From the NCBI RefSeq assembly GCF_024494725.1, contig NZ_JANHDK010000007.1, forward strand, positions 1 through 64,000: a DNA stretch of 64,000 nt, given 5' to 3'. This DNA is from Haloplanus ruber. GTDB lineage: Archaea; Halobacteriota; Halobacteria; Halobacteriales; Haloferacaceae. Shown here in pieces: positions 1 to 64,000 of the stretch. How positions within the stretch are numbered: the stretch's first letter is position 1; the number at the start of each line of letters is the position of its first letter. The notes below the pieces were generated by a model, which did no database searches, was not told where the DNA came from, and was given only the letters and a program-made list of their open reading frames with translations. Made by a program: the position numbers and the translations under genes.

Positions 1-87
1 ACCAGCGGTGGCGGGCCCGGCTTCGGTGCCATCGTCGCGGTCATCGCGCTGCTCGCGGCGGCCCTGCTGGCCACCCGGCGCGACTAA
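1..87 (+). CDS. C-terminal tail of a PGF-CTERM surface protein (partial)
   Basis: Frame 1 is open from the first base to a TAA at 85-87 and encodes 28 residues. It has a Gly-rich stretch, a PGF-type tripeptide, about 18 hydrophobic residues rich in Ala, Leu, Val and Ile, and a basic end (ATRRD). This is the layout of the PGF-CTERM signal that archaeosortase A removes in haloarchaea when it attaches a lipid to surface glycoproteins. The rest of the gene lies upstream of the window, so the function of the protein cannot be told. The tail call itself is firm. Confidence 0.8.
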   Translation, partial: TSGGGPGFGAIVAVIALLAAALLATRRD

Positions 88-389
88 CTCACCACGACTG
101 ACCGCCGGTAGCGGTCACACGGTGCGGTTTCGCGGTATTATTTTATACGAATTTGACAGACCAGCTATAGCTGGAGATTGGGGTGCAGACAATCGAAGTG
201 AGTGGGAGACATTCTTGTAGGTGTGATATAGCTAGCACCTGTTAGAGAAATTTGATCTCTTTACCAACGAAGAAATTCAACTAAAGCGATGGCGCGGAAT
301 CCCCTTCCCCAAGGAGCAAGAGAAGTGAGTAGGGAGAGGAAGAGCGCGTTCGTATCGGCTACAACACTGATTTGTAGGTAGCTACCGAA
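88..389. other. Intergenic stretch without a recognised gene
   Basis: Between the PGF-CTERM tail and the left end of the IS200/IS605 remnant I see no convincing reading frame. Base composition becomes AT-richer after position 130. Confidence 0.5.
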
Positions 390-530
390 TTACAGCGGTA
401 GCGAGACGAGAGCCCACCGCTTAAGCGGTGGGATGAAGCCGACAACTGGGAATCTGTCCACTTTCGTCGGCACGGCTGGGGTTGAATGGTTGTGTAACAT
501 CTTCAGGTGAAGATAATCTATATACTAACG

Positions 531-806
531 ATGCCTTGTAGGTTCGACAGGGAACGAACCAGCGTTCACAAACTCCAGTACCACTTCATCTGGTGTCCGA
601 AGTACCGCAAATCGGTACTCGAAGGCGAGGTGTGTGGCCGTCTCGAAGCACTCATCGAGCAGAAAGCCGACGAAGTTGACTTGGAGATACTGGAGTTGAC
701 GATTCGTCCCGACCACGTGCACCTGTTTATTACGGGCGACCCGACGCTCGCCCCGAACAAGATAAAGTAACAGGTCAAGGTCTACTCCTCGCACTACCTC
801 CGCGTT
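531..806 (+). pseudogene. tnpA: IS200-type TnpA (HUH transposase) fragment
   Basis: From ATG 531 the product (MPCRFDRERT...) matches the first two thirds of the intact TnpA at 59310-59699, including the HUH pair in RPDHVHLF. A TAA at 768-770 ends the frame, and similarity continues past it to about 806, where sequence from the middle of tnpB begins. The C-terminal helix with the catalytic Tyr is lost, so this copy cannot be active. An upstream ATG at 507 is in frame, but comparison with the intact copy favours 531. Confidence 0.8.
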
Positions 807-1423
807 CCTCTCCGACCGCAAGACCACGTTCTACGGCGAGGAGATTCGCCGTATCCGCGAACACTACAAGCAGTTGTGGAAGTCATTGGGAAGGTGAAGC
901 CCCGACAGGGACAGCAGATCGTGGAGCATATCGGTGACGCAGAAGCCCGAAAGGTAGACGGCCGCCTGCACAAGATCGATCGCTCCATTGTGGGGGATGC
1001 CGAAGAACGGAATGCGGTCGTCGTCGTGAGTGACCTCGGTGGGATTCGCAAGGACAACGACAGAGGCGATACGTTAACCACAAGATCCACAAGATGCCGT
1101 TCGCCCGCCTGCTCAACTACATCGAGTACAAGGCCCACGACGCGGGTATCGACGTGCAGTTGGTTGATGAATACGACACGTCGAAGACGTGCAAGCGCTG
1201 TGCCTCTGAGGGCGTCCGAGCAACACAGGGACGCTTCGAGTGTCCAGAGTGTGGTCTGGACGATAATGCGGACAAGAACGGTGCGCTGAATATCGGCAAA
1301 CGAGCTTTGGGCAAGTTCTCGAAACCGCTGTCCGAAGCGGGGGACAGCCCGAAACGCAGATCATCGTCCCACGTGACGACGAACCTGCGAACCTCTCCAT
1401 TTCCGTGGGTTCAACCCCAGTGA
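806..1423 (+). pseudogene. tnpB: TnpB fragment with frameshifts
   Basis: The sequence aligns with the C-terminal half of the intact TnpB at 58153-59307. One base is missing near 1060 (GACAGAGG against GACAAGAGG), which moves the frame. The rest, from about 1094, keeps the Cys4 zinc ribbon (CKRC...CPEC) and the last RuvC Asp (DDNADKNGAL). About 11 more bases are missing near 1341, so the end of the protein is out of frame. This is a non-functional guide-nuclease remnant. Confidence 0.8.
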
Positions 1424-1773
1424 GGGAATCCCACGGCTTAATTGTGGGAGGGTGTCAGTTGCCGCGAACACAGCTATAGACGGTTGCAGGCATGCAGCAA
1501 TCGCTGTTGTACGCGACGGTGTTGACTATCATATACCATAACGGTACCACAGCGTAGATTTGCTCGCTGTTTTCAGGTTTTAAATAATGGATCTTGGCAG
1601 TCGTTGAGTGCGCCGGTGGCGAGACCTTGCACAGATCGGACCTGATTGAATTAGAAAGCAGTACCTTGATGAACTGCCTTCCAGCCCAGATGGCGTGGGG
1701 CTTTCCGTTGCATTTGTACGAGTATCAGGAGTCACCCACAAAGCGTATATTGTCTTGCGATTGGCATACCAGT

Positions 1774-1944
1774 ATGGATCGACGTGACGTAGTTGGACTG
1801 TTACTAACTATGCCTGCAATAGGAGCTCAAGGCATGAAATCCTCACTCAGCTATGTACTTCGAAAAGAGAAAAAAGATGAAGACAGTCAAAGTCACGCCC
1901 AAGAGGGTGAAAAAGTGGAAATCCGCGTAGAGATAAAAGATTAA
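1774..1944 (+). CDS. Small hypothetical protein (56 aa)
   Basis: The frame from ATG 1774 to TAA 1944 encodes a hydrophobic N-terminal part (VVGLLLTMPAIGAQ) and a charged C-terminal half rich in Lys, Glu and Asp. The frame stays open to 1594 upstream, but the charge bias typical of haloarchaeal proteins begins only at 1774. I do not recognise the family. It could be a small membrane-associated protein or a chance frame. Confidence 0.35.
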   Translation: MDRRDVVGLLLTMPAIGAQGMKSSLSYVLRKEKKDEDSQSHAQEGEKVEIRVEIKD

Positions 1945-2135
1945 TATCCGTTTTTCTGTGACTAAATCGCAATACTGTTGAATCGAATGCTTTGGTCATC
2001 AAGTGGTTCCGAAGACTGAAAGCCTGCCCCTACCAGGACAGGCTCGTAAGACATGACAGAGCTATATCTGTCTGGCAGCGAATGCTGCATATCTCCTTAT
2101 TCAACTGTCGATAATAAACTTCCGCCAGCTATGTC

Positions 2136-4094
2136 TCACCCCGTAACTCTGTTCACGAGTTGCAATATATCCAGATTCGTGACGGGCTCCCCACCAATCG
2201 GTTCGCCATTGTTTGCAGCGTTTACCGCCTCAAGTACATCCAAGTTCCCGATTTCGTTGTCTGGGCCACCAAATCGAGCAACCAGCGGGTCTTGCTCCGT
2301 TGTATTATTCTCATCAACTCTCAGTGTTACCGTCGCATCGCTGAATCCGCTAGCGGAGACCGATATTGGGTAGTCACCAGCCAAGCTTGCATTGATTGAG
2401 AATGTTATACTCCCGGTGGTATTCGTCGTTCCAGACTGCTGTAGATCCGAGATCTCGACAGTTGCGTCCTCAACAGGATTTTGGGTTTGAGCCTCAGTTA
2501 CGGTAACGGTAACTTCTGTAGGCATTCCAGCTGTGATTGTTGATTGCGAAAGCGAGATATTGAGGGTACTAGACGAATCATCACTTGACCCTTGTGAACG
2601 CACTTGGAGGACAGGGTAATCATTCGCACGTGACTGCCAGAAGAAGTCTGATAGCGCGGTCATGTTACTCAGGGCCTGCTCCCCAGTCATTTTAGCAGTT
2701 GTCAACCCAGTAGCATTGCCTGCGGAGCTGTCTTGCCCTGTTGTCTCTATGTCCCAGTATGAGTCACGGATCGTGCCCGGTTGCTCACCGAAAAACGCCT
2801 CAGTATTGGTACCAACAAGTCCACCAGCAGTCGGTGTTCCAGCAATCTTTCCCGTTGCGAATGATGTTTGGACTGTTCCGCTTCTCGGATTGACTCCGAG
2901 AAGTCCACCGACGTTTTGCTCACCGGTCACATCACCAGTTGCCTTTGTGTTTTTGATTAAGCTCTCTTGATCGCCCGCAACACCGTTTTGCCCAACAAGT
3001 CCTCCGACCGTATCGTCTCCAGTAACGGGTCCACTAGCTGTCCCTTCTTGTATCGTTCCGGTGTTAACTCCCACAAGGCCGCCGACACGAATCTGCCCCT
3101 CTACGGATCCATCTGCACTCACGTTCTGAAGTTGTGCATCACCATCAACAAGTGTTGGGCCATTAGTACCAACGAGTCCACCGATTTTGTTGGTACCGTT
3201 GACGGATCCACGGGCGATTGCGTTTCGAATCTCTCCACTTGGAGGATTGTTAGCTCCTACAAGGCCACCGACGGTTTCAGTCCCATCAACAGATCCGCTT
3301 GCAGTCGCGTTTTTGACTGTACCACTGTTAGTCCCGACCAGCCCACCGATGGTATTATTACCTGTGACCGTACTGCTGGAGTCTACGTCCGATACTACGC
3401 TTTCGAAGTTGTTATTCCCCACAACACCTCCGATAGCGCTCGTTCCGTTGACTGTGCCTTCGACGCTTATACTTGTGACCGTTGTAGATGTAGAACCATC
3501 TCCTGCGGTACCGACGACTCCGCCGACGGCATTGCCTCCATCAACAGTCACACTAACAGTTATATCTGTAATCGTGCTCCCGGTGATTTCACCCGCTACC
3601 GAGCCGGTTTCCTGTTGCCCAGTGACAGTAGCATCTGTTAATGTTAAGTCTCGAATTTCACCACCTTTCACAAAGCCGAACAGTCCGACCCGAGTAGTCT
3701 CTGGACGATTAATAGTAAGGTCCGAGATAGTGTATCCATTGCCATCAAAGGTCCCTACAAAGGGGGACGATTCATTTGGCCCGACTGGATCAAACCCTTT
3801 TCCACTGTTCCACTGTGCAGTTCCGGTAGCGTCGATATCATTGCTGAGTTGATAGTGAGCACCTAAATCATCCTCCATTACCTGTAATTCAGAGGCTGTC
3901 GTGATAACGTAAGGGTCGTCTGTTGTCCCACTACCAGATAGGTCACTAATACTAACGCCCCCAGGATTGCCACTGGATTGAGCCTGTGCCGTTATGATGA
4001 TTCCTCCGCTTATACCGGGCATCGATAACATAACTAGCACCGATACGATGAGGACGCATAATCTCGACCGTGACCTTTCTGGATCTGAGCACAT
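2136..4094 (-). CDS. Secreted GLUG-repeat protein with C-terminal dockerin-like domain
   Basis: A predicted extracellular protein of about 652 residues. I chose ATG 4094 because a Sec-type signal follows at once (basic start, then LCVLIVSVLVMLS, ending near AQA); a start at 4154 would put 20 residues ahead of it. Then come about 10 GLUG-type repeats (VGGLVGxN...) across roughly residues 110-470, a predicted beta-solenoid adhesive region. A Big/CarboxypepD-like beta domain follows at about 500-590. The last 55 residues are a dockerin-like module with two Ca-loop-helix halves (GNLDVLEAVNAAN and TNLDILQLVNRV). The same module ends the proteins at 6618, 24285 and 62329. No enzyme domain is seen; adhesion or scaffold binding is inferred. 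Confidence 0.85.
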   Translation of the reverse strand: MCSDPERSRSRLCVLIVSVLVMLSMPGISGGIIITAQAQSSGNPGGVSISDLSGSGTTDDPYVITTASELQVMEDDLGAHYQLSNDIDATGTAQWNSGKGFDPVGPNESSPFVGTFDGNGYTISDLTINRPETTRVGLFGFVKGGEIRDLTLTDATVTGQQETGSVAGEITGSTITDITVSVTVDGGNAVGGVVGTAGDGSTSTTVTSISVEGTVNGTSAIGGVVGNNNFESVVSDVDSSSTVTGNNTIGGLVGTNSGTVKNATASGSVDGTETVGGLVGANNPPSGEIRNAIARGSVNGTNKIGGLVGTNGPTLVDGDAQLQNVSADGSVEGQIRVGGLVGVNTGTIQEGTASGPVTGDDTVGGLVGQNGVAGDQESLIKNTKATGDVTGEQNVGGLLGVNPRSGTVQTSFATGKIAGTPTAGGLVGTNTEAFFGEQPGTIRDSYWDIETTGQDSSAGNATGLTTAKMTGEQALSNMTALSDFFWQSRANDYPVLQVRSQGSSDDSSSTLNISLSQSTITAGMPTEVTVTVTEAQTQNPVEDATVEISDLQQSGTTNTTGSITFSINASLAGDYPISVSASGFSDATVTLRVDENNTTEQDPLVARFGGPDNEIGNLDVLEAVNAANNGEPIGGEPVTNLDILQLVNRVTG

Positions 4095-4212
4095 ATTACA
4101 GTATTTATGTGATATATTATATATAATAAATCCTTCTACTGAGTACAATGACACCGAGAGATCCTAATTACATCAAAAACATCTTATATACGAACAGTTA
4201 TGCATAATAATT
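4095..4212. promoter_or_regulatory. Divergent AT-rich promoter region
   Basis: The 118 bases between the divergent starts at 4094 and 4213 are very AT-rich. They hold TATA-like stretches on both sides: around 4110-4130 (ATATTATATATAATA) and at about 4187-4194 (CTTATATA). The latter lies some 20-25 bases before GTG 4213, which would suit a leaderless transcript as is common in haloarchaea. Confidence 0.5.
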
Positions 4213-5835
4213 GTGTCCCCACAGTTTGTTTCTGAACAAGAACTTGCGGAGACGTATGGGCCAGAATCCGGCTTGGAGACGGTTATGCAGTACCGCGAGG
4301 CGACCCAACTCCGCGAACAAAATCCCGATATGGCACGTGCTGAAATTGCGCGTCGTGTCGACCGGCCCGCAGGTGCGGTCCGGGGCTGGCTCGTCGAGAA
4401 CAAAGTCCCACGTGTTGTTTCCGGGATTCAAACTGCCCGTGAACACGGATGGATTAATGTCAACTCTGAATCTGAACGCTTTCGCTCTCTTAACCAGTTA
4501 GTCGCTTGGATATTTTCGGGAGGCGGAATTTCTGTTGATAGGTATACTCCACACTTTTCTGTTGATGATCCACTGATGCTGGCAGTGCTTTCTCAACACT
4601 TCCGCTGGCTTCAACTAGACTACCGGCGCCGACATCCAGAGAATCCAGAGCATCATCTTGAAGTCGTCCCTGCAGAGGGAAGCGCAATTTTAGGCCGTAT
4701 CCTTTCAATTCTTGGCGCCCCACGTGGTGTGAAAGCCCAGTTGGATAATATTTCACTTCCCGGATACCTCTCGACCGTTGATGATGAACATCGACGTGAC
4801 TTCATCCGGATTTATCTCCTCAATCGTACTACAGACCCGGAGCAAGCAGGATCATATATTCAGTCTGTTCCATCAGAAACATATGCTCACGAACTATGCG
4901 ATCTGATTGAGTCAGTTACTCCGTGCTCAGCAACCGTTGGTCACCAACATCGGGTATGGGTACCAGCAGAAGCGGTACACAGTCTTGCTGGGGGAGCAAA
5001 TATGAATATCCGATCAGGATTGGCGACAGCAGCAGTTTATGGTTCGCTCTCTCCTCCCACAGAGCGAGCCTTCGCCTCAACCTACCGACGTACAGAGACC
5101 CCGGGAGGCTATCGTTATCACCAGTGCTATCAGGCCGCCCTTGCTCAAGAGGACTCCAAAGCAACCCTAGCTGCCGATTTAGGTATTCCTGAGTCAACAA
5201 TTCAAAGCTGGCGCCGAGGGAGTCGCCCCTATGCAACCAACTCGCTTGAACAGGCCCGCGAACACGGATGGCTCTCCTCCAAGGTAGAAAGTGAGACTAC
5301 AACTAGCATGATAGCACTGCTTACATGGCTGCTTGCCCATGGAGCCCTCCGCGAGACTTACTATCCTATCTTTCGATCAAATACAGATACTCAACAGGAA
5401 CGGTTCGCATCCATTGCTGAAACAATAGGACTCTCATATAATATTGTTCATCAAGACGATGACTACCGGTCTACCGAAATTCGGCCAGCAGTTGGTGGTA
5501 GCCTACTTGGACGGATTCTTTATGTTTTAGGCGCTCCACGGCGGAGTGAGCCACAGACAACAGCCGTGTTACCACCCCTCGCGTACCACTATCCACGCCA
5601 CGCAAAGCAGGTTGCAGATATCTGGTGTCTTCATTACGCGAAAATGTCTACGAGCGAAGATATTTCATTTACCCTAACTATCCCCCGCCGTACTGGCGAG
5701 CAATTCTCGGACGCACTCGCAACACTGCTCTCAGATCGACTCAACTGGACAATCAGTCAATCCACGCCTCGTGAAATTGTTGTATCTGATTATCCCGAGG
5801 ACACCTCAGTGCCAATTTCTAGTTATATCCAATGA
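4213..5835 (+). CDS. Duplicated HTH / LAGLIDADG-like DNA-binding protein (540 aa)
   Basis: The protein consists of two similar halves, about residues 1-270 and 285-540. Each half opens with a helix-turn-helix-like segment (half 1: MARAEIARRVDRPAGAVRGW; half 2: ATLAADLGIPESTIQSWRRG) and a shared phrase (AREHGW). Each continues with a segment like a LAGLIDADG fold (LVAWIFSGGGIS and LLTWLLAHGAL) and a second conserved stretch (LGRILSILGAPRG and LGRILYVLGAPRR). The acidic residues expected at the end of a homing-endonuclease LAGLIDADG helix are not clear, so this may be a binding protein rather than a nuclease. GTG is the likely start and the transcript is probably leaderless. The family assignment is my inference. 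Confidence 0.7.
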   Translation: MSPQFVSEQELAETYGPESGLETVMQYREATQLREQNPDMARAEIARRVDRPAGAVRGWLVENKVPRVVSGIQTAREHGWINVNSESERFRSLNQLVAWIFSGGGISVDRYTPHFSVDDPLMLAVLSQHFRWLQLDYRRRHPENPEHHLEVVPAEGSAILGRILSILGAPRGVKAQLDNISLPGYLSTVDDEHRRDFIRIYLLNRTTDPEQAGSYIQSVPSETYAHELCDLIESVTPCSATVGHQHRVWVPAEAVHSLAGGANMNIRSGLATAAVYGSLSPPTERAFASTYRRTETPGGYRYHQCYQAALAQEDSKATLAADLGIPESTIQSWRRGSRPYATNSLEQAREHGWLSSKVESETTTSMIALLTWLLAHGALRETYYPIFRSNTDTQQERFASIAETIGLSYNIVHQDDDYRSTEIRPAVGGSLLGRILYVLGAPRRSEPQTTAVLPPLAYHYPRHAKQVADIWCLHYAKMSTSEDISFTLTIPRRTGEQFSDALATLLSDRLNWTISQSTPREIVVSDYPEDTSVPISSYIQ

Positions 5836-6166
5836 CATAGGCCTCTTTGTCATATCGCAGTTATGAATTGGATAGTTTTACCGCATCTACTTCAGCTTGG
5901 ACCTTTCCGCTGGTACTCTGTCAAAGAGGCTTTTTTGGAGTCTGCGAGTGCCAGCGGCGAGCGAGGCAAGCCAAGACGCATCATTTTGTCAGATACTGTG
6001 TCGCCTGACGAACTGTCTACTTCCTCAACGGACTTGGAAAGGCAAAAGTCGTTTTGGTCGTTCTTTGGCCTCGCGAGCACCGAAGAAACGAAAAGTATAG
6101 CCGCGATCGCAGGGTGTTGAGCAGTCGTGGTTTTTGAGGCTCTCGCCGTCAATAAGTCCGATCATG
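5836..6166. other. Gap with no supportable gene
   Basis: Several short overlapping frames exist here on both strands, but none has haloarchaeal composition or a recognisable motif. I see nothing definite. Confidence 0.4.
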
Positions 6167-6427
6167 CTATTTGTCTGGTGGTCCGTCCGGTTTATCAAGA
6201 AGAACAGTTGCCCCGTCCTTGGTGACAACAATTTGAATATCTTCCACAGTGAACCGGACCTCAACATCACTGGAGGAAGATATGAGAATTCGTTCCAGTG
6301 CCTCAACGTCAACGGCGTCGTAAAGCTGGTACGAATCGCTTGCCAACCCTTGAGATTCTAGTGTGTTGACGATCTCAACGAGTAGATTAGGGGAGACATC
6401 TGAGTCTTTCGGTGAAGAAGGTGCCAT
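6167..6427 (-). CDS. HalOD1 output domain protein
   Basis: A stand-alone HalOD1 (halobacterial output domain 1) protein of 86 residues. The pattern is typical: an N-terminal helix (LLVEIVNTLESQGL), a middle LYDAVDVEALERIL, and a C-terminal beta hairpin (VEVRFTVEDIQIVVTKDG). HalOD1 is found alone or fused to signalling proteins in haloarchaea; its biochemical role is unknown. I prefer ATG 6427 (MAPSSP) over the in-frame 6454, because the family usually starts with a short polar leader. Confidence 0.75.
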   Translation of the reverse strand: MAPSSPKDSDVSPNLLVEIVNTLESQGLASDSYQLYDAVDVEALERILISSSSDVEVRFTVEDIQIVVTKDGATVLLDKPDGPPDK

Positions 6428-6617
6428 TGTGTCTTCAGTGGCTACGTAAGACAAATCACCCTTAAAAGTGGCGGCAGCTGAGGGTGATTAGACGGCGACT
6501 CAACCGTTAATATCCATGGCCTAGAGGCCCTCGTCATAACTTGATCGTACTTATCTCACTGGTTGCCCCTACAAGCTCATAGTATCTGAAGGGGAGTTGG
6601 ATCGAAGGTTCGCTTGC

Positions 6618-8279
6618 TTAGTTGTCGTTCACGTAATTAACTAATCTAAGGATGTCAAGATTCCCAACAGACTGACCACCAATGTTCTGGTTGCTGTTAG
6701 CTGCATTAACCGCGTTAAGAACATCCAAATTTCCAATGCTGTCATCTCCACCGGTAAACCGCTGAAGATTCTGAGGCACCTGACTGTTGCTAGAGTCAGG
6801 TTGGAACGTCTGGTTGCTCTGTAACTCGTACGAACTCGTTGTCTGTTCGCTCTGGCCAGCGATCTCAATGTAGTACGTTCCCGACGTGGTGGCTTGATGA
6901 GAGATGGTAAGCCCTCCGAAGTCGTTTCCGTCGCTCGCCACTTGTGTTCGCCCGGGATCGTAAAGTCGGATGACCAGATCACTCAGCGAGTCTGCGGTCC
7001 TGATCTCAGCACTGACGCTCTCACTCTCGTTCAGCGTGATCTTGTAGTAGTCTAGCTCTCCGCCAACGATTCTGGCATCGCTGAATTCCTCGCGAAGAGG
7101 AGCAGCAGACTCAAAGTCGTCATTCGGTGCAAACTGGTCGTTCTCGGCTGGCGTTACGACGTCAACGTTTAATGTGTAGTCGCTTGTTGTCTGTTGGCTC
7201 TGCCCGAGTACTTCGATATAGTAAGTCCCGGTTTCTGGGGCCTTGATCGTGTAATCAATCCCCTGGAAGGAATTTCCATCGGCAACCAGTTGATTCCGCT
7301 CAGCATCGTAGAGCCGGATAGCCAAATCATCGAGCGAGTCTGCACTTGCTATGTCCACGCTAATCGCGTCGGTCACATTTGCTTCCAGTTGGTAGAAGTC
7401 CGACTCGCCTCCGACAATGCGCGCCTCACTGGAGCCCTCCGGAATTGATGCAGCTGATTCGAAGTCATCATTCGGTGCAAACTGGTCGTTCTCGGCTGGC
7501 GTTACGACATCGACATTTAATGTGTAGTTGCTCGTTGTTTGTTGGCTCTGCCCGAGTACTTCGATATAGTAAGTCCCGGTTTCTGGGGCCTTGATCGTGT
7601 AATCAATCCCTTGGAAGGAATTTCCATCGGCAGCCAGTTGACTCCGCTCAGCGTCGTAGAGCCGGATAGCCAAATCATCGAGCGAGTCTGCACTTGTTAT
7701 GTCCACACTAATCGCATCGGTCGCATTTGCTTCCAGTTGGTAGAAGTCCGACTCACCGCCAACGATGCGCGCCTCACTGGAACCCTCCGGAATTGATGCA
7801 GCCGATCCGAAGTCATCATTCGGTGCAAATTGATCATTTTCAGCCGGCGTCACAACATCAATATTCAGCGTATAGCTGCTGTTCGTTCCCGCGCTCTGTC
7901 CTGCAACCTCAACGTAGTAAGTTCCTGTCTCTGGTAGTTTGATAGTCGCGTCGATGCCCTGAAAGGCATTTCCGTCACTGGCCAGTTGTGTCCGATCGGC
8001 ATCGTAAATACGGAGTGTTAGATCATCCAGATTATCGGCGCTAGTGACTTCAGCGCTGAGTGCCTCAGTCGTGCTCGCATTTAATTTGAAGAAGTCCGAC
8101 TCACCGTCCACAATCTCACCCGAAAAAGTCCCTTCGGATATCGCTACTGCTGTCTCAAAGTCATCGTTCGGTTCTGTATCGGTGGCGTAGACGACTCCGC
8201 CACCAGTGAACGCCGGGGTAACAATACCCGCAGTGGTCACAAGGACGAGGGTGATGGCCAATGTTCGTTTCGTCGCCAT
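6618..8279 (-). CDS. Secreted protein with four PPC-like domains and dockerin-like C-terminus
   Basis: An exported protein of 553 residues from ATG 8279. The start is set by a clear signal peptide (MATKRTLAITLVLVTTAGIV). It then has four pre-peptidase C-terminal (PPC, bacterial) beta-sandwich domains, each opening with a PNDDF motif and including SDFY/SDFF and GTYY(I/V)E. Three of them repeat with a period of 116 residues (348 bp) at high DNA identity. The last 45 residues are the dockerin-like module (GNLDVLNAVNAAN, GNLDILRLVNYV). PPC domains usually accompany secreted peptidases, but no catalytic domain is present here. This suggests a binding or scaffold subunit recruited through the dockerin-like end. 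Starting at 8423 would place 48 residues ahead of the signal, which is unlikely. Confidence 0.85.
   Translation of the reverse strand: MATKRTLAITLVLVTTAGIVTPAFTGGGVVYATDTEPNDDFETAVAISEGTFSGEIVDGESDFFKLNASTTEALSAEVTSADNLDDLTLRIYDADRTQLASDGNAFQGIDATIKLPETGTYYVEVAGQSAGTNSSYTLNIDVVTPAENDQFAPNDDFGSAASIPEGSSEARIVGGESDFYQLEANATDAISVDITSADSLDDLAIRLYDAERSQLAADGNSFQGIDYTIKAPETGTYYIEVLGQSQQTTSNYTLNVDVVTPAENDQFAPNDDFESAASIPEGSSEARIVGGESDFYQLEANVTDAISVDIASADSLDDLAIRLYDAERNQLVADGNSFQGIDYTIKAPETGTYYIEVLGQSQQTTSDYTLNVDVVTPAENDQFAPNDDFESAAPLREEFSDARIVGGELDYYKITLNESESVSAEIRTADSLSDLVIRLYDPGRTQVASDGNDFGGLTISHQATTSGTYYIEIAGQSEQTTSSYELQSNQTFQPDSSNSQVPQNLQRFTGGDDSIGNLDVLNAVNAANSNQNIGGQSVGNLDILRLVNYVNDN
7090..8130 (-). 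repeat. Tandem 348-bp PPC-domain repeats
   Basis: Three direct repeats with a 348-bp period lie within the gene at 6618-8279. Adjacent units share long near-identical tracts: the segment starting near 7192 recurs near 7540. This high identity points to recent internal duplication or gene conversion. Confidence 0.75.
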
Positions 8280-8430
8280 TGGATCATTTATTCGATAAGT
8301 CACAAATTGTTGTAAATTTGTCGCCTCCGGGTGTGGAAACTTCAGAACCGGGAACACGCTTCTCTGAGCAGGGCGGTTTCCAACCAGTCTTCGCTGGAGC
8401 CCCATTATCGAATATCGCATCACTGCTCCT

Positions 8431-8625
8431 CTAGCCGATCATCACGCCGTCGATTGGCGTCCAGTCCGCTAGAAGGTGGTCCGCCTCGACTTCAGCCGCC
8501 CGGAAGACGGCGTATTGGAGTTGCTCGTGGGTTTGGTTGTCTGTCGTTCGGACGACTCGGCCATGCTGCTCGACAACGTGCACGGGTTTCTCGAGGACAG
8601 TCGTAAGATAGTGGTCAGTCAGCAT
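8431..8625 (-). CDS. Short ORF of unknown function
   Basis: A 64-residue frame (MLTDHYLTTVLEKPVHVVEQ...) with plausible composition, ending at a stop on 8431-8433. The frame stays open upstream into the antitoxin remnant, where it is only the antisense of that gene. I do not recognise a family. It may be the tail of a decayed gene. Confidence 0.35.
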   Translation of the reverse strand: MLTDHYLTTVLEKPVHVVEQHGRVVRTTDNQTHEQLQYAVFRAAEVEADHLLADWTPIDGVMIG

Positions 8626-8713
8626 TCGACGGAGGTACTTTCGGACGGGTGAGACTCCGCAACGATCTACATGTGGCGCAACATGTGTAATAAGAGAGCC
8701 TGTACTCTTGGGT

Positions 8714-8983
8714 ATGGCAACTGAAGAACCGCCCGAGGAAACTAAAATCAGCGACCGGGGGATGGTCACAATCCCGGCGAACCTTCGCCGCCGTCTTGAC
8801 ATCAAGGCCGGCGACAAGCTCCGCTAGGACGTCGACGACGATGGAAACCTCGTGGTTGAGGTCGTCAAGCAACGATACGGAGCCTTCGACGACTTTGAGC
8901 CGGTGTCGATGGGTGGCGAAGGGTCTGAAACGCACGACCTCGCTGGTCACGAAGACGATCCCGCGTTCTCGGAGAGCAGCTGA
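8714..8983 (+). pseudogene. AbrB/VapB-type antitoxin gene with an in-frame amber codon
   Basis: From ATG 8714 the frame reads as an AbrB/SpoVT swapped-hairpin domain (KISDRGMVTIPANLRRRLDI...GDKLR). It meets TAG at 8825-8827 (codon 38) and continues in frame as DVDDDGNLVVEVV to TGA 8981-8983. A Trp codon (TGG) at this place would restore an 89-residue antitoxin with a toxin-binding C-terminal arm. The stop overlaps the toxin ATG (TGATG at 8981-8985), the usual coupling of vapBC operons. Either the antitoxin is lost, or a 37-residue domain is made, or a sequencing error explains the TAG. Confidence 0.8.
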
Positions 8984-9411
8984 TGTCAGTCGTAGTCGTC
9001 GACACAGGCGTTCTCGTCGGGATGGCAGACACCGATGACGAACACCACGGCGTCGCGATGGACATTATTCGTGGGATAGACCACGGCGACCTCCCCACGG
9101 GCCAGGTGACGAATTACATCGTCCTCGAGACGCTAAATTGGATACACAACCGGAAACGCCACGCAAAAGCCGTTGAGACGTACGAACGTCTCAATCAGTC
9201 TGCCGGATTCGAAATACTCCACGCGGCTCAGAAAGACTTTCCCCGGGCCGTGGAACTGTTTGAGACTTACGACGGTCTGTCATTTGGGGACGCAACCATC
9301 GCGGCGTACATGGCACGTGAGGACATCGAGTACCTGTACTCGTTCGATGACGACTTCGACACGCTCGGTGGCATCACCCGCCTGGGTACGGCCGACAATC
9401 CGTTCAACTGA
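8983..9411 (+). CDS. vapC: PIN-domain toxin, VapC type
   Basis: A 142-residue PIN-domain ribonuclease. The four acidic positions are visible: Asp in VVVVDTGVLVG near the start, Glu in VLETLNWI, Asp in LSFGDATIAA and Asp in YSFDDDFD. VapC toxins cut tRNA or rRNA and are held in check by the VapB antitoxin encoded just upstream. Here the toxin frame looks intact while its antitoxin carries a stop codon. Translation starts at ATG 8983, overlapping the antitoxin stop. Confidence 0.85.
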   Translation: MSVVVVDTGVLVGMADTDDEHHGVAMDIIRGIDHGDLPTGQVTNYIVLETLNWIHNRKRHAKAVETYERLNQSAGFEILHAAQKDFPRAVELFETYDGLSFGDATIAAYMAREDIEYLYSFDDDFDTLGGITRLGTADNPFN

Positions 9412-9656
9412 GTGTTATACCGTCGACGAGGGAGCGTAGCTGCCAGACTGGACCAGTACAGAATCCGCCGACATCGTCGCAGCTTGCAGTGTCTCTTGTC
9501 TGGACTTCACGGGGTCGCTCTCGTACCTCTGCTGGGGACAATAAACCGACGCGAGAGGCGACTCCAGTTAGGAGTCTACGTGGGTGCCTCTCGGTTCGTC
9601 GCCCAGCTGTTCACGGGTGGGTGTAATCGACAGCATAGCCTGGAAGTCCACGCGCT

Positions 9657-9840
9657 ACGGCTCGGCAGGATGCTCCACCGTTTCCAACACCGCTTCGATA
9701 ATTTCCCGATAGGCTTCTTCGAGTCCCACGGTTTGCTGTTCGGCGAATACCCTGTCCCCCTGAGTGTAATTCTTGTGGTGGAAGACCGGTCCTCGTGAGT
9801 TGTTTGTATCTCCCGAGTGGGGTGAGGTGAGTTATTAAAG
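9657..9840 (-). pseudogene. Decayed C-terminal gene fragment
   Basis: The minus strand reads GDRVFAEQQTVGLEEAYREI and continues as an amphipathic acidic helix to a stop at 9657-9659. Composition is haloarchaeal, but there is no start. The rest of 9412-9954 holds no convincing gene. I cannot name the parent protein. Confidence 0.35.
9802..9832 (+). promoter_or_regulatory. GTTTGTATCTCCCG motif, copy 1
   Basis: First of five copies of a motif beginning GTTTGTATCTCCCG, followed here by AGTGGGGTGAG. It lies about 150 bases before the HNH gene at 9955. The other copies are at 13802, 19019, 19456 and 20324, all on the plus strand and upstream of plus-strand genes. Confidence 0.5.
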
Positions 9841-9954
9841 CGAGGCCCCGTGACCGAGAGTCAACTCCTCTGTTGAGGCATCGAGATTCAATCAGCAGCT
9901 ATCGCTCGCGTCGCAGTGCGGCTTGTGTAGTGGTGTTCTCTTGTCGCCCTCACT

Positions 9955-10539
9955 GTGTTTGAGGACGCCCAGCCACGCGAGCAGCCACTATCATCGAATA
10001 TGCGACCAACACATATCGAAGAAGCTGTGTTTGACCGTTGGGGCCGCGAGTGCGTGGTCTGCAGTCGAACCCCAGACGAATGGCTTGAGACCGACTCGGG
10101 GAACAGAGTCCAAGACAAACTGTCGTTGCACCATGTCAATGGCGACGATACTGACCACCGCGTTGACAATCTGATTCCGCTGTGTCAGAGCTGTCACGTC
10201 CACATCCACAAAGTCGACGAACCACCCTATCGAAAGTGGCATCGTCAACTCCCCATCGAACACCGTCACGCCTGGAACGCTCACTATCACGAGTACTATG
10301 AAGGCCCGCGCCTGACTCGTGAAGAAGCCGAACGCCGCTTCGGTGACGAGGGAGGTATTCCAGAGAGCGTCAAATACCTCAAACACGAACGTGAGGACTT
10401 CGACCCCTCCGAGTTTGAGGCTGCGGATACCGCCGAGGAACCAACCGCCAACGAGGATAGTGAGGACGAGACAGTCCCAGACGACGACAGCAACGATCAC
10501 ACTGATGTAGACTGTGATGGAGGCGATACCACATCGTAA
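9955..10539 (+). CDS. HNH endonuclease-domain protein
   Basis: A 194-residue protein. The HNH (beta-beta-alpha metal) core spans about residues 25-85: CVVC, then LSLHHVNGDD, DNLIPLC and QSCHVHIHK, giving two Cys pairs for structural zinc and the His-Asn-His active site. A helical middle part (WHRQLPIEHRHAWNAHYHEY) and a highly acidic low-complexity tail follow. Start may be GTG 9955 or ATG 10000; the conserved domain begins after both. The 3' half is duplicated as a pseudogene at 12845-13221. Such genes occur on mobile DNA; whether it is a homing, restriction or anti-phage nuclease is not visible. Confidence 0.75.
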   Translation: MFEDAQPREQPLSSNMRPTHIEEAVFDRWGRECVVCSRTPDEWLETDSGNRVQDKLSLHHVNGDDTDHRVDNLIPLCQSCHVHIHKVDEPPYRKWHRQLPIEHRHAWNAHYHEYYEGPRLTREEAERRFGDEGGIPESVKYLKHEREDFDPSEFEAADTAEEPTANEDSEDETVPDDDSNDHTDVDCDGGDTTS

Positions 10540-10621
10540 CGGGCCCTTCAATATCCAATTTACTCGGTATAGGACCTCTACCGCAAATAGCCTCCATTTT
10601 TGGTAAATTCCCACCGTTATT

Positions 10622-11317
10622 GGCGGTGTTCACATAAGGATGAAGGATGAGCCGGTGCGATTTCTGAGTGCCTGTGTCCGAAATCACCCGTCTCAGCGGT
10701 TATAGCGACCGCTTAGAGTTAGGATTTGTGGAGCGAGAGGCGACACCCGGGCCGGCGATGAAGCTCGGTATTCGACTCTATCTGGCTGGAATATCACTTT
10801 CGAATACTATCTCAATTCTTGACAGTTTGGATGTCGAGAGCTGTCGCTCGACCGTTCACAACTGGGTTCAGAAAGCCGATTTACAGCCTGCAGGCGGTGC
10901 CGACCCAGATCACGTTGCGGTCGATGAAACTGTGATCCAACTCAATGACGAGCGATATTGACTGTACGCCGCGGTCGATCCCGACACCAACTGCCTGCTC
11001 CATGCGCGGCTCTATTCGACGAGAACACAGGCGTTGATCGAGATGTTCCCTTCTGAACTCCGTGAGAAACATCTCGTCGACGACGCAGTCTTTCTCGTCG
11101 ATGGCGCACCGTGGTTGCAGGCGGCCTGCCACCGCTTAGGACTCCGATTCCAGCATATTACACATGGGAATCAGAATGCCGTCGAACGTGTCTTTCGAAA
11201 ACTAAAACGACAAACATAACAGTTCTTAAATACTTTTAGCCACGTTGAACCGAGTACCGCTGAAAGTTGGCTTCAAGCGTTCGCCTTCGCATGGAATTAG
11301 CTTATCTGAACACTACC
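10622..11317 (+). mobile_element. Decayed IS6-type insertion sequence
   Basis: The ends carry short inverted repeats: GGTGTTCACATAAG at the left, and the complement of CTTATCTGAACACTACC at the right. They surround a broken transposase gene. The size of about 0.7 kb fits IS6-type haloarchaeal ISs. I could not find a convincing target duplication. Confidence 0.7.
10668..11308 (+). pseudogene. IS6-family transposase with in-frame stops
   Basis: One frame reads through as an IS6-type DDE transposase: a helical N-terminal part (SRLSGYSDRLELGFVERE-like), STVHNWVQKADLQP, first Asp in HVAVDETVIQ, VFLVDGAPWLQAA with the second Asp, HGNQNAVERVFRKLKR with the Glu, and LQAFAFAWN near the end. Stops interrupt it at 10959-10961 (TGA where Trp is expected after ERY), after KRQT near 11217 and near 11298. 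With three stops it is dead. Confidence 0.8.
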
Positions 11318-11397
11318 CCTTCGCCCGCAACGCACTCTTGATTATGCGAGAGGGCACAAACATATATGAGAATGCAGCGCCAACACTGTCGTAAGAG

Positions 11398-11958
11398 GTG
11401 TCAAACATGTCCGAATTTTCGCGAGATGGGGTTCAGTCATGGACTGAATCGATGAGTGCCCGCGACCGCATTCGGGCGGTCACCGAGACGCTCCGCGAAC
11501 CGCGGTCGGTCAACTGGATCAGCGAGCAGGCCGACGCCGCTTGGAGCACGACCAACGAGGAACTCCAGGATCTCGTTGACCAGGGCCAACTGCGTCGCGT
11601 TGAGGCCGGTGAGACGACGCGCTACCAGCCGGACTACACGCGATTGCTCTTCGAGGAGATCCGGACGCTCATCGAGAAAAACACGCGCGAGGAGCTGCGG
11701 AGCGAATTGGCCACGATCACCGAGGAGATCGAGGAGTGGCAGGCGACCTACGACGTCGAGACGTGGGAAGAACTCGAACAGTCGCTCGCCGACGGCGACC
11801 TCACAAGTGCGGAGCTCTGGGACCGCCGCGACGTCATCGCGTTCTGGCGCGAGAACGAGGAGGATCGCCGCCTCATCAAGCACGCACTGGAACTCTACTC
11901 CGACGTCGAAGCCGCCCGCGAGCAGATGGCTGACGTGGCTGACCCCGCCACGAGCTAA
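11398..11958 (+). CDS. Winged-HTH protein, likely regulator or antitoxin
   Basis: A 186-residue acidic protein. Residues about 20-75 form an HTH (IRAVTETLREPRSVNWISEQ, then WSTTNEELQDLVDQGQLRRV), followed by a long helical, coiled-coil-like part with EELRSELATITEEIEEW and a C-terminal domain. This pattern is common in haloarchaeal ArsR-like proteins paired with small toxin-like proteins. The next gene starts 17 bases downstream. ATG 11407 (MSEF) and 11452 are alternative starts. A two-gene toxin-antitoxin module is inferred from context. Confidence 0.65.
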   Translation: MSNMSEFSRDGVQSWTESMSARDRIRAVTETLREPRSVNWISEQADAAWSTTNEELQDLVDQGQLRRVEAGETTRYQPDYTRLLFEEIRTLIEKNTREELRSELATITEEIEEWQATYDVETWEELEQSLADGDLTSAELWDRRDVIAFWRENEEDRRLIKHALELYSDVEAAREQMADVADPATS

Positions 11959-11975
11959 TCCTCTTCTCTCACAGA

Positions 11976-12464
11976 ATGATCTTTCTTGCCGGTCGCGACC
12001 GCTATACACAGCGGACCCTCTTCCGGGACGTTCACGACCGATTGACGAACCAACCAGGGTGTGAAGAAGTCCGCTATCGCCCGTCTCGACGCCGACCCCG
12101 GTACGTCATCGCGGATGTCGATCCGACGACGTTCCTGAGTGACTCTTACGACGCGGCGACAGCACGACTGGAGATTCGTTTCTGGTATCCCGCCGGCGTC
12201 GACCACGAATACTACCGCATAAACTGGGTCGAACCGGACCGAAATCTGATGCTCGGCTTCCACCAAGACGCCGACCATCCGGACCTTGGGCCCTGTCATA
12301 TCCAACTCAATCACGAAGACACGCCGATTGGTCGGCACGAGGCGACGTTTCTCGATGCCCATCCACTCGCTGTCCTCGATGACCGACTACAGCAGTTCCC
12401 ACCCGCGCTAGATGCGATTCACTGGAAGAATAGAGCGCCCTCGCTCCCTACTTGGCCCGTCTAG
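11976..12464 (+). CDS. TumE/DUF6516-like protein (putative toxin)
   Basis: A 162-residue protein with an RYHW-like core: LEIRFWYPAGVDHEYYRINW, then HPDLGPCHIQLNHED and a conserved end (FLDAHPLAVLDDRLQQFPPA). This layout resembles TumE-type (DUF6516) toxin proteins, in which a short beta sheet carries His and Glu residues. It follows an HTH gene at 17 bases, which supports a pair. I give the family name as a resemblance only. Confidence 0.5.
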   Translation: MIFLAGRDRYTQRTLFRDVHDRLTNQPGCEEVRYRPSRRRPRYVIADVDPTTFLSDSYDAATARLEIRFWYPAGVDHEYYRINWVEPDRNLMLGFHQDADHPDLGPCHIQLNHEDTPIGRHEATFLDAHPLAVLDDRLQQFPPALDAIHWKNRAPSLPTWPV

Positions 12465-12466
12465 AC

Positions 12467-12560
12467 AGCGAGTTCATCGAGCGTCTGGTGATGCGTCCGT
12501 GCCGTGGTCGGCGTGACGTTTCCGGACTCGGTGATGTCACGTTGCGCTATCCACTACCCC
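12467..12560 (-). pseudogene. Short C-terminal gene remnant
   Basis: The minus strand reads RDITESGNVTPTTARTHHQT followed by LDELAV and a stop near 12467, with strong haloarchaeal composition but no start. It is probably the tail of a lost gene. The surrounding 12465-12844 shows no complete gene. Confidence 0.3.
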
Positions 12561-12653
12561 TGTTCCTGTCCCGATTTGTGGAGACAAGCCGCTGCGAACC
12601 CTGCCGAATGAACGCCCGCCGTGACTGACGTCGGACTCGAGGATACTCACCGT

Positions 12654-12696
12654 ATTAACCAACAGAGACCACCTCCATCGGAGACTGTTGGTTAAT
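12654..12696. repeat. Perfect 12-bp inverted repeat
   Basis: ATTAACCAACAG at 12654-12665 is exactly inverted as CTGTTGGTTAAT at 12685-12696 around a 19-base loop. It sits in a gene-free stretch. It could be a terminator hairpin, a protein-binding site or the ends of a very short element. Confidence 0.5.
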
Positions 12697-12844
12697 CGGC
12701 GAGATTCCTTCTTCCCTATTCGTAAGCAGGCCCGTAGCGACCTGTGCCACACACCTGGCACTCCCAGATTGGTTGGTCCGTCCAAGTCTCGTCAGGGGGC
12801 GACTCGCGCGTTCTGTGCTCGTATCATCATGAGCCCCGTCTCAG

Positions 12845-13221
12845 AAGTGGCATCGTCAACTCCCGATGGAGCACCGCCACGCTTGGAACGCCTACTACCA
12901 CAAGTACTACAAGGGCCCTCGCCTCACTCGTGAAGAAGCTGAGCGCCAGTCCGGTGACGACAAAGGATCCCAGAGCTCATAAAATATCTCAAACACGAAC
13001 GCGAGGACTTTGACCCCTCAGAATTTTAGCCACATGAAACAGACGACGAGTCCGCTGCCAACGCCGGCCACGCGATCGATAGTGATGAAACGAAGACTGT
13101 GATAGATAGCGACGGTGTCGGGACTTACTGCGAGGGGGTAGCCACCCCTGCTGACTGTGCGGGTGACAACTTATCGACAAATCCAGACCGTGGCACTGAG
13201 CCGAGCCGCGGTCCGCAATAA
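12845..13221 (+). pseudogene. Decayed 3' copy of the HNH gene
   Basis: The stretch repeats the second half of the HNH protein at 9955-10539: KWHRQLPMEHRHAWNAYYHK and GPRLTREEAER in one frame. After a frameshift it continues as YLKHEREDFDPSEF with a stop near 13029, and then an acidic tail (DDESAANAG...). The catalytic HNH half is absent. The upstream breakpoint falls right at the KWH codons. Confidence 0.75.
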
Positions 13222-13326
13222 GGCGGATCACTTGGTATAGGCGTATAGAACCCGGCTAAATACACTTTTACCTAAAACTGAATTTTTTTATACTGGTGGG
13301 AATAAGTCGATGGTAAGTATGCACTG

Positions 13327-13374
13327 GTAGCGTGGAGAAGCCACCTGTCGCGTGCGGCAGGTGGAGGATGTCAA
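13327..13374 (+). mobile_element. Mini IS605-like hairpin element (degenerate)
   Basis: GGTAGCGTGGAGAAGCCACC, a loop, and CAGGTGGAGGATGTCAA form one hairpin. Its left part resembles the left end of the IS200/IS605 copies and its right part (GGAGGATGTCAA) the right end, with no gene between. Similar units lie at 24139-24190 and 45625-45677. The left target tetranucleotide is not clear here. Confidence 0.5.
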
Positions 13375-13801
13375 AGGTTGTAACCCATGTAGGTCGTCTA
13401 ATAGGCGATCAGGCCGTCACTGCGGTTCGGATGTCTTCCAACTGATGTTGGATACACCGAGCTTCGGTCGGCTGCCAAAGGAATCTGGAGTACATGGTTC
13501 ACTTGGATCCCAACTGGGGCTCCAAGGTGGATGTCGGCGGGGAAACCTCGCCGATAGTGAGCAACACTGAAGCTACCCCCCAGCGACGCGATTGTCGATC
13601 TCTTTTTATTAATTCTGGCTACGGGAGGTACCTAGAAAGGACCACAGACCCGACAAGAATTGATGTGTACCCATCTGTTGGTACTGAGACAGGGTCAAGG
13701 TAGGTGCAGTACTCACAGTAGACGGCAATTGAATCAGCTGTAGATTGAGTCCGAGGGTGAAGTTGCGTAGCTAGAATAGTGATGTCGTCGTGAGATGGAG
13801 A

Positions 13802-13832
13802 GTTTGTATCTCCCGGTTGGGATGAGGCGGGG
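13802..13832 (+). promoter_or_regulatory. GTTTGTATCTCCCG motif, copy 2
   Basis: The core is identical to copy 1, followed by GTTGGGATGAGG. It lies about 70 bases before the zinc-finger gene at 13875, the first gene of the block that ends with the VWA protein. Confidence 0.5.
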
Positions 13833-13874
13833 TAGAGAGACAGACAGACAGCCACGAGCCAGTGTAATCTTGGC

Positions 13875-14222
13875 GTGGTTGTCTTGACGCATTCCGCCTC
13901 TGAGTTCTATGAGATGGCATCAACAGTGGCGACACACTCCCCAGCTGTATCGACTCTTGAACCAGCGAAGTGGTTTCTCGCGGAGTCCCTAATGAGCGAA
14001 CGTAGCAAACAGGGACAGAGGAGTCGCGAAGCGCTCGAAATGCATCTCGCTCAGGCGATCACTCGGTGTAAGTCGCCGGTTGTCCGGACTCATCTGGAGG
14101 CTGCGTTGCGGCATTGTCGTGACCTCCCGTCGACACCGCTCGTTGAGTGTCCTGTCTGTGGACGGGTTGGGTTGCCGGAACGAATCCAGATGCATGACTG
14201 TCCCAAGTCTCGGGACAGCTGA
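13875..14222 (+). CDS. Small zinc-finger protein
   Basis: A 115-residue helical protein ending in a zinc-finger-like motif: CPVCGRVGLPERIQMHDCP, with two Cys plus His and Cys. The helical part (REALEMHLAQAITRC, HLEAALRHCRDLP) has repeated amphipathic character. The start may be GTG 13875 or ATG 13914. It heads the block of collinear genes that includes the AAA+ and VWA proteins. Function is unknown; nucleic-acid or protein binding is plausible. Confidence 0.55.
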   Translation: MVVLTHSASEFYEMASTVATHSPAVSTLEPAKWFLAESLMSERSKQGQRSREALEMHLAQAITRCKSPVVRTHLEAALRHCRDLPSTPLVECPVCGRVGLPERIQMHDCPKSRDS

Positions 14223-14524
14223 CAACACCCACTCGCCGAGCTAGTTTTAGTCACGGCACCGTCCCGTTCCTCGGTGTCAACGACGCCGTCGACGCCGAGT
14301 ACCCCGACGCCATCACCGCTCGGGGCCGGCGGTACGTCCAAGACGAGGACACCCCGCAGTCGTTCAAAACGGCGCTCTCAGTCCTCCCCCACGCCGGCGA
14401 GGGCAACCTCTGGGCCGACAACGAATTCGTCGCCCCTGGCGAGGACGGCACCGTCGACGTCGACCTTGAGGCCATTCGGAACGTCCACGGACTCGATATC
14501 GATGATCTCGAAGGCCGAACCGGC
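14198..14524 (+). pseudogene. Start-less 5' coding part of the DUF932-like gene
   Basis: The frame of the next gene is open for 109 codons before its first ATG and has strong coding character (GVNDAVDAEYPDAITARGRR, ALSVLPHAGEGNLWADNEF). It contains no ATG, GTG or TTG. Its beginning overlaps the end of the zinc-finger gene. The protein family therefore probably extends upstream, and the start has been lost by a small indel or recombination, perhaps near 14240-14260. Confidence 0.6.
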
Positions 14525-15643
14525 ATGACGCTCCCAGAGATGGTCCAGCGGGCCGACCCCGAACCCCTCATCGGGATCGGGACGCACAAAGACATTATCG
14601 ACCGCCGCCGTCTAGCGCTTCGCACACTCGGCTTCGACGTGAAGTTCCGCTGGCAGATCGCGTCCAGTCGGTATACGCCCGGCAACATGCGCGCATTCTT
14701 CAAGCGGAAAATCGCCGCCTGTCAGCAACACGGGATCGAGAACGCCTTTGGGTGGATTCGCCACTACGACTGGGGTGGCTCGGTCACCATCACGACCATC
14801 TATCCCTCCAAGGGCTTCGAAATCGACCCCGCCGGCGAGACCGATATCGATCTGCAAAACGGCGAGTTGACCGTCGCGACCGATGGCGACCTGGAAGATG
14901 ATATCGATGAATCCGAGCCGACGACGGTGTACTACGGCGATCGGCTGGGATACGACTTCCGTGGCCGCCAGAAGTTGTGGGTGAAGCCAGTGATCTACAT
15001 CCCCGAGGCTGGTACGATGATCCCACTCCCGCACCCGGAAGCCGACCTCTCCCGAAAACACACAGGCAACCTGATGGACGACGCCATCGATTGGCACGAA
15101 CGGGTGCTGAGTACGATCGATGACCTCAGCCAGACGGTCAACCAAGAGATCAAACGGGCCCGTCTGGTCGCGATTGATTTCGGTGACCTGCCCTTCGATG
15201 TGGCCGAGTTCTATCGCTATCTCGGCGTTCGGAACGACAAATACGTTGAGGCCGCCGCCGACCGGGCGACGGCGCTGGCGAGTCCCTCGGACCAGCCGAC
15301 GTTGTGGAACCTCCAGTTGTCCCTGAAACTCGCCATTCTCGATAACTACGACGGCAATCGGGCGGGCAAGACCTACCGCGAATACCAAGAACTTGCCGGC
15401 GAGATTCTGCGCCATCCGGCGACGATGATCACCACCGCCAAAGAACAGTATCGGATCGAGGCGGCCCAAGACGAAGAGAAAGACGAGCCCGATCTCGATG
15501 CCGACCAGACGACCCTCGCCGACTCCCTTGAGGACGTGATGGATATGGCCGGCGTAACCGAGAACCGAATCGACGCCACGGAAGCCCAGCAGATCGAACA
15601 GCGTGTTCAACAGCGCCTGCCGAACTCGGGGGGTGAGGCCTAA
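14525..15643 (+). CDS. DUF932-like plasmid/phage-type protein
   Basis: 372 residues from the first ATG, with further coding sequence upstream that lacks a start. The middle resembles DUF932 proteins of phages and plasmids: IASSRYTPGNMRAFFKRKIA, FGWIRHYDWGGSVTITTIYP and a substrate-like beta-rich part (VYYGDRLGYDFRGRQKLWVK). The C-terminus is helical and acidic. The stop overlaps the ATG of the AAA+ gene (TAATG at 15641-15645), so the two are translationally coupled. DUF932 proteins have no established activity. If ATG 14525 is used, the product lacks about 90 residues of its family N-terminus. Confidence 0.65.
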   Translation: MTLPEMVQRADPEPLIGIGTHKDIIDRRRLALRTLGFDVKFRWQIASSRYTPGNMRAFFKRKIAACQQHGIENAFGWIRHYDWGGSVTITTIYPSKGFEIDPAGETDIDLQNGELTVATDGDLEDDIDESEPTTVYYGDRLGYDFRGRQKLWVKPVIYIPEAGTMIPLPHPEADLSRKHTGNLMDDAIDWHERVLSTIDDLSQTVNQEIKRARLVAIDFGDLPFDVAEFYRYLGVRNDKYVEAAADRATALASPSDQPTLWNLQLSLKLAILDNYDGNRAGKTYREYQELAGEILRHPATMITTAKEQYRIEAAQDEEKDEPDLDADQTTLADSLEDVMDMAGVTENRIDATEAQQIEQRVQQRLPNSGGEA

Positions 15644-17454
15644 TGGCCAGTACCGACGATGGAGCGGACACGCCCACCGACCAACAGATCCTGAGCCACT
15701 TCGTGGCTCGCAAACTCCGCGAAAATGGTGGAACTATTTCCATCCCCACGGTCACCTACGCCGTCAGCGACGTCGCCGACCTCACCGCCAACGAGGCGGG
15801 CGCGCTCATCACCAATGGACGGGGGACCATCTACACGATCGGCCGCGACCAACACGGCGAAGGACAGGTCGAAGGCGTCGATCCGATCGGTGCCGAACCG
15901 GCCGTCGTAGCGGAACGATTCGGTGGGCCGGCCCCCACCGATGCGGATTTCATCACCCTCGACGGCGTCGACGAGGCCGTGGAGGCGGCGCTGGTTGCGG
16001 CTGGGTACGGGTCGCTCGAAGAGTTGTCCGAGGCCGATCCCGAGACTGTCGCGACGAAGATCAACGACGAACTGGATGCCCGCGCCGAAGTGGCTGATTT
16101 CGATGATCTGAACGGGCTGACGAGCTCGGAGATCACCGACCTCCAACACCAAGACATCACCACCAAGCGTGACTTGGCCCAGGCCGATCCCCAGTACGTC
16201 GAAAGCCAGAGCCAGTCGTCCACCCTTCGGGCCGCGAAGATCAGGCAGGTCCAACGGCGGGTCGCCGACGACGTCGACATCTGGGACACCAGCGATGCCC
16301 AGAGCCTCATGACCGAGGCCCACCGACAGCTGCCCGCCAGCAACGAGATTGCCGCGACCCAGATCGAACGCCACAAGGCCCGGAAGGAGACACTCGGGCA
16401 CGCGGGGGCGGTCATCACCGAGGTCGAAGAGCAGACCGACACCGTGGGCGAACCGCTCGCAGTAGTCCGGGACGACTTGGACCCGGCTGATCCCGAAGCG
16501 AACTACGTGTCCGATATCGGTCGCAACGAGCCCGCCCCCGTGAACACCGGCTTTCCGATTCTCAAGGACGTTGGCTACGACCTCGTTCCGAAACCGGACA
16601 CCCACCCCGACGCCGGCCATTCGGCACTCCCGACCGACGAGGACGGGGAAGTCGTCCCGCCGACGGTGCCGGTCGAGCGCGACCTCCAGTTGCCCCTTGA
16701 CGAACTGATCGCGAAGAAGCTCGGGCGCAACGTCCCGGTGCGAATCGTTGGTCCCCGTGGGAGCGGGAAGAACTATCTCATGAAGTATCTTTGCTACAAG
16801 ACGAATCGGGGGTACAGGTCCTTAGACGTCGACAAAGCGACGATGCCCCAGGACCTCTTCGGTCCGATTGCCCCCGACGAAAACGGCAAGCTCGAGCCCA
16901 AGAACGCCGAAGTCAAGCAGGGACTGCTCAACGGCGACGTAATTGTTCTGAACGAGTTTCCCGTGATGCAAGCCGGGGCCGCCATGAGCCTGCATCAGCT
17001 CCTGAATGAGAACAAAATCGTCATCAAAAGCCACGGCCAAGAGATCGAACCCCATCCCCAGGCGCGTGTGGTCATCACGATGAACCCGCCGACGCGGGAG
17101 TACCGCGATTCCGAGCCGATGAACTCCGCGACTCGGGGGCGGTTCCGCTCGTTCTGGCAAGGGTATCCCGATACGGTCGAAGACGAAGTGCGGGCGCTGG
17201 ATCAACAGGTCAACACCGGCCAGCCCGTCGTCGACGAACAGACCCTCGAGAAAATCGTCGAATTCGCCCATCGAACCCGCAAGGACGACCTCTCGAACTG
17301 GCCGACCCTCTCGACGCGGAACCTCACCATCGTCTGCGAGCATATCGCTGACGGGGCCTCTCCGAACGCAGCGATGAAAAACGTCCTGCGGATGGTCGCC
17401 GAGCCGAACCAGCATCCCGAGGACGCCTTCGAGTCGCTCGGCGAAATACTGTGA
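15643..17454 (+). CDS. MoxR/CobS-like AAA+ ATPase with HhH-type N-terminal region
   Basis: A 603-residue protein. Residues about 95-205 hold two helix-hairpin-helix/DUF4332-like segments (LDGVDEAVEAALVAAGYGSL and DLNGLTSSEITDLQ). The AAA+ module starts near residue 345 with Walker A GPRGSGKN at 370-377. It has a MoxR-like insert region, sensor 1 VVITMNPP near 476-483 and a C-terminal helical lid. Walker B reads GDVIVLNEF, with Asn in place of the usual Asp before the catalytic Glu (N437/E438). MoxR-type ATPases work with VWA proteins as chaperone- or chelatase-like machines; the VWA partner is encoded at 20744-24103. Confidence 0.85.
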   Translation: MASTDDGADTPTDQQILSHFVARKLRENGGTISIPTVTYAVSDVADLTANEAGALITNGRGTIYTIGRDQHGEGQVEGVDPIGAEPAVVAERFGGPAPTDADFITLDGVDEAVEAALVAAGYGSLEELSEADPETVATKINDELDARAEVADFDDLNGLTSSEITDLQHQDITTKRDLAQADPQYVESQSQSSTLRAAKIRQVQRRVADDVDIWDTSDAQSLMTEAHRQLPASNEIAATQIERHKARKETLGHAGAVITEVEEQTDTVGEPLAVVRDDLDPADPEANYVSDIGRNEPAPVNTGFPILKDVGYDLVPKPDTHPDAGHSALPTDEDGEVVPPTVPVERDLQLPLDELIAKKLGRNVPVRIVGPRGSGKNYLMKYLCYKTNRGYRSLDVDKATMPQDLFGPIAPDENGKLEPKNAEVKQGLLNGDVIVLNEFPVMQAGAAMSLHQLLNENKIVIKSHGQEIEPHPQARVVITMNPPTREYRDSEPMNSATRGRFRSFWQGYPDTVEDEVRALDQQVNTGQPVVDEQTLEKIVEFAHRTRKDDLSNWPTLSTRNLTIVCEHIADGASPNAAMKNVLRMVAEPNQHPEDAFESLGEIL

Positions 17455-17569
17455 GTGGACTTCTCTGAGTGTTCTTCAGAAGCGTATATCGGCCACCAAA
17501 ACAGCTGTCAGGGGGAGGGGGGTGGATCCATTTGTGCCCTCCGGTTAGAGTGGAGAGCTCTAGTTGAGT

Positions 17570-18409
17570 ATGTCTGTTCAGAGTCGAATCGGCACCTTTG
17601 GCCCGGGGCAGGGCCCCGCAGCGAAGCGGCCCCCCGAACGGTTCGACGACGACGAACTCGAACATCATATCGCTCCTAACTGTATCTATGACTTCGATGT
17701 GGATCAGGTCAACGGGATCCACAAGCTCCGCCAGCGAATCCACGAGACGGTGTTTGCTGACGACCCCGCCGAGAAGTGGTCCTGGATCCTCGGCGACCAC
17801 TTCACCATGGGCAACAAAAAGGTCGCAAAAGAAGTCGCGATCTACAATTTCGGCGGTGCAGCGCATGACTGTCTGAATCTGGGAACAGAGCACTGCCAGG
17901 TGGACGCCGCGAATTGCTATGCCGTCAGAACGGAGGACAACTATCCACACCCACTCGATGCCCGCCGTCGCGAACTGATAATATGGGACCACTTGGACCC
18001 CCAGACATTCGCCGACGCGTTCCGCCACTGGCACGGTCGGAAACGAAACGAGGTGACGGCGCTGCGCCTGAACGAATCCGGGGACTTTCGGCACCGACAC
18101 GACCTGTTCAAAGTCGATCAAGTGGCCCGGCTGTTAGACGATATCGTGGACGTGTACACATACTCGTCCTCGGACTGGTTGCCGTGGCACAAGATCGACC
18201 ACATTGTGGTCAATCGCTCGAACCAGCGCAAGGACTTCGGCGCGCGCCGCTTTGAGGTCGTTGACGACGTCTCGGATATCCCCGACGGAGGAATCCGTTG
18301 CCCCCACGATGTCAGTGATGGGGAAATCAAGTGTGGATCATGCCGACTCTGTCTCGAGGAAGACGCCGGCGACGTGTATGTCAAGAACTTTTACGCCGAC
18401 GAAGAGTGA
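17570..18409 (+). CDS. GP88-like phage/plasmid protein
   Basis: A 279-residue protein from ATG 17570 (a TTG two codons earlier is also in frame). The middle resembles the GP88 family found in phages and plasmids: CLNLGTEHC...NCYAVRTEDNY, then LRLNESGDFRHRHDLFKVDQ and VYTYSSSDWLPW. A Cys cluster near the end (CPHDVSDGEIKCGSCRLC) could hold zinc or an iron-sulfur centre. No biochemical role is established for GP88. It lies in the same run as the AAA+ and VWA genes. A weak, 115-base spacer separates it from the AAA+ gene. Confidence 0.6.
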   Translation: MSVQSRIGTFGPGQGPAAKRPPERFDDDELEHHIAPNCIYDFDVDQVNGIHKLRQRIHETVFADDPAEKWSWILGDHFTMGNKKVAKEVAIYNFGGAAHDCLNLGTEHCQVDAANCYAVRTEDNYPHPLDARRRELIIWDHLDPQTFADAFRHWHGRKRNEVTALRLNESGDFRHRHDLFKVDQVARLLDDIVDVYTYSSSDWLPWHKIDHIVVNRSNQRKDFGARRFEVVDDVSDIPDGGIRCPHDVSDGEIKCGSCRLCLEEDAGDVYVKNFYADEE

Positions 18410-18412
18410 CCA

Positions 18413-19015
18413 ATGCCTGCCAACACCCAACTCATCGACGACGACGTGCCGCGCACTCCACCAACCGACAGCGCCGAGTGCGAACTCGAACGCCAATACG
18501 AGTGGCTGTTTCGCCGGTTCACCGCCCCGGAGTGGGACGTCTCGGAATTCCACATCGAGACCAACGACCACGCCGAAACCGACGCGACAGCGTTTGAGGG
18601 CGCACTGAGCCACGAGTCGGGGTCGCTCGTCCAGCTGCTCCCGTTCGATCCCGAGGCCCACCAGCGAGAGGCCCCGATCTTCCACGCCACTCGGGTTCGT
18701 CTTCGGGATGCAACCGAGGACACGAATCACTACATTACGGTCGCGGAGCCCACCGACGAGTGGGCGTCGGCACCGTTTCCACGAGAGGAATTTCTTGGAA
18801 AGCGGGCCCATCCCCGCTCGTCTGCCAGGAAGCAGATCGTCGCCCACGAGCAGGCGGCCGTCCACGACGAGGATGACCTTATCCTTGAAACCGATGGCGG
18901 AGCGCGAGGCTATGCCCTTACCACAGCGAAAGAAACGGTTCTCGCTGTGTTCGGGGCAACCCAGTCTGTCACGAAGCAAAAGCGCAAGCAAGCCGGCTTG
19001 GAAGGGTTCCTGTGA
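18413..19015 (+). CDS. Hypothetical protein of the AAA+/VWA block
   Basis: A 200-residue acidic protein that follows the GP88-like gene after three bases, so it is co-transcribed. N-terminal helical part (ELERQYEWLFRRFTAPEWDV), a beta-rich middle (FHATRVRLRDATEDTNHYIT) and a basic C-terminus (SVTKQKRKQAGLEGFL). I do not recognise the family. Confidence 0.7.
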   Translation: MPANTQLIDDDVPRTPPTDSAECELERQYEWLFRRFTAPEWDVSEFHIETNDHAETDATAFEGALSHESGSLVQLLPFDPEAHQREAPIFHATRVRLRDATEDTNHYITVAEPTDEWASAPFPREEFLGKRAHPRSSARKQIVAHEQAAVHDEDDLILETDGGARGYALTTAKETVLAVFGATQSVTKQKRKQAGLEGFL

Positions 19016-19018
19016 GCT

Positions 19019-19043
19019 GTTTGTACCTCCCGGAAGTAGTGAA
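19019..19043 (+). promoter_or_regulatory. GTTTGTATCTCCCG motif, copy 3
   Basis: GTTTGTACCTCCCGGAAGTAGTGAAGGA ends directly at the ATG of the next gene (19046). This copy overlaps the 3' end of the preceding gene's spacer and is so close to the start that it may act in translation or as a leaderless-promoter element. Confidence 0.55.
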
Positions 19044-19045
19044 GG

Positions 19046-19432
19046 ATGATCGAGATCAGCCAGCCGCCGGCCCACGAAGAAATCGACGCCGCGACAGCCG
19101 AACTTGAGGCCCTTGCGGCAGACGACACGCTCCAGTTCGAACCCCACGATGACAGCGAGGACGATAGGGACGGCCGCGATGCAATCCAGATCTGGGGCGT
19201 CGAACACAACGGCGAGTCGCTTGTGGTGAATCTCTCCGATCCCGACGTACCGGTCCACGACTGGGATCGGACTGTCGAGTACCTCCACCTCACTCGCTGG
19301 GACAAGTACTTTGGTCGGCCGGCGGCCCGGATCGAACAGTTCAACGGCGTGGAGGCGACCCACGTCGGCTACGTCCGTGGCATCGACCCGGACGGAGAGA
19401 CACCCACCGTCGTGTGGGAACCGGTGCGCTAA
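19046..19432 (+). CDS. Hypothetical protein of the AAA+/VWA block
   Basis: A 128-residue acidic protein. The N-terminus is helical (EEIDAATAELEALAADDTLQ) and the rest beta-rich (AIQIWGVEHNGESLVVNLSD; THVGYVRGIDPDGETPTVVW). The family is not recognised. Its ATG directly follows motif copy 3. Confidence 0.65.
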   Translation: MIEISQPPAHEEIDAATAELEALAADDTLQFEPHDDSEDDRDGRDAIQIWGVEHNGESLVVNLSDPDVPVHDWDRTVEYLHLTRWDKYFGRPAARIEQFNGVEATHVGYVRGIDPDGETPTVVWEPVR

Positions 19433-19455
19433 GTCCTCTGCGGCCGCTCCAGAGT

Positions 19456-19486
19456 GTTTGTATCTCCCGAAGAAGTAGTGAAAGAG
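19456..19486 (+). promoter_or_regulatory. GTTTGTATCTCCCG motif, copy 4
   Basis: GTTTGTATCTCCCGAAGAAG followed by TAGTGAAAGAGGG, 14 bases before ATG 19500. Very similar to copy 5 over about 30 bases. Confidence 0.55.
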
Positions 19487-19499
19487 GGCTACCAGAAAG

Positions 19500-19904
19500 A
19501 TGTGTGACCATCCCACCACTGAGGCGTTCGAATCGCTCGCAGACGGCACGAAACTCACGATTCAGTTAGAAAGCGACGACACCCCAGAGATGGCTGGCGC
19601 AACTGTCGCCCGAATCGGGGACGGCTTCGCCCGCCCGTACCTGCAGGAAGTCTCGGGGCGCTTCTGTGGGACAGTCACCAACGACGACGGGCCCAACGAA
19701 CTGGTCCTCGAGGGAGAACTGTATCGATACGAGATTCAGCTGCCAGATATCGACTGGTGGGGCGAGGAGTGCTCCGAGTGCGGCGAGGTAGGCCCGCCCG
19801 AGGAGCCCTGCCCCACCTGCGAAAGCAGAGTTGCCCAGATGGCATTCACGGGCGGCGCGACGCCTGCAACCCGCCGACCACCCCACGGAAATACAGCGCG
19901 GTAG
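19500..19904 (+). CDS. Zinc-ribbon protein of the AAA+/VWA block
   Basis: A 134-residue protein. The N-terminal part is a small beta domain (TKLTIQLESDDTPEMAGATV). Near the end a Cys4 zinc ribbon is visible: CSECGEVGPPEEPCPTC. A basic, Thr- and Pro-rich tail follows. The family is not known to me. Confidence 0.65.
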   Translation: MCDHPTTEAFESLADGTKLTIQLESDDTPEMAGATVARIGDGFARPYLQEVSGRFCGTVTNDDGPNELVLEGELYRYEIQLPDIDWWGEECSECGEVGPPEEPCPTCESRVAQMAFTGGATPATRRPPHGNTAR

Positions 19905-19929
19905 ACGTAGCAGATTCTCGCTTCAATAC

Positions 19930-20271
19930 ATGACGATGCAAGTCAATACGATCATCGAGTTCGAAGTGACGTTTAAACAAAACCTAGAATCCTCCAATGC
20001 CCTGTTCGGTCTAGTCGATCGCTGTGCAGGGTTGTTTGTCCAAGATGGCGACAACCGGGCTAGGCACGAGAAGGTTGAGGTGTCCGGGCGAACAGCCGCC
20101 GGCAAGATCGAGGCGTGGCGGGAGATTTCGACAACGGAACCAGTCGCGCCCGTCCGTGAAGATATCGCCAACGAGGTTGTCCCCGAACTGCATGACGTGC
20201 TGTCTTCGCTCCCGTACGTCATCGACGTGACCATCGGGTCTGTCGAACTGACCGACGCTGATATCAACTAG
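19930..20271 (+). CDS. Tandem paralogue A, hypothetical
   Basis: A 113-residue protein from ATG 19930 (ATG 19936 also possible). It is a paralogue of the next gene: both contain QVNT(I/L)I(E/Q)FEVTF, (K/E)AWREIS(T/A)TEP, VREDIA(N/D)EV(V/I)PEL and end in VELTDADIN. Two beta strands flank a helical part. Function unknown. Earlier in-frame starts would overlap the zinc-ribbon gene and lack paralogue support. Confidence 0.7.
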   Translation: MTMQVNTIIEFEVTFKQNLESSNALFGLVDRCAGLFVQDGDNRARHEKVEVSGRTAAGKIEAWREISTTEPVAPVREDIANEVVPELHDVLSSLPYVIDVTIGSVELTDADIN

Positions 20272-20323
20272 ATCACGATAAGTCACTGAATACGGTATCG
20301 TTCCACTATGGCCACTGCAGGGT

Positions 20324-20355
20324 GTTTGTATCTCCCGAAAAAGTAGTGAAGGAGG
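20324..20355 (+). promoter_or_regulatory. GTTTGTATCTCCCG motif, copy 5
   Basis: GTTTGTATCTCCCGAAAAAG followed by TAGTGAAGGAGGCC, about 50 bases before ATG 20403. Its core and flank match copy 4. Confidence 0.55.
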
Positions 20356-20402
20356 CCTAAGGGGGATGTGAACAGTCACAGATCCCCAATTCAACTATAT
20401 CA

Positions 20403-20738
20403 ATGCAAGTCAACACGCTCATCCAGTTCGAGGTAACGTTCGAAGAAAATAGGGGTGGCCCAAACACCCGATGCCAACTAGTCGATTGTTGTGCAGAGAT
20501 GTTTGGTGGCGCTGGTGACATGCGAACCAAGCATGGTGAGGTTGGAATGCACGGGTGGACAGCCGTCGGCGAGATCAAGGCATGGCGAGAGATTTCGGCA
20601 ACGGAACCAATGGATTCAGTTCGTGAAGACATCGCTGACGAAGTTATCCCCGAACTGCGAGACGTGCTTTCCTCGCTCCCGTACGTCGCAGACGTCGTCA
20701 TCAAGCCCGTCGAACTGACCGACGCTGATATCAACTAA
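20403..20738 (+). CDS. Tandem paralogue B, hypothetical
   Basis: A 111-residue protein, a paralogue of the gene at 19930 with the same ends and core. It differs most around residues 15-45. The VWA gene starts five bases after its stop, so the two are probably co-transcribed. Two copies with diverged middles may bind different partners. Confidence 0.7.
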   Translation: MQVNTLIQFEVTFEENRGGPNTRCQLVDCCAEMFGGAGDMRTKHGEVGMHGWTAVGEIKAWREISATEPMDSVREDIADEVIPELRDVLSSLPYVADVVIKPVELTDADIN

Positions 20739-20743
20739 CCGCC

Positions 20744-23700
20744 ATGAGCCACCAAGCTCGCACCGCTCCCGGCCACGACAGTGACTTGACGCCACCAGAG
20801 GCGGCACAGGTCCGTACCTCCCGGGACCGGGCCACAAGCATCAAACAGTACATCGAAGGACTGCTCCCATCCGATCTGGCCGCCGAAGTTGACGTCGTCA
20901 TCACGGAGAACGTCGCGACGGCGGCGGTCATGCCGGCAACGGAGGACGCACTGCTGGATGGCGATGAGACGGACTTCGACCGCCAGCAGGCCCAGAACCT
21001 CATCAACCGCGTCGACGGCGACTATCTCGTGCTTGTCACTGGGCGCGAGGCCGACACGGATTCGATCTGTCTCTCCGATCAGCTCACCGCCGACGCCGCC
21101 CACCAGTTTGGGCTTGCGTTCCACGAGACGCTCCACGTTTTGAAAACTTCCTTCGGCGCTGTCCAGTCACTCGTCGAGACCGAGGTCGAAGCGCAGTACC
21201 ACGAGTTCGTCCACGAACTGATCAACATCGTCGAGGACGGGGCCATCGAGAACGAAGCCCAGACCGGCGACGATTTCACCGAGCGAGCGGGCAACCGGCT
21301 CACCCTCATTCGGCAGATGCACTCCCAGACGGTTGCGGACCTCCCCAGCGAGGCACGCGAATTCACCTTCGGGGAGGCAGTCATGAAGGCCCTCCACGAC
21401 CGGATCATCTTCGATACTGGCGTGACCGATGCGCTCCTCGATGAATCGGATCCCCGTGTGACCTTCGCGTCAGCGAGTGGCCGTGAGGCGTTCCAGGAGG
21501 TTCACGAAGAGGTGGAGGCCCTTCGAGACGACGTCCTCGCGATGCGAAGCGACCACAGCGACCGACTCTACGAGGACGATCGGAAGGCGTCGATCCAGCG
21601 GGCCAAGCGAGCGATTGCCTTCTGGCAGGATGTCCTGAAGCCGCTCTACGAGGACGGCGAGTCCCAACAACAGGGCGGGCAGCAACAGGGCGACCAGCAG
21701 GAAGGCAGCCAACAACAGGCCGGTCAACAAGGCCAGTCGCAATCCCAACAATCCCAGCAGGGACAGTCCCCGCCCGACAGCAGTCCCGACACACCCGAAC
21801 AGGCGAACGAGAGTGGTTCAGCCCCCGAGTCCGGCGAGACGCCTGACTCGCCAACCGATACGCCCGATCAGCAGTCGGACACCGCCGAGGGCGAGGACAC
21901 CTTCGACTGTCCCGAGTGTGAGGACTCGTTCGATTCGGACCACGGGCGAAGCGTCCACTACGGCAAACAGCACGGCGACACCGACGAGCTTGACGAACAG
22001 CTGGATGACGAAGACCGATCCAGCGAGACCGCCGACGGTGACGCCGGCGATATCGACCCAGAGGAACTGTCGTTGGATACGGACAGCATCGACAGCCCGC
22101 TCCAAGGTGTCCAGTCCCATCCCTCACTCGCGGACGAACCCGACCCGGACGACGTCGACACCCAGCCACAACCAGCCCCGGAGCACTCGCCATCGTCGAC
22201 GGACGACACCGCTGAGCAAAACGACACTGACGATAGCGGAGCCGACGGAGGGCCATCCGAGGCCGACTCCATCCCCAGCGAGGCCGGCGACGACGACCGT
22301 AGCGACGGCAACACAGACACGCCCACCGAAGACAGCGGCGACCACGAAGGCGAGAGCGAGGGTGGCCCCGAGTCCACCCCAGACAGTCACGGACTCGGCG
22401 ACGAATCGGCCGCCCAAGACGCTGGCGATCAGCCCGCCGACAGCGCCGACCAACCCACCAGTGGCCAAGACGGACAGCCGGACAGCGAGGCCGCCGACAG
22501 CGCCGACCAACCCGCTGACAGCGCCGATTCGCCCACCGGAGACCAAGACGGACAGTCAGACAGCGAAGCCGACGGGAGCGCCGGCGACTCGGATGTCGCG
22601 ACCACTGACTCAAGCGCCAACACGACCGACCTCGCCTCCCACACTGACCAGTCTTCAGCAGACGATACTGGCCAGCAGGCAACGTTCGGGGACTTCGGTG
22701 GCAGCGATGACGATGCTCAGTCGTCGGCGTCCGGCATGGACAGCGCCGACGAGACAGCCGCCACGTCCGACGACGCCACCCGCACGGACGATTCCCAGGG
22801 CGAGACAGCCGCCGAGAGCGACGGTAGCCCAGACACGGCGGAGACATCCAGCGCCGACACGGACCCGGCTGGGGGCACCGAGAACGCCGAGACGAACAGC
22901 ACACAGGACGACGACAGCCCTGAGTCCGCTCCCACGAACACTGACACCGGGCCGTCGACGCCGATGGGAGCCGACAGCGCCGGCGACCAGTCCACCGACC
23001 CAGACGCGGGCGAGCAGCCGGACGACGACCCAATCACCACGGCCGACGACACCGACTCCCAGCGTGACTCAACGCCCGATACGGAACCCACTGACGACGC
23101 CCCCACAGAGTCACCGGCCGGGCCCGCACACGACGACGCCGATCTCAGCCCCGAAGACTTCGCCAGTGACCGGAACCGAGCAAAGCGCACCGCCGACCGA
23201 AGCACCGTCGACGAACAGGGCCTTGCCGAGGACCTCCAGACACTCGAGGATGCCCTTGGCGAGGAACAGGAAACGACACCTGACGGCACCCAACAAGGAA
23301 ACGGCGCTGGGCCCGGGTCGGTCGATGAACTGACGATCCTTCCGGACTCGGCCTCCAACGAGCAAAGTGACTCTTGGGGCAGTGTCCAGCGGGCCGCCGA
23401 CACCGTCGCTGACACCCTCGCTAAGGAACTCCGACTCGACCAGCAGACAGCGACGCGGGGTGGCCTCTCAAGTGGCACGACGGTCAACACGAAGACTGCC
23501 TACCGACTGGGGCATAACGACCCGCGGACGTTCAGCGAGTCACTGCCCGGCGACGAGAAAGAGTACTTCGTCGTCATCGTCCTCGATCGGTCGGGGTCGA
23601 TGAGTCGCGATTACGGTGCATCCACCGGGAAAATCGATATCGCGACGAGTGCTGTGGCCCGCTTTGCCGTGGCCTGCGAGAACCTCGATATCGACGTCGC

Positions 23701-24103
23701 GGTGATCGACTTCTATGATGATGAAGCGCGGTACGTCAAGCCGCCCTCAGTCGAAACGGAATACGCACAGGAGGCCATCCTCGCCACGGACACAGGCGGC
23801 AGGACGCCACTTGCCGATGCACTCTCGCTCGCCCGAACGGTCGCCGACGCCGACCGGAAGGAATCGCTGATCATCTCGATCACCGACGACAAGCCCGACG
23901 ACGTCGACGCCGTCGAAGCGCAGACCAAGGCCTCGTACTCACCGATCTGTTCGTTGACTATCGCGACAGACTGTCACCCCGGAGACCCACCTGAACAGGC
24001 AGAAAAACTTGAGCGGGCGTACAACCAGACGACGACCGTCTTCGAGCCGTCGAAGCTCGATAGTCGAATCGACGAACTCGCGTCGTTGCTCGGGGCGCAC
24101 TAG
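20744..24103 (+). CDS. VWA protein with HExxH N-terminal domain, C2H2 finger and long acidic linker
   Basis: A 1119-residue protein. The N-terminal about 300 residues contain HETLH (127-131), a zincin HExxH motif, with a following helical part (NIVEDGAIENEA) like the metallopeptidase-like region of DUF2201/CobT-type proteins. Residues about 305-900 are low-complexity (Gln-rich, then Ser/Thr/Asp/Glu/Pro-rich) and enclose a C2H2 finger (C389, C392, H405, H410). The C-terminus is a VWA domain with an intact MIDAS: D948-x-S950-x-S952, a Thr in TGGRTPLADAL and a late Asp in ISITDDKPDD. It is the expected partner of the MoxR-like ATPase at 15643. The target of the pair is unknown. Confidence 0.85.
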   Translation: MSHQARTAPGHDSDLTPPEAAQVRTSRDRATSIKQYIEGLLPSDLAAEVDVVITENVATAAVMPATEDALLDGDETDFDRQQAQNLINRVDGDYLVLVTGREADTDSICLSDQLTADAAHQFGLAFHETLHVLKTSFGAVQSLVETEVEAQYHEFVHELINIVEDGAIENEAQTGDDFTERAGNRLTLIRQMHSQTVADLPSEAREFTFGEAVMKALHDRIIFDTGVTDALLDESDPRVTFASASGREAFQEVHEEVEALRDDVLAMRSDHSDRLYEDDRKASIQRAKRAIAFWQDVLKPLYEDGESQQQGGQQQGDQQEGSQQQAGQQGQSQSQQSQQGQSPPDSSPDTPEQANESGSAPESGETPDSPTDTPDQQSDTAEGEDTFDCPECEDSFDSDHGRSVHYGKQHGDTDELDEQLDDEDRSSETADGDAGDIDPEELSLDTDSIDSPLQGVQSHPSLADEPDPDDVDTQPQPAPEHSPSSTDDTAEQNDTDDSGADGGPSEADSIPSEAGDDDRSDGNTDTPTEDSGDHEGESEGGPESTPDSHGLGDESAAQDAGDQPADSADQPTSGQDGQPDSEAADSADQPADSADSPTGDQDGQSDSEADGSAGDSDVATTDSSANTTDLASHTDQSSADDTGQQATFGDFGGSDDDAQSSASGMDSADETAATSDDATRTDDSQGETAAESDGSPDTAETSSADTDPAGGTENAETNSTQDDDSPESAPTNTDTGPSTPMGADSAGDQSTDPDAGEQPDDDPITTADDTDSQRDSTPDTEPTDDAPTESPAGPAHDDADLSPEDFASDRNRAKRTADRSTVDEQGLAEDLQTLEDALGEEQETTPDGTQQGNGAGPGSVDELTILPDSASNEQSDSWGSVQRAADTVADTLAKELRLDQQTATRGGLSSGTTVNTKTAYRLGHNDPRTFSESLPGDEKEYFVVIVLDRSGSMSRDYGASTGKIDIATSAVARFAVACENLDIDVAVIDFYDDEARYVKPPSVETEYAQEAILATDTGGRTPLADALSLARTVADADRKESLIISITDDKPDDVDAVEAQTKASYSPICSLTIATDCHPGDPPEQAEKLERAYNQTTTVFEPSKLDSRIDELASLLGAH

Positions 24104-24138
24104 CCCCGCACAGCAGCGTCATGTCGCATGAATCTTTT

Positions 24139-24190
24139 TTGACACCCTCCCACGGCTGAAGCCGTGGGCTTTCTCCTTGCATCACTGTAG
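24139..24190 (-). mobile_element. Mini IS605-like hairpin element
   Basis: On the minus strand, after CTAC, it reads AGTGATGCAAGGAGAAAGCC, the hairpin CCCACGGCTTCAGCCGTGGG and AGGGTGTCAA. Left-end and right-end features of the IS200/IS605 copies are fused around a single hairpin, with no gene. It lies 36 bases after the VWA stop, where the hairpin could also stop transcription. Confidence 0.65.
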
Positions 24191-24255
24191 TCATCATATT
24201 GTCATCATCAGGAGAGTTACTGGAACATGATAGATAAAATAAATAACCACCCAAA

Positions 24256-24264
24256 TTTATATAA
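24256..24264 (+). promoter_or_regulatory. TATA-like promoter element
   Basis: TTTATATAA lies about 25 bases before ATG 24285, the spacing of haloarchaeal promoters for leaderless transcripts. Confidence 0.5.
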
Positions 24265-24284
24265 AATCAGTTTGTTTTAACCGT

Positions 24285-25457
24285 ATGTTCCTTTACAGGA
24301 GCACGGCGGTATCGGTGGCAGTATTTACCTTGGTAATGATAACATCGGCTCCCGTGATGGGTGCGGCGCCAATGATGGTTGCAGATACTACAGAGAACAG
24401 CGCAGCCGAGCGCATGGAACATCCCGACAAGTTCTCATGGAGCGAGATACAACCTACCAATGGGCCTACGGACAGGCTCCGGTCGGCACGCGTGGCAACC
24501 TTCGGACAGACCGACGGTAGCGACGTTTCAATCGCTGCCAACAGTAGTGGAACGGACGGGGGGCTTGATGTTGGTATCGAATTGCAGCAGGAAGCGACCG
24601 TCTCTCAAGATGGGAGCGTTGATATTGAAACGTACCCGGACAACCGTGCAAACCAATCAGTATCTGGAACGCTTGAGCTGGTAATTGATCAGAACCGAGA
24701 TAACATCTTCAATACAAATGAAACCGTAGCATCCAGACAAATCAGCCTCAGCGCAGACGAATACTCCACAAAAGTACTCACATATAGTGATGTCCAGCTT
24801 GCTTCCGGCGATTACGAGTATCAAGCACGATTGAGTTCAGACGGCCAGACGGTCACGAGTTTTACCAATGGAACGCTAACTGTCACCGGTAACGATACTA
24901 GCGACGGTAACGATGGGAACCAGTCGGAAACAGCGGAGTTCCTGTCGGCAAGCCAGTCAGAAGCCACCCTTGCTCCAGGCGAAGAGATCACACTCAGCTA
25001 CAGGGTGCAGAACCCGTTAGAAAAGCCGACAAGCATGCTCATCGAGTTCCCTAATCTGCCTGCAAATGTATCGATTCAATCGGTTGACGGTGACGTCGCA
25101 CAAGAGTTGCTGGGCTCAACTCCACCAGGTGTGGTTACGTCAGAGCTCGCTGCTGATGGATCGGCGACAGTCGATCTAACTCTTACAGTTCCTGAAAACG
25201 CCACTACAGGCCAGAAGACCGTGACGACAGATGCAACCGCGAGTTCTAATCAGGGGACGCTTACAAACACGACCACAACAACGCTGACTGTGACTGAACA
25301 AGACCCACTCGTGAACCGGTTCGGTGGTTCCGACAACGAAATCGGTAATCTGGACATCCTCCGAGCAGTCAACGCAGCCAACACTAATCAAGAAGTCGGC
25401 GGCGAACCAGTCAGCAATCTGGATGTCCTCGAACTGATCAACCGCGCGAATCAGTAA
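24285..25457 (+). CDS. Secreted beta-domain protein with dockerin-like C-terminus
   Basis: A 390-residue exported protein with a signal peptide (STAVSVAVFTLVMITSAPVM). A CARDB/Ig-like beta domain (QSEATLAPGEEITLSYRVQN; VDLTLTVPENATTGQKTV) follows, then the dockerin-like module (GNLDILRAVNAAN, SNLDVLELINRA). It is closely related to the interrupted gene at 62329-62723, sharing GDVAQ(E/N)L.GSTPPG. Many NxS/T sequons suggest N-glycosylation. No catalytic domain is present; a role in a surface assembly with the other dockerin-like proteins is inferred. Confidence 0.8.
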   Translation: MFLYRSTAVSVAVFTLVMITSAPVMGAAPMMVADTTENSAAERMEHPDKFSWSEIQPTNGPTDRLRSARVATFGQTDGSDVSIAANSSGTDGGLDVGIELQQEATVSQDGSVDIETYPDNRANQSVSGTLELVIDQNRDNIFNTNETVASRQISLSADEYSTKVLTYSDVQLASGDYEYQARLSSDGQTVTSFTNGTLTVTGNDTSDGNDGNQSETAEFLSASQSEATLAPGEEITLSYRVQNPLEKPTSMLIEFPNLPANVSIQSVDGDVAQELLGSTPPGVVTSELAADGSATVDLTLTVPENATTGQKTVTTDATASSNQGTLTNTTTTTLTVTEQDPLVNRFGGSDNEIGNLDILRAVNAANTNQEVGGEPVSNLDVLELINRANQ

Positions 25458-25551
25458 CCTGTCTTGGGGCTAATTCCCAAGCTTCCCATGGATTAGTCGG
25501 AGACTCCCAACCGGCTATGACCTGATAGCCGCGAACGAGTAGGTAGGTCAC

Positions 25552-25728
25552 AATCACGACCGAAGAAAGCACCGGTACACGCCAGAGTGGGACGACGACA
25601 TCGGCGGCGACCACGTTGAGGGTGGGCTCCGGATCAACCTCGACAAAGAGGGCGAAGTCGTAACCATCGAGTCATCCGACAAGGAACCTAGCGACGAGGA
25701 AGGCGACGACACCGTCTCATCTGAGTAG
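25552..25728 (+). pseudogene. C-terminal fragment of an unidentified acidic protein
   Basis: The plus strand reads HRYTPEWDDDIGGDHVEGGL, then RINLDKEGEVVTIESSDKEP and an acidic tail to TAG 25726-25728, without a start codon. It abuts a minus-strand integrase fragment, so this is a recombination junction between two broken genes. Confidence 0.45.
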
Positions 25729-25729
25729 T

Positions 25730-25835
25730 TTCCGCCGCCGCCACCGCGGCCCTTCCCCTTATCTTGTAGGTAGCGCTCGAAGGAACTCGTGAGCGCTGTC
25801 GTACCGTCGCGTGTCGATGAAGTGTTCTGATTCAT
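25730..25835 (-). pseudogene. N-terminal fragment of a tyrosine integrase
   Basis: From ATG 25835 the product contains SFERYLQDKGKGRGG.GGNY, nearly identical to residues 16-36 of the integrase at 27754-29004. Similarity ends at about 25730, where the plus-strand fragment begins. Only the first about 35 codons survive. Confidence 0.7.
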
Positions 25836-25844
25836 ACGTGTTCG

Positions 25845-26030
25845 TCACGGGAGCAGGTGGTCGTCCAGCATATCGCAACAATCAACCGGAATCCCCTCCC
25901 ACGTAGCTTTTACGACGTTGTATCCGGTCCAGCCCTCACGTTCCAACAGCTCCCCGCACGCTTCGCAGAACTCATGACGCGAACTGATCTCGTTGTCGTA
26001 GAGGATATAGAACAGAAACGGCGGAGTCAA
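25845..26030 (-). CDS. Small Cys-containing hypothetical protein
   Basis: A 61-residue frame with CEACGELLEREGW and VDCCDMLDDHLLP, ending ten bases before the integrase remnant. Two Cys pairs suggest zinc binding. The start (GTG) is uncertain and the N-terminus may be lost. It is probably a remnant of the gene that preceded the broken integrase. Confidence 0.4.
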   Translation of the reverse strand: MTPPFLFYILYDNEISSRHEFCEACGELLEREGWTGYNVVKATWEGIPVDCCDMLDDHLLP

Positions 26031-26179
26031 CCACCTCAGCGGCGGACTACGTCGCTACATAGCGAGCCATCAAGAAGCACTATGATCCCCGGTCGAAACG
26101 TCGGCGTCGAAAAGACCGTGCCGACTCAGTTCGCGACGCATGGGAACGGACGATGTCGGACGGATACAGGTCACCAGCG

Positions 26180-26458
26180 TCATCCATCGTTATTTGCTCC
26201 GCGCCGAACCGCGTCCCTATGCTTCTGAGCAATTGGATCGGTACTGTCCTCAAGCGGTGACCTCTCCCCATGCTCCGAAGACGTTTCCTCAACGAGCTCT
26301 TCCATGCGTTCGATAATCTCTTCAGGGTTATCTGCCGGTTCGATGACTGCCTTCCCGTCTTCTTTGTGGATTTCGACTTCCGTACCGGGGGTGAGTCCGA
26401 GGTGATCTCGGATCTCTTGTGGGAGGATAATCCGACCGTTTGGATCCACTTTCACCAT
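26180..26458 (-). CDS. AbrB/MazE-type DNA-binding protein (antitoxin-like)
   Basis: 92 residues from ATG 26458 (MVKVDPNGR). The swapped-hairpin AbrB domain is clear: VKVDPNGRIILPQEIRDHLG and GTEVEIHKEDGKAVIEP. A charged helical tail (PEEIIERMEELVEE) could bind a toxin. A longer form from 26485 is possible. No intact toxin gene follows on the minus strand, so it may be an orphan antitoxin or a regulator. Confidence 0.7.
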   Translation of the reverse strand: MVKVDPNGRIILPQEIRDHLGLTPGTEVEIHKEDGKAVIEPADNPEEIIERMEELVEETSSEHGERSPLEDSTDPIAQKHRDAVRRGANNDG

Positions 26459-26651
26459 GTGTCTACTCAGACGGAAAGCAAACATACCTATTTTGATCAG
26501 AATACTGGTTCTATCCCTCGTTCAAATAGTGAGACGACAGTACCATCTTGTGAATGAGCCGCCCGGCGAAACCCTCAAGCGGGCTACCTAGTAGTTCTGC
26601 GGATCGTTGTGCGACGTGTTCGTCTTCCTTCTTGTAGTGCAAATCGAGCAA

Positions 26652-27074
26652 TTACTCGTAGTAACTCAACCGCTCGACGACCTCAGCGAATGCGACGTTT
26701 TGCCGTACATCGGTAATCTCGATTTTGACTCGTTCACTCTCTTTCGTATCAGGTACGATTACGACGAAGCCACGTTCGACTCGAGTGATGCCATCACCCT
26801 GTTCGCCGATGTCCTCAATCTCGACTTCCCGAGTCTCACCGTCCTCAACTGGTGGTTCCGGTGGCTCACGTTGCTGCTGTGATTTCGCTTCAGCCTGTTC
26901 AGTCTGTCCCTGCCCGCTCTGTGTCGGGGAAGACACGAGTGCGACGCGATATGATTCTCCTTGCTGTAGATCTCCCAATTGTAGTTCCCGCTCGGGGACG
27001 CCGATCACATACGAGTCGTCCTGTTCCATTATCGAAGCCGAAAACAGACATTCGAGTTCTTCAGAGATCTCCAT
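26652..27074 (-). CDS. TRAM-domain protein
   Basis: About 140 residues from ATG 27074 (MEISEELECLFSA). The C-terminal about 60 residues are a TRAM beta-barrel (EVEIEDIGEQGDGITRVERG and ERVKIEITDVRQNVAFAEVV). The N-terminal part is a second small beta region joined by a Gln/Glu/Pro-rich linker. TRAM proteins bind RNA; in archaea single-TRAM proteins act as RNA chaperones. An in-frame start at 27152 would add residues that do not fit the family. Confidence 0.75.
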   Translation of the reverse strand: MEISEELECLFSASIMEQDDSYVIGVPERELQLGDLQQGESYRVALVSSPTQSGQGQTEQAEAKSQQQREPPEPPVEDGETREVEIEDIGEQGDGITRVERGFVVIVPDTKESERVKIEITDVRQNVAFAEVVERLSYYE

Positions 27075-27141
27075 TAATTGGTCTCTCAGCAGAGTAGCAT
27101 GGCTAACCACTTGATTCTGCGGTTGTGTTGGTACTCGATAT

Positions 27142-27271
27142 TCATTCGGCACTCACGACATCGTCACAGATGGGACACTCTGCCCAAATTCCAGTCGTCC
27201 CGTCGTTTTTTCTCGTATTCGACCAAGATGTATGCGGCAGAAATAGCTTCCTGACACACCAGACAGCGCCT
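27142..27271 (-). pseudogene. Frameshifted small zinc-finger protein
   Basis: The minus strand reads CLVCQEAISAAYILVEYEKK in one frame and TGIWAECPICDDVVSAE in another, with the shift near 27195. Together they give the two CxxC knuckles of a CPxCG-type small zinc-finger protein of haloarchaea. The start is not clear. Confidence 0.5.
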
Positions 27272-27443
27272 GTGGTTCGGAGTGTCGCGGAACACAGGGG
27301 AGGGAAGGGAGCGTGTGACAAGTCCCTTCCACTCGCCTGTAGACCGATACTCTGGCGTAAGCTTTGTGCAGAATCGTTGTGCAGAATCGTATCACAGACG
27401 AACGGTCGCTAAAACTAATTCCCTCGCACCCTGATTCCCAGTG

Positions 27444-27599
27444 ATGAGCATTCGGGCAGTACTCACTCAGCTACTCAGCGATACCGGGCCAACTGTCGTA
27501 GTTGAGTGTCGTCAATGCGGGACGACAGTCACTCCTGAGACCGAAATCTGTCCCGAGTGCGGCGAAACCGATTTCTGTTGGTACGAGATTCCAGAATAG
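27444..27599 (+). CDS. Small zinc-ribbon protein (51 aa)
   Basis: ATG 27444 to TAG 27599. The product has CRQCGTTVTPETEICPECG, a compact Cys4 zinc ribbon, with a short N-terminal helix (IRAVLTQLLSD) and a FCWYEIPE end. Such CPxCG microproteins are common in haloarchaea and often regulatory. It is easily missed because of its size. Confidence 0.65.
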   Translation: MSIRAVLTQLLSDTGPTVVVECRQCGTTVTPETEICPECGETDFCWYEIPE

Positions 27600-27753
27600 G
27601 GAAGTCTCGGTTAACGGTACCTGATTCTACGGCATTGTTGAAACTCTCAATTAGTGAGAGGTTTCGGCAGTCGTGCTGAATAGAGGGGGTGTATCCAGCA
27701 GCGGGCATCAAGCCGAGCCAATTTACCAACCGATGACGGTGACCAACTTCGAC

Positions 27754-29004
27754 TTAGTTCGGCCCTATATTGTCCACGCTTTCGAGGGCCTCGGTAGCGA
27801 CATCCCCCAATTCACCAGCTTCGATGTGAGAATAGCGCTCACGAACCATCTCTTCGGAGTTGTCCAGATATCGGGCCGCCACTGTGTACCCGAACGCGCG
27901 GACCAGCACCTCCCCCATCCCACGTCGACCACCGTGAGGTGCGAGATAGTCATGTTTCGGATGGTTGATCTCAATCTCCGCATCGTCTGAAAGCCGCTGT
28001 AGAATCGACCGTGCGCCGTCCGTCGTGATTGACGGCGGCCGAATGTCCTCATCGAGCGTCAGCAGTAGATCGCGGGCGTACTCCCCACGGCGCTCAGTAA
28101 TTTCCTCCGGGCGTTCCCCTTGGTCGGCTAGTTCATCCTGGACGAGCCCCGCAAGCGATCGTTGGTCAAACGTCGGGAACACCGGCCACCGCTCCGTTGG
28201 CGGATCCATGAGCTGACGATAACTCCGCAGCGGCGAAATTACCGGGTCGGGAAGGCTGGCGGCGTCCCACTGCTGTTTCTTCCGGTAGACGTCCATACTC
28301 CCGTCGTCGAGCGAGAGGTCCTCCCAGCGGACGCCGCGTCGTCTCGGATCATTCGGGTCCCGGAGGAGTTCACCGACGCGGACGGCGGTGTACGCAAGAA
28401 CGAACACTAGCGCCCGGTCGCGATCCGCCTTCAGCGCCGCGTAGCGCGCTCGCTGCTTGTCGATGAGGTCAGTATCCTTCGGGAGTGTCGTGTATGTCTC
28501 GATGGCGTTGCGAGCCTGTTCGTCGACGTGACGGGTGAGTGCATGGCGCTGTTCGGACGTCCAGGCCTGCTGGTCGCCGGGCTTGCGGCCGTCGTCCTCG
28601 GGCAGCGGCGCCATCGCACTCGCCCGCTGGGCGTAGTGGGCCTCGAGATATCCTTCGTTGACACACCACCCGCACCACGCAGAAATATAGCGGTAATAGG
28701 TTTGTACCGTGTTCTGCTTGAGTCCTCGATCGCCACTGAGATGTCGGGCGTATTCACGGAACACGCGTTCGTCGAGATCGTCGAAGTTCGGCTCCCGGTC
28801 GGCGTCCTCGGGGACGAACCCGGTCCAGTCGTCGGTGCCGCGGTCGCCGGCGGCCCACTCGGCGAACCGCTCGAGCTCGCGGGCTGCGTTGCGTCGATAG
28901 TTCCCGCCGTCGCCACCACGGCCTTTCCCTTTGTCCTGGAGGTAGCGCTCGAAGCTGTCGTCGAGAGCGCTTTCAGGACGGGAAGAAGTCCGATCGTCGC
29001 TCAT
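27754..29004 (-). CDS. Tyrosine recombinase / XerC-D-like integrase
   Basis: A 416-residue integrase. An N-terminal SAM-like core-binding domain (about 45-140) precedes the catalytic domain. Catalytic residues visible are Arg in AYTAVRVGELL, the His-x-x-Arg box in APHGGRRGMGEVL and Tyr in RERYSHIEAGELG. The gene follows an HTH and a PIN gene on the same strand (22-base gap to the PIN stop), and the three probably form an operon. A broken N-terminal copy lies at 25730-25835. It may resolve plasmid dimers or mediate integration; no att site was recognised. Confidence 0.85.
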   Translation of the reverse strand: MSDDRTSSRPESALDDSFERYLQDKGKGRGGDGGNYRRNAARELERFAEWAAGDRGTDDWTGFVPEDADREPNFDDLDERVFREYARHLSGDRGLKQNTVQTYYRYISAWCGWCVNEGYLEAHYAQRASAMAPLPEDDGRKPGDQQAWTSEQRHALTRHVDEQARNAIETYTTLPKDTDLIDKQRARYAALKADRDRALVFVLAYTAVRVGELLRDPNDPRRRGVRWEDLSLDDGSMDVYRKKQQWDAASLPDPVISPLRSYRQLMDPPTERWPVFPTFDQRSLAGLVQDELADQGERPEEITERRGEYARDLLLTLDEDIRPPSITTDGARSILQRLSDDAEIEINHPKHDYLAPHGGRRGMGEVLVRAFGYTVAARYLDNSEEMVRERYSHIEAGELGDVATEALESVDNIGPN

Positions 29005-29026
29005 CGGACCTCACCTCGTCGCCATG

Positions 29027-29554
29027 TTATCGAAATTCGTTGGATGTGATCGTCTCGAGATACTCGACACTGACGTACCGGTATTCGATACGGTCGCTGA
29101 AGCCGTGCTGTGGCAAGAGTGTCTCGGCCGCTTGTCCCGCCGGTTTGTCGGTCGTCAAGAGAACGACGTGGTCCGCCTGTCCGGTATCGAGTATCTGGGC
29201 AGCAAGCCCCACGAGCGCCGTGTCCGCTTTCTCGGTGATGTCTTCGTCGCGGTTGGTCTCGTTGGCGATGAACCGGCGTGCTTCGTCCATCACCGTCGAG
29301 ACGAGCGGATTGGCGTAGTTGAGTTCGTCGGCGACGGCGATCCAGCCCTCTTCGAATCCATCGGGATAGGGAATGTTCGCCGAAGGATACTCCTCCGCTG
29401 CCGGATCGCCCCCGAGCTCTTCGTAGACGCGCTGGGGGACACTCAACGAGACACCTGCCTGTCGGAGTGCCCGACGAAGTCGGTGAAATTTGTCCTTGTC
29501 CGGCCCACCACACCGGACGAAGACGCCGGTATCGGCGATATAGATCGTCGTCAT
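29027..29554 (-). CDS. PIN-like nuclease domain protein
   Basis: 175 residues with PIN-type acidic positions: Asp in TIYIADTGVFVRCGG near residue 8, Glu in RVYEELGG, Asp in EKADTALVGLA and Asp in VLLTTDKPAG. The start overlaps the stop of the HTH gene (ATGA), so the two are coupled. This is consistent with a toxin-antitoxin pair in which the HTH protein is regulator or antitoxin, linked to the integrase. Confidence 0.7.
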   Translation of the reverse strand: MTTIYIADTGVFVRCGGPDKDKFHRLRRALRQAGVSLSVPQRVYEELGGDPAAEEYPSANIPYPDGFEEGWIAVADELNYANPLVSTVMDEARRFIANETNRDEDITEKADTALVGLAAQILDTGQADHVVLLTTDKPAGQAAETLLPQHGFSDRIEYRYVSVEYLETITSNEFR

Positions 29555-30087
29555 GCAACCGTGCCAGCGTACTCGATGGCAACCGGTTCCATCGCTTGGA
29601 GAATGATCTCGGCTTCAAGCGGTGAAAGGTCAAGTTCCCGGGCCGCAATCCGATGGTTGACCGTGCCGTCGACATACTCGTAGGCGTACTCGAGGGCGAC
29701 AGCAAGACCGTCGAGGCCATGGCGCTCGATGTAGACGTCGATGTCCTCGTTCTGGTCGCGGCGGGCAACGGCGGCGATAAGTGCCGGCGTGATCGTTTGG
29801 GTCTCACCGTCCGTCGAGAGCGTGAGTGCAATCGACTCGGCATCGTATTCGTAGGGGCGCTGCTCACGGGTCTTCTCCACTAAGCCAGCTGTTTCGAGAT
29901 TCTGCACGTAGTCGTAGGCGGTCCCCTGTGGGATGTCGAGCTCGTCGACCAGTTCGGACACAGTGACCGGACCGTGTTGTAAGATATGGGCGTACAGCCG
30001 AGCGAGTGCCGGCGTTTCGAGGAGGTCGGCGACCGTCTGAAGCTGCTGAATTGGTGGTTGGCCTGACCGGGAAGGTGATTGCGCCAT
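29551..30087 (-). CDS. Winged-HTH regulator (ArsR/TrmB-like)
   Basis: 178 residues. A winged HTH lies at about 25-80 (ARLYAHILQHGPVTVSELVD, IPQGTAYDYVQNLETAGLVE). The C-terminal half is helical and includes ERHGLDGLAVALEYAYEYVD. It is the first gene of the HTH-PIN-integrase operon. A promoter-like AT-rich stretch lies at about 30095-30120. It probably represses its own operon. Confidence 0.7.
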   Translation of the reverse strand: MAQSPSRSGQPPIQQLQTVADLLETPALARLYAHILQHGPVTVSELVDELDIPQGTAYDYVQNLETAGLVEKTREQRPYEYDAESIALTLSTDGETQTITPALIAAVARRDQNEDIDVYIERHGLDGLAVALEYAYEYVDGTVNHRIAARELDLSPLEAEIILQAMEPVAIEYAGTVA

Positions 30088-30444
30088 CTCGATTACGAAT
30101 TATAGATAAAACATAATAAGGCTTCCGGCGAATGATCGGAACTCATGACCGATCCGACACTTGCGGAGAGTCAGGTGCTCGCAGTGACTTTACCCTAGGG
30201 GAAGCGCCGTCGTGAGGCGGTTGCAGCATTCGTGCTTCACCGACGGCGTCGGGGTACTTCAAAGTGTTCGTGATTACGGGCATAATCAAGACCACTTGAT
30301 GTATTCGGAGCATCAAGACAATTCGAGGATCTGGAGTCTCTTAGCGTAGTATTTCGACACTTAGCGAAATTATATATCGCATATTGCTATACAAAATGTC
30401 GACCCCCTGGAAGTTGAGACTACAGCGGGTTTAGCAGGGCTCTG
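30088..30444. other. Intergenic stretch with decayed small frame
   Basis: A frame starting at 30145 (MTDPTLAESQ) is stopped after 17 codons and continues open afterwards, which suggests a dead small gene. Nothing else is supported. Confidence 0.3.
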
Positions 30445-30606
30445 ATGCGTGAATTTGACCGATTCGGTCAGCGGGTACTGCCCCAGATGGCCCTCCAAGC
30501 GGCTATTCTTGTCACACACTCAACCATATGGACAAATTTTCGAGAGTTTCACTCGCAAATCCAGAGAAAGATGAGTATCAAATCCGTCTTCAGATATCCC
30601 GAGTAG
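30445..30606 (+). CDS. Short ORF upstream of fic
   Basis: A 53-residue frame (MREFDRFGQRVLPQMALQAA...) ending about 90 bases before the Fic start. It has no recognisable domain and may be a chance frame or a remnant. Confidence 0.25.
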   Translation: MREFDRFGQRVLPQMALQAAILVTHSTIWTNFREFHSQIQRKMSIKSVFRYPE

Positions 30607-30693
30607 TTGCGATGGTACAATCAGCCACCCCGCTATTTTTATTTAGCACCAAAAATGCCAATAGTGGCCAGCGTATTTGTAGAGATACCACTG

Positions 30694-31866
30694 ATGGAGC
30701 GAGATGACTTCGACGAGATGGCGCCGGGTGAAATCGTTCCCACGACGACATCAAAAGGGGCGTATTCGGCGTTCCGACCTGATCCGCTTCCTCCCTCAAC
30801 CAACACTGAACAACTCATTACACCGCTGGCCGAGGCGACACAAGCACTTGGGCGACTCCACGGTATCGGCCCACGTGTCGGCTCAAGAGAAATCCTGATC
30901 GAGCCGTTCATTCGAAAAGAAGCGCTAGAATCCTCGCAAATCGAGGGGACACATGCCACTCTCTCGGATATCTACGCCTATGAGGCTGGACAAGAAGCCC
31001 TTATCCACGAAGACAGGCGGCAAGGCACCCAGGGAGTCGTGAACTATCTGCATGCACTGACGCACGGATTGGATGCGATCACAGCTGGCGATCCAATTAC
31101 CACCGAGTTGCTGTGTGAAATGCACGACCGATTACTTTCAGGTGTCCGTGGAGACGAAGCCAATCCTGGAGAACTCCGCACGACCCAGAACTTCATCGGC
31201 AGTACGCCATACATCCAAGACGCCAGGTACGTTCCGCCACCACCGAACGAGATTCCCGACCTTCTCGAAGACCTGCTTGAGTACGCCAACCGAGATACTG
31301 ACCTCCATCCGCTCCTCCGGATCGGGTTGATTCACTATCAGTTCGAGACGATTCACCCGTTTCTCGATGGGAATGGACGGCTCGGGCGGCTACTAATTAG
31401 TCTCCTCCTGCAACGTGATGGTCTCCTGCCCGAGCCATATCTCTACTTGAGTTCGTATTTCAACGCACGACGGTCAGAGTACGTCGATCATCTCTTGGCA
31501 GTCAGTCAACGCGGTAAATGGGAAGAGTGGCTCCTGTTTTTCCTGCGTGGCGTGCAGTCGCAAGCAGATGAAGCCCATCAGCGTGCAAACTTGTTGGTCG
31601 ACCTTCGTGAGGACTATCAACAGCGCTACCAGAGCGAGCGGTCTGAGAACATCCTCGAACTGGTCATGCAACTCTTCGAAGATCCGTACCTCGACGTGAA
31701 TACGGCGGCCGAGTGGTTGGATGTCGAATACAGTACGGCCAACCGACTGATCGGACATCTTGAAGATGACGGGATACTCGAAGAGCTGACCGGGAAAGAG
31801 CGGAATCGGTTCTACCGGGCGAACGAAGTCTTCAAGATAATCAATAAGCCGATCGACCAACTCTGA
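30694..31866 (+). CDS. Fic family protein with C-terminal winged HTH
   Basis: 390 residues from ATG 30694. The Fic motif is complete: HPFLDGNGRLGR starting at H221, the site for AMP transfer from ATP to a target hydroxyl. An inhibitory alpha-helix motif (SSQIEG, about 80-85) precedes it, so this is a class II, self-inhibited Fic protein. The C-terminus carries a winged HTH (VNTAAEWLDVEYSTANRLIG). Such Fic-HTH proteins are widespread and their targets are mostly unknown. A TTG start at 30607 is in frame but would add a hydrophobic leader unlike the family. Confidence 0.85.
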   Translation: MERDDFDEMAPGEIVPTTTSKGAYSAFRPDPLPPSTNTEQLITPLAEATQALGRLHGIGPRVGSREILIEPFIRKEALESSQIEGTHATLSDIYAYEAGQEALIHEDRRQGTQGVVNYLHALTHGLDAITAGDPITTELLCEMHDRLLSGVRGDEANPGELRTTQNFIGSTPYIQDARYVPPPPNEIPDLLEDLLEYANRDTDLHPLLRIGLIHYQFETIHPFLDGNGRLGRLLISLLLQRDGLLPEPYLYLSSYFNARRSEYVDHLLAVSQRGKWEEWLLFFLRGVQSQADEAHQRANLLVDLREDYQQRYQSERSENILELVMQLFEDPYLDVNTAAEWLDVEYSTANRLIGHLEDDGILEELTGKERNRFYRANEVFKIINKPIDQL

Positions 31867-31901
31867 AGTACTGAGCAGACGGCTTGAGGCGTATGCATTG
31901 A

Positions 31902-32099
31902 GAAGGCCGGTCTCAACTTCTGTCGACCCCTGATGTTCCTCTTTCCGAACAACGGAAGCAGATTCGAATTGAAGCAGTCAGGATTCTGTTCGAACTTGTC
32001 TGGGATTCAGATTCGCAGCATCTCAGGAAAAATGCCGCAGGAAAAGTATCTCGGTTTGCACTTCTCAAGTTCGATATAAGGGGAGAACTGGAGAGTTGA
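31902..32099 (+). pseudogene. C-terminal fragment of an unidentified protein
   Basis: An open frame without a start reads DVPLSEQRKQIRIEAVRILF and LRKNAAGKVSRFALLKFDIR to TGA 32097-32099. The charged helical composition suggests true coding ancestry. It starts just after the fic gene. Confidence 0.35.
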
Positions 32100-32648
32100 T
32101 CAACCGGGACGAGTTGTTTTAATTTACCACTATGCTACGGCCTATGCTTCTTTCAGTAGAGGCGATAAGCGTGGGCGTCCGTGAGCGGGTGGGACGTGGG
32201 AGGGGCCGCGGCGTCGCCGGAGGACGACGTCGAACTGCCCACACCGGCGTCGACGCGATGCGGGTGGTGCCGCCCGATCAGACCACCGTACACGATCATG
32301 GTCCTGTCGGATCCCCCCGAGGATCCACGTGGAGCGCCCCGAAGTGCCGGCCATCGGCCATTCACGCGTCCATCGTTCCGCACCAAGATGACGGTCGTTC
32401 ATCGACTCGTGGAATCAGCGAGACGTTCGGGCAGTCAAACCGGCGAAGCGAATGGTACCTCCGGTCGGAACCGTGGCGGAACCTCGCGCCTTCACGATAA
32501 TAACAGTGTTATGCGTGTTATTTCATTCGTCTCGTGGGGGCCAGTCGGGGGCGGGACGTCGCCGGTCGGGAGCGGCGGCCGAGACGTTGCCGACACCAGA
32601 GGAACTCCCATGGAACTATATCGACGTCCAACATAGCTGGATAACCCC
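32100..32648. other. Gene-free border of the GC-rich island
   Basis: From about 32160 the base composition rises sharply in GC and stays high to about 41500. No frame in this stretch has a recognised motif or a consistent start; I see no gene. It marks the left border of the catabolic island. Confidence 0.4.
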
Positions 32649-33443
32649 TTACGATCCGTCGTCGCGTCGGTCCGGTTGCTGGAACTCCCGTTGCCATCGG
32701 GTCTCGATCTCCCGTTCGAGTTCGTCGGCGGCGGAGAGCAGCGTCTCCGCGATCTGGTCGTACGGCGGATAGTTGTACGTGGGTCCGGCGATCGAGAGGC
32801 CGCCGGCGACGGTGCCGTCCGGTTCCCTGACTGCTGTCCCGACCGCCTGAATGCCGCTGTTGCTCTCCTCGTCGTTTATACTGTACCCCCGTTCACGGGT
32901 GGTTCGCAGGTCGTCGCACAGCGCCTCGCGGTCGACGATCGTGTTATCGGTGACCCGGGTCAGGCTGCGGCGATCGAGGATCGACGCGACTCGTTCCGGT
33001 GAGTACGCCGCCAGGATCGCCTTCCCGGACGCACACGCGTGGATCGGCATGTATCGGCCGAGCTGGAAGCCGCGACGGTTCCTGTGTCCCACCTCGTCGA
33101 AGATGACGACAACACGCCCGTACTCCTCAACCGAGAAATCCACTTCCATGTCGATTTCGTTTGCGACCCGGGCAACGTGTTCACCGATGACGTCGTACGA
33201 GAGTCGTCGTGTTTTGGCCTGCTCACCCAGATGATACAGCTTCAAGCCGAGATAATACCGATCGCCCTTCTTCACCACGTACTCCCTCTCGCGGAGCGTC
33301 GCCAAGTGATTGTGCACGGAACTCCGCGAAACGCCGAGTTCCGCCACGAGGGTGTCCGCACGAACGCTGCCGTGGGAATTGATCGCTTCGAGTATCTCCA
33401 GCGAACGCACCGTGGTCTGTAGTCCGTTTCCGTCGACCGTCAT
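32649..33443 (-). CDS. IclR family transcription regulator
   Basis: 264 residues. N-terminal winged HTH (VRADTLVAELGVSRSSVHNH, about 25-60) and a C-terminal IclR effector-binding domain with MPIHACASGKAILAAYSPER and GIQAVGTAVREPDGTVAGGL. It is divergent from the SHMT-like gene with a 122-base spacer. It probably senses a substrate or intermediate of the adjacent pathway and controls the island. Confidence 0.85.
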   Translation of the reverse strand: MTVDGNGLQTTVRSLEILEAINSHGSVRADTLVAELGVSRSSVHNHLATLREREYVVKKGDRYYLGLKLYHLGEQAKTRRLSYDVIGEHVARVANEIDMEVDFSVEEYGRVVVIFDEVGHRNRRGFQLGRYMPIHACASGKAILAAYSPERVASILDRRSLTRVTDNTIVDREALCDDLRTTRERGYSINDEESNSGIQAVGTAVREPDGTVAGGLSIAGPTYNYPPYDQIAETLLSAADELEREIETRWQREFQQPDRRDDGS

Positions 33444-33565
33444 GTGCCACCCCTGCGATCAGCATGTACATAAAAATATCGCTCTGCTGGACGTTTATAT
33501 ATGCGTGGCGGTGAAATCGTTCCGATCCCAAAAGTTATACAATCGCGAGGGGAACAGCCGGTGAG

Positions 33566-34795
33566 ATGGAGTACGAACACGTCGAGACTGCGGAAAAAGC
33601 CGTGGCTGAAGCGATCGAATCCGAAGCGCGAATGCAGGCGGAGAGTCTCATGATGATCGCGTCGGAGAACGTCGCGAGTCCCGCCGTTCGGGAGGCACAG
33701 GGTAGCGTCCTCACGAACCGGAACGCCCTCGGCTACCCCGACTCCCGCCTGTATCCGGGGGCGGAGAACATCGACCAGGTGGAGTCGCTGGCGATAGCGT
33801 ACGCGAAGGAACTGTGGGACACCGAACACGTCAACGTACAGCCACACAGCGGGTCGCTGGCGAATCTGGCGGTCTACCTCGCCGTCCTCGATCCCGGGGA
33901 CACGATCTTCGCCCTTCATCCCCGGGACGGCGGACACATCACTCACGGCTCCGATCTCCACCTCAGCGGCGACCTCTACGAGACGGCACACTACGAACTC
34001 GATCCGGAGTCGGGACGTCTCGATTACGACGCGATCGCCAGTCGGGCCCACGAGGTCGATCCAGACCTAGTCGTCTCCGGATACTCGTCGTATCCGCAGA
34101 CAATCGACTGGGAGCGCTTCCAGGAGATTGCTGAGTCGGTCGACGCGTACCACCTAGCCGACATCGCACATCTCTCCGGCCTGATCGCGACGGGGGCGTT
34201 CCCGTCGCCGGTCGGTGTGGCCGAGTTCTGTACCGGGTCGACGTACAAGACGATCAAGACTGGTCGGGGCGGGATCATCATGTGCGACGAGGAGTACGCC
34301 GAGGCGGTCGACGAGGCGCTGTTCCCCCGGCTCCAGGGAGGGGCCGCCATGCCGAACATCGCGGGGAAGGCGGTCGGGTTCGCCGAGGCGCTGACGGACG
34401 ACTTCGACGATTACGTCGATCGGACGATCGCCGACGCCCGGGCGCTGGCCGATGCCCTCGCGGATCGAGGGGTCGACGTCGTGACCGGCGGTACGGACAC
34501 GCACATCGTACTCGTCGACCTCCGCGAGTCCCACGGCGACCTCCCGGGCAGCGAGGCCGAGGAGGCGCTCGAGGCGGCCGGGATCATCGCGAACAAGGCG
34601 TCCGTCCCGGACGACCCGCGGTATCCCGCGGACGCGAGCGGCGTCCGATTCGGCACCACGAGCCTCGCGGCCCGTGGGTTCGAGGTGGCCGAGATGAGTG
34701 CCGTCGCCGACTTCATCGTGCGGGCGTTCGACAGCGCGGGCGACGAACAAGCACTCGAAGAACTATCGGCGGAGGTGCAACGGCTATGCGAGTAA
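33566..34795 (+). CDS. Serine hydroxymethyltransferase-like PLP enzyme
   Basis: 409 residues with fold-type I features of SHMT: MMIASENVASPAVREAQGSV, NRNALGYPDSRLYPGAENID, VNVQPHSGSLANLAVY and the Schiff-base lysine in TGSTYKTIKTGRGG (K228). In true SHMT the lysine follows His (THK); here it follows Tyr, and the TTTT run is altered. The enzyme may therefore act on a different beta-hydroxy or alpha-substituted amino acid. It is the first plus-strand gene of the island, divergent from iclR. The cofactor and family are firm, the substrate is open. Confidence 0.75.
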   Translation: MEYEHVETAEKAVAEAIESEARMQAESLMMIASENVASPAVREAQGSVLTNRNALGYPDSRLYPGAENIDQVESLAIAYAKELWDTEHVNVQPHSGSLANLAVYLAVLDPGDTIFALHPRDGGHITHGSDLHLSGDLYETAHYELDPESGRLDYDAIASRAHEVDPDLVVSGYSSYPQTIDWERFQEIAESVDAYHLADIAHLSGLIATGAFPSPVGVAEFCTGSTYKTIKTGRGGIIMCDEEYAEAVDEALFPRLQGGAAMPNIAGKAVGFAEALTDDFDDYVDRTIADARALADALADRGVDVVTGGTDTHIVLVDLRESHGDLPGSEAEEALEAAGIIANKASVPDDPRYPADASGVRFGTTSLAARGFEVAEMSAVADFIVRAFDSAGDEQALEELSAEVQRLCE

Positions 34796-34837
34796 CGGCC
34801 GCCCGCTCGCCTGCCTCCGGCCGGGAGAACGACACCG

Positions 34838-35554
34838 ATGGCGACCCGGCGTAGCGACCGGTCCGCGAGCGGCGGAAGCTACCAACTGAAACTGAAGCTT
34901 CGGCACCCGAACTGCTGGATGACAGAGGTGACCCTGGAGAACGACGGACGGCTACTCGTCAGCGCCGTCTACACCGGCGAGGGGAACGTGACGGCTCACG
35001 TCGTCGTCCACGCCAACACCGACGCGGCCGTCGCCGACCTCGTCGCGGCCGCGCGCCGGTCGGTACATACGGACTCGGTCACCGAGATGCAACCACGCGA
35101 CGAGTTCAGCCTCGCGTCGAGACCGATCGGGAAGGCGACCCGCGGCTTGCTCGTCGAGTTCGATCCCGAGGGGAGCATCCACGACGCGATCGTCTCCAAG
35201 GGGTTTCTTCCCCAAGAGCCACTCCGGATGCGCGACGGCTACGAGTACTGGACGGTCGCCGTCGACAAACCCCGCGACCGGCTGCAGGCGGCTCTGGACG
35301 CGATTGCAAGCGAGAACGACGCAGAGATAACGGTTCGTCGGATCGCGACCCGTGGATCGGTCGGCGGGGGCGACGCCGATCTACCGACCCTGTCGGACCG
35401 CCAGCGCGAGATGTTCGAACTGGCACGGGAACGGGGCTACTACGAGTGGCCACGGAACGTCTCGGCCGCCGACCTCGCCGAGGAGGTCGGGGTCGCGAAG
35501 GCGACGGTGCTGGAACACCTTCGGAAGGCCGAGGCGAAACTCTTGGCCCCCTGA
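34838..35554 (+). CDS. HTH-10 (bacterio-opsin activator type) regulator
   Basis: 238 residues. The C-terminal about 55 residues are HTH-10: LSDRQREMFELARERGYYEW and ADLAEEVGVAKATVLEHLRK. The N-terminal domain is beta-rich (HPNCWMTEVTLENDGRLLVS) and may bind a ligand. Haloarchaea use this family widely as regulators. It follows the SHMT-like gene by 42 bases and is convergent with the cyclodeaminase gene. Confidence 0.85.
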   Translation: MATRRSDRSASGGSYQLKLKLRHPNCWMTEVTLENDGRLLVSAVYTGEGNVTAHVVVHANTDAAVADLVAAARRSVHTDSVTEMQPRDEFSLASRPIGKATRGLLVEFDPEGSIHDAIVSKGFLPQEPLRMRDGYEYWTVAVDKPRDRLQAALDAIASENDAEITVRRIATRGSVGGGDADLPTLSDRQREMFELARERGYYEWPRNVSAADLAEEVGVAKATVLEHLRKAEAKLLAP

Positions 35555-35557
35555 GCG

Positions 35558-36532
35558 TTACGCGAAGAAATCGAACGCCTCAACGTCGCCGTCGCGTGCG
35601 GCCTCGTAGACGATGTGGGCGGCCGCGACGTCCTGGATGGCGAGGCCGGTCGAGTCGAAGACTGTCACGCCGTCTACGGCGACGCGACCGTCGCGCTGAC
35701 CGGTCACGATTTCGCCCAGTTCGGCGTCGATGTCCGACTCGTCGATCAGTCCCTCGCTCCATGGGACGTTGATCTCTCCGGAGTGGATACACTGTTCGTG
35801 GTCGTCGATGACGAGTTTGGCCGTGTTGATGACGTCGGCGGCGAGCTCCCGTTTCCCCGGGGCATCGGCGCCTATGGCGTTGACGTGGGTCCGGCCGCCG
35901 AGGTCGGCCGCGGAGACGATCGGATCCTCGACGGGGGTGACCGTCGAGAGGACATCACAGGCGGCAGCGTCCCCAACGTCTCCGGGTCGGACGCTGAACT
36001 CGTCTGCGAACGTGTCGACAAACTGCTCGACGCGGTCGTCGTCGGGGTCCGACACCACTACCTCCTCGATCGGTCGAACCGTCGAGACGGCCTTCAACTG
36101 AGCGTACGACTGAACACCCGCGCCGACGAACCCCATCGAGGTGGCGTCCGCAACGGCGAGGTGATCGGTCGCGACGGCGGCCGCCGCGCCGGTCCGGCGC
36201 ATCGTGAGTTCGGTTCCGTCCATGATGGCGAGCGGAAGCCCGGTCGCCGGATCGGAGTAGACCATGACGCCGAGGACCGTCGGAAGGTCGTGGGTCCCAG
36301 GGTTGTCGGGGTGGACGCTCACCCACTTCACCCCGGCCGCCTCCCAGCTGTCCGCGCCGACGAACGCGGGCATCGATCGGAAGTCACCGGTCGGCACATC
36401 GACGTACGATTTCGCCGGCATCTCGACGGCGTCCGTCTCGTACGCCGCGAACGCGTCCTCGACGGCCGGCACGACGTCGGTCATCGGTGAGTACGTCGCC
36501 ACGTCGGACCCGCTCAGAATGAACGTCTCCAT
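35558..36532 (-). CDS. Ornithine cyclodeaminase / mu-crystallin family enzyme
   Basis: 324 residues from ATG 36532 (METFILSGSDV). The family signature is seen in VKWVSVHPDNPGTHDLPTVL, the Rossmann motif GFVGAGVQSYAQL (about 130) and DGTELTMRRTGAAAAVATDH. Members are NAD(P)H-dependent imine reductases, cyclodeaminases or amino-acid dehydrogenases. In this island it may process an imino or keto product of an amino acid. A start at 36886 would add about 118 residues outside the family. The exact substrate is not visible. Confidence 0.8.
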   Translation of the reverse strand: METFILSGSDVATYSPMTDVVPAVEDAFAAYETDAVEMPAKSYVDVPTGDFRSMPAFVGADSWEAAGVKWVSVHPDNPGTHDLPTVLGVMVYSDPATGLPLAIMDGTELTMRRTGAAAAVATDHLAVADATSMGFVGAGVQSYAQLKAVSTVRPIEEVVVSDPDDDRVEQFVDTFADEFSVRPGDVGDAAACDVLSTVTPVEDPIVSAADLGGRTHVNAIGADAPGKRELAADVINTAKLVIDDHEQCIHSGEINVPWSEGLIDESDIDAELGEIVTGQRDGRVAVDGVTVFDSTGLAIQDVAAAHIVYEAARDGDVEAFDFFA

Positions 36533-36680
36533 ACGTTTCCCGGGAGTGGACGGAACTAATAAACCGCCCCTCTCATATGAGGCGTCTGCGTCCCGGAGCT
36601 CGTTCGGTTCACATCCATAGAATATACCGCGGATGTTCTGTAAATAATAACAATGCTTTTGAAGTGTGACCTTGCATCCT

Positions 36681-37583
36681 ATGTCGAGGTATATCATGGC
36701 AAACACCAATGCAGAGACTGACGATCCGACCGATGCGAACTCGGACGGCGATCGATGGGATCCGATACGAGTATCAGGGAGCTGGAACTTCCACCTGAAG
36801 GCACACCTCACGGTTCTCCTGATCGTGGTCGTCTCCGAGTTCATCGGCACGAAAACGTATCCGGTTGGTCCCGGACAGGTAGTCATCCTCCCGATGCTCT
36901 ACGCCGTCGTGTTCGGGATGTTGCTCGGTTACCAAGTCCTCGGATCGTACGTCGACGCACTGCGGCGCGTCGTCCCGAAGGAAGTCAGCGAGATCAGTTC
37001 GCCGTTGATTGTGGTCGCACTGATGCCGCTGGGCGTGAAGTACGGGACGCTGGTCGCCCCGAACTTCTACGACATCATCGGGGCAGGACCGGCGTTCCTG
37101 CTTCAAGAACTCGGCAATCTGAGCACCATCTTACTTGCGTTGCCGCTTGCCCTCCTGCTCGGACTCAAGCGGGAAGCGATCGGAGCCGCGGTCAGCATCG
37201 CCCGCGAGCCGACCTTGGGGATCATCACTGACCTCTACGGCCCCGATTCGCCCGAGGGGATCGGCGTGCTCGGCACCTATCTGACGGGGACGTTCCTCGG
37301 CACGCTCTTTTTCGGCATCCTCGGCGGACTCGCACCGATAACCGGTCTCCATCCGCGAGCGATCGCGATGGCCTGTGGCATGGGAAGCGGGAGTATGATG
37401 ACCGCCTGTGCGGGGTCGCTGGCGACCGCGGTCACCGCGGTGCCGGAAGACGAGATCCTCGCGTTCGCCGCGACGAGCAACCTGCTCACGGGACTGACCG
37501 GCGTGTACGTCGTCCTGTTCGTCGGCGTCCCGCTCATCAACAAGCTGTACAGCGTGCTTAATCCGACCATCGGGGGGAACTAA
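36681..37583 (+). CDS. DUF3100-type membrane transporter subunit
   Basis: About 300 residues with eight or so predicted membrane helices (HLTVLLIVVVSEFIG; VVILPMLYAVVFGMLLGYQV; STILLALPLALLLGL; GTFLGTLFFGILGGLAPITG). A conserved loop (ACGMGSGSMMTACAGSLATA) resembles DUF3100 proteins. The acidic, Asn-rich start lies in the cytoplasm. Start is ATG 36681 or 36696. The next gene begins two bases after its stop. A carrier for the island's substrate is inferred. Confidence 0.7.
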   Translation: MSRYIMANTNAETDDPTDANSDGDRWDPIRVSGSWNFHLKAHLTVLLIVVVSEFIGTKTYPVGPGQVVILPMLYAVVFGMLLGYQVLGSYVDALRRVVPKEVSEISSPLIVVALMPLGVKYGTLVAPNFYDIIGAGPAFLLQELGNLSTILLALPLALLLGLKREAIGAAVSIAREPTLGIITDLYGPDSPEGIGVLGTYLTGTFLGTLFFGILGGLAPITGLHPRAIAMACGMGSGSMMTACAGSLATAVTAVPEDEILAFAATSNLLTGLTGVYVVLFVGVPLINKLYSVLNPTIGGN

Positions 37584-37584
37584 C

Positions 37585-38043
37585 ATGGATCGAGCCGAAT
37601 TCGTCACGAACGCGCTGGCAATGCTCGTCGTCGTCGGCATCATCACGCTCATCGGCAACACCGTGGGATACGACGCTGGCCTCGTCGAATCGATCCCCGG
37701 AATCGCCCTCATCATCGCGATCGGAATCGTCTCGCTGTTTCTGGCCCGCGAGATCCCGCTCGAACTCCCCTCGTTCGCGTACGCCATCTTCATCGCGATG
37801 GTCCTAGCACTTCCCTTCTCACCGACACAGGAGGTCTTCCTCAGGTACACGGACCGGATCAGCTTCCTCGCGACGGCCACGCCGATCTTGGCATACGCCG
37901 GGCTCTCGGTCTCTCTGCAGATGGACCGGTTCAAACAGATCGGCTGGAAACTGGTCGTGGTCGCCGTCTTCGTCTTCTTCGGTACGTTCTTCGGCTCCGC
38001 GATCATCGCCCAAGCCGTGTTGTCCTTCCAAGGGATCATCTGA
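37585..38043 (+). CDS. Small membrane partner of the DUF3100-like protein
   Basis: 152 residues, four or five membrane helices (NALAMLVVVGIITLIGN; GIALIIAIGIVSLFLA; SFAYAIFIAMVLALPF; LVVVAVFVFFGTFFGSAIIA). Start ATG 37585 directly after the previous stop. Together the two proteins probably form one transport unit. Confidence 0.7.
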   Translation: MDRAEFVTNALAMLVVVGIITLIGNTVGYDAGLVESIPGIALIIAIGIVSLFLAREIPLELPSFAYAIFIAMVLALPFSPTQEVFLRYTDRISFLATATPILAYAGLSVSLQMDRFKQIGWKLVVVAVFVFFGTFFGSAIIAQAVLSFQGII

Positions 38044-38127
38044 GGCATCGATCCCCGACGGTCGCGTTCTCCGCACCGACCTGACAGCGGATGCAGACGT
38101 GTCGCGGCGGCCTCCAACCGAAGCGGC

Positions 38128-39186
38128 CTACGAAAGCGTCGCCGCGAGGAACCTGGTCAGGATCTCCCCCGTGCGTTCGACCTGCTCAACGGGAACAAAC
38201 TCGTGTTCGGAGTGGGCGATTGGCTGGTCGCCGTCGCTGATCAGCCCGGGACCGAACACGACGACGGGCATGTAGGGGGCGAAAAACGCCGCCTCGGTGG
38301 CGGCGTCGAACGGCCGGACGGTCGGCTGTGTGTCCCGCTCCGCAACCACGTGATCCCGGAACGACGTGACGAACGCATCGGTCGCGTCGGTCTTGAAGGA
38401 GTCGAGCGACGAGCCGCCGTCGTAGAAGCCGACGTCGGCCTCACAGACCAGATCCTGAAGCACTTCCTCGATCTTGCCGACGGCGTCCTCCCGAGACTCG
38501 CCGGGGACCGTCCGGTAGTCGACGACGAACTTCGTGTACTCCGGAACTTGGTTCGGACGGTTGCCACCCTCGATGATCGTGGGCGTGAAGTTGTTCGGCC
38601 CGAGCGTCTCGTCTTCCAGATGCGGGAGGTCGCCGATCCGCCTGATCGCCTCGGCGGCACACGCCGTTGTGTTGGTGCCGCTTTCGGGGGTCGCGCCGTG
38701 GGCCGACGCGCCGAACAGTTCCACCAGCAGGTCGTAGTGCCCGCGTGCCGAGGGACAGACATCCAGTCCGGACGGCTCGCCAACGATTGCGAAGTCAGCC
38801 TCGATACCGTCCGAGAGGTAGTGATAAAGGCCGCGCTGGGTCGTCTCCTCGTCCGGAGAGATCACGAGTCGGACGCTCCCGGCGTCGGGGTCGACACAGG
38901 AGAATGCGGCCAACATCGGGGCGAGACAGCCTTTTGCGTCGCAGGCGCCACGCCCGCGGATCTCGTCACCCACTCGCTCGAACGGGACGTGGGGGGAGAC
39001 GACGTCCATGTGGGAGTTGAGGACGATCCGTGGCCCGTCTCGGTCGCCGCGCTTCTCGGCGCACACACAGCCCGTCTCGTCCAGTTCCGCGCCGTCGATC
39101 ACCTTGATCAGGTACTCCTGAATCTCGTCGACGTCCTCGTGACTCTCGATCCGCATCAGCCGCTCTAATTGCTCTACTGAATCCAT
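38128..39186 (-). CDS. M20 family metallo-deacylase (ArgE/DapE-like)
   Basis: 352 residues. Metal-ligand motifs are present: LNSHMDVVSPH (His, Asp), GRGACDAKGCLAPML (bridging Asp), SPDEETTQ (catalytic Glu pair), VGEPSGLD and a late His in PIAHSEHEFV. A dimerisation lid domain occupies about 165-270. It is divergent from dgcN. In the proposed pathway it would remove the acetyl group from N-acetyl-L-glutamate to give L-glutamate. That step is inferred from context. Confidence 0.8.
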   Translation of the reverse strand: MDSVEQLERLMRIESHEDVDEIQEYLIKVIDGAELDETGCVCAEKRGDRDGPRIVLNSHMDVVSPHVPFERVGDEIRGRGACDAKGCLAPMLAAFSCVDPDAGSVRLVISPDEETTQRGLYHYLSDGIEADFAIVGEPSGLDVCPSARGHYDLLVELFGASAHGATPESGTNTTACAAEAIRRIGDLPHLEDETLGPNNFTPTIIEGGNRPNQVPEYTKFVVDYRTVPGESREDAVGKIEEVLQDLVCEADVGFYDGGSSLDSFKTDATDAFVTSFRDHVVAERDTQPTVRPFDAATEAAFFAPYMPVVVFGPGLISDGDQPIAHSEHEFVPVEQVERTGEILTRFLAATLS

Positions 39187-39271
39187 ACCGTCGTGTCTCT
39201 TTGCTCATACATATCCTTTGGTATCGAACGTCTTACAGCTCGTCGAGACATCCAATCCCGTCGGAACGGTA

Positions 39272-39287
39272 CCCTCTCATGAGAGGG
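39272..39287. promoter_or_regulatory. Palindromic operator candidate
   Basis: CCCTCTCATGAGAGGG is a perfect 16-bp palindrome between the divergent M20 and dgcN genes, about 36 bases before ATG 39324. A related core (CTCATATGAG) occurs at about 36571-36580, upstream of the cyclodeaminase gene. Both may bind the IclR or HTH-10 regulator. Confidence 0.5.
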
Positions 39288-39323
39288 AGGGAAGATTAGA
39301 TGGAGCCGCCCGCGGAGACCAGT

Positions 39324-40409
39324 ATGGACCTTCGAGACCACTTCGAGACGCCAGTCCCGGTTGCCGTTCTCGCCGAGGGCGAGTTCGGGACGACTGAAGG
39401 GAAGACCGCGAACGGTATCGTCACAAGCAGCGAGGTGTTCGATACCTGCGTCGTGGTGGACTCACAGCGGGCCGGGCGTCATCCCACTGACGTCCTCGAG
39501 AGTCGCGACGCGCCGGAGGTGCCCATCGTGGCGTCGGTGGCGGCTGCCCTGGCAGAAGCCCCGGAGATAGAGGCACTGGTCATCGGCGTGGCGCCCGCCG
39601 GCGGTTCCCTGCCCGAGTCGTGGGTAGACGACATCGAGGCGGCGATCCGAGCGGGCTGTGACGTCGTCTCCGGTCTGCACGTGTTCCTCACGGAGGACAA
39701 ACACTGGACGGACCTCGCCGAGAAGCACGGCACACGACTGATTGACGTCCGGAAACCCCCTGGCGAGGACGCCCTCCGAGTGGGTGACGGGTCGGTCGAC
39801 GACGTGTCTACGGACGTGGTGCTCACGCTGGGCACGGACTGTGCGGTCGGCAAGCGGACGACGACATACGAACTCTATCGGGCCGCACGCGACGCGGGAT
39901 ACGACGCCGGCTGGGTTGCGACCGGCCAGACGGGCATCATGATCGGCGCTCACCAGGGGGCAGTCATCGACCGCGTCCCGGCCGACTTCACCGCCGGCGT
40001 CGTCGAGGACATGGTGGCTGCGGTGGGAGAGACCCACGACGTCGTCTTCGTCGAGGGACAGGCGTCGCTCACCCACCGGGCCTACGCCGGCGTGACACTC
40101 TCGGTCCTGCACGGGAGCTGGCCCGACGCCGTCGTCATCGCGGACGAACCTGGGCGGCGGACCCGAACCCACTTCGAGGATTTCGAGGTGGCAGGGGTCG
40201 AGACGGAGGTGCGTCTCGTCGAGGAACTGTCCGACGCTGAGGTGGCCGCCGTCTCGACGTGGGGCGACTCCGAAACCGAGGCGTCGCGTCACGACCTCCC
40301 GGTGGCGAACGTCTACGAGGAGGGCGGGCCGCGAAAGTTGCTCTCGGCCGTCAGTGAGGCGCTCGCGGCGCCGTCGACGACCGGTGAAGCCACGGGGTCA
40401 GGAGCATGA
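39324..40409 (+). CDS. dgcN: DUF1611 protein, DgcN-like N-acetyltransferase
   Basis: 361 residues from ATG 39324 (an in-frame ATG lies at 39300). The N-terminal Rossmann-like half has VAVLAEGEFGTTEGKTANGI. The C-terminal half is a P-loop domain with GTDCAVGKRTTTYELYRAAR, WVATGQTGIMIGAHQGAVID and FVEGQASLTH. DUF1611 proteins paired with an enolase-superfamily epimerase are DgcN, which acetylates D-glutamate in a catabolic route known from marine proteobacteria and halophilic archaea. The stop overlaps dgcA (ATGA), which supports a pair. Family is firm, substrate inferred. Confidence 0.8.
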   Translation: MDLRDHFETPVPVAVLAEGEFGTTEGKTANGIVTSSEVFDTCVVVDSQRAGRHPTDVLESRDAPEVPIVASVAAALAEAPEIEALVIGVAPAGGSLPESWVDDIEAAIRAGCDVVSGLHVFLTEDKHWTDLAEKHGTRLIDVRKPPGEDALRVGDGSVDDVSTDVVLTLGTDCAVGKRTTTYELYRAARDAGYDAGWVATGQTGIMIGAHQGAVIDRVPADFTAGVVEDMVAAVGETHDVVFVEGQASLTHRAYAGVTLSVLHGSWPDAVVIADEPGRRTRTHFEDFEVAGVETEVRLVEELSDAEVAAVSTWGDSETEASRHDLPVANVYEEGGPRKLLSAVSEALAAPSTTGEATGSGA

Positions 40410-41452
40410 GCGACGTCGTCGCCGTGACGGTCGACGCGTTCGACCACCCGCTCGCGGAACCCTTCGAGATCAGCCTCGGGACACAGCGAGAGGCGTCGAG
40501 CGTCCTCGTCACCGTCGAAACCGAGGCGGGAGTCACCGGCCACGGCGAGGGCTCGCCGCTCCCGCCAGTCACGGGCGAAACGCAGGCTGCGGCGGTCGAA
40601 ACCGTCCGCGGCGTCGCCGGCCTGATCAAGGGACGGGATGTCGCCGACTACCGCGAACTCGTCAGCGACGTTCGAGCCGCCGTGCCCGGCGCCGTCTCGG
40701 CGCTGTTCGCCGTCGAGACGGCGATCCTCGACGCCTACTGCCGCGAGGTCGATCTCCCGCTGTCGGCGCTTTTCGGCGGGCCTCCGGAGCCAGTCACGAC
40801 GGACATGACGATCCCGATCCTCACTCCCGAGCGGGCGGCCGAGCGGGCGACGGAGGCCGTCTCGGCGGGCTACGACCACCTGAAGATCAAGACCGGCTCC
40901 GACGTCGCCGAGGACGCCGAACGCGTCCGGGCTGTCGCCCGTGTCGCTCCGGATGCGTCGCTGAAGGTGGACGCGAACCAGGGGTGGACGGTCAAAGAGA
41001 CCGGCCGGTTCGCCGACCAGATGGCCGAAAGCGGCGTCAGTCTTGAACTGATCGAGCAACCGGTGCCCGCGTCCGACGTCGCCGGCCTTGCCCGCGTCCG
41101 TGAGCGCGTCGGCGTCCCGATCGCAGCGGACGAGGCCGTCTTCTCGCCCGCGGACGCGAGCAGGATCGTCCGTGAGGGAGCCGCAGACGTCATCAACGCG
41201 AAACTGGGGAAGTCGGGACCGCTCGCGGTCGCGGACATCGCTGCCATCGCCGAGGCGGCCGACCTCGAACTCATGGTCGGCTGTATGCTCGAAAGCGCCG
41301 TCGGTATCCACACCAGCGCTCACGTCGTCGCCGGCCTCGGCGGATTCGACTATGTCGACCTCGACGGCAACCGCCTCCTCGCTGCGGATGTCGTCGAGGA
41401 CGGCGGCCCCGTGCATTCGATCGCCGGCCCGGGACACGGCGTGACGCCCTGA
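40406..41452 (+). CDS. dgcA: Enolase-superfamily epimerase, DgcA-like
   Basis: 348 residues of the muconate-lactonizing/dipeptide epimerase group. Catalytic parts are visible: KxK in HLKIKTGSDV, metal ligands in SLKVDANQGW, LELIEQPVP and IAADEAVF, and the second Lys in INAKLGKSGP. In the DgcN/DgcA route it turns N-acetyl-D-glutamate into N-acetyl-L-glutamate. Its start overlaps the dgcN stop. A dipeptide epimerase activity (L-Ala-D/L-Glu type) is the alternative. Confidence 0.8.
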   Translation: MSDVVAVTVDAFDHPLAEPFEISLGTQREASSVLVTVETEAGVTGHGEGSPLPPVTGETQAAAVETVRGVAGLIKGRDVADYRELVSDVRAAVPGAVSALFAVETAILDAYCREVDLPLSALFGGPPEPVTTDMTIPILTPERAAERATEAVSAGYDHLKIKTGSDVAEDAERVRAVARVAPDASLKVDANQGWTVKETGRFADQMAESGVSLELIEQPVPASDVAGLARVRERVGVPIAADEAVFSPADASRIVREGAADVINAKLGKSGPLAVADIAAIAEAADLELMVGCMLESAVGIHTSAHVVAGLGGFDYVDLDGNRLLAADVVEDGGPVHSIAGPGHGVTP

Positions 41453-42258
41453 TACGGTAACGAGGCGCCGGATCCGGCATCGTCCCGCAAACCAATCAGT
41501 TCTAAAGACTGTATTGGATCCACACATGTCAAACAAACATTGTTTCTATACGTCCGCGACGAGTGCCGCTCGACCGCCCCCATCCCGGAGTCGGATGTCG
41601 GTCGACGCACAATCCACGAATATCCGCCCGTTCAGAGGCACTAGAACGGGTTCGCGATGTCCCCGACCACGTATTCCGCGGCTCTCGTCGTTCCGGAGAA
41701 CAGCGACGAACGGTCCCCCAAATGGGACTGAGCGCCCGATATGAAGCGTTTCGACGTGATCGATCCCTTGTCCCGTCGATGCTCGCCACGACGGCGCCGC
41801 CACACCAAAGGAACCGACGCGATACGTCACGTCAGTTGACGTATTTGATATCGATATGAACGGTTTTTACACATGTTGATTCTGTCGGTCCGGGTCGCAT
41901 CGAGCCCAGCGGTGGGGCAGTCGTGGCACTGGCTATCGGCCCGGAGTCCATCGCGACCCGGGGGTATAAGATAGACACAAACCTTCGTCGACGTGTCATG
42001 CACCACACCGTACTCGCGAGCGAGGCGAGGACGGTCGTCTCGCCCGATCGGATCGAACTCGGTGCCGGAGCGGTCGATTTCCTTGGCGGCCACGCCGCCC
42101 TCCCTTAGTACCGCGATCGCCGCATTTGTTGGGCTTACGCTCATCGGCGGCCTCATCAGGATCGTCGGTACCGCCGTGGTTCGCCAACTTCGAAATCCCG
42201 TGGAAAGTACCGGTTGCTGTATGGGGCCGTGCTCTTCCCGTATGCATACTCTCCTAGG
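41453..42258. other. Eroded stretch at the right border of the island
   Basis: No complete gene is visible. A minus-strand frame at about 41998-42156 (SPTNAAIAVLREGGVAAKEI) looks coding but has no recognised family or clear context. A hairpin (GTCACGTCAGTTGACGTA) lies near 41827. The stretch ends at the target duplication of the IS5-type element. Confidence 0.35.
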
Positions 42259-43198
42259 GGCTGTGTTGAATCACTAGATGGCGTCGGGATGGGTCGCTAA
42301 ATCAAAGGAGTTGAAGCGGGACGATTTGGTTGTCTATGACACAAATCTCCCGCTTCACTGGTGAGATTGTGCCGATTGCCCAAGTTGTTACCGGTGATGG
42401 AGACGAATCCGCCGCCCCGGAAGGTGGCGGCGGATTCGCCGACTATGCCCTCGTTTCCCTCCACTGTCTGCGGATTTACCTCGACACGTCCTACCGAATG
42501 ACGATTGACCTGCTCAAAGAGATGCCACAAATAACCGGGGAGATCGGCCTCAGCGCGGCCGATCTCCCCTCTCCATCCACGTTGTGTAAAGCGTTCGACC
42601 GGATCAGTATGAGCGTCTGCCGAGTGCTGCTGCGCCAGTCGGCGCAGCTGCACGACCCCTCGAAACACGGCGCGATCGACGCGACATTCTACGAACGCTC
42701 AGCAGCGAGCCGCCACTACTGCCAGCGAATAAGCTACCGCGTGCAGATGCTGAAGGTCACGAAACTCGTCGATACAGACTCTCAAGCCATCCTTGACGTT
42801 CACTGCTCGACGACTCGAGAAGGAAGCGACGCAGACCTCGCTGAGCAGATCGCCCGCCGGAATGCGGGCGATCTGCGGTCTCTTGCCGCCGATAAAGGCT
42901 ATGACAAGCAGTCGCTCCGCGAATCCCTTCGTGACCTCGGGATTCGCCCGCTCATCAAACATCGCATCTTCGCACCGTATGATCACGCGCACAACGCCAG
43001 AATCGATGAACAGCGCTACAATCAGCGCTCGATGACCGAAACCGTGAACTCGGCTGTCAAGCGCTCGCTCGGCTTCGCCGTGCGAGCGCGTTCCTGGTTC
43101 CGTGAGTTCCGAGAAATCGCCCTGATGTGTGTCGTCTATAACATCAAGCGATCTGTGAAACAGTGAATTCCACCGCCATATGGCGATTCAACACAGCC
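42259..43198 (+). mobile_element. Intact IS5-type insertion sequence (940 bp)
   Basis: Perfect 14-bp inverted ends GGCTGTGTTGAATC and GATTCAACACAGCC bound the element. It is flanked by an 8-bp direct repeat, CTCCTAGG at 42251-42258 and 43199-43206. One full transposase gene fills it. The clean duplication marks a recent insertion. Confidence 0.9.
42336..43166 (+). CDS. IS5-type transposase
   Basis: 276 residues from ATG 42336. DDE triad: Asp in HGAIDATFYERSAASRHY, Asp in SLAADKGYDKQSLRE, and Glu in MTETVNSAVKRSLGFAVRAR. The N-terminal part contains TIDLLKEMPQI and LSAADLPSPSTLCKAFD. The frame is uninterrupted, so the enzyme is probably active. Confidence 0.9.
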   Translation: MTQISRFTGEIVPIAQVVTGDGDESAAPEGGGGFADYALVSLHCLRIYLDTSYRMTIDLLKEMPQITGEIGLSAADLPSPSTLCKAFDRISMSVCRVLLRQSAQLHDPSKHGAIDATFYERSAASRHYCQRISYRVQMLKVTKLVDTDSQAILDVHCSTTREGSDADLAEQIARRNAGDLRSLAADKGYDKQSLRESLRDLGIRPLIKHRIFAPYDHAHNARIDEQRYNQRSMTETVNSAVKRSLGFAVRARSWFREFREIALMCVVYNIKRSVKQ

Positions 43199-43281
43199 CT
43201 CCTAGGGCGTATTAGCCCTCACTGGCTCCGGGGCGGCATTCCTCACGGCGCTTCCAGCTTAGTCCGGAACTGCTGGATGGA

Positions 43282-44111
43282 GTGCTCTCGCAGTTCGTCA
43301 CGTTCCTCGCGGCCGGCTGTATCTGGCTTGTTTCGTATCTCCCGACGGTACGAGGTGTCCGCGAAGTACATGATGTGAAACTTGCTACCAGCACCGCGAT
43401 CAGCAAGATAGCACGGTACGTCGTCGGGCATAGTGTTGTTCTTTCGGTAGTATTCATACCGTTCCAAGTGTTCTCGCTTGCGTCTTCACCACTTGTCTTC
43501 GTTCCCGCTCTCGTCATTCTCATACTTGGTGTGCTGTACGCGTCCCCATGGCTGATCCCAGTACTTCGTTCGACTTCAACGCCGACTGGGGTGCGTGCCG
43601 ATTGAGTCGAACGGCTCTGTTCACGGGCAGGTCTAACGTACGAAACGCCCGAATCCTCAAAACTGAAAATGAAGAAACGGCGAGTACAGTCGTTCGCGGG
43701 CCACCGAGCTACCGACGCCTCTTCGTCACAGGTGCATTTCTCGATGTATTCGGCGATGAGACAGCCACCGCGCTGCTTGCAACCGAGGCAGGGAAACTTC
43801 AGACCCACGTTTTCGACATCAGGCTTGGGACTGTCCTCGTTGCGAGTATCGCACTCATCGCGTCCGTCATCGGTATCGGATCACGGTGGTCGTTACTCGG
43901 ACTCTCACTTGGCGTGGTTCTTATCGGGGTTTGGCTTGGCCGTCGACGAATCCGCGCCGCTGACGAGTACGCTGCCGAACAGGTCAGGCAGACGACCGTC
44001 GCTGATGCGCTTACCGAGTACGCCGACGTGCACGCCTTAGAACCAGCACGAAGGCGGATACCAAACCCACACACTATCAAGGTCGCTCTCGGGGACCGAA
44101 TCGTTCCGTGA
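43282..44111 (+). pseudogene. Frameshifted M48-like membrane protease with degenerate active site
   Basis: Two overlapping frames make one protein. 43282-43605 encodes two or three membrane helices (QFVTFLAAGCIWLVSYLPTV; VVLSVVFIPFQVFSLASSPL). 43548-44111 encodes RLFVTGAFLDVFGDETATAL, then LLATEAGKLQTH, two more helices and a charged tail. The order matches M48 (HtpX-like) peptidases, but the HExxH position reads TEAGK, so the first His is lost. The shift lies near 43600. The family call is a resemblance. Confidence 0.45.
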
Positions 44112-44219
44112 TTCGGTTTGAACATCCCTGTGAGGTGGGCAATTATCGAACACATTATGTGATTGTCAAGTAGTGGATGAAAACTTAGTAATGCGCATGA
44201 ACATAGCCCTGAATACGCT

Positions 44220-45451
44220 ATGGTGGAATTTGTTTCGGCCCAAGTTCTACTCTCTATACTGTTGTGGGCCGCTCTTGTCGTGTACGGTTTTTCTTCTCTC
44301 TGGTGGATTATCGAAACATTCGTTCTCTCGTGCGGGTGGAAGCCAGATAGCACTGGAGCATGGGGATTAGACGACATTCAAGTCCGTATCCTTACAATTG
44401 ATGCCGAGTCGGTCGTCCAACAGACGGTCAACGCGATACCGGAGGGCCTGACAGATGTTCGTGTCATTGCCGAAGCCAATATTGCTATCCACGGGGCGAC
44501 AGTCCACGTCGTGCCAGACGAGTTCACCTGTGACGCAACAAACAAGGGACGTGCTGTCGAATGGGCGCGGCGCGACGTAGACTGTAACAAGGAGTATGTT
44601 CTCTATCTCGACGAGGATACCCTCGTGACCGATTTTACCGGACTCCAGGACGCCGATTTCATTCAGTTCACGGAGAAACCGATATACACTGGCTCTCGGC
44701 TGACGTATCTCTGTGAGGTCTTCCGGACTGGCTACCAGTTCGAGCAACTCGGGTTTCATCGACTGTCGTATCCGCTCTACGCGTGGGGCGGTGGGTTTGC
44801 TATCCGCCACGAAATCGAACAGGAGATCGGATGGGACGTAGCGACGATTACCGAGGATGCGAATCTAATATGGCGTGCCGCGAAAGAGTACGACCTTACA
44901 TACCAGCTTGCGGATTTACGCTTCCGGAATCAAGCCCCACCATCGGTCAAATCAATGCTCAAACAGCGGCGTCGATGGATGTCTGGGACAGTCAAAGACG
45001 ACTATCTCCTTCCGTTGTTGTACCGACCACTCTACTTCACCGCATCATTGCGTGGGCATTCTCTCCGTTCGTGCCGTTGTTGGCCATCGCCTCATATCTG
45101 CTTCCCGGTACGGCCCCCGGCGTTGAACTCTACAGTCTAATTTCATCGGCTTTGCTCGGTATCTTGTTCGTGTATATGTTCCTCGGCGTCATTGCATATC
45201 GAAAACATCCGATACTCTGGCCGATCTTCTTGCTTCTGACGCCGTTGGCTGTCGTGCTTCACGCAGTTGGGGCGCTGTGGGGTGTCGTCCGGCCTGTCGA
45301 AGAGTTCGAGGTAACAGAGAAAGTAACGGCTGAAACCATCGAAGAAGTCAATCAGAGTCTCGAAGAAGGAGAACTTCAGAACCACGACGGGACAGAACGG
45401 TTACTCCGTGAATTGAGTGACGCCTACGAGACAAACATATTCGATGATTGA
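44220..45451 (+). pseudogene. Frameshifted membrane GT2 glycosyltransferase
   Basis: The frame from 44220 gives an N-terminal membrane helix (VSAQVLLSILLWAALVVYGF) and a processive GT2 domain: VRILTIDAESVVQQTVNAIP, YVLYLDEDTLV (DxD), TITEDANLIWRAA (acid-base) and QRRRWMSG. Near 45005-45080 the frame changes, and the next frame supplies three helices (AWAFSPFVPLLAIASYLLPG; LLGILFVYMFLGVIAY; ILWPIFLLLTPLAVVLHAVG) to TGA 45451. Both halves together make one cellulose-synthase-like enzyme for surface polysaccharide. A single indel has broken it, or the sequence has an error. Confidence 0.75.
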
Positions 45452-45563
45452 CTGTCACGAGAGCGTGTCGGCCGACGGGACAGCGTACGAAGACGTTATA
45501 CCGCCGGAGTTTCGGAAGATGCGTTTTCAAGCGCTCGTGTCGTTAAGAGAATTTTACACCTGA
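45444..45563 (+). CDS. Short ORF overlapping the GT2 stop
   Basis: A 39-residue frame (MIDCHESVSADGTAYEDVIP...) starts inside the last codons of the glycosyltransferase gene. The coupling and composition are compatible with a real or truncated gene, but there is no family support. Confidence 0.25.
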   Translation: MIDCHESVSADGTAYEDVIPPEFRKMRFQALVSLREFYT

Positions 45564-45624
45564 ATGCCGAAAGGCCAAACCTCGCTCGCCTGTACTATAT
45601 ACGACAACAAGACTAGAGTCGTTA

Positions 45625-45677
45625 TTACAGCAGTAGCAAGGAGAAAGCCCACCCCTTCAGGGATGGGAGGATGTCAA
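45625..45677 (+). mobile_element. Mini IS605-like hairpin element (53 bp)
   Basis: After TTAC (45625-45628): AGCAGTAGCAAGGAGAAAGC, the hairpin CCCACCCCTTCAGGGATGGG and AGGATGTCAA. The left part equals the left end, the right part the right end, of the IS200/IS605 copies. It has no gene. Its last bases supply the stop codon of the HTH gene that runs towards it on the minus strand. Confidence 0.7.
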
Positions 45678-46087
45678 TCCTCTACCGACTTGCCGGACTC
45701 GCTACTGGATGTGCTCTCCTGCTCGCTGGCCTCAAGGCTCGGCACTTCGTCTTCCCAGCCGTCCTTACTGTATGCGTCGTCGTCAGGTGTCGATTCGAAC
45801 AGTTGCACGGTCGCGTCCAGTGACTCAAGACGCTGCTTGATCGTATCGGCGCCCTCCGGCGGGACGTAGTAGACGCCTGCAGACCGCGCGACGAGGTCTT
45901 TTTCGAAGAGGCGGGTCATCGTCTTCGTGATACTGGAGTCGCTGATGTCGGTCTTGTCCGCGATCTCGCTCGGCGTGAAGCCGTATTCGCGGTTGGCGAC
46001 GAGGAACCGGAGTGCTTCGTACTCGTTGGTGTCCGGCTTGACCGGGAAGGGTTCACCGTTCGTGAACTCGTCGACGTGGACTGGCAT
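45674..46087 (-). CDS. MarR-like winged-HTH protein, C-terminus cut by the mini element
   Basis: 137 residues from ATG 46087 (MPVHVDEF). A winged HTH covers about 20-80 (YEALRFLVANREYGFTPSEI, DSSITKTMTRLFEKDLVARS). The acidic C-terminal part ends in SGKSVED with TGA at 45676-45674. These stop bases belong to the right end of the mini element. The native C-terminus is therefore probably lost, and any downstream partner is gone. Haloarchaeal proteins of this type usually precede a toxin gene. Confidence 0.7.
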   Translation of the reverse strand: MPVHVDEFTNGEPFPVKPDTNEYEALRFLVANREYGFTPSEIADKTDISDSSITKTMTRLFEKDLVARSAGVYYVPPEGADTIKQRLESLDATVQLFESTPDDDAYSKDGWEDEVPSLEASEQESTSSSESGKSVED

Positions 46088-46216
46088 TCTTGTCACTATC
46101 GGTCACCAAGTGTCATTAAGCGTTTCGCAGGATTCGTTCGAATCGCAGGACGGCGAAGGACAGAATTAGACAGTTAGGCTGTCCGAGATATGCCCGCGAG
46201 TAGCGGTCATCTCCCC

Positions 46217-46480
46217 GGCTGAGCTTCTGGGCAGTGCTCCGAAGCGTACTGTTGGAGATGGTCTCGGAATCCCTCGGTAAGATTCGTGATCGGCCGCCGA
46301 TCTTCGATCTGTGAGAGGCCCCCTCCGGTGTTTTCGTGGAGTTTGGCGTCGGTACTGTTGTCCCAATACCCGATCTCGTCGGGCAGGCGTTCGTCCCGAT
46401 CCTCAATCTCTTCAAGCTCGGCCTCGCGCTCGTAGAGCAGTTGCCGCTCAACGGCTTTTCAGCAGTGAAGTATCGCGATT
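46217..46480 (-). pseudogene. 3' part of a gene split by the IS1341-type element
   Basis: Directly after the element's right end the minus strand reads RYFTAEK and, after a one-base shift, AVERQLLYEREAELEEIEDR, DERLPDEIGYWDN and an acidic end to TGA near 46217. The 5' part is at 48150-48311. The protein is unknown, mostly helical and acidic. Confidence 0.55.
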
Positions 46481-46530
46481 TGACATCCTCCCACGGCTGA
46501 AGCCGTGGGATTCCTCTGTGGGGATATTAG

Positions 46531-47886
46531 CTATGCCGCTTCCCCAGAGGCAACTTTTCCATCTCGGTGGACGGTACTCTGGTCTGTGCGCTGTTCTTTG
46601 GGACTTTCCCGCCTGGGAGAGTATGGTGACTCCGACCATTCGTGGTCGTCCCACTCGAACCGCACGGGCCGTGCCATCGGCCTGACTTCTGTCTGCGTGT
46701 GCCGCTTCAAGAACGTTTCTGAGGCAGTGAGGTCAGCGTGGCCTTCAAACCCACATGAGCAGGTGAGTGTGTCCTGATGCCGAGTTGTTCGGTCTGTTGA
46801 GCCACACTGAGGGCACTCATTACTCGTCCACGCTTCTGACTGAACCTCAACTGAAATACCATACTCTTCGGCAGTACACGCCAGTCGCTTGGTGAACTTT
46901 TTGAACGCCCAGAAATTGTGGGTCTTGGCGTTCGTTTCGGCCGACCAATGCGCGTCTAACACATCAGTCAAATCGCCAATATACACCGTGCTCACGCCCT
47001 CAGCGTATAACCGTTCCAGCAGCTCACGGCACAACGCCTCCTGCGCGTGATCACGTCGACGGGTTCGCTTACGGTGCAACCGCCGGATGCGCTTGCTACT
47101 ATATTGGTCCTCTTTGAGTTTGGACTGGAGCCGAGCGATCTCTTTTGTTGTTTCGCGGAACCGCTCGAACAACCCACGGCCTTCGTACAGGTATTGCTCA
47201 CCGGTCGTCGTGGTACAGGCGACGAGATTGTTTGCACCAATGTCCAGAGCGGCCGTTTCATCGGCCAGTGGAGTGTCCCGTGCGTCGTCAGAAACAGTCA
47301 CGGGTTGCGAAGCTCGGAACGTGCAAGTAGTCTCGTCGTACCACAAATCTAATCGGCTTTGGTCCTCGTAGTCAGACCAGTTTGGCTCGCCAACGATCTC
47401 TAGCCGAAGACGACTTTTTGGGCTGTTGTGCTTGTCTCGAAGGTCTTCTCCGACAAGTATCTCAAGCCGGGATCGGTCGCCCCACTCGACAGAGTATGCG
47501 TCCTTCCGGATGACGCCTTTGAGAACACGCCCATCATCCCTGTTGCCACGGAAGCCTGGCGGCTCCGGGTGTTCCGTGACCGACATATTTGACTCGTCGT
47601 GATACGACTTCTTTGTTTTGAAAAATCCACGCCATGCCTCGCTGTTCTTCGCAATCACCTGTTGAGCAGTGGAGCCGCCAAGAACGCCTTTGTATTTACC
47701 TTCGAGATGCCCGGTGTCGGCGTCCCACACATCTTCATTTTCAAAGCCGTCCTCATCGTTGTACCGCATGAGTCGTTGATAATTGACCTCGTTCCAGAGG
47801 GAAGCAGAAGCGTCCAACACATTCCGTAGTACCTGCTCATCGTCGTCAGTGAGCGGGCGCACGGCGAACGTGTTGGTCCGCTTCAC
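46531..47886 (-). CDS. tnpB: TnpB (IS605-type RNA-guided nuclease family)
   Basis: 451 residues. First RuvC Asp in [16 protein letters not shown], a middle motif [16 protein letters not shown], zinc ribbon NECPQCGS...CSCGF and a last Asp in [15 protein letters not shown]. TnpB proteins cut DNA with a guide RNA made from the element's right end. The middle RuvC motif has GDL where canonical TnpB has E-(D/N)-L, so catalytic competence is open. The last about 60 residues overlap the right end, as usual for guide-RNA coding. Confidence 0.85.
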
Positions 47887-47928
47887 AACAACAGAGTATT
47901 ATACTTTTAGTCTGAAAGACCTTCGGTC

Positions 47929-48060
47929 ATGCGCCCTAACATCGACATTTCCCACACGCTCGGTGGCCGGATAAAAGACTACGCAGAAGAGAACAACTTG
48001 GACCTTTCAGAGGCCTACACAGAGGTGCTGGAAGCAGGGTTGAGCGAGCTAGAAGCATAA
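47929..48060 (+). CDS. Small divergent protein inside the IS1341-type element
   Basis: 43 residues, ATG 47929 to TAA 48060: MRPNIDISHTLGGRIKDYAE, then a helix (LDLSEAYTEVLEAGLSELEA). The form (short beta start and two helices) suggests a ribbon-helix-helix/CopG-like binding protein. It is divergent from tnpB with a 42-base spacer holding the start region of both, so it may regulate tnpB. Confidence 0.65.
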   Translation: MRPNIDISHTLGGRIKDYAEENNLDLSEAYTEVLEAGLSELEA

Positions 48061-48149
48061 ATATCCGGGCCTGCAACGGCTCATGGGATGATTCTCAGTT
48101 GTCAGATTCACCCCACGGCTAAAGCCGTGGGCTCTCTCTTTGATTATCT

Positions 48150-48311
48150 GTAGTCGGCCCCTTGGATCCGGGCTTTCGCGAGCTTGAGGTCGTTAAGTCG
48201 GTCGGCGTCGAGAGACTGCGCGGGATTCTCGCGGATATCGTCGACAGCGCTAGTTTTCCGACAGTATGTGTTTCCATTCGACGGGGTTCGGAGTGCTATG
48301 ACGGCCTGCAC
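48150..48311 (-). pseudogene. 5' part of the gene split by the IS1341-type element
   Basis: The minus strand from a GTG at 48311 reads RTPSNGNTYCRKTSAVDDIR and SLDADRLNDLKLAKARIQGA, DY, and then meets the element. Joined to the other part it gives ...GADY-(S)RYFTAEK. The open frame begins inside a repeat of the replication origin, so the true start may be lost. Confidence 0.5.
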
Positions 48312-48581
48312 CCTCCGTCGTTTCCGGAGCTAATGGTTATAGCGCTGATTATACTCTGGTAGTTCTGGTGTGAATATGACATACGCAATAAATAGCTCTC
48401 GTTCGCAGATTGCCGGAGAAAGCGGGATCGATTGCCTTGTCATACAGTATGAATCACTTCAAAGCCGAGAGACGCTCAGGGCAAATCGAAAAGGTGGAAC
48501 AGAGTTAACGAACCCTCCACCGTTTCCGGAGCTTTTGCTAACGGCGAATTACTGAGACCCTCACTCCACTATTTCCGGAGC
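48311..48581 (-). repeat. Origin-recognition-box-like repeats, left cluster
   Basis: Three copies of GCTCCGGAAACGxxGGAGGG read on the minus strand: 48311-48330, 48513-48532 and 48563-48581 (the last with ATT and one mismatch set). They face the AT-rich stretch at about 48655-48775. The copies on its other side are inverted. Confidence 0.75.
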
Positions 48582-48654
48582 TATTCGCAGGAGAACGAAG
48601 GGAGACACGAAAGACACGGCATAGATTGCCGGGAAGACGGTCTGCACCATAGTA

Positions 48655-48775
48655 CACATCTCTCACCCAATCAAATTCTTTATTAGTTTGACTGGTTTGC
48701 GGATATTATTTTGTAGTGAGTGTCTTAGTTCTTTCCCTATACCTATAGTGCTCTGTTGAGTGGCAACCCCATATC
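48655..48775. other. AT-rich stretch, likely DNA unwinding element
   Basis: A gene-free, AT-rich segment (for example ATCAAATTCTTTATTAGTTT and GGATATTATTTTGTAGTGAG) lies between inverted repeat clusters directly before orc1/cdc6. This is the usual layout of a haloarchaeal replication origin. Confidence 0.65.
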
Positions 48776-48784
48776 TTCTCCATA

Positions 48785-48905
48785 GCTTCGGAAATGGTGG
48801 AGTGAGAGGGTTTTATAAATATCAGGAGCTCGGGAAACGGTGGTGTGTCCTTCTATTATATACTCTCGAGCTCCGGACGCTTCGGAAGCTAAGGAAGCGG
48901 TGGTT
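48785..48905 (+). repeat. Origin-recognition-box-like repeats, inner right cluster
   Basis: Copies on the plus strand: 48785-48805 (GCTTCGGAAATGGTGGAGTGA), 48826-48847 (GAGCTCGGGAAACGGTGGTG) and a looser one at about 48879-48905. They sit between the AT-rich stretch and the Orc1/Cdc6 start. Confidence 0.65.
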
Positions 48906-48935
48906 TTATGATATCGTGCTGTATGGCAACCTGTC

Positions 48936-50192
48936 ATGGGGATGTTCAAACGAGACCGTCAGGTATTCGCTGATGCCGAACCACTTGACGACTCTTACGA
49001 GCCCGAAGACATCCGTGAACGGGATGAGGAACTCGAGAAATACCAGCGAGCCCTCCAGCCGATCATCGACAACCGCCCGACGTCGAATATCTTTCTGTAC
49101 GGGAAAACTGGAACAGGAAAGACTGTCGCAACGAAGTTTATGCTGTCGCATCTTGAAAACGATGCAACTGAGTACGATGATGTCGATCTCTCGACTGTTT
49201 GGGTCAGCTGTGAGAATCTTTCCTCGTCCTACCAAGTCGCTGTCGCTCTTGTCAACGAACTCCGTGAAAGCCAGGACAAGGACCGCATCAGTACCACTGG
49301 CTATTCTCAGCAGCGGGTCTTCGACATCCTCTACGAAGAACTCGACGCGCTCGGTGGTACCGTCGTGATCGTCCTTGACGAAATCGACAACATCGGCCAC
49401 TCCGATGACATTCTCTACGGGCTCCCACGAGCACGGTCGAATGGCTACGTTGGTGACGTCCGTCCGGTGATTGTTGGCATCAGCAACGACTTCCAGTTCC
49501 GTGACAATCTTTCGCCGAAGGTCAAGGACACACTCGCCGAAAAAGAGATTCTCTTCCCCCCATACGACGCGAATCAGCTGCGCTCAATTCTCAACCCACG
49601 CGCAGAGAAAGCGTTCCATGACGATGTCTTAGCGGATGACGTTGTCCCGCTCTGTGCGGCGTTTGCTGCCCAAGACACGGGATCGGCCCGGCAGGCGATC
49701 CGACTGCTCCGTGAGGCCGGCGAGCTTGCGCAAGCCGCCGACTCTGACACCGTGACCGAAGAGCACGTCCGGAACGCCCAGGACGAACTGGAAAAGAACC
49801 AACTCTATGAGGGAATGCAGGAACTCACGACACAGGGACACGCTGTCCTCTGTGCACTCTCGTATCATCAAGCACTTGACGATGTCCCCATTCGATCTCG
49901 CGACCTCTACAAACGATACGTAAAGATCTGCGACCGGCTTGACGCCGATAGCGTGAGCGAGCGCCGCGTCCGTGACCACCTCTCGGATATGAATATGCTT
50001 GGGCTCATCAGCGTCTATGAACGGAACGAAGGGCTCTCTGCTGGCCGGTACCACGAATACGAGCTCGATGTTCCGCTGAAGGCCGTTCTTGAGGTCCTCC
50101 TGTCGACGACCCGCTTCGAGGAACTTGCAAATATCATCGAATCGACTGCCAACGACAATAACCTCCTCCAGTCAGATATCTCTGACTACTGA
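48936..50192 (+). CDS. orc1: Orc1/Cdc6 replication initiator
   Basis: 418 residues. AAA+ ATPase: Walker A GKTGTGKT (56-63), Walker B VIVLDEIDN (D148, E149), arginine-finger region in LPRARSNG and sensor 2 in DTGSARQAIRLLREAGELA. The C-terminal winged HTH covers about 300-400 (DLYKRYVKICDRLDADSVSE; VRDHLSDMNMLGLISVYERN). It binds the origin repeats on both sides of its gene and loads the MCM helicase. The repeats probably act as its specific sites. Start is ATG 48936 (MGMFKRD). Confidence 0.92.
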   Translation: MGMFKRDRQVFADAEPLDDSYEPEDIRERDEELEKYQRALQPIIDNRPTSNIFLYGKTGTGKTVATKFMLSHLENDATEYDDVDLSTVWVSCENLSSSYQVAVALVNELRESQDKDRISTTGYSQQRVFDILYEELDALGGTVVIVLDEIDNIGHSDDILYGLPRARSNGYVGDVRPVIVGISNDFQFRDNLSPKVKDTLAEKEILFPPYDANQLRSILNPRAEKAFHDDVLADDVVPLCAAFAAQDTGSARQAIRLLREAGELAQAADSDTVTEEHVRNAQDELEKNQLYEGMQELTTQGHAVLCALSYHQALDDVPIRSRDLYKRYVKICDRLDADSVSERRVRDHLSDMNMLGLISVYERNEGLSAGRYHEYELDVPLKAVLEVLLSTTRFEELANIIESTANDNNLLQSDISDY

Positions 50193-50280
50193 ATCGGGAT
50201 CTTGTGATAGAGGGGCAAGCGCATACCCTCGCCTTCAGGGACAAGAGAGTCAATTCTAACGCGGTATTGTGTTACTGAGA

Positions 50281-50470
50281 GCTCCGGAAACGACGGAGGG
50301 TAAATATAGTCCTGAAACCCGAAAATCGTAGTGAGAAAGCGTATACTACCAGTATCTTCCCACTCAATATTTCGAACCTGATGATGAATGTTTAGTTAGA
50401 CTAGCCTAGCCGCATGGCAAAAGCTTCGGAAACGGTGGAGGGGTAGGAAAGCTTCGGAAACACCGGAGGG
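50281..50470 (+). repeat. Origin-recognition-box-like repeats downstream of orc1
   Basis: Three copies on the plus strand: 50281-50300 (GCTCCGGAAACGACGGAGGG), 50423-50442 (GCTTCGGAAACGGTGGAGGG) and 50451-50470 (GCTTCGGAAACACCGGAGGG). The first is the exact complement of the outermost left copy. The remaining sequence of 50193-50707 shows no gene. Confidence 0.75.
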
Positions 50471-50707
50471 TACAGTTCCCACTTCAGCCAGTTCGAAGCA
50501 GTACGCATCGATGTACTCAGTGTATCAACTGGCACTCGGATTGAATTTAATCAACTGCGGACATCTATTGCGATAGCGAGCTCCCGACAAGGACAGTCGG
50601 TGGTTGAGCGTATTGGTGATGCCGGGGTACAGAAAGTTTACCTCCACACAAGCGCAGATCGAGTATCAAGCTCGGGTTCGTGTTGCAGAGTGATAGTTAA
50701 AAAGCAT

Positions 50708-51112
50708 TCACCGATTTTTCATCCCATATCCCCACCGCTGCAGAACTTCCTCGGGTGTTGTCCCTTCTCCGCCAGCAACCAACACTGCCTCGACAACATC
50801 GGTCTTGTAGACCTTCTCGTCGAACCGGTCCTCAATACGGCCAATGGTTTCCTCGATCAAATCTTCAGTCTCAGACTGCAGAAAGACCGGCTGTTGATTC
50901 CGTCCTTGTTTTACCGAATCACGTCTGTACTTGTATGGGAGCGCTTGCTTCTGTGCCTGATCGCTTGGGCTAATGACGGCCGTTGACCCAGACTCCGAAT
51001 CTGTTCGCTCTTTCTTCGACGATGCGTTATCGGAGGCTTCCGATTCAGGGGGCGTGTCCACTGTCTCTGAGCTATTCTCAGCAAATGGGTCGTCACCGGC
51101 GCCGGGTTTCAT
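50708..51112 (-). CDS. Partner protein of ParA, likely centromere-binding
   Basis: 134 residues from ATG 51112. A disordered acidic/Ser-rich start, then QALPYKYRRDSVKQGRNQQP and a helical C-terminus (TEDLIEETIGRIEDRFDEKV, YKTDVVEAVLVAGGEGTTPE). The start overlaps the ParA stop (ATGA), so the two are coupled. In plasmid partition such small partners bind the centromere and stimulate ParA. No ParB-type motif is seen, so the role is inferred from position. Confidence 0.65.
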   Translation of the reverse strand: MKPGAGDDPFAENSSETVDTPPESEASDNASSKKERTDSESGSTAVISPSDQAQKQALPYKYRRDSVKQGRNQQPVFLQSETEDLIEETIGRIEDRFDEKVYKTDVVEAVLVAGGEGTTPEEVLQRWGYGMKNR

Positions 51113-51948
51113 GCTGGGGCCTCCACAGTTTCCCGTAGGTGGTCCGCGAGTGAGTCGATCCGTTCGAGCGTCTCTAACTCGTAGTCCCGTCTTCGTGACC
51201 GATACTCTTCGATATATTTGAACGCCGAACACTGTTGTCGCCAGCAGCCCTCGAATAACGATCCGCGTTCGTTCAGTACGACTGGAATATCGTATTCCCG
51301 TTTTTTGATGTCAGCGAGCATATCCTGCTGGTCGTTTGTTCCTTTGAACCGGTTGGGAACAATTGCGAGGACGCCCACGTTGATGTTGAGGTTCTCTTCG
51401 AGTCCTGGGACGAGTTCTTCCAGTCCGTCGACGGATTTTCGCCCCTTACCCGACGGTTCGAACGGCACGAGGAGGGCACGGGTGGCGTGGATGGCATTAT
51501 ACAATTTGACATCAGCTGTCGCCGGCGGATCGACGATGAGGGTGTCGTACGTCTCGTGAATATCGTTCTCGCGGAGGACACGTAATAGCTGGACATTGCG
51601 GTTCCAGTTTTCACCGAAGTCGTTTGCTTCCTCTTCCCGTCGATTCAAGTGGCGATCGAGTTGTTCGAGGCTATTGTGCGCCGGAACGACGTCAACGCCT
51701 TCACTGGTTTCGATGAGATCTTCGAACGGACCTCGTTCGCGTTCAACCATGTGCCGGACGAGGGAGTCGGCCTGCGCGTCGCTCCGGTAGTCTCCCACAT
51801 CCAAGAGGTACGAAACTGACGCTTCTTGGGGATCCAAGTCCATGACCAGGACTTTTCGTCCCGCACGTGCGTCCGATACAGCGAGGTTCGCCGCAAGGGT
51901 GGATTTACCGACGCCGCCCGCCTCCGAGTACGTCGTATAGGCCAGCAT
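51109..51948 (-). CDS. parA: ParA/Soj-type partition ATPase
   Basis: 279 residues from ATG 51948 (MLAYTTYSE). Deviant Walker A SEAGGVGKSTLAANLAVSDA, Walker A' VLVMDLDPQEASVSY and Walker B region YDTLIVDPPATADVKLYNAI. It drives segregation of the plasmid. In place of KGG the signature begins EAGG, a variant seen in haloarchaeal ParA. An earlier in-frame ATG at 51975 gives an unlikely Cys/Arg start. Confidence 0.85.
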   Translation of the reverse strand: MLAYTTYSEAGGVGKSTLAANLAVSDARAGRKVLVMDLDPQEASVSYLLDVGDYRSDAQADSLVRHMVERERGPFEDLIETSEGVDVVPAHNSLEQLDRHLNRREEEANDFGENWNRNVQLLRVLRENDIHETYDTLIVDPPATADVKLYNAIHATRALLVPFEPSGKGRKSVDGLEELVPGLEENLNINVGVLAIVPNRFKGTNDQQDMLADIKKREYDIPVVLNERGSLFEGCWRQQCSAFKYIEEYRSRRRDYELETLERIDSLADHLRETVEAPA

Positions 51949-51984
51949 AGCTCTACAACGACAGGGAATATTCATAAAACTAAG

Positions 51985-52125
51985 TCAGACAGTATAGCTG
52001 AGCGGTATAGCTGTATTGCTTGAATATTCTATCTAGCTATTTAATTCAGTTATATTGTATAGCCAGCTAATCCAGCTGAACGGCTAAAATAATCTAACTC
52101 GCTATACAATCTAGTAATCAAATTC
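51985..52125. repeat. AT-rich repeat region upstream of parA (centromere candidate)
   Basis: Repeated TATAGCT / AGCTA-type words (GTATAGCTGAGCGGTATAGC, TCTAGCTATTTAATTCAG, TGTATAGCCAGCTAATCC, CGCTATACAATCTAG) fill the stretch before parA. This is the place expected for a plasmid centromere or ParA-operon operator. Confidence 0.5.
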
Positions 52126-52186
52126 AGCGAATCGTTCTAACGAAGCGAACTATCTGGAATGTTTGTCTAAGGGGCGAGACCGATAG

Positions 52187-52527
52187 CTCGGCGAGCGACT
52201 TGTCGACGCTCCGGACGTCTTGGTCTGCTCGACGAGCGAAATCGTCCCGACGCTGTGGTTGGCTGGGGGTGCCGGCGTTGACGACCTCTCGTTGAGTCAG
52301 TGGTTGGACATCGACTATCAGCAACTCGCAAGTCGGTCAACGTACTTGACCTATGGCCATGTTGGCCACTCGCTGGCGCGGTACAACGTCCCCGGGCGGG
52401 CCAGCAATGATGAGTCGAACACGTTCTTCTACGAGGAGACGAACCTCAACGGCGTTCTCGAGCTTGTGTCGCGCTCGAAAAAGACGACTTCGTCGTGGGT
52501 AGCTCAAACTGAGCTCTCTGATGCTAA
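52187..52527 (+). pseudogene. Truncated C-terminal gene fragment
   Basis: The plus strand reads LVDAPDVLVCSTSEIVPTLW, then LSLSQWLDIDYQQLASRSTY and HVGHSLARYNVPGRASNDES, with good composition but a TAG before it at 52184-52186 and no start. It collides with the 3' end of the AddA-like gene. The family is not recognised. Confidence 0.4.
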
Positions 52528-55500
52528 TCACTCAGAATCGGCAAGGCTTGCGAGCCACTCAGGAACTGGCGCAATAGGAGATGTCACGACTGCTGACTCA
52601 ACCGACTCACCCAGATATGTGAGTCGTGCAGCCACCGAACATTCTGCTGGAAGTTGTCGCTTAAGCACCCATCCATAGAACGCCGTCTGCAGCTGATGCT
52701 CTTTTTTCGTTTGTTGATTGATGGGTGTGTGCGTGAGCTTCAGTTCGTCAACAACCCACTGTCCATCGGACTGCATAGAGACGATGTCTGCTCGATTTTG
52801 GGTTTCTATCTCGATGTCATCTATCTCAAGCACGGTATGGATCGGTTCCTCAACGTACTGGGCTTGGGCCTGCTGGATCTCCGCCCAAGTATCGCTCTTA
52901 GCAAATTGTGGACAAATACGATCACTGAGATACGTCTGAATCGAAGTTCGTATCTCAGGCGTGATCCGAAAATTCGAGGCTGCAAGGCTCTGAGCTAGAA
53001 TATCTGGAAGCGGTTCATCAAACGACCGGAGTTTCGCGGTAGACAAACTCTGCGCGACGGCACTTGTGAGAATCTGATGCGTGATTTCTCCAAGTTGTTC
53101 TCGTCCAATCCCATCCGGTAGGTCTGCGTCTCCTGCTGTACGTTGAGTAGAGACTCTCTTTTCTCCCTCATCTAGGATATATTGCGCCTTTGAACTAGCC
53201 GAATCAGCGGCAAGTTGGTACATCGATGTTGCATTTACATATCGACTTGTCCATCCGGTCTTGACCTCAGATGGGGCGTACGCGCTCTGAGGCGCTGGTT
53301 GTTGGCTCTCACTTGATTTCCCCTCTGCCCATGCAACGTCGTTCACACCTACCGTGAGTGTCTCTTCTTTCCCAGTGTCGGACACTGGTGCTTCGTATGT
53401 CCCTGCTGATGAGTTCTTTTCAAACGAGAGCTCGTCAGCTAGCGTTGCTATCCACGACGTTTCAGCACCGGTATTCCGGCGCTCAACTGGAAGTGAAAGG
53501 ACGAGATGATCGCGTGCTCTCGTGAGAGCAACGTACAGGAGTCGCCACTGTTCTGCACAGTGCCGTTGACTAACCCTACTGAGCGCTGGAGGACCAGCGA
53601 CGTAACCGTTATTCCGGTAGTCACTTGCCCACCGAAGTGGCCCATAGTCCGTCGTTGCACGCCCCTGATCATCTGACCGTGTGAGCGGTGTTCGAGAGAC
53701 TGTCTCTGGCGGCGCAAGCGCCAGTGTATCGCCGAGTGCGAGAAATGTGTCAGTATGCGGCCCTCGAAAGTTTACGGAGCCGCTCGCATCTGCGAGACAG
53801 ACAACGCTGTCTTCGTCGCCTTTCATATTGTGGATCGTCCGAAACACGACATCGTACTCCTCTTGATTTGGAACGGGGAGGACGAGACCATCCTTTGGCT
53901 CCGCAGCGTAGCCGTCCAGAATCTGTGCAAGTTCTCTCAGTGAATATCGCTCATCGCCTTCCCAAGCTTCAATCGAGTAGAGAAGTGCATCGCAGGCGGC
54001 CAGGCGTCGCTCTGGATTTGCTACTTGATCAAGTGGGTCTGCACGCAAGCTGAGCATCTCGATGATCTCTTCGGCAACGATCGAGCCTGGATCACTTGCG
54101 TGCTGAGCACGCCGCCGCGCAAGGGCCACGAGCCCGGCCAGAAATCCGTCTTCAGTGGCTGCTTGTCGATCAGAATCAACACGTTCTGCTACGGCATCGA
54201 TCTGATATCCGGCATTCTCGAATAGCCTGCTGTTCTCGGACGAGAGCGGGAGACACTCGGACTCAACGAGGCTACGGGTGCGTTCGGGATCATATGGCTC
54301 AACTAGCCACCAGACGACTCGACAGATGAGCTTGATCAGCGGGTTCGAAAACAGGTGGGTACTTGCATTGACGACAGCGAACCCTTGTTCTGTCAGCTGT
54401 TCCGCCAACTCATCCATATTCGAGCGGCTTGCAAACAGGACCGTCACGGTGTCATTTTCGAATGTTCCATCTGTAAGTCCGCCACCGAGATAATTCGCTA
54501 ATGGTGTTACTTCTGTCTCGAACCACTGTGGGGTTCCGGGCGGACCTTCTGGCTGTGTGTATCCTGCAATATGGACTGCAGGGTCTGCTGTACCAGTTCG
54601 CGTCGGCTTGAGTGAGGTATAGTCCGTGTTCGCCGAGACAGCCTTGACACCGCCCCCACGGGCTGGATCAGTGAACACGTCTCCAAAGACTGTATCCACG
54701 GCTGCTGCGATGTCTGGGCGCATCCGGTAGGTGCGAGACCCAGAATAGGATTGATACTCTATCCACTCTGTCTCGAAGTATTCGCCATGCTTGAAAGCCG
54801 TTACAAACTGCTCTGGTCGTGCATTCCGCCAAACGTAGATGCACTGATCGACATCGCCAGCCATCAGCACCCGTGTCCTGTCGGTAACAAACGGCGCTAA
54901 CGCATCATGCTGTGCAATCGAGATATCTTGTGCTTCGTCGATGAGTAGCGACTGGAACTTGGCGGCATATCGCTCTTTCACGCGGGCTCGGTATTCCTCC
55001 GACGCACCCTTGTCGGTGCCAGCTACGTCCTCCAGCGGGTTGTCGAAGTATTCCGCGATCCAATAAGCGATGTCAGCGTGTGAAACAACACCCTGCTCAC
55101 GGCACGCAGCATCGTACGCACGTTCGTACCCTTCGAGAACAATACAGAACTCTTCGATACAGGTGAGCCACTCAGTATAGCACTCTTGATCGCGTTTGAC
55201 AGCCTCGCTTGTTTCCTCGTCTGTTCCAAGCGGCTGTTGGGCTGCAAAATCGGTGGCGATGTCGTCGTCGTAGAAGGTCCGTATATCGGCAAGGAGGTCT
55301 GAAAATGTCTCTGGTGGTCCATTCGGATACACGTCGTTGACGGTCTCTCGAAGCCGGGCCTCGAAGTCGTCGGTCGAGAGCCGCCGATCACGCTTTTTGA
55401 CTCTTGCGTCCTCGAGAAGCGACTGAAGACGGCCGTCCGAATCCGCAGTCGTCGGATACGCAGTCTCAAGCCGTGTACAGAGCTCAGAATAGGCCTCATT

Positions 55501-55989
55501 TTGACGGACCGACGCCATGCAATTCTGTCGGAGGAGCGAGAGCTGCGAAGCGTTCCCGACGCTCGGCATACTATCGAAGCCAAGTTCAGACGCAATATCC
55601 TCGAAAATGCCACGAAGAACGCTGTCTATTGTTCCAATATGATCTGTCATCTGTAGTCGACGCTTGAGCCGGTCTGCCGTCTCGAAGGATATCTGGACAG
55701 GGTACTGTTCATCCGTGTCTTCAGCAAACGCTTCAAGCGCATTTCTGATGCCTGGCTTGATGCTCGCTGCATCCTCACGTGAAAACGAGAGCACACAGAG
55801 CTGTTGTTCGGGGCACCGATCGCCGGCCGCATCAGCCCGAACAAGTGTCTCTGCGGCGATCTGGTTGAGTGTCGTGGACTTCCCAAACCCTGGTTTGCAA
55901 TCCAAAACGAAGAGGCCAGCGTCGTGCTGAAAGTAGTCCCCACGGATATCGGCCTGTGTCCCCTTCAAGGGGGGAACAGTCTCCGTCAT
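52528..55989 (-). CDS. AddA/UvrD-like helicase with C-terminal PD-(D/E)XK nuclease
   Basis: 1153 residues. SF1 helicase motifs: Walker A DCKPGFGKST (about 30-39, Cys at the first position), Walker B SLLIDEAQDIS, GDVDQCIYVWRNARPE, a UvrD-C part with FRTIHNMKGDEDSVVCLA and motif VI RLLYVALTRARDHLVLS. The C-terminus is a RecB/Cas4-type nuclease: RADIVSMQSDGQWVVDELKL and HQLQTAFYGWVLKR. This is the layout of AddA. Its start overlaps the stop of the AddB-like gene, so both are made together. It should process DNA ends, in repair or against foreign DNA. Confidence 0.8.
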   Translation of the reverse strand: MTETVPPLKGTQADIRGDYFQHDAGLFVLDCKPGFGKSTTLNQIAAETLVRADAAGDRCPEQQLCVLSFSREDAASIKPGIRNALEAFAEDTDEQYPVQISFETADRLKRRLQMTDHIGTIDSVLRGIFEDIASELGFDSMPSVGNASQLSLLRQNCMASVRQNEAYSELCTRLETAYPTTADSDGRLQSLLEDARVKKRDRRLSTDDFEARLRETVNDVYPNGPPETFSDLLADIRTFYDDDIATDFAAQQPLGTDEETSEAVKRDQECYTEWLTCIEEFCIVLEGYERAYDAACREQGVVSHADIAYWIAEYFDNPLEDVAGTDKGASEEYRARVKERYAAKFQSLLIDEAQDISIAQHDALAPFVTDRTRVLMAGDVDQCIYVWRNARPEQFVTAFKHGEYFETEWIEYQSYSGSRTYRMRPDIAAAVDTVFGDVFTDPARGGGVKAVSANTDYTSLKPTRTGTADPAVHIAGYTQPEGPPGTPQWFETEVTPLANYLGGGLTDGTFENDTVTVLFASRSNMDELAEQLTEQGFAVVNASTHLFSNPLIKLICRVVWWLVEPYDPERTRSLVESECLPLSSENSRLFENAGYQIDAVAERVDSDRQAATEDGFLAGLVALARRRAQHASDPGSIVAEEIIEMLSLRADPLDQVANPERRLAACDALLYSIEAWEGDERYSLRELAQILDGYAAEPKDGLVLPVPNQEEYDVVFRTIHNMKGDEDSVVCLADASGSVNFRGPHTDTFLALGDTLALAPPETVSRTPLTRSDDQGRATTDYGPLRWASDYRNNGYVAGPPALSRVSQRHCAEQWRLLYVALTRARDHLVLSLPVERRNTGAETSWIATLADELSFEKNSSAGTYEAPVSDTGKEETLTVGVNDVAWAEGKSSESQQPAPQSAYAPSEVKTGWTSRYVNATSMYQLAADSASSKAQYILDEGEKRVSTQRTAGDADLPDGIGREQLGEITHQILTSAVAQSLSTAKLRSFDEPLPDILAQSLAASNFRITPEIRTSIQTYLSDRICPQFAKSDTWAEIQQAQAQYVEEPIHTVLEIDDIEIETQNRADIVSMQSDGQWVVDELKLTHTPINQQTKKEHQLQTAFYGWVLKRQLPAECSVAARLTYLGESVESAVVTSPIAPVPEWLASLADSE

Positions 55990-58094
55990 TTATTCACCCC
56001 CTCTGTGCTGACGTCCTCTGGGATCGAATTCCGGAGTCGGTCAGGTAACGCGGCATCGTAGTCCAACAGTTCGTGATACGCTTCTGCACCGAGTGTCGTT
56101 GTCGAGAGTTCCTCTAGCAGTGGTGATCGCTGATAGGTGACCCCTTCCATATCTTCGGTAAACCGAGTCACGATCATGTGATTTGTCGCCGTCCGGAGTG
56201 CGTCGACTGCGTGGTCGTACTCGCGTTCTTCAGTCCACGCACCTCTGACCCCAAGACTGCGTGCCTCGGGTGAGTCGCCGTCTGTAACGGCCGTTTGGAC
56301 CTTCACTGGCAATTCGCCGTGGGGCTGCTGTGGCCATTCACCGTCGACAAACCCGAGTGCGATGACGTATGCATACGAGCGTAACCATGTGTCAGTCGCA
56401 TCGAGTACATCGAGTCGCTCAGCGTTCTCGTGTTCTCGGCGGCCTGGGCGAACTGTCGCGATCGTCTCGATCACTTCCAGAACTGACGACCATGACGACT
56501 CAATCTGGTGTCGGTCACGCCAGTCAGCGTATTTCGCACGCGCCTCCCGTAGCAAGTGCTCGGAATCGGTATCCCCAGCGACACGCTGCATGGCCCGGGC
56601 AGCACGTGAGGTTTCTGCATATGCTGCTGTATCGTTTTCCTCGATGTCCGGAAGAACAACAGTCTCAAACCCATTCAGGACTGGACCAAGCGTAGCGAGA
56701 ATATCATCTGGCTCCGGCGCACACCGATGGCGCTGACACCAGTCAAGATAGTTCTCGAAGCGACGCTGAGTATTCGAACCAATCGATGTTGTCATGCCAA
56801 CAGTGTCACGCCACTGAGCCAGCGTTCCGGAATAGTCCGTGCCGACTTCCTGTCGGAGTTCACTAATTTCAGCAGGTGTAAACGGCCTGATGACCTCATC
56901 TCTTTTCGCGTCATCCTCCGTGACGATCCACTGACATTTCAGTGGCTGGAACATGGTCTCCGTATCGATGGAGGTGTCGTCAGACGCAGCGGCAAGCAGC
57001 GAACAGGTTTCAGCTACAACCCGATACGGGAGCGTTCGCTTCAGTTCTAGCTGCGTCCAAAATGAGAGACGGCGTCCGTATATGTCCGATGCAGTAGTCA
57101 AAACACGTTCATACTTGTCGATGTCGCGAGCGACAATCGCGATATCGCTCACAGATACGCCCTTTTGAAGAAGCCCATCACACGTCGCCACTGCAGCCCT
57201 TGCCTCCTCCGCGCGTGTCTTGGCTACAATCTCTGTTACTGGCGTGGTCCGGAACTCACTGATCTGCGAGCGAGCAACCGAATCGGATGTACTGGGAGTA
57301 CCACCACTGTTTAGTCGTGACCGAAGTCGGCTGGCAATCCGCGGACCAGTGTGTGCTCGGAGATAGAGATGCACAGTACTCGACGTCTCACGACCGATAG
57401 CCGTCAGAAACGTGAGCAACGGCGTTCCCAACGTACTTATTCCGACGACGTTGATCCGTTCAATCCCGGAGTATTTGTTCTGCCAAACACTACCTTCCGA
57501 GCCCGTTACTACTTCAGCACCGGCTTCTAAAACTGCCGCTGACGAGGTGTATTCCTCGACGCTATTCCGGAGTTGCTTCTCCAGACTGCTGATGCCTGTC
57601 AGAAGATCAAGGGCATCTCTACTAGCAACCCCGTCAAGCTCATCACAGACCGTTTCAAGTGCGGAATGGCGTGTTGGTTGATTTCCTGTAAGTAGCAACA
57701 CCTCCTCTCGCGCCGCTTCGATCTGATCTAACTGAGTTGTAAGCGACGTTCCGAAGACGCGAGATAATCGAGAAGCATCTCCAGATGGAGACACCAACAG
57801 GTCTTCTAGCACCCGGAGACGATCCATTCGATCAAGAACCGCTGGATCTGACTCTTTCGCCGTCGCGATAAGCTCGGTCGCCATCGTTGCTGGCGCGAGG
57901 AATGCAAGTGAACTTCGCGGCCGATTTGCATCAGCGATCGCTCGTTTTAGATTCCGCCGATGAAACTGCTCAGGAGCAACAACAATATCTGTTGGCTGTT
58001 GAGCACGGTGAGCGCGGTTGACCAGCTCCTCCTCTTCGCATATATGGACAGTGTCTACGTTAACGGGCGGCTTTGAATGGAGGCGACTATTCAT
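55986..58094 (-). CDS. AddB-like partner protein (inactivated helicase)
   Basis: 702 residues from ATG 58094. It resembles the AddB/RexB group: an N-terminal domain with IVVAPEQFHRRNLKRAIADA, then INVVGISTLGTPLLTFLTAI, ARAAVATCDGLLQKGVSVSD, SDIAIVARDIDKYERVL and near the end YVIALGFVDGEWPQQPHGEL. A Walker A is not clear, and the C-terminal nuclease and Fe-S cluster Cys of bacterial AddB are absent. It precedes and overlaps the AddA-like gene. An earlier in-frame start at 58223 would lie in the neighbouring IS end and is unlikely. Confidence 0.7.
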   Translation of the reverse strand: MNSRLHSKPPVNVDTVHICEEEELVNRAHRAQQPTDIVVAPEQFHRRNLKRAIADANRPRSSLAFLAPATMATELIATAKESDPAVLDRMDRLRVLEDLLVSPSGDASRLSRVFGTSLTTQLDQIEAAREEVLLLTGNQPTRHSALETVCDELDGVASRDALDLLTGISSLEKQLRNSVEEYTSSAAVLEAGAEVVTGSEGSVWQNKYSGIERINVVGISTLGTPLLTFLTAIGRETSSTVHLYLRAHTGPRIASRLRSRLNSGGTPSTSDSVARSQISEFRTTPVTEIVAKTRAEEARAAVATCDGLLQKGVSVSDIAIVARDIDKYERVLTTASDIYGRRLSFWTQLELKRTLPYRVVAETCSLLAAASDDTSIDTETMFQPLKCQWIVTEDDAKRDEVIRPFTPAEISELRQEVGTDYSGTLAQWRDTVGMTTSIGSNTQRRFENYLDWCQRHRCAPEPDDILATLGPVLNGFETVVLPDIEENDTAAYAETSRAARAMQRVAGDTDSEHLLREARAKYADWRDRHQIESSWSSVLEVIETIATVRPGRREHENAERLDVLDATDTWLRSYAYVIALGFVDGEWPQQPHGELPVKVQTAVTDGDSPEARSLGVRGAWTEEREYDHAVDALRTATNHMIVTRFTEDMEGVTYQRSPLLEELSTTTLGAEAYHELLDYDAALPDRLRNSIPEDVSTEGVNK

Positions 58095-58136
58095 ATTCTC
58101 TCGTTTTGTGACCAGAATCCAGTACAAACGCGCGTC

Positions 58137-58260
58137 TGACATCCTCCCACGGCTAAAGCCGTGGGGTTCCCCCACTGGGGGTTGAACCCACGGAAATGGA
58201 GAGGTTCGCAGGTTCGTCGTCACGTGGGACGATGACCTGCGTTTCGGGCTGTACCAGTAC
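58137..58260 (-). ncRNA. Candidate omega-RNA (TnpB guide RNA) region
   Basis: In IS605-type elements the guide RNA is made from the 3' part of tnpB and the right end, and the flanking bases give the guide. Here this would be the segment including the right-end hairpin, with a guide beginning GACGCGCGTTTGTACTGG. This is inferred from the family, not seen as a separate signal. Confidence 0.4.
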
Positions 58261-59307
58261 AGCCCCCGCTTCGGACAGCGGTTTCGAGAACTTGCCCAAA
58301 GCTCGTTTGCCGATATTCAGCGCACCGTTCTTGTCCGCATTATCGTCCAGACCACACTCAGGGCACTCGAAGCGTCCCTGTGTTGCTCGGACGCCCTCAC
58401 AGGCACAGCGGTTGCACGTCTTCGACGTGTCGTATTCATCAATCAACTGCACGTCGATACCCGCGTCGTGGGTCTTGTACTCGATGTAGTTGAGCAGGCG
58501 GGCGAACGGTATCTTGTGGGTCTTGTGGTTAACGTATCGCCTCTTGTCGTTGTCCTTGCGAATCCCACCGAGGTCGCCCACAACGATGACCGCGTTCCGC
58601 TCCTCGGCGTCTTCCACGATGGAGCGAGCAATCTTGTGGAGGCGGTCGTCTACCTTCTGTCCCTCTGCGTCCCCGATACGCTCGACGACCTGCTGTCCCT
58701 GCCGGGGCTTCGCCTTCCCGATAGATTTCCGCAACTGCTTGTAGTGTTCGCGGAGACGGCGCACTTCCTCGCCGTAGAAGGTGGTGTTGCGGTCGGAGAG
58801 GAATGCGCAGGTGGCGACCCATCGTGCGCCCATGTCGATAGCTAGCACGTCGCCATACTCGTCTTGAACGGTCACAGACCGCTTGACGACGAGGTGGACG
58901 TACCAGTCACCGTCACGGCGCACTAACTCGCTGTCCCGAACGTCCTCCTCGCGGACGAGTTGTTCGTCCTTATACGGGACGTGGGCTGGACACCAGATGG
59001 AGTTGCCCTGCCCTCGTTCGGGATCGTAGACGGGGACTTTGACCCACCACGACGAGAGAATGGTGTCCTCGTCGTGGGATACGTCGAACACGTCGTTGCG
59101 GAGGACGACGGGTTGTTCGGTGTCGGGGTTCGGGTCTTTCTGTCGCTGGACTTTCGACGCCTGCTGGTCTGTCGCGGAGTAGAGGTCGGCGTCTCCGCCG
59201 TGAACCGCCGTCTGGAACGCCTCGTACTCGCGGGCGAGTAGGTCAGCTTTCCTCTTGGTCAGCGAGTGGAGTTTGACTCGCACCGTGGTCGAGACGTTCC
59301 GTTGCAT
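58153..59307 (-). CDS. tnpB: TnpB (IS605-type RNA-guided nuclease family)
   Basis: 384 residues. First RuvC Asp in DVLAIDMGARWVATCA, middle motif AVIVVGDLGGIRKDND, zinc ribbon CNRCACEG...CPECG and final Asp in LDDNADKNGALNIGKR. tnpA lies two bases upstream. As in the other copies the middle motif is GDL instead of E-(D/N)-L. Uninterrupted, so the element is probably complete. Confidence 0.88.
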   Translation of the reverse strand: MQRNVSTTVRVKLHSLTKRKADLLAREYEAFQTAVHGGDADLYSATDQQASKVQRQKDPNPDTEQPVVLRNDVFDVSHDEDTILSSWWVKVPVYDPERGQGNSIWCPAHVPYKDEQLVREEDVRDSELVRRDGDWYVHLVVKRSVTVQDEYGDVLAIDMGARWVATCAFLSDRNTTFYGEEVRRLREHYKQLRKSIGKAKPRQGQQVVERIGDAEGQKVDDRLHKIARSIVEDAEERNAVIVVGDLGGIRKDNDKRRYVNHKTHKIPFARLLNYIEYKTHDAGIDVQLIDEYDTSKTCNRCACEGVRATQGRFECPECGLDDNADKNGALNIGKRALGKFSKPLSEAGAVLVQPETQVIVPRDDEPANLSISVGSTPSGGTPRL

Positions 59308-59309
59308 GA

Positions 59310-59699
59310 CTACTCACCTGCTTGGGCGTCGATGTACTCCTCGATGACTTCGCTGGACACGTCGCCCGCGCTTGAGACGAAGTACGAGCGCGTCCACAGC
59401 GACGGCAGACCGAAGTTGAACTCATCCCGAAGTCGGCGCGACGAGTAGCCCTTGACCTGTTGCATTATTTTGTTCGGGGCGAGCGTCGGGTCGCCCGTGA
59501 TGAACAAGTGGACGTGGTCGGGGCGAATCGCCAACTCCAGTATCTCCAAGTCGAGTTCGTCGGCTTTCTCCTCGATGAGTGCTTTGAGACGGTCGCGCAC
59601 CTCGTCCGTTAGTACCGATTTGCGGTACTTTGGACACCAGATGAAGTGGTACTGGAGTTTGTGGACCCTGGTACGTTCCCTGTCGAACCCACGAGGCAT
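59310..59699 (-). CDS. tnpA: TnpA, IS200-type HUH transposase
   Basis: 129 residues. Y1 HUH transposase: LQYHFIWCPKYRKSVL, the HUH pair in RPDHVHLFITG, and the catalytic Tyr in EVIEEYIDAQ. It cuts single-stranded hairpin ends and moves the element by a peel-and-paste route. It is the only intact tnpA seen in the window and could act on the mini elements and the tnpB-only element. Confidence 0.9.
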   Translation of the reverse strand: MPRGFDRERTRVHKLQYHFIWCPKYRKSVLTDEVRDRLKALIEEKADELDLEILELAIRPDHVHLFITGDPTLAPNKIMQQVKGYSSRRLRDEFNFGLPSLWTRSYFVSSAGDVSSEVIEEYIDAQAGE

Positions 59700-59881
59700 C
59701 GGCAGTATATAGAGTCTCTTTACCTAAAGATGTTGTGCAAGCATCTAACCCCAACTGTGCCTACGAGCATGGATAGATTCCCAGTTGTCGGCTTCATCCC
59801 ACCCGTAAACGAGTGGGCTTTCGCCTCGCTATCGCTGTAAAATACTGAGTAGCACGCCTCATAATCTGAATTATATTATAC

Positions 59882-60004
59882 AAATTCTCGAAACTATTGC
59901 CTGAGCTGGGGTCTGTACTGACACAGCCAGAAACACAGACCATTGCCTCACGTGGCGACGAATCTACGAATCTCTCGCTCATCCTGGAGTTAACCCCCAG
60001 TGGA
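59882..60004 (+). pseudogene. tnpB: Inverted 3' remnant of another tnpB
   Basis: The plus strand reads KFSKLLPELGSVLTQPETQT, IASRGDESTNLSLILELTPS and GGT, matching the last about 40 residues of the TnpB at 58153 (KFSKPLSEAGAVLVQPETQV...). It lies just outside the left end of that element in opposite orientation, the trace of an older copy. Confidence 0.65.
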
Positions 60005-60072
60005 GGTACGCACGGTTGCAGCCGTCGGGAGATGACAGGAGATAGCTACCGACCACACTACTTTAGATGATG

Positions 60073-61141
60073 GAGCCTGTCATAGAAACCGTCTCATAGC
60101 TTGAGCTTCTCACGACCCGGATCATTTCCCCGCTCAAAGTTGGTAATAGCAACGACAACTCGGAGACACAGTGCAAGGAACACTTCTGTTCGTGCGTGGA
60201 CGCGGCCTCGGGCGCGGACGTGCCCGAGGCCGCAGTCCTTGACTGCGTCGTTGGTTCGTTCGACTCCTGTCCGGCGGTTGTACGTCTCGTCCAAGATGGA
60301 TTGTTTCAGCTGAACGTCTTCGCTGTGTTCCTCGATGCGGTCTTCGATCCTGTACTCGATATCGAGTGGATCGTCGGTGTTTCGTGGGTTGTACGGAGCG
60401 ACTGGCACGACCCCTGCGGCCAACAGGTGGTCGTGCCAGTCGAGGATGTCGTAGGCACTGTCTCCGAGCATCCAAACTGGTGTATCGACGGCGAGCGCGT
60501 CACACGTGACGCGCATCGCCGTCTCTTGATCTGCTTGCTTCGTTTGGGTGAACTCCGCCGCAATTGGAATCTTTGCGCCGGTGGAGACAATTGTACAACC
60601 GAAGCCGTAGTAGTACTCCTCGGCTGTTGGGTCGTAGTTCCACGATGCCGCGTCGTTGTGCTGAATCGCTTCGATGTGTGTCGAATCGATAGAGTACGTT
60701 GAGTCGAGCAGGCCGCGGGCGGCGGCCTGCTCGACGAGTCTCTCGAAAATATCATCGATGACGTGGTTGAGATCGGTGAGAAACCGGTCAATTGTGTCTC
60801 TAGACGGCGGTTTGTCGAGTCCGCAGTAGTACCAGACGAGGCTGTGCTGGAGTTCTCGTGTAACCGGGCGTGTCCCGTAGACATCCTCGTAGTAACAGTG
60901 CAGAAAGCCACAGAAGAGGTCTGGAGGCTTGTGAACTCGTGTTCGCCCCCGGCGAGCGGGGGCGAACACGTCGTACTCCAGCAGAAACTCGAACTCAAGA
61001 TGCTCGAACAGCGGAACCGTTTCCGTAGCCGCCGCATTCAAGAACTCGTTGACCGAAGCTACGTTTTGCAGGGTTTTGGAGCTGGTGGACACAGTTTCCA
61101 AACCCTGCCGCTTCACACGTGACGCTTTCTATGACAGGCTC
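60073..61141 (-). mobile_element. Insertion sequence with 5-bp target duplication (1069 bp)
   Basis: Inverted ends GAGCCTGTCATAGAAAxCGTC at both sides, flanked by the direct repeat TGATG (60068-60072 and 61142-61146). One transposase gene fills it. The duplication includes the ATG of the next gene, so that gene lost its original promoter but kept its start. Confidence 0.85.
60094..61116 (-). CDS. DDE transposase (IS5/IS1182-like)
   Basis: 340 residues. DDE positions: Asp in TYSIDSTHIEAIQHND, Asp in VWMLGDSAYDILDW and Glu in RRTGVERTNDAVKDCGLGHV. The N-terminal part has PPDLFCGFLHCYYEDVYGTR. Frame uninterrupted, ends intact: probably active. Confidence 0.85.
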   Translation of the reverse strand: MKRQGLETVSTSSKTLQNVASVNEFLNAAATETVPLFEHLEFEFLLEYDVFAPARRGRTRVHKPPDLFCGFLHCYYEDVYGTRPVTRELQHSLVWYYCGLDKPPSRDTIDRFLTDLNHVIDDIFERLVEQAAARGLLDSTYSIDSTHIEAIQHNDAASWNYDPTAEEYYYGFGCTIVSTGAKIPIAAEFTQTKQADQETAMRVTCDALAVDTPVWMLGDSAYDILDWHDHLLAAGVVPVAPYNPRNTDDPLDIEYRIEDRIEEHSEDVQLKQSILDETYNRRTGVERTNDAVKDCGLGHVRARGRVHARTEVFLALCLRVVVAITNFERGNDPGREKLKL

Positions 61142-61143
61142 TG

Positions 61144-61398
61144 ATGGCTAATCTGATCCGCAGACGAATGCCATCTAAGGACTACGGTGAGACGACGGCT
61201 TGTCCGGAGTGTGAGTCGCCTGATGTGTACCAGCGGAAAGAAAAAACCCCACCATGGCGTTGTCCAGATTGTACTGCAGAAGTTGAACTCCCTATCATTC
61301 GTGAGCGCCAGGCTGGCCGACAGGGAAATCAAGTACTGCAACGAGAGATTGAAGCTGTTCGTGAAGCCCGACGCAACCGCGATCACACTGAAAGTTGA
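61144..61398 (+). CDS. Small zinc-ribbon protein
   Basis: 84 residues. A Cys4 zinc ribbon TACPECESPDVYQRKEKTPP followed by WRCPDC, then a basic helix (EIEAVREARRNRDH). The start is ATG 61144, which lies in the duplicated TGATG, or ATG 61168 (MPSKDYGE), which suits the family better. The IS lies directly upstream. Confidence 0.6.
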   Translation: MANLIRRRMPSKDYGETTACPECESPDVYQRKEKTPPWRCPDCTAEVELPIIRERQAGRQGNQVLQREIEAVREARRNRDHTES

Positions 61399-62040
61399 TT
61401 TCTTCCTCACCCTGCTCATCACACTCTCGCTCACGATTTACTATGTGAGCACATAGAGTGCCTACAATCCAGTCTCAGCGCAGTTTGTGAACCTGTCTTG
61501 AGCTGAGCGGCGCTGGCCGAACCCCTGATATGGTCGCTTACCAGACAAATTAGATGCCTCTGAGCCAACGAAGTGTGTCGTCAGGCGAGCAAAGTAGCAG
61601 GAGTACTTCACGTCAAGCTCGGATCTCTAGGTTCTTGATCTGCCTATTGAGGAAAAGCACTAAAGCGGCAGAATGCGGGAAGCTGCCGCCGGTGTTGTGG
61701 GAGTGACGAACACCGAATATCGGGGGCGGGTAGGGGTACTGCCCTGTATGGGCAAATAAGTGAACGTCATTTTCGTATAAAAATCTTGTCTGAACGAGAG
61801 CAACGCGAAAGAAGGCCGGACAAGCAAAGTCTCACTCACATTAGAGGATGCGTGAAAATCGCCATCAGAGAGGGGTCGATGCATGGTCGATCCGGACCTG
61901 ACGGCGAGTCCACCGAACAGTGTTCGGGGACAGTGGCAGCTACCTACCGCAAGACATAGAAAACTACTGGTAGTTGACTGGCTATACCCCGTCCTCGTAC
62001 TCTTCGTGGTACTGGTCGGTCGCTACTTTACCATTCCAAC
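61399..62040. other. Gene-free stretch
   Basis: I see no frame here with a recognised motif or haloarchaeal bias. A hairpin-like tract near 61660-61720 and mixed remnants are all that is visible. Confidence 0.35.
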
Positions 62041-62077
62041 GTGGGAATCCCACAGTTTCGCCGTGAGAGAATGTCAA
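62041..62077 (+). mobile_element. Degenerate IS605 right-end remnant
   Basis: GTGGGAATCCCACAGTTTCG followed by CCGTGAGAGAATGTCAA resembles the right-end hairpin plus GGATGTCAA of the IS200/IS605 copies, with mismatches. No tnpB precedes it. Confidence 0.4.
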
Positions 62078-62185
62078 TCTTAGACGCGACGGTGATGTTC
62101 TCCGGAAGCTCAAGACGTCTGCGTCCACCTTGTCCAGAACGATGATCACAGCGACGGGAAAGTAGAGCTCCCAGAGTAGGTGGTA

Positions 62186-62332
62186 TTAGGATACATCTGA
62201 AACGCTTCGGCTGCTGTCTGTGCCTGCTCCCGTGCCTTGTGACTGACATATATTGGTGGTGCGTTCCTCAGCGCGTTCGCCGGTCGTCGCACAGGATGCA
62301 CACACTGTCTCGTCGTCGAGAATAGCGATCAT
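62186..62332 (-). CDS. Short ORF overlapping the dockerin-like stop
   Basis: A 48-residue frame whose ATG overlaps the stop of the dockerin-like gene. It contains DDETVCASCATTGERAEERT, with a CxxC pair. The second Cys pair of a zinc ribbon is missing, so the frame may be chance or decayed. Confidence 0.25.
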   Translation of the reverse strand: MIAILDDETVCASCATTGERAEERTTNICQSQGTGAGTDSSRSVSDVS

Positions 62333-62723
62333 CGACTCGCACTCGTCACGTGGTTAACAATTTGAAGCACGTCCAAGTTTGTCACGGGTTTGCCACCGAT
62401 TTCTTGGCCGGTATTGGCTGCGTTCACCGCGCGCAGCACGTCAAGATTCCCGAGTTTGTTATCAGAACCGCCAAAACGGACTACAAGCGAGCTTTCTTCG
62501 CTGACGCTAATGTTTACGCTCGTCGTGGCACTTGCTGTTCCATCTGTGGTTTCGATTGTTGCCTGTGTGTCAACAGTATAGGTTTCTGAGGCTGCATCGT
62601 CACTGACCGCGAACGTTACCGTCACGGTTGTATTGCTGCTGGCTGGCACGTCCGTCGTGATCAGTCCAGGTGGCGTCGATCCAGAGAGATTCTGGGCAAC
62701 ATCGCCACCGACTGCCTGTAGCT
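62329..62723 (-). pseudogene. Dockerin-like secreted protein interrupted by an IS605-type element
   Basis: The remaining C-terminal 131 residues read LQAVGGDVAQNLSGSTPPGL, a beta domain (NTTVTVTFAVSDDAASETYT) and the dockerin-like module (GNLDVLRAVNAAN, TNLDVLQIVNHV). They match the C-terminal part of the protein at 24285-25457. At 62724 the right end of the element begins; the N-terminal part lies beyond it, outside the window. Confidence 0.8.
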
Positions 62724-64000
62724 TGACATCCTCCCACCCCTAAAGGGGTGGGATTCCCTGTCCGCCGGTGGGATATTGTGGTTTACGACGTGACCTGTTC
62801 TTGAGGCGCGAACGCACCAGTTTCCTTGTCAAACAAGTACGTCGAGGGCTGTGCCAACCAGCCGGTACTCCTATCACCGCCATCCGCGGCGAGACTCGGA
62901 GTTACTTTCTGGCGAATGTTCTCCGCTCCGTTCACATCGGCGTTCGCCACCGCCTCGCACCCCTCGCAGACGTACAGCCCCCGTTCGACACGATTTGCAG
63001 CCCGCTCCTGCCCACACCCCGAACACGTTTTCGAGGTGTCCCGTTCAGACACCCGTTCGACTGCGACCCCCTCTGCCTTCGCTTTGTATTCAAGGAGACT
63101 GATGAAGCGGTCGAACGCCCACGAGTGTAAGTCAAGATTCCCGTGTGGACCCCAGTCTTTCGTTTCGTCGCTCCGGTTGTCTTCACGGATGCCGGACAGA
63201 TCACCCACCGCGATTGTCCCGACACCCTCCTCAACACACCGCTGGACGATGTGCTTCGAGAGAGTGTGGAAGTAGTGGGTGCGACGAGTCGACTTCTTGT
63301 GGTGAAGTCGCGTGGTCGGCTCCGACGTGGTGTCGTCACACTTCGCGATCTGCTTGCTGAAGTAGTAGTCGTCCTCTTTCAGACAGTTCAGCGGGTACAA
63401 CTCTGCGTGCTCGTCTTCGTAGGCGAGGGCAGCGAAGTTGTTGATCCCGAGGTCGATTCCGACTGTCTTGTCGCCGGGTGCTTCAGCGACTGTGACTTCC
63501 TTTTTACAGACGAAGTGGAGTTCCCACTCGTTGCCCGTCCAGACTGCCCGAACCTGTTGGACACTCTCCACCGTAGAGGGATCAACCTCGGGCCGAGTCT
63601 GGTACTCGCACAGCGCGAAGTCCGACCAGTAGTCTTTCAGATTCTCTCCTTTGGAGAGCCGGACGCGGTTGTATTGAGTGTCAAGTTTGAACCCAGCGTC
63701 TTTGAACGTGACCGTGCTTCGAGGGTGGTCGTCGCCGTGTTTGCGGTAGCCGGGCGGGTTCGCTCGGGTGTCTCCATTCTGTCGTTTGCCGTACCAGCTA
63801 GTGAACGCCTCAGCGAGCTCTTGGAGAACGCGCTGACTTGACTGTGAGTGGAGGTCACTATAGCGTTCGTGTGACTTGAGGTACGCGGTGAGTTCGTCGT
63901 GATCAGGGATGTGGTCGATTTCGTTCCACACTCGATCACAGACCCACCGACCGACATTCCAGAGTTTTGAGGCGGCGAATCCGAGAGCGTCAAGATCGTC
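62724..64000 (-). mobile_element. IS605-type element, right end and tnpB (continues beyond window)
   Basis: The right-end hairpin CCCACCCCTAAAGGGGTGGG at about 62734-62753 with TGACATCCT outside it, followed by a tnpB gene that is still open at the window end. The left end is not seen. It sits inside the dockerin-like gene. Confidence 0.85.
62783..64000 (-). CDS. tnpB: TnpB (IS605-type), 5' end outside window
   Basis: At least 405 residues. The frame is open upstream of GTG 63931 to the window edge (LDALGFAASKLWNVGRWVCD), so the start lies beyond. First RuvC Asp in TVGIDLGINNFAALAY, middle motif TIAVGDLSGIREDN, zinc ribbon CSGCGQER...CEGCE and last Asp in AVANADVNGAENIRQK. The middle motif again lacks the canonical Glu. 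It belongs to a different subtype from the copies at 46531 and 58153. Confidence 0.88.
   Translation of the reverse strand, partial: DDLDALGFAASKLWNVGRWVCDRVWNEIDHIPDHDELTAYLKSHERYSDLHSQSSQRVLQELAEAFTSWYGKRQNGDTRANPPGYRKHGDDHPRSTVTFKDAGFKLDTQYNRVRLSKGENLKDYWSDFALCEYQTRPEVDPSTVESVQQVRAVWTGNEWELHFVCKKEVTVAEAPGDKTVGIDLGINNFAALAYEDEHAELYPLNCLKEDDYYFSKQIAKCDDTTSEPTTRLHHKKSTRRTHYFHTLSKHIVQRCVEEGVGTIAVGDLSGIREDNRSDETKDWGPHGNLDLHSWAFDRFISLLEYKAKAEGVAVERVSERDTSKTCSGCGQERAANRVERGLYVCEGCEAVANADVNGAENIRQKVTPSLAADGGDRSTGWLAQPSTYLFDKETGAFAPQEQVTS

Follow-up and report, generated by a model that had tools for sequence, protein, structure and literature searches.

A conserved gene trio of DUF932-like, MoxR-type AAA+ and HExxH-VWA proteins on large haloarchaeal plasmids

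What might a MoxR-type ATPase and a VWA protein with an HExxH motif do together in a haloarchaeon, and which of the genes around them belong to the same system? The question is raised by the window, a 64,000-nucleotide stretch of Haloplanus ruber (contig NZ_JANHDK010000007.1). A sequence-only reading had placed a MoxR-VWA (CobS-CobT-like) pair, a DUF932-like protein, a GP88-like protein, zinc-finger proteins and five small proteins in one block at positions 13,875 to 24,103, and had suggested an undescribed system, perhaps in plasmid biology or conflict. Gene calls and family matches confirmed both these coordinates and the gene content. We then compared the block with related loci, and the outcome was a conserved core of three genes accompanied by passengers.

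A core trio and its passengers

The three core genes lie on one strand (+) in a fixed order: a DUF932-superfamily protein (14198..15643), an AAA+ ATPase of the MoxR/CobS/NorQ class (15643..17454) and a 1,119-aa HExxH-VWA protein (20744..24103). Among the 34 haloarchaeal loci found with the DUF932-like protein, the AAA+ gene followed downstream in 32 and the VWA gene in 26, as expected if the pair were truly joined to the DUF932-like protein and the gene order were shared by other haloarchaeal plasmids. Dozens of loci across many genera share this order, so chance is a very poor explanation for the association of the core genes. Mirror-tree correlations among the three proteins were also high (r 0.87-0.96), and at the 19 loci with a PCNA gene core-core values (0.93-0.97) exceeded core-PCNA values (0.82-0.87), although such correlated distances could stem from plasmid co-inheritance rather than physical interaction.

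The remaining genes of the window's block, all on the + strand, were not conserved with the trio. The GP88-like protein (17564..18409) matches PF17338 at 29.4 bits (cut-off 24.4), is a 39% match to HGTV-1 gp279 and belongs to a family with two conserved Cys clusters in alignment. The block is present in ~6% of genomes and GP88 in 2/194, both times on block contigs, so the proposed co-occurrence of DUF932, GP88, MoxR and VWA holds for the core trio and fails for GP88, a passenger weakly associated with the block. Shorter relatives of a small C2HC-type zinc-finger-like protein (13875..14222; zf-C2HC_2, E 0.024, sub-threshold) recur on some block plasmids in varying places, with tblastn matches at loci L033, L035, L041, L044 and L045. 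Five small ORFs span 18413 to 20738. They comprise a 200-aa orphan (18413..19015), of which the C-terminal part alone recurs, in locus L078; a 128-aa orphan (19046..19432) with no family match and no relative in the other loci; a 134-aa protein with a zinc-ribbon-like end (19500..19904; zf-ChsH2, 0.007, sub-threshold), whose C-terminus recurs in L078; and two proteins that alignment identifies as tandem duplicates (19888..20271 and its 111-aa neighbour, 20403..20738). All zinc-finger calls in the block fall below the Pfam threshold. We therefore count GP88, like the zinc fingers and the small proteins, as a passenger rather than a part of the system, and gaps within the block also carry toxin-antitoxin pairs, TnpB and other cargo.

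The majority of core loci are on large haloarchaeal plasmids, in agreement with the plasmid association first proposed. PCNA and TFB genes often sit beside the core, and DUF6166 also recurs nearby. None of the PCNA, TFB and DUF6166 partners is present on the window's own contig, so such neighbours are not obligatory. PolB was considered as a fixed partner and rejected, as plasmid-borne PolB occurs on some carriers only. Profiles of the DUF, AAA and VWA proteins had no relatives in scans of IMG/VR.

Features of the three core proteins

The DUF932-like label has an indirect basis. The window protein has no direct Pfam DUF932 (PF06067) match above the cut-off, and direct hhalign between the plasmid family and true DUF932 gave none. 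The link instead runs as a chain, from the plasmid family to a halovirus family (hhalign 99.9%) and from there to true haloarchaeal DUF932 (93%, E 3e-7), a distant and indirect profile similarity. The plasmid proteins form their own family, phrog_13083 (E 1.7e-61), whose alignment of 27 rows has a mean column identity of 60% and no invariant Cys set. The structure model was poor (pLDDT 68), with no significant match or known fold in a PDB fold search, and a PDB sequence search with the profile returned nothing. In the window, the frame is open over 14198-15643 and homology begins at ~14255, but no ATG, GTG or TTG precedes the first canonical start, an ATG at 14525. CTG codons at 14198 and 14219 would be alternative candidate starts. 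Since its closest relative, in L078, has a normal ATG start, this copy is 5′-altered; it has no ordinary start codon and is possibly a damaged gene. In Halosimplex pelagicum, by comparison, all three core genes look intact.

The AAA+ protein matches AAA_5 (E 3.8e-18), HHH_5 (8e-5) and phrog_249 (E 5e-34), with a helix-hairpin-helix (HhH) region at its N-terminus. AAA_5 was matched by 17/17 AAA proteins and HhH was found in 11/17, and the PDB matches of the profile were midasin, CbbQ, CobS and NorQ. A GK[ST] Walker A motif with a DE Walker B is usual in active AAA+ enzymes and not exclusive to MoxR. The plasmid proteins depart from this canonical pattern: the window protein has GPRGSGKN and VLNE, and Asn recurs at both positions (GKN in 49/51, NE in 47/51), whereas two haloviral proteins that we checked have GKT and DE. 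This double Asn is a new feature of the plasmid version. Because it replaces the Mg2+-contacting residues, normal ATPase turnover should not be assumed, and we limit our claim to a protein that works like a MoxR AAA+. Gas-vesicle GvpN was also considered; all 17 AAA proteins match it, yet the score of the window protein, 17.2 bits, is far below the cut-off of 266.8, and the matches reflect the common AAA fold and not membership.

The third protein consists, from N to C, of an HExxH domain, an acidic low-complexity linker (~80% D/E/S/T/Q/G/N/P) and a VWA domain with a MIDAS (VWA_2, E 1.6e-10). The HExxH, at residues 127-131, and an NxxEDxAIE motif are kept in 42/43 relatives, and the MIDAS (DxSxSM motif) in 40/40, with its T and D unchanged throughout the alignment. 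An HExxH-VWA protein of this kind fits the earlier suggestion of a machine resembling a protease or a chelatase. Viral VWA/CobT proteins are matched by the N-domain model (pLDDT 86; E 8e-9), and the profile of this domain aligns with phage CobT N-domains (hhalign 93.8%). The same domain had no significant match in a PDB fold search and returned only noise from PDB sequences and Pfam. The C2H2 finger assigned to this protein did not generalize: the CxxC-x12-H-x4-H motif near residue 389, in the linker, is common to the window and L078 only and is absent from 20 other full-length relatives.

Known relatives and competing explanations

The idea of a wholly undescribed system has to be given up for the pair, which is already known from tailed viruses (PMC8651126, PMC7824862, PMC7911831). 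Druskaviridae and Saparoviridae carry a "CobS/CobT" pair (Liu et al. 2021, PMC8651126), as does Hardycor1 (PMC7911831), and jumbo phages encode a MoxR AAA+ beside a metallopeptidase-vWA protein (Iyer et al. 2021, PMC7824862). The plasmid pair likewise combines an AAA+ protein with a VWA protein; the HExxH is found in HCTV-2, and the jumbo-phage vWA is fused to an N-terminal metallopeptidase domain. A DUF932-like homologue also occurs in Hardycor1, HCTV-2 and HHTV-2, although it is not named there as a partner. The core pair is related to the tailed-virus pair and is here kept on large plasmids. By contrast with its viral relatives, the version on archaeal plasmids keeps the trio, with its DUF932-like partner, in a fixed order, and it has PCNA/TFB neighbours and no terminase. 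It also resembles NorQ/NorD (PMC9976466, PMC13036017) in its MoxR-class AAA+, MIDAS VWA, N-terminal domain and long linker, but sequence identity is low, and the block has an HExxH domain and no nitric oxide reductase.

For metallopeptidase-type MoxR/VWA pairs of tailed viruses, the published roles are those of B12 enzymes or of virion chaperones, and we found no experimental test of either reading in the literature. In the B12 reading, the pair would be CobS and CobT and would work with the host's CobN in placing cobalt in the corrin ring, a role put forward in print for the related pair of haloarchaeal tailed viruses (PMC8651126). The AAA+ profile does match CobS structures, 5/17 AAA proteins give some TIGR01650 signal, and the window's own genome has CobN. 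Yet 12/23 carrier genomes lack CobN, among them those of four further members of the window's genus, some with several blocks; in the class, 80/145 have it. The window AAA+ and VWA proteins match neither NCBIfam CobS (TIGR01650) nor CobT (TIGR01651), matches to these models being confined to some relatives, and a chelatase would account neither for the HExxH, which is intact, nor for the DUF932-like partner. We therefore reject cobaltochelatase as a general role and consider this reading quite improbable; the refutation that the earlier reading had named, a known cobaltochelatase or gas-vesicle-type locus, was not borne out for the core. Only slightly more probable is a chaperone-protease for virion or tail assembly, as for jumbo phages and Acidianus two-tailed virus, despite the shared architecture (PMC7824862) and the relatives in haloviruses. 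Terminase_6N was found on 0/9 block plasmids compared to 4/4 control haloviruses, no virion genes are annotated on one complete carrier of 91.8 kb (virion proteins other than terminase were judged from the annotation of this plasmid), and the neighbours are PCNA and TFB rather than structural genes. The virion-assembly role is thus weakened for plasmids.

A role in conflict or defence, between plasmid and virus or between plasmids, would cast the AAA+ and VWA proteins as sensor and effector. Ternary MoxR-vWA conflict systems are known (PMC7159879), and the toxin-antitoxin pairs, TnpB and other cargo in the block gaps fit such a setting. However, no PADLOC model matches any core protein, the ternary systems have a third component that was not seen here, and the core is a plasmid-backbone feature beside PCNA/TFB rather than variable cargo; the conflict role first suggested thus found no defence support, and we regard it as unlikely. 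Equally unlikely, in our judgement, is a NorQD-like metallochaperone that supplies metal to a metalloprotein coded on the plasmid; its client would be the DUF932-like or the Cys-cluster GP88-like protein. Metal insertion is served by both NorQD and CobST (PMC13036017), and GP88, where found, accompanies the block, but it is far rarer than the block, and the DUF932-like family lacks invariant cysteines. Finally, a chance gathering of unrelated genes on a mosaic plasmid holds for the small proteins and probably for the small zinc finger, and the window does lack the usual neighbours and a DUF start. For the core trio it is refuted by the recurring order across many genera and the correlated distances, which leaves it hardly credible as an account of the block.

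A possible protein-remodelling machine

We tentatively favour, at somewhat below even confidence, a core that uses ATP to remodel proteins, as do machines of the MoxR/NorQD/CobST/midasin kind, and whose dedicated adaptor or client is the DUF932-like protein. By analogy with these systems, the AAA+ protein would form a hexameric ring onto which the VWA domain would dock, as in NorQD. The client might be gripped at two points, by the N-terminal HExxH domain and by the VWA domain, spaced by the long acidic linker. ATP cycles would then twist the VWA domain and open the client, which may also be cut by the gluzincin-like domain, for which peptidase activity is predicted. Given the HhH region in the AAA+ protein and the PCNA, TFB and DUF6166 genes that are frequent neighbours, the putative final target is a factor for replication or transcription that is bound to DNA, and with such a target the machine would serve plasmid maintenance. 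More doubtful is the fuller version of this proposal, in which an HhH AAA+ motor, with Asn at the two Walker positions that contact Mg2+, is coupled to an HExxH-VWA protein and to a client, the DUF932-like protein. Together they would make up a previously undescribed plasmid-maintenance machine of haloarchaea, one that acts on replication or transcription proteins bound to plasmid DNA and either remodels or cleaves them.

If true, this would be the first function for a DUF932-superfamily protein, and the viral "CobS/CobT" pair would look misnamed. Because half of the hosts lack CobN and the tested plasmids lack terminase, the plasmid version detaches the MoxR/VWA pair from both its B12 and its virion settings, and it gives the pair a constant third partner from the DUF932 superfamily. 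Culturable haloarchaea would thereby allow genetic tests of what the pair and DUF932-like proteins do.

Recurrence and cargo of the core trio

The window is the initial 64 kb of a contig, 88.1 kb long, from a haloarchaeal genome, and every gene that the sequence-only reading had listed was found at 13875-24103 on the + strand. Three of these genes recur as a core, encoding a DUF932-like protein (14198-15643, +), an AAA+ protein (15643-17454, +) and a VWA protein (20744-24103, +). Close relatives of the AAA+ protein occurred in about two dozen of 391 haloarchaeal genomes, and a profile of the DUF932-like protein recovered 34 loci from 84,980 genomes, every one haloarchaeal. These independent searches gave partly overlapping locus sets, and the order DUF932-like, AAA+, VWA on a single strand recurred across both. 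The AAA+ gene followed the DUF932-like gene in 32 of the 34 loci, the exceptions being a 3.6-kb contig and a DUF932-like fragment. The VWA gene came next in 26 of those 32, and most of the remaining six stretches stop early. Among PLSDB plasmids, the DUF932-like protein (at least 80% of its length) was found in 27 records and the AAA+ protein in 21, and the organisms listed were all haloarchaeal.

Distance matrices of the three core proteins correlated at 0.87-0.96 (26 non-redundant loci; permutation p 0.0005). For the 19 loci with PCNA, core-core correlation was 0.93-0.97 vs. 0.82-0.87 for core-PCNA. This co-variation fits a functional unit on a shared plasmid backbone and does not prove contact between the proteins.

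Gaps within the core, 6 bp at the shortest and 7.3 kb at the longest, held different cargo on each plasmid: elsewhere toxin-antitoxin pairs, TnpB, transposases, an M48 peptidase or a SelO-family protein, and in the window a GP88 gene (17564-18409, +) and five small genes. Of the small genes in the window's cargo, only fragments of two proteins (18413-19015 and 19500-19904, both +) recurred, in its closest relative, L078. The neighboring small genes at 19888-20271 and 20403-20738 (+) are tandem duplicates of each other. The proposed block contains a real conserved unit, but its border was drawn too wide. GP88, which scored above the Pfam cut-off and is closest among viral proteins to HGTV-1 gp279 (39%), was present in 2 of 194 sampled genomes. 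In the other GP88 genome the contig with the block bears two copies, which lie ~5.4 and 7 kb from the VWA gene, downstream of it and on the far side of a PCNA gene; GP88 is thus a rare but perhaps non-random companion of the block.

The window's DUF932-like frame has no ATG, GTG or TTG from the upstream stop to 14525, and homology begins near 14255. The L078 copy (83% identity) has a normal ATG start and an additional N-terminal segment, so the window block may be partly decayed despite its intact AAA+ and VWA genes. Another locus (L033) also has a DUF932-like gene without a start, along with a broken AAA+ gene. Block copies in Halobaculum gomorrense (L107) and in L064 also look decayed.

Features of the three proteins

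The window's AAA+ gene encodes a full AAA_5 protein, and its profile matched midasin, CbbQ, CobS and NorQ among solved structures. A HhH region lay in the N-terminal part of 11 of 17 AAA+ proteins. Walker A ended in GKN rather than GK[ST] in 49 of 51 distinct sequences and Walker B was NE rather than DE in 47, leaving Asn at both usual Mg2+-contacting positions in nearly all. Two AAA+ proteins from haloviruses carry GKT and DE; of two from actinophages, both carry NE and one also GKT. The residues we take to be the catalytic Glu, sensor-1 Asn (TMNPPT) and sensor-2 Arg seem to be kept. This Asn substitution is a puzzle that may reflect altered metal use or slow turnover.

The window's VWA protein (1119 residues) comprises an N-terminal HExxH domain, a linker of ~550 residues (80% D/E/S/T/Q/G/N/P) and a VWA domain with intact MIDAS. 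Of 43 N-domains, 42 carried HExxH and NxxEDxAIE, and all 40 C-domains had the MIDAS motif DxSxSM. A C2H2-like motif was confined to the window and L078. At the matching place, "CobT" proteins of actinophages show HELCH and LEDQRIE, and the N-domain profiles aligned (93.8%, E 1.8e-7). The N-domain model (pLDDT 86, pTM 0.82) combines strands with an HExxH helix (113-134) and, after it, a helix bearing the ED motif (150-174), a predicted layout that would be expected of a gluzincin core. Its best matches in a viral library were the HVTV-1 VWA protein (E 8e-9, TM 0.64), HHTV-2 and phage CobT proteins; among solved structures it had no match.

The window's DUF932-like protein belongs to phrog_13083. 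Halovirus and plasmid homologues (Hardycor1, HCTV-2, HSTV-2, HHTV-2, pNG600, pJ7-1) aligned with it by profile at 99.9% and with true haloarchaeal DUF932 at 93%, whereas direct comparison of the two families failed; the label thus holds, at the level of profile alignment, as a distant, transitive relation. Plasmids pNG600 (NC_006394.1) and pJ7-1 (NC_018225.1) carry relatives without the AAA+ gene, so the wider family also exists without the machine.

Plasmid setting

PCNA, TFB and DUF6166 genes recurred near the DUF932-like gene in other carriers, mostly upstream (clusters in 23, 22 and 15 of 32 loci in a first count; 33 loci with PCNA and 32 with TFB in a larger, partly redundant set). The window's contig has no relative of any of the three. 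The complete plasmid pCBA1113-02 (91.8 kb) encodes Orc1/Cdc6, PolB, ParA, PCNA, TFB and the trio, and virion genes are absent from its annotation.

Around the window's block, a DUF7342 protein and a small partner (11398-12464, +) form what is perhaps a mobile toxin-antitoxin-type pair; a similar-looking pair lies between the AAA+ and VWA genes in L102 (6345-7349) and L104 (13197-14201). A pair resembling the window's HTH and PIN-like genes (29027-30087, -) lies between the DUF932-like and AAA+ genes in L067, L092, L093, L096, L098 and L108 (42% for the HTH protein in L096). Three secreted-type proteins (2136-4154, -; 6618-8423, -; 24285-25457, +) share a C-terminal repeat (GNLDxLxAVNxAN...GGxxVxNLDxLxLxN) that is dockerin-like by eye. 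A UvrD-type helicase with a PD-(D/E)XK nuclease end and an adjacent second large protein (52528-58223, -) look like a RecB/AddAB-type pair.

Published roles and a proposed machine

The block had been put forward as the best candidate for an undescribed system, yet its AAA+/VWA pair is already known from viruses. Liu et al. called the viral pair CobS/CobT and suggested that it commandeers the CobN of the host (PMC8651126). CobN was absent from 12 of 23 block-bearing genomes (each 91% complete or better, with four of the same genus among them). In the class as a whole, 80 of 145 genomes had it; because CobN presence and the block show no association, CobN is not required for the plasmid block. 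For a jumbo-phage MoxR and metallopeptidase-vWA pair, Iyer et al. proposed virion assembly (PMC7824862). This role fits the plasmid version poorly, as the plasmids lack terminase: Terminase_6N was found in none of nine carriers searched and in all four control haloviruses, one below the curated cut-off. Both tests bear on the plasmid form of the pair; neither disproves the roles proposed for the viruses.

In NorQD, the finger of the VWA domain occupies the pore of the ring, and a rotation powered by ATP stretches the linker (PMC13036017). By analogy, the AAA+ ring would be a motor and the VWA protein would hold a client at two points, the two together remodeling and perhaps cleaving it. In this scheme, which draws on the order of the genes, the HhH region and the nearby PCNA and TFB genes, the DUF932-like protein would be adaptor or client and the likely target a plasmid protein bound to DNA. 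For a pair known from viruses, the plasmid version thus offers a testable third partner, the DUF932-like protein.
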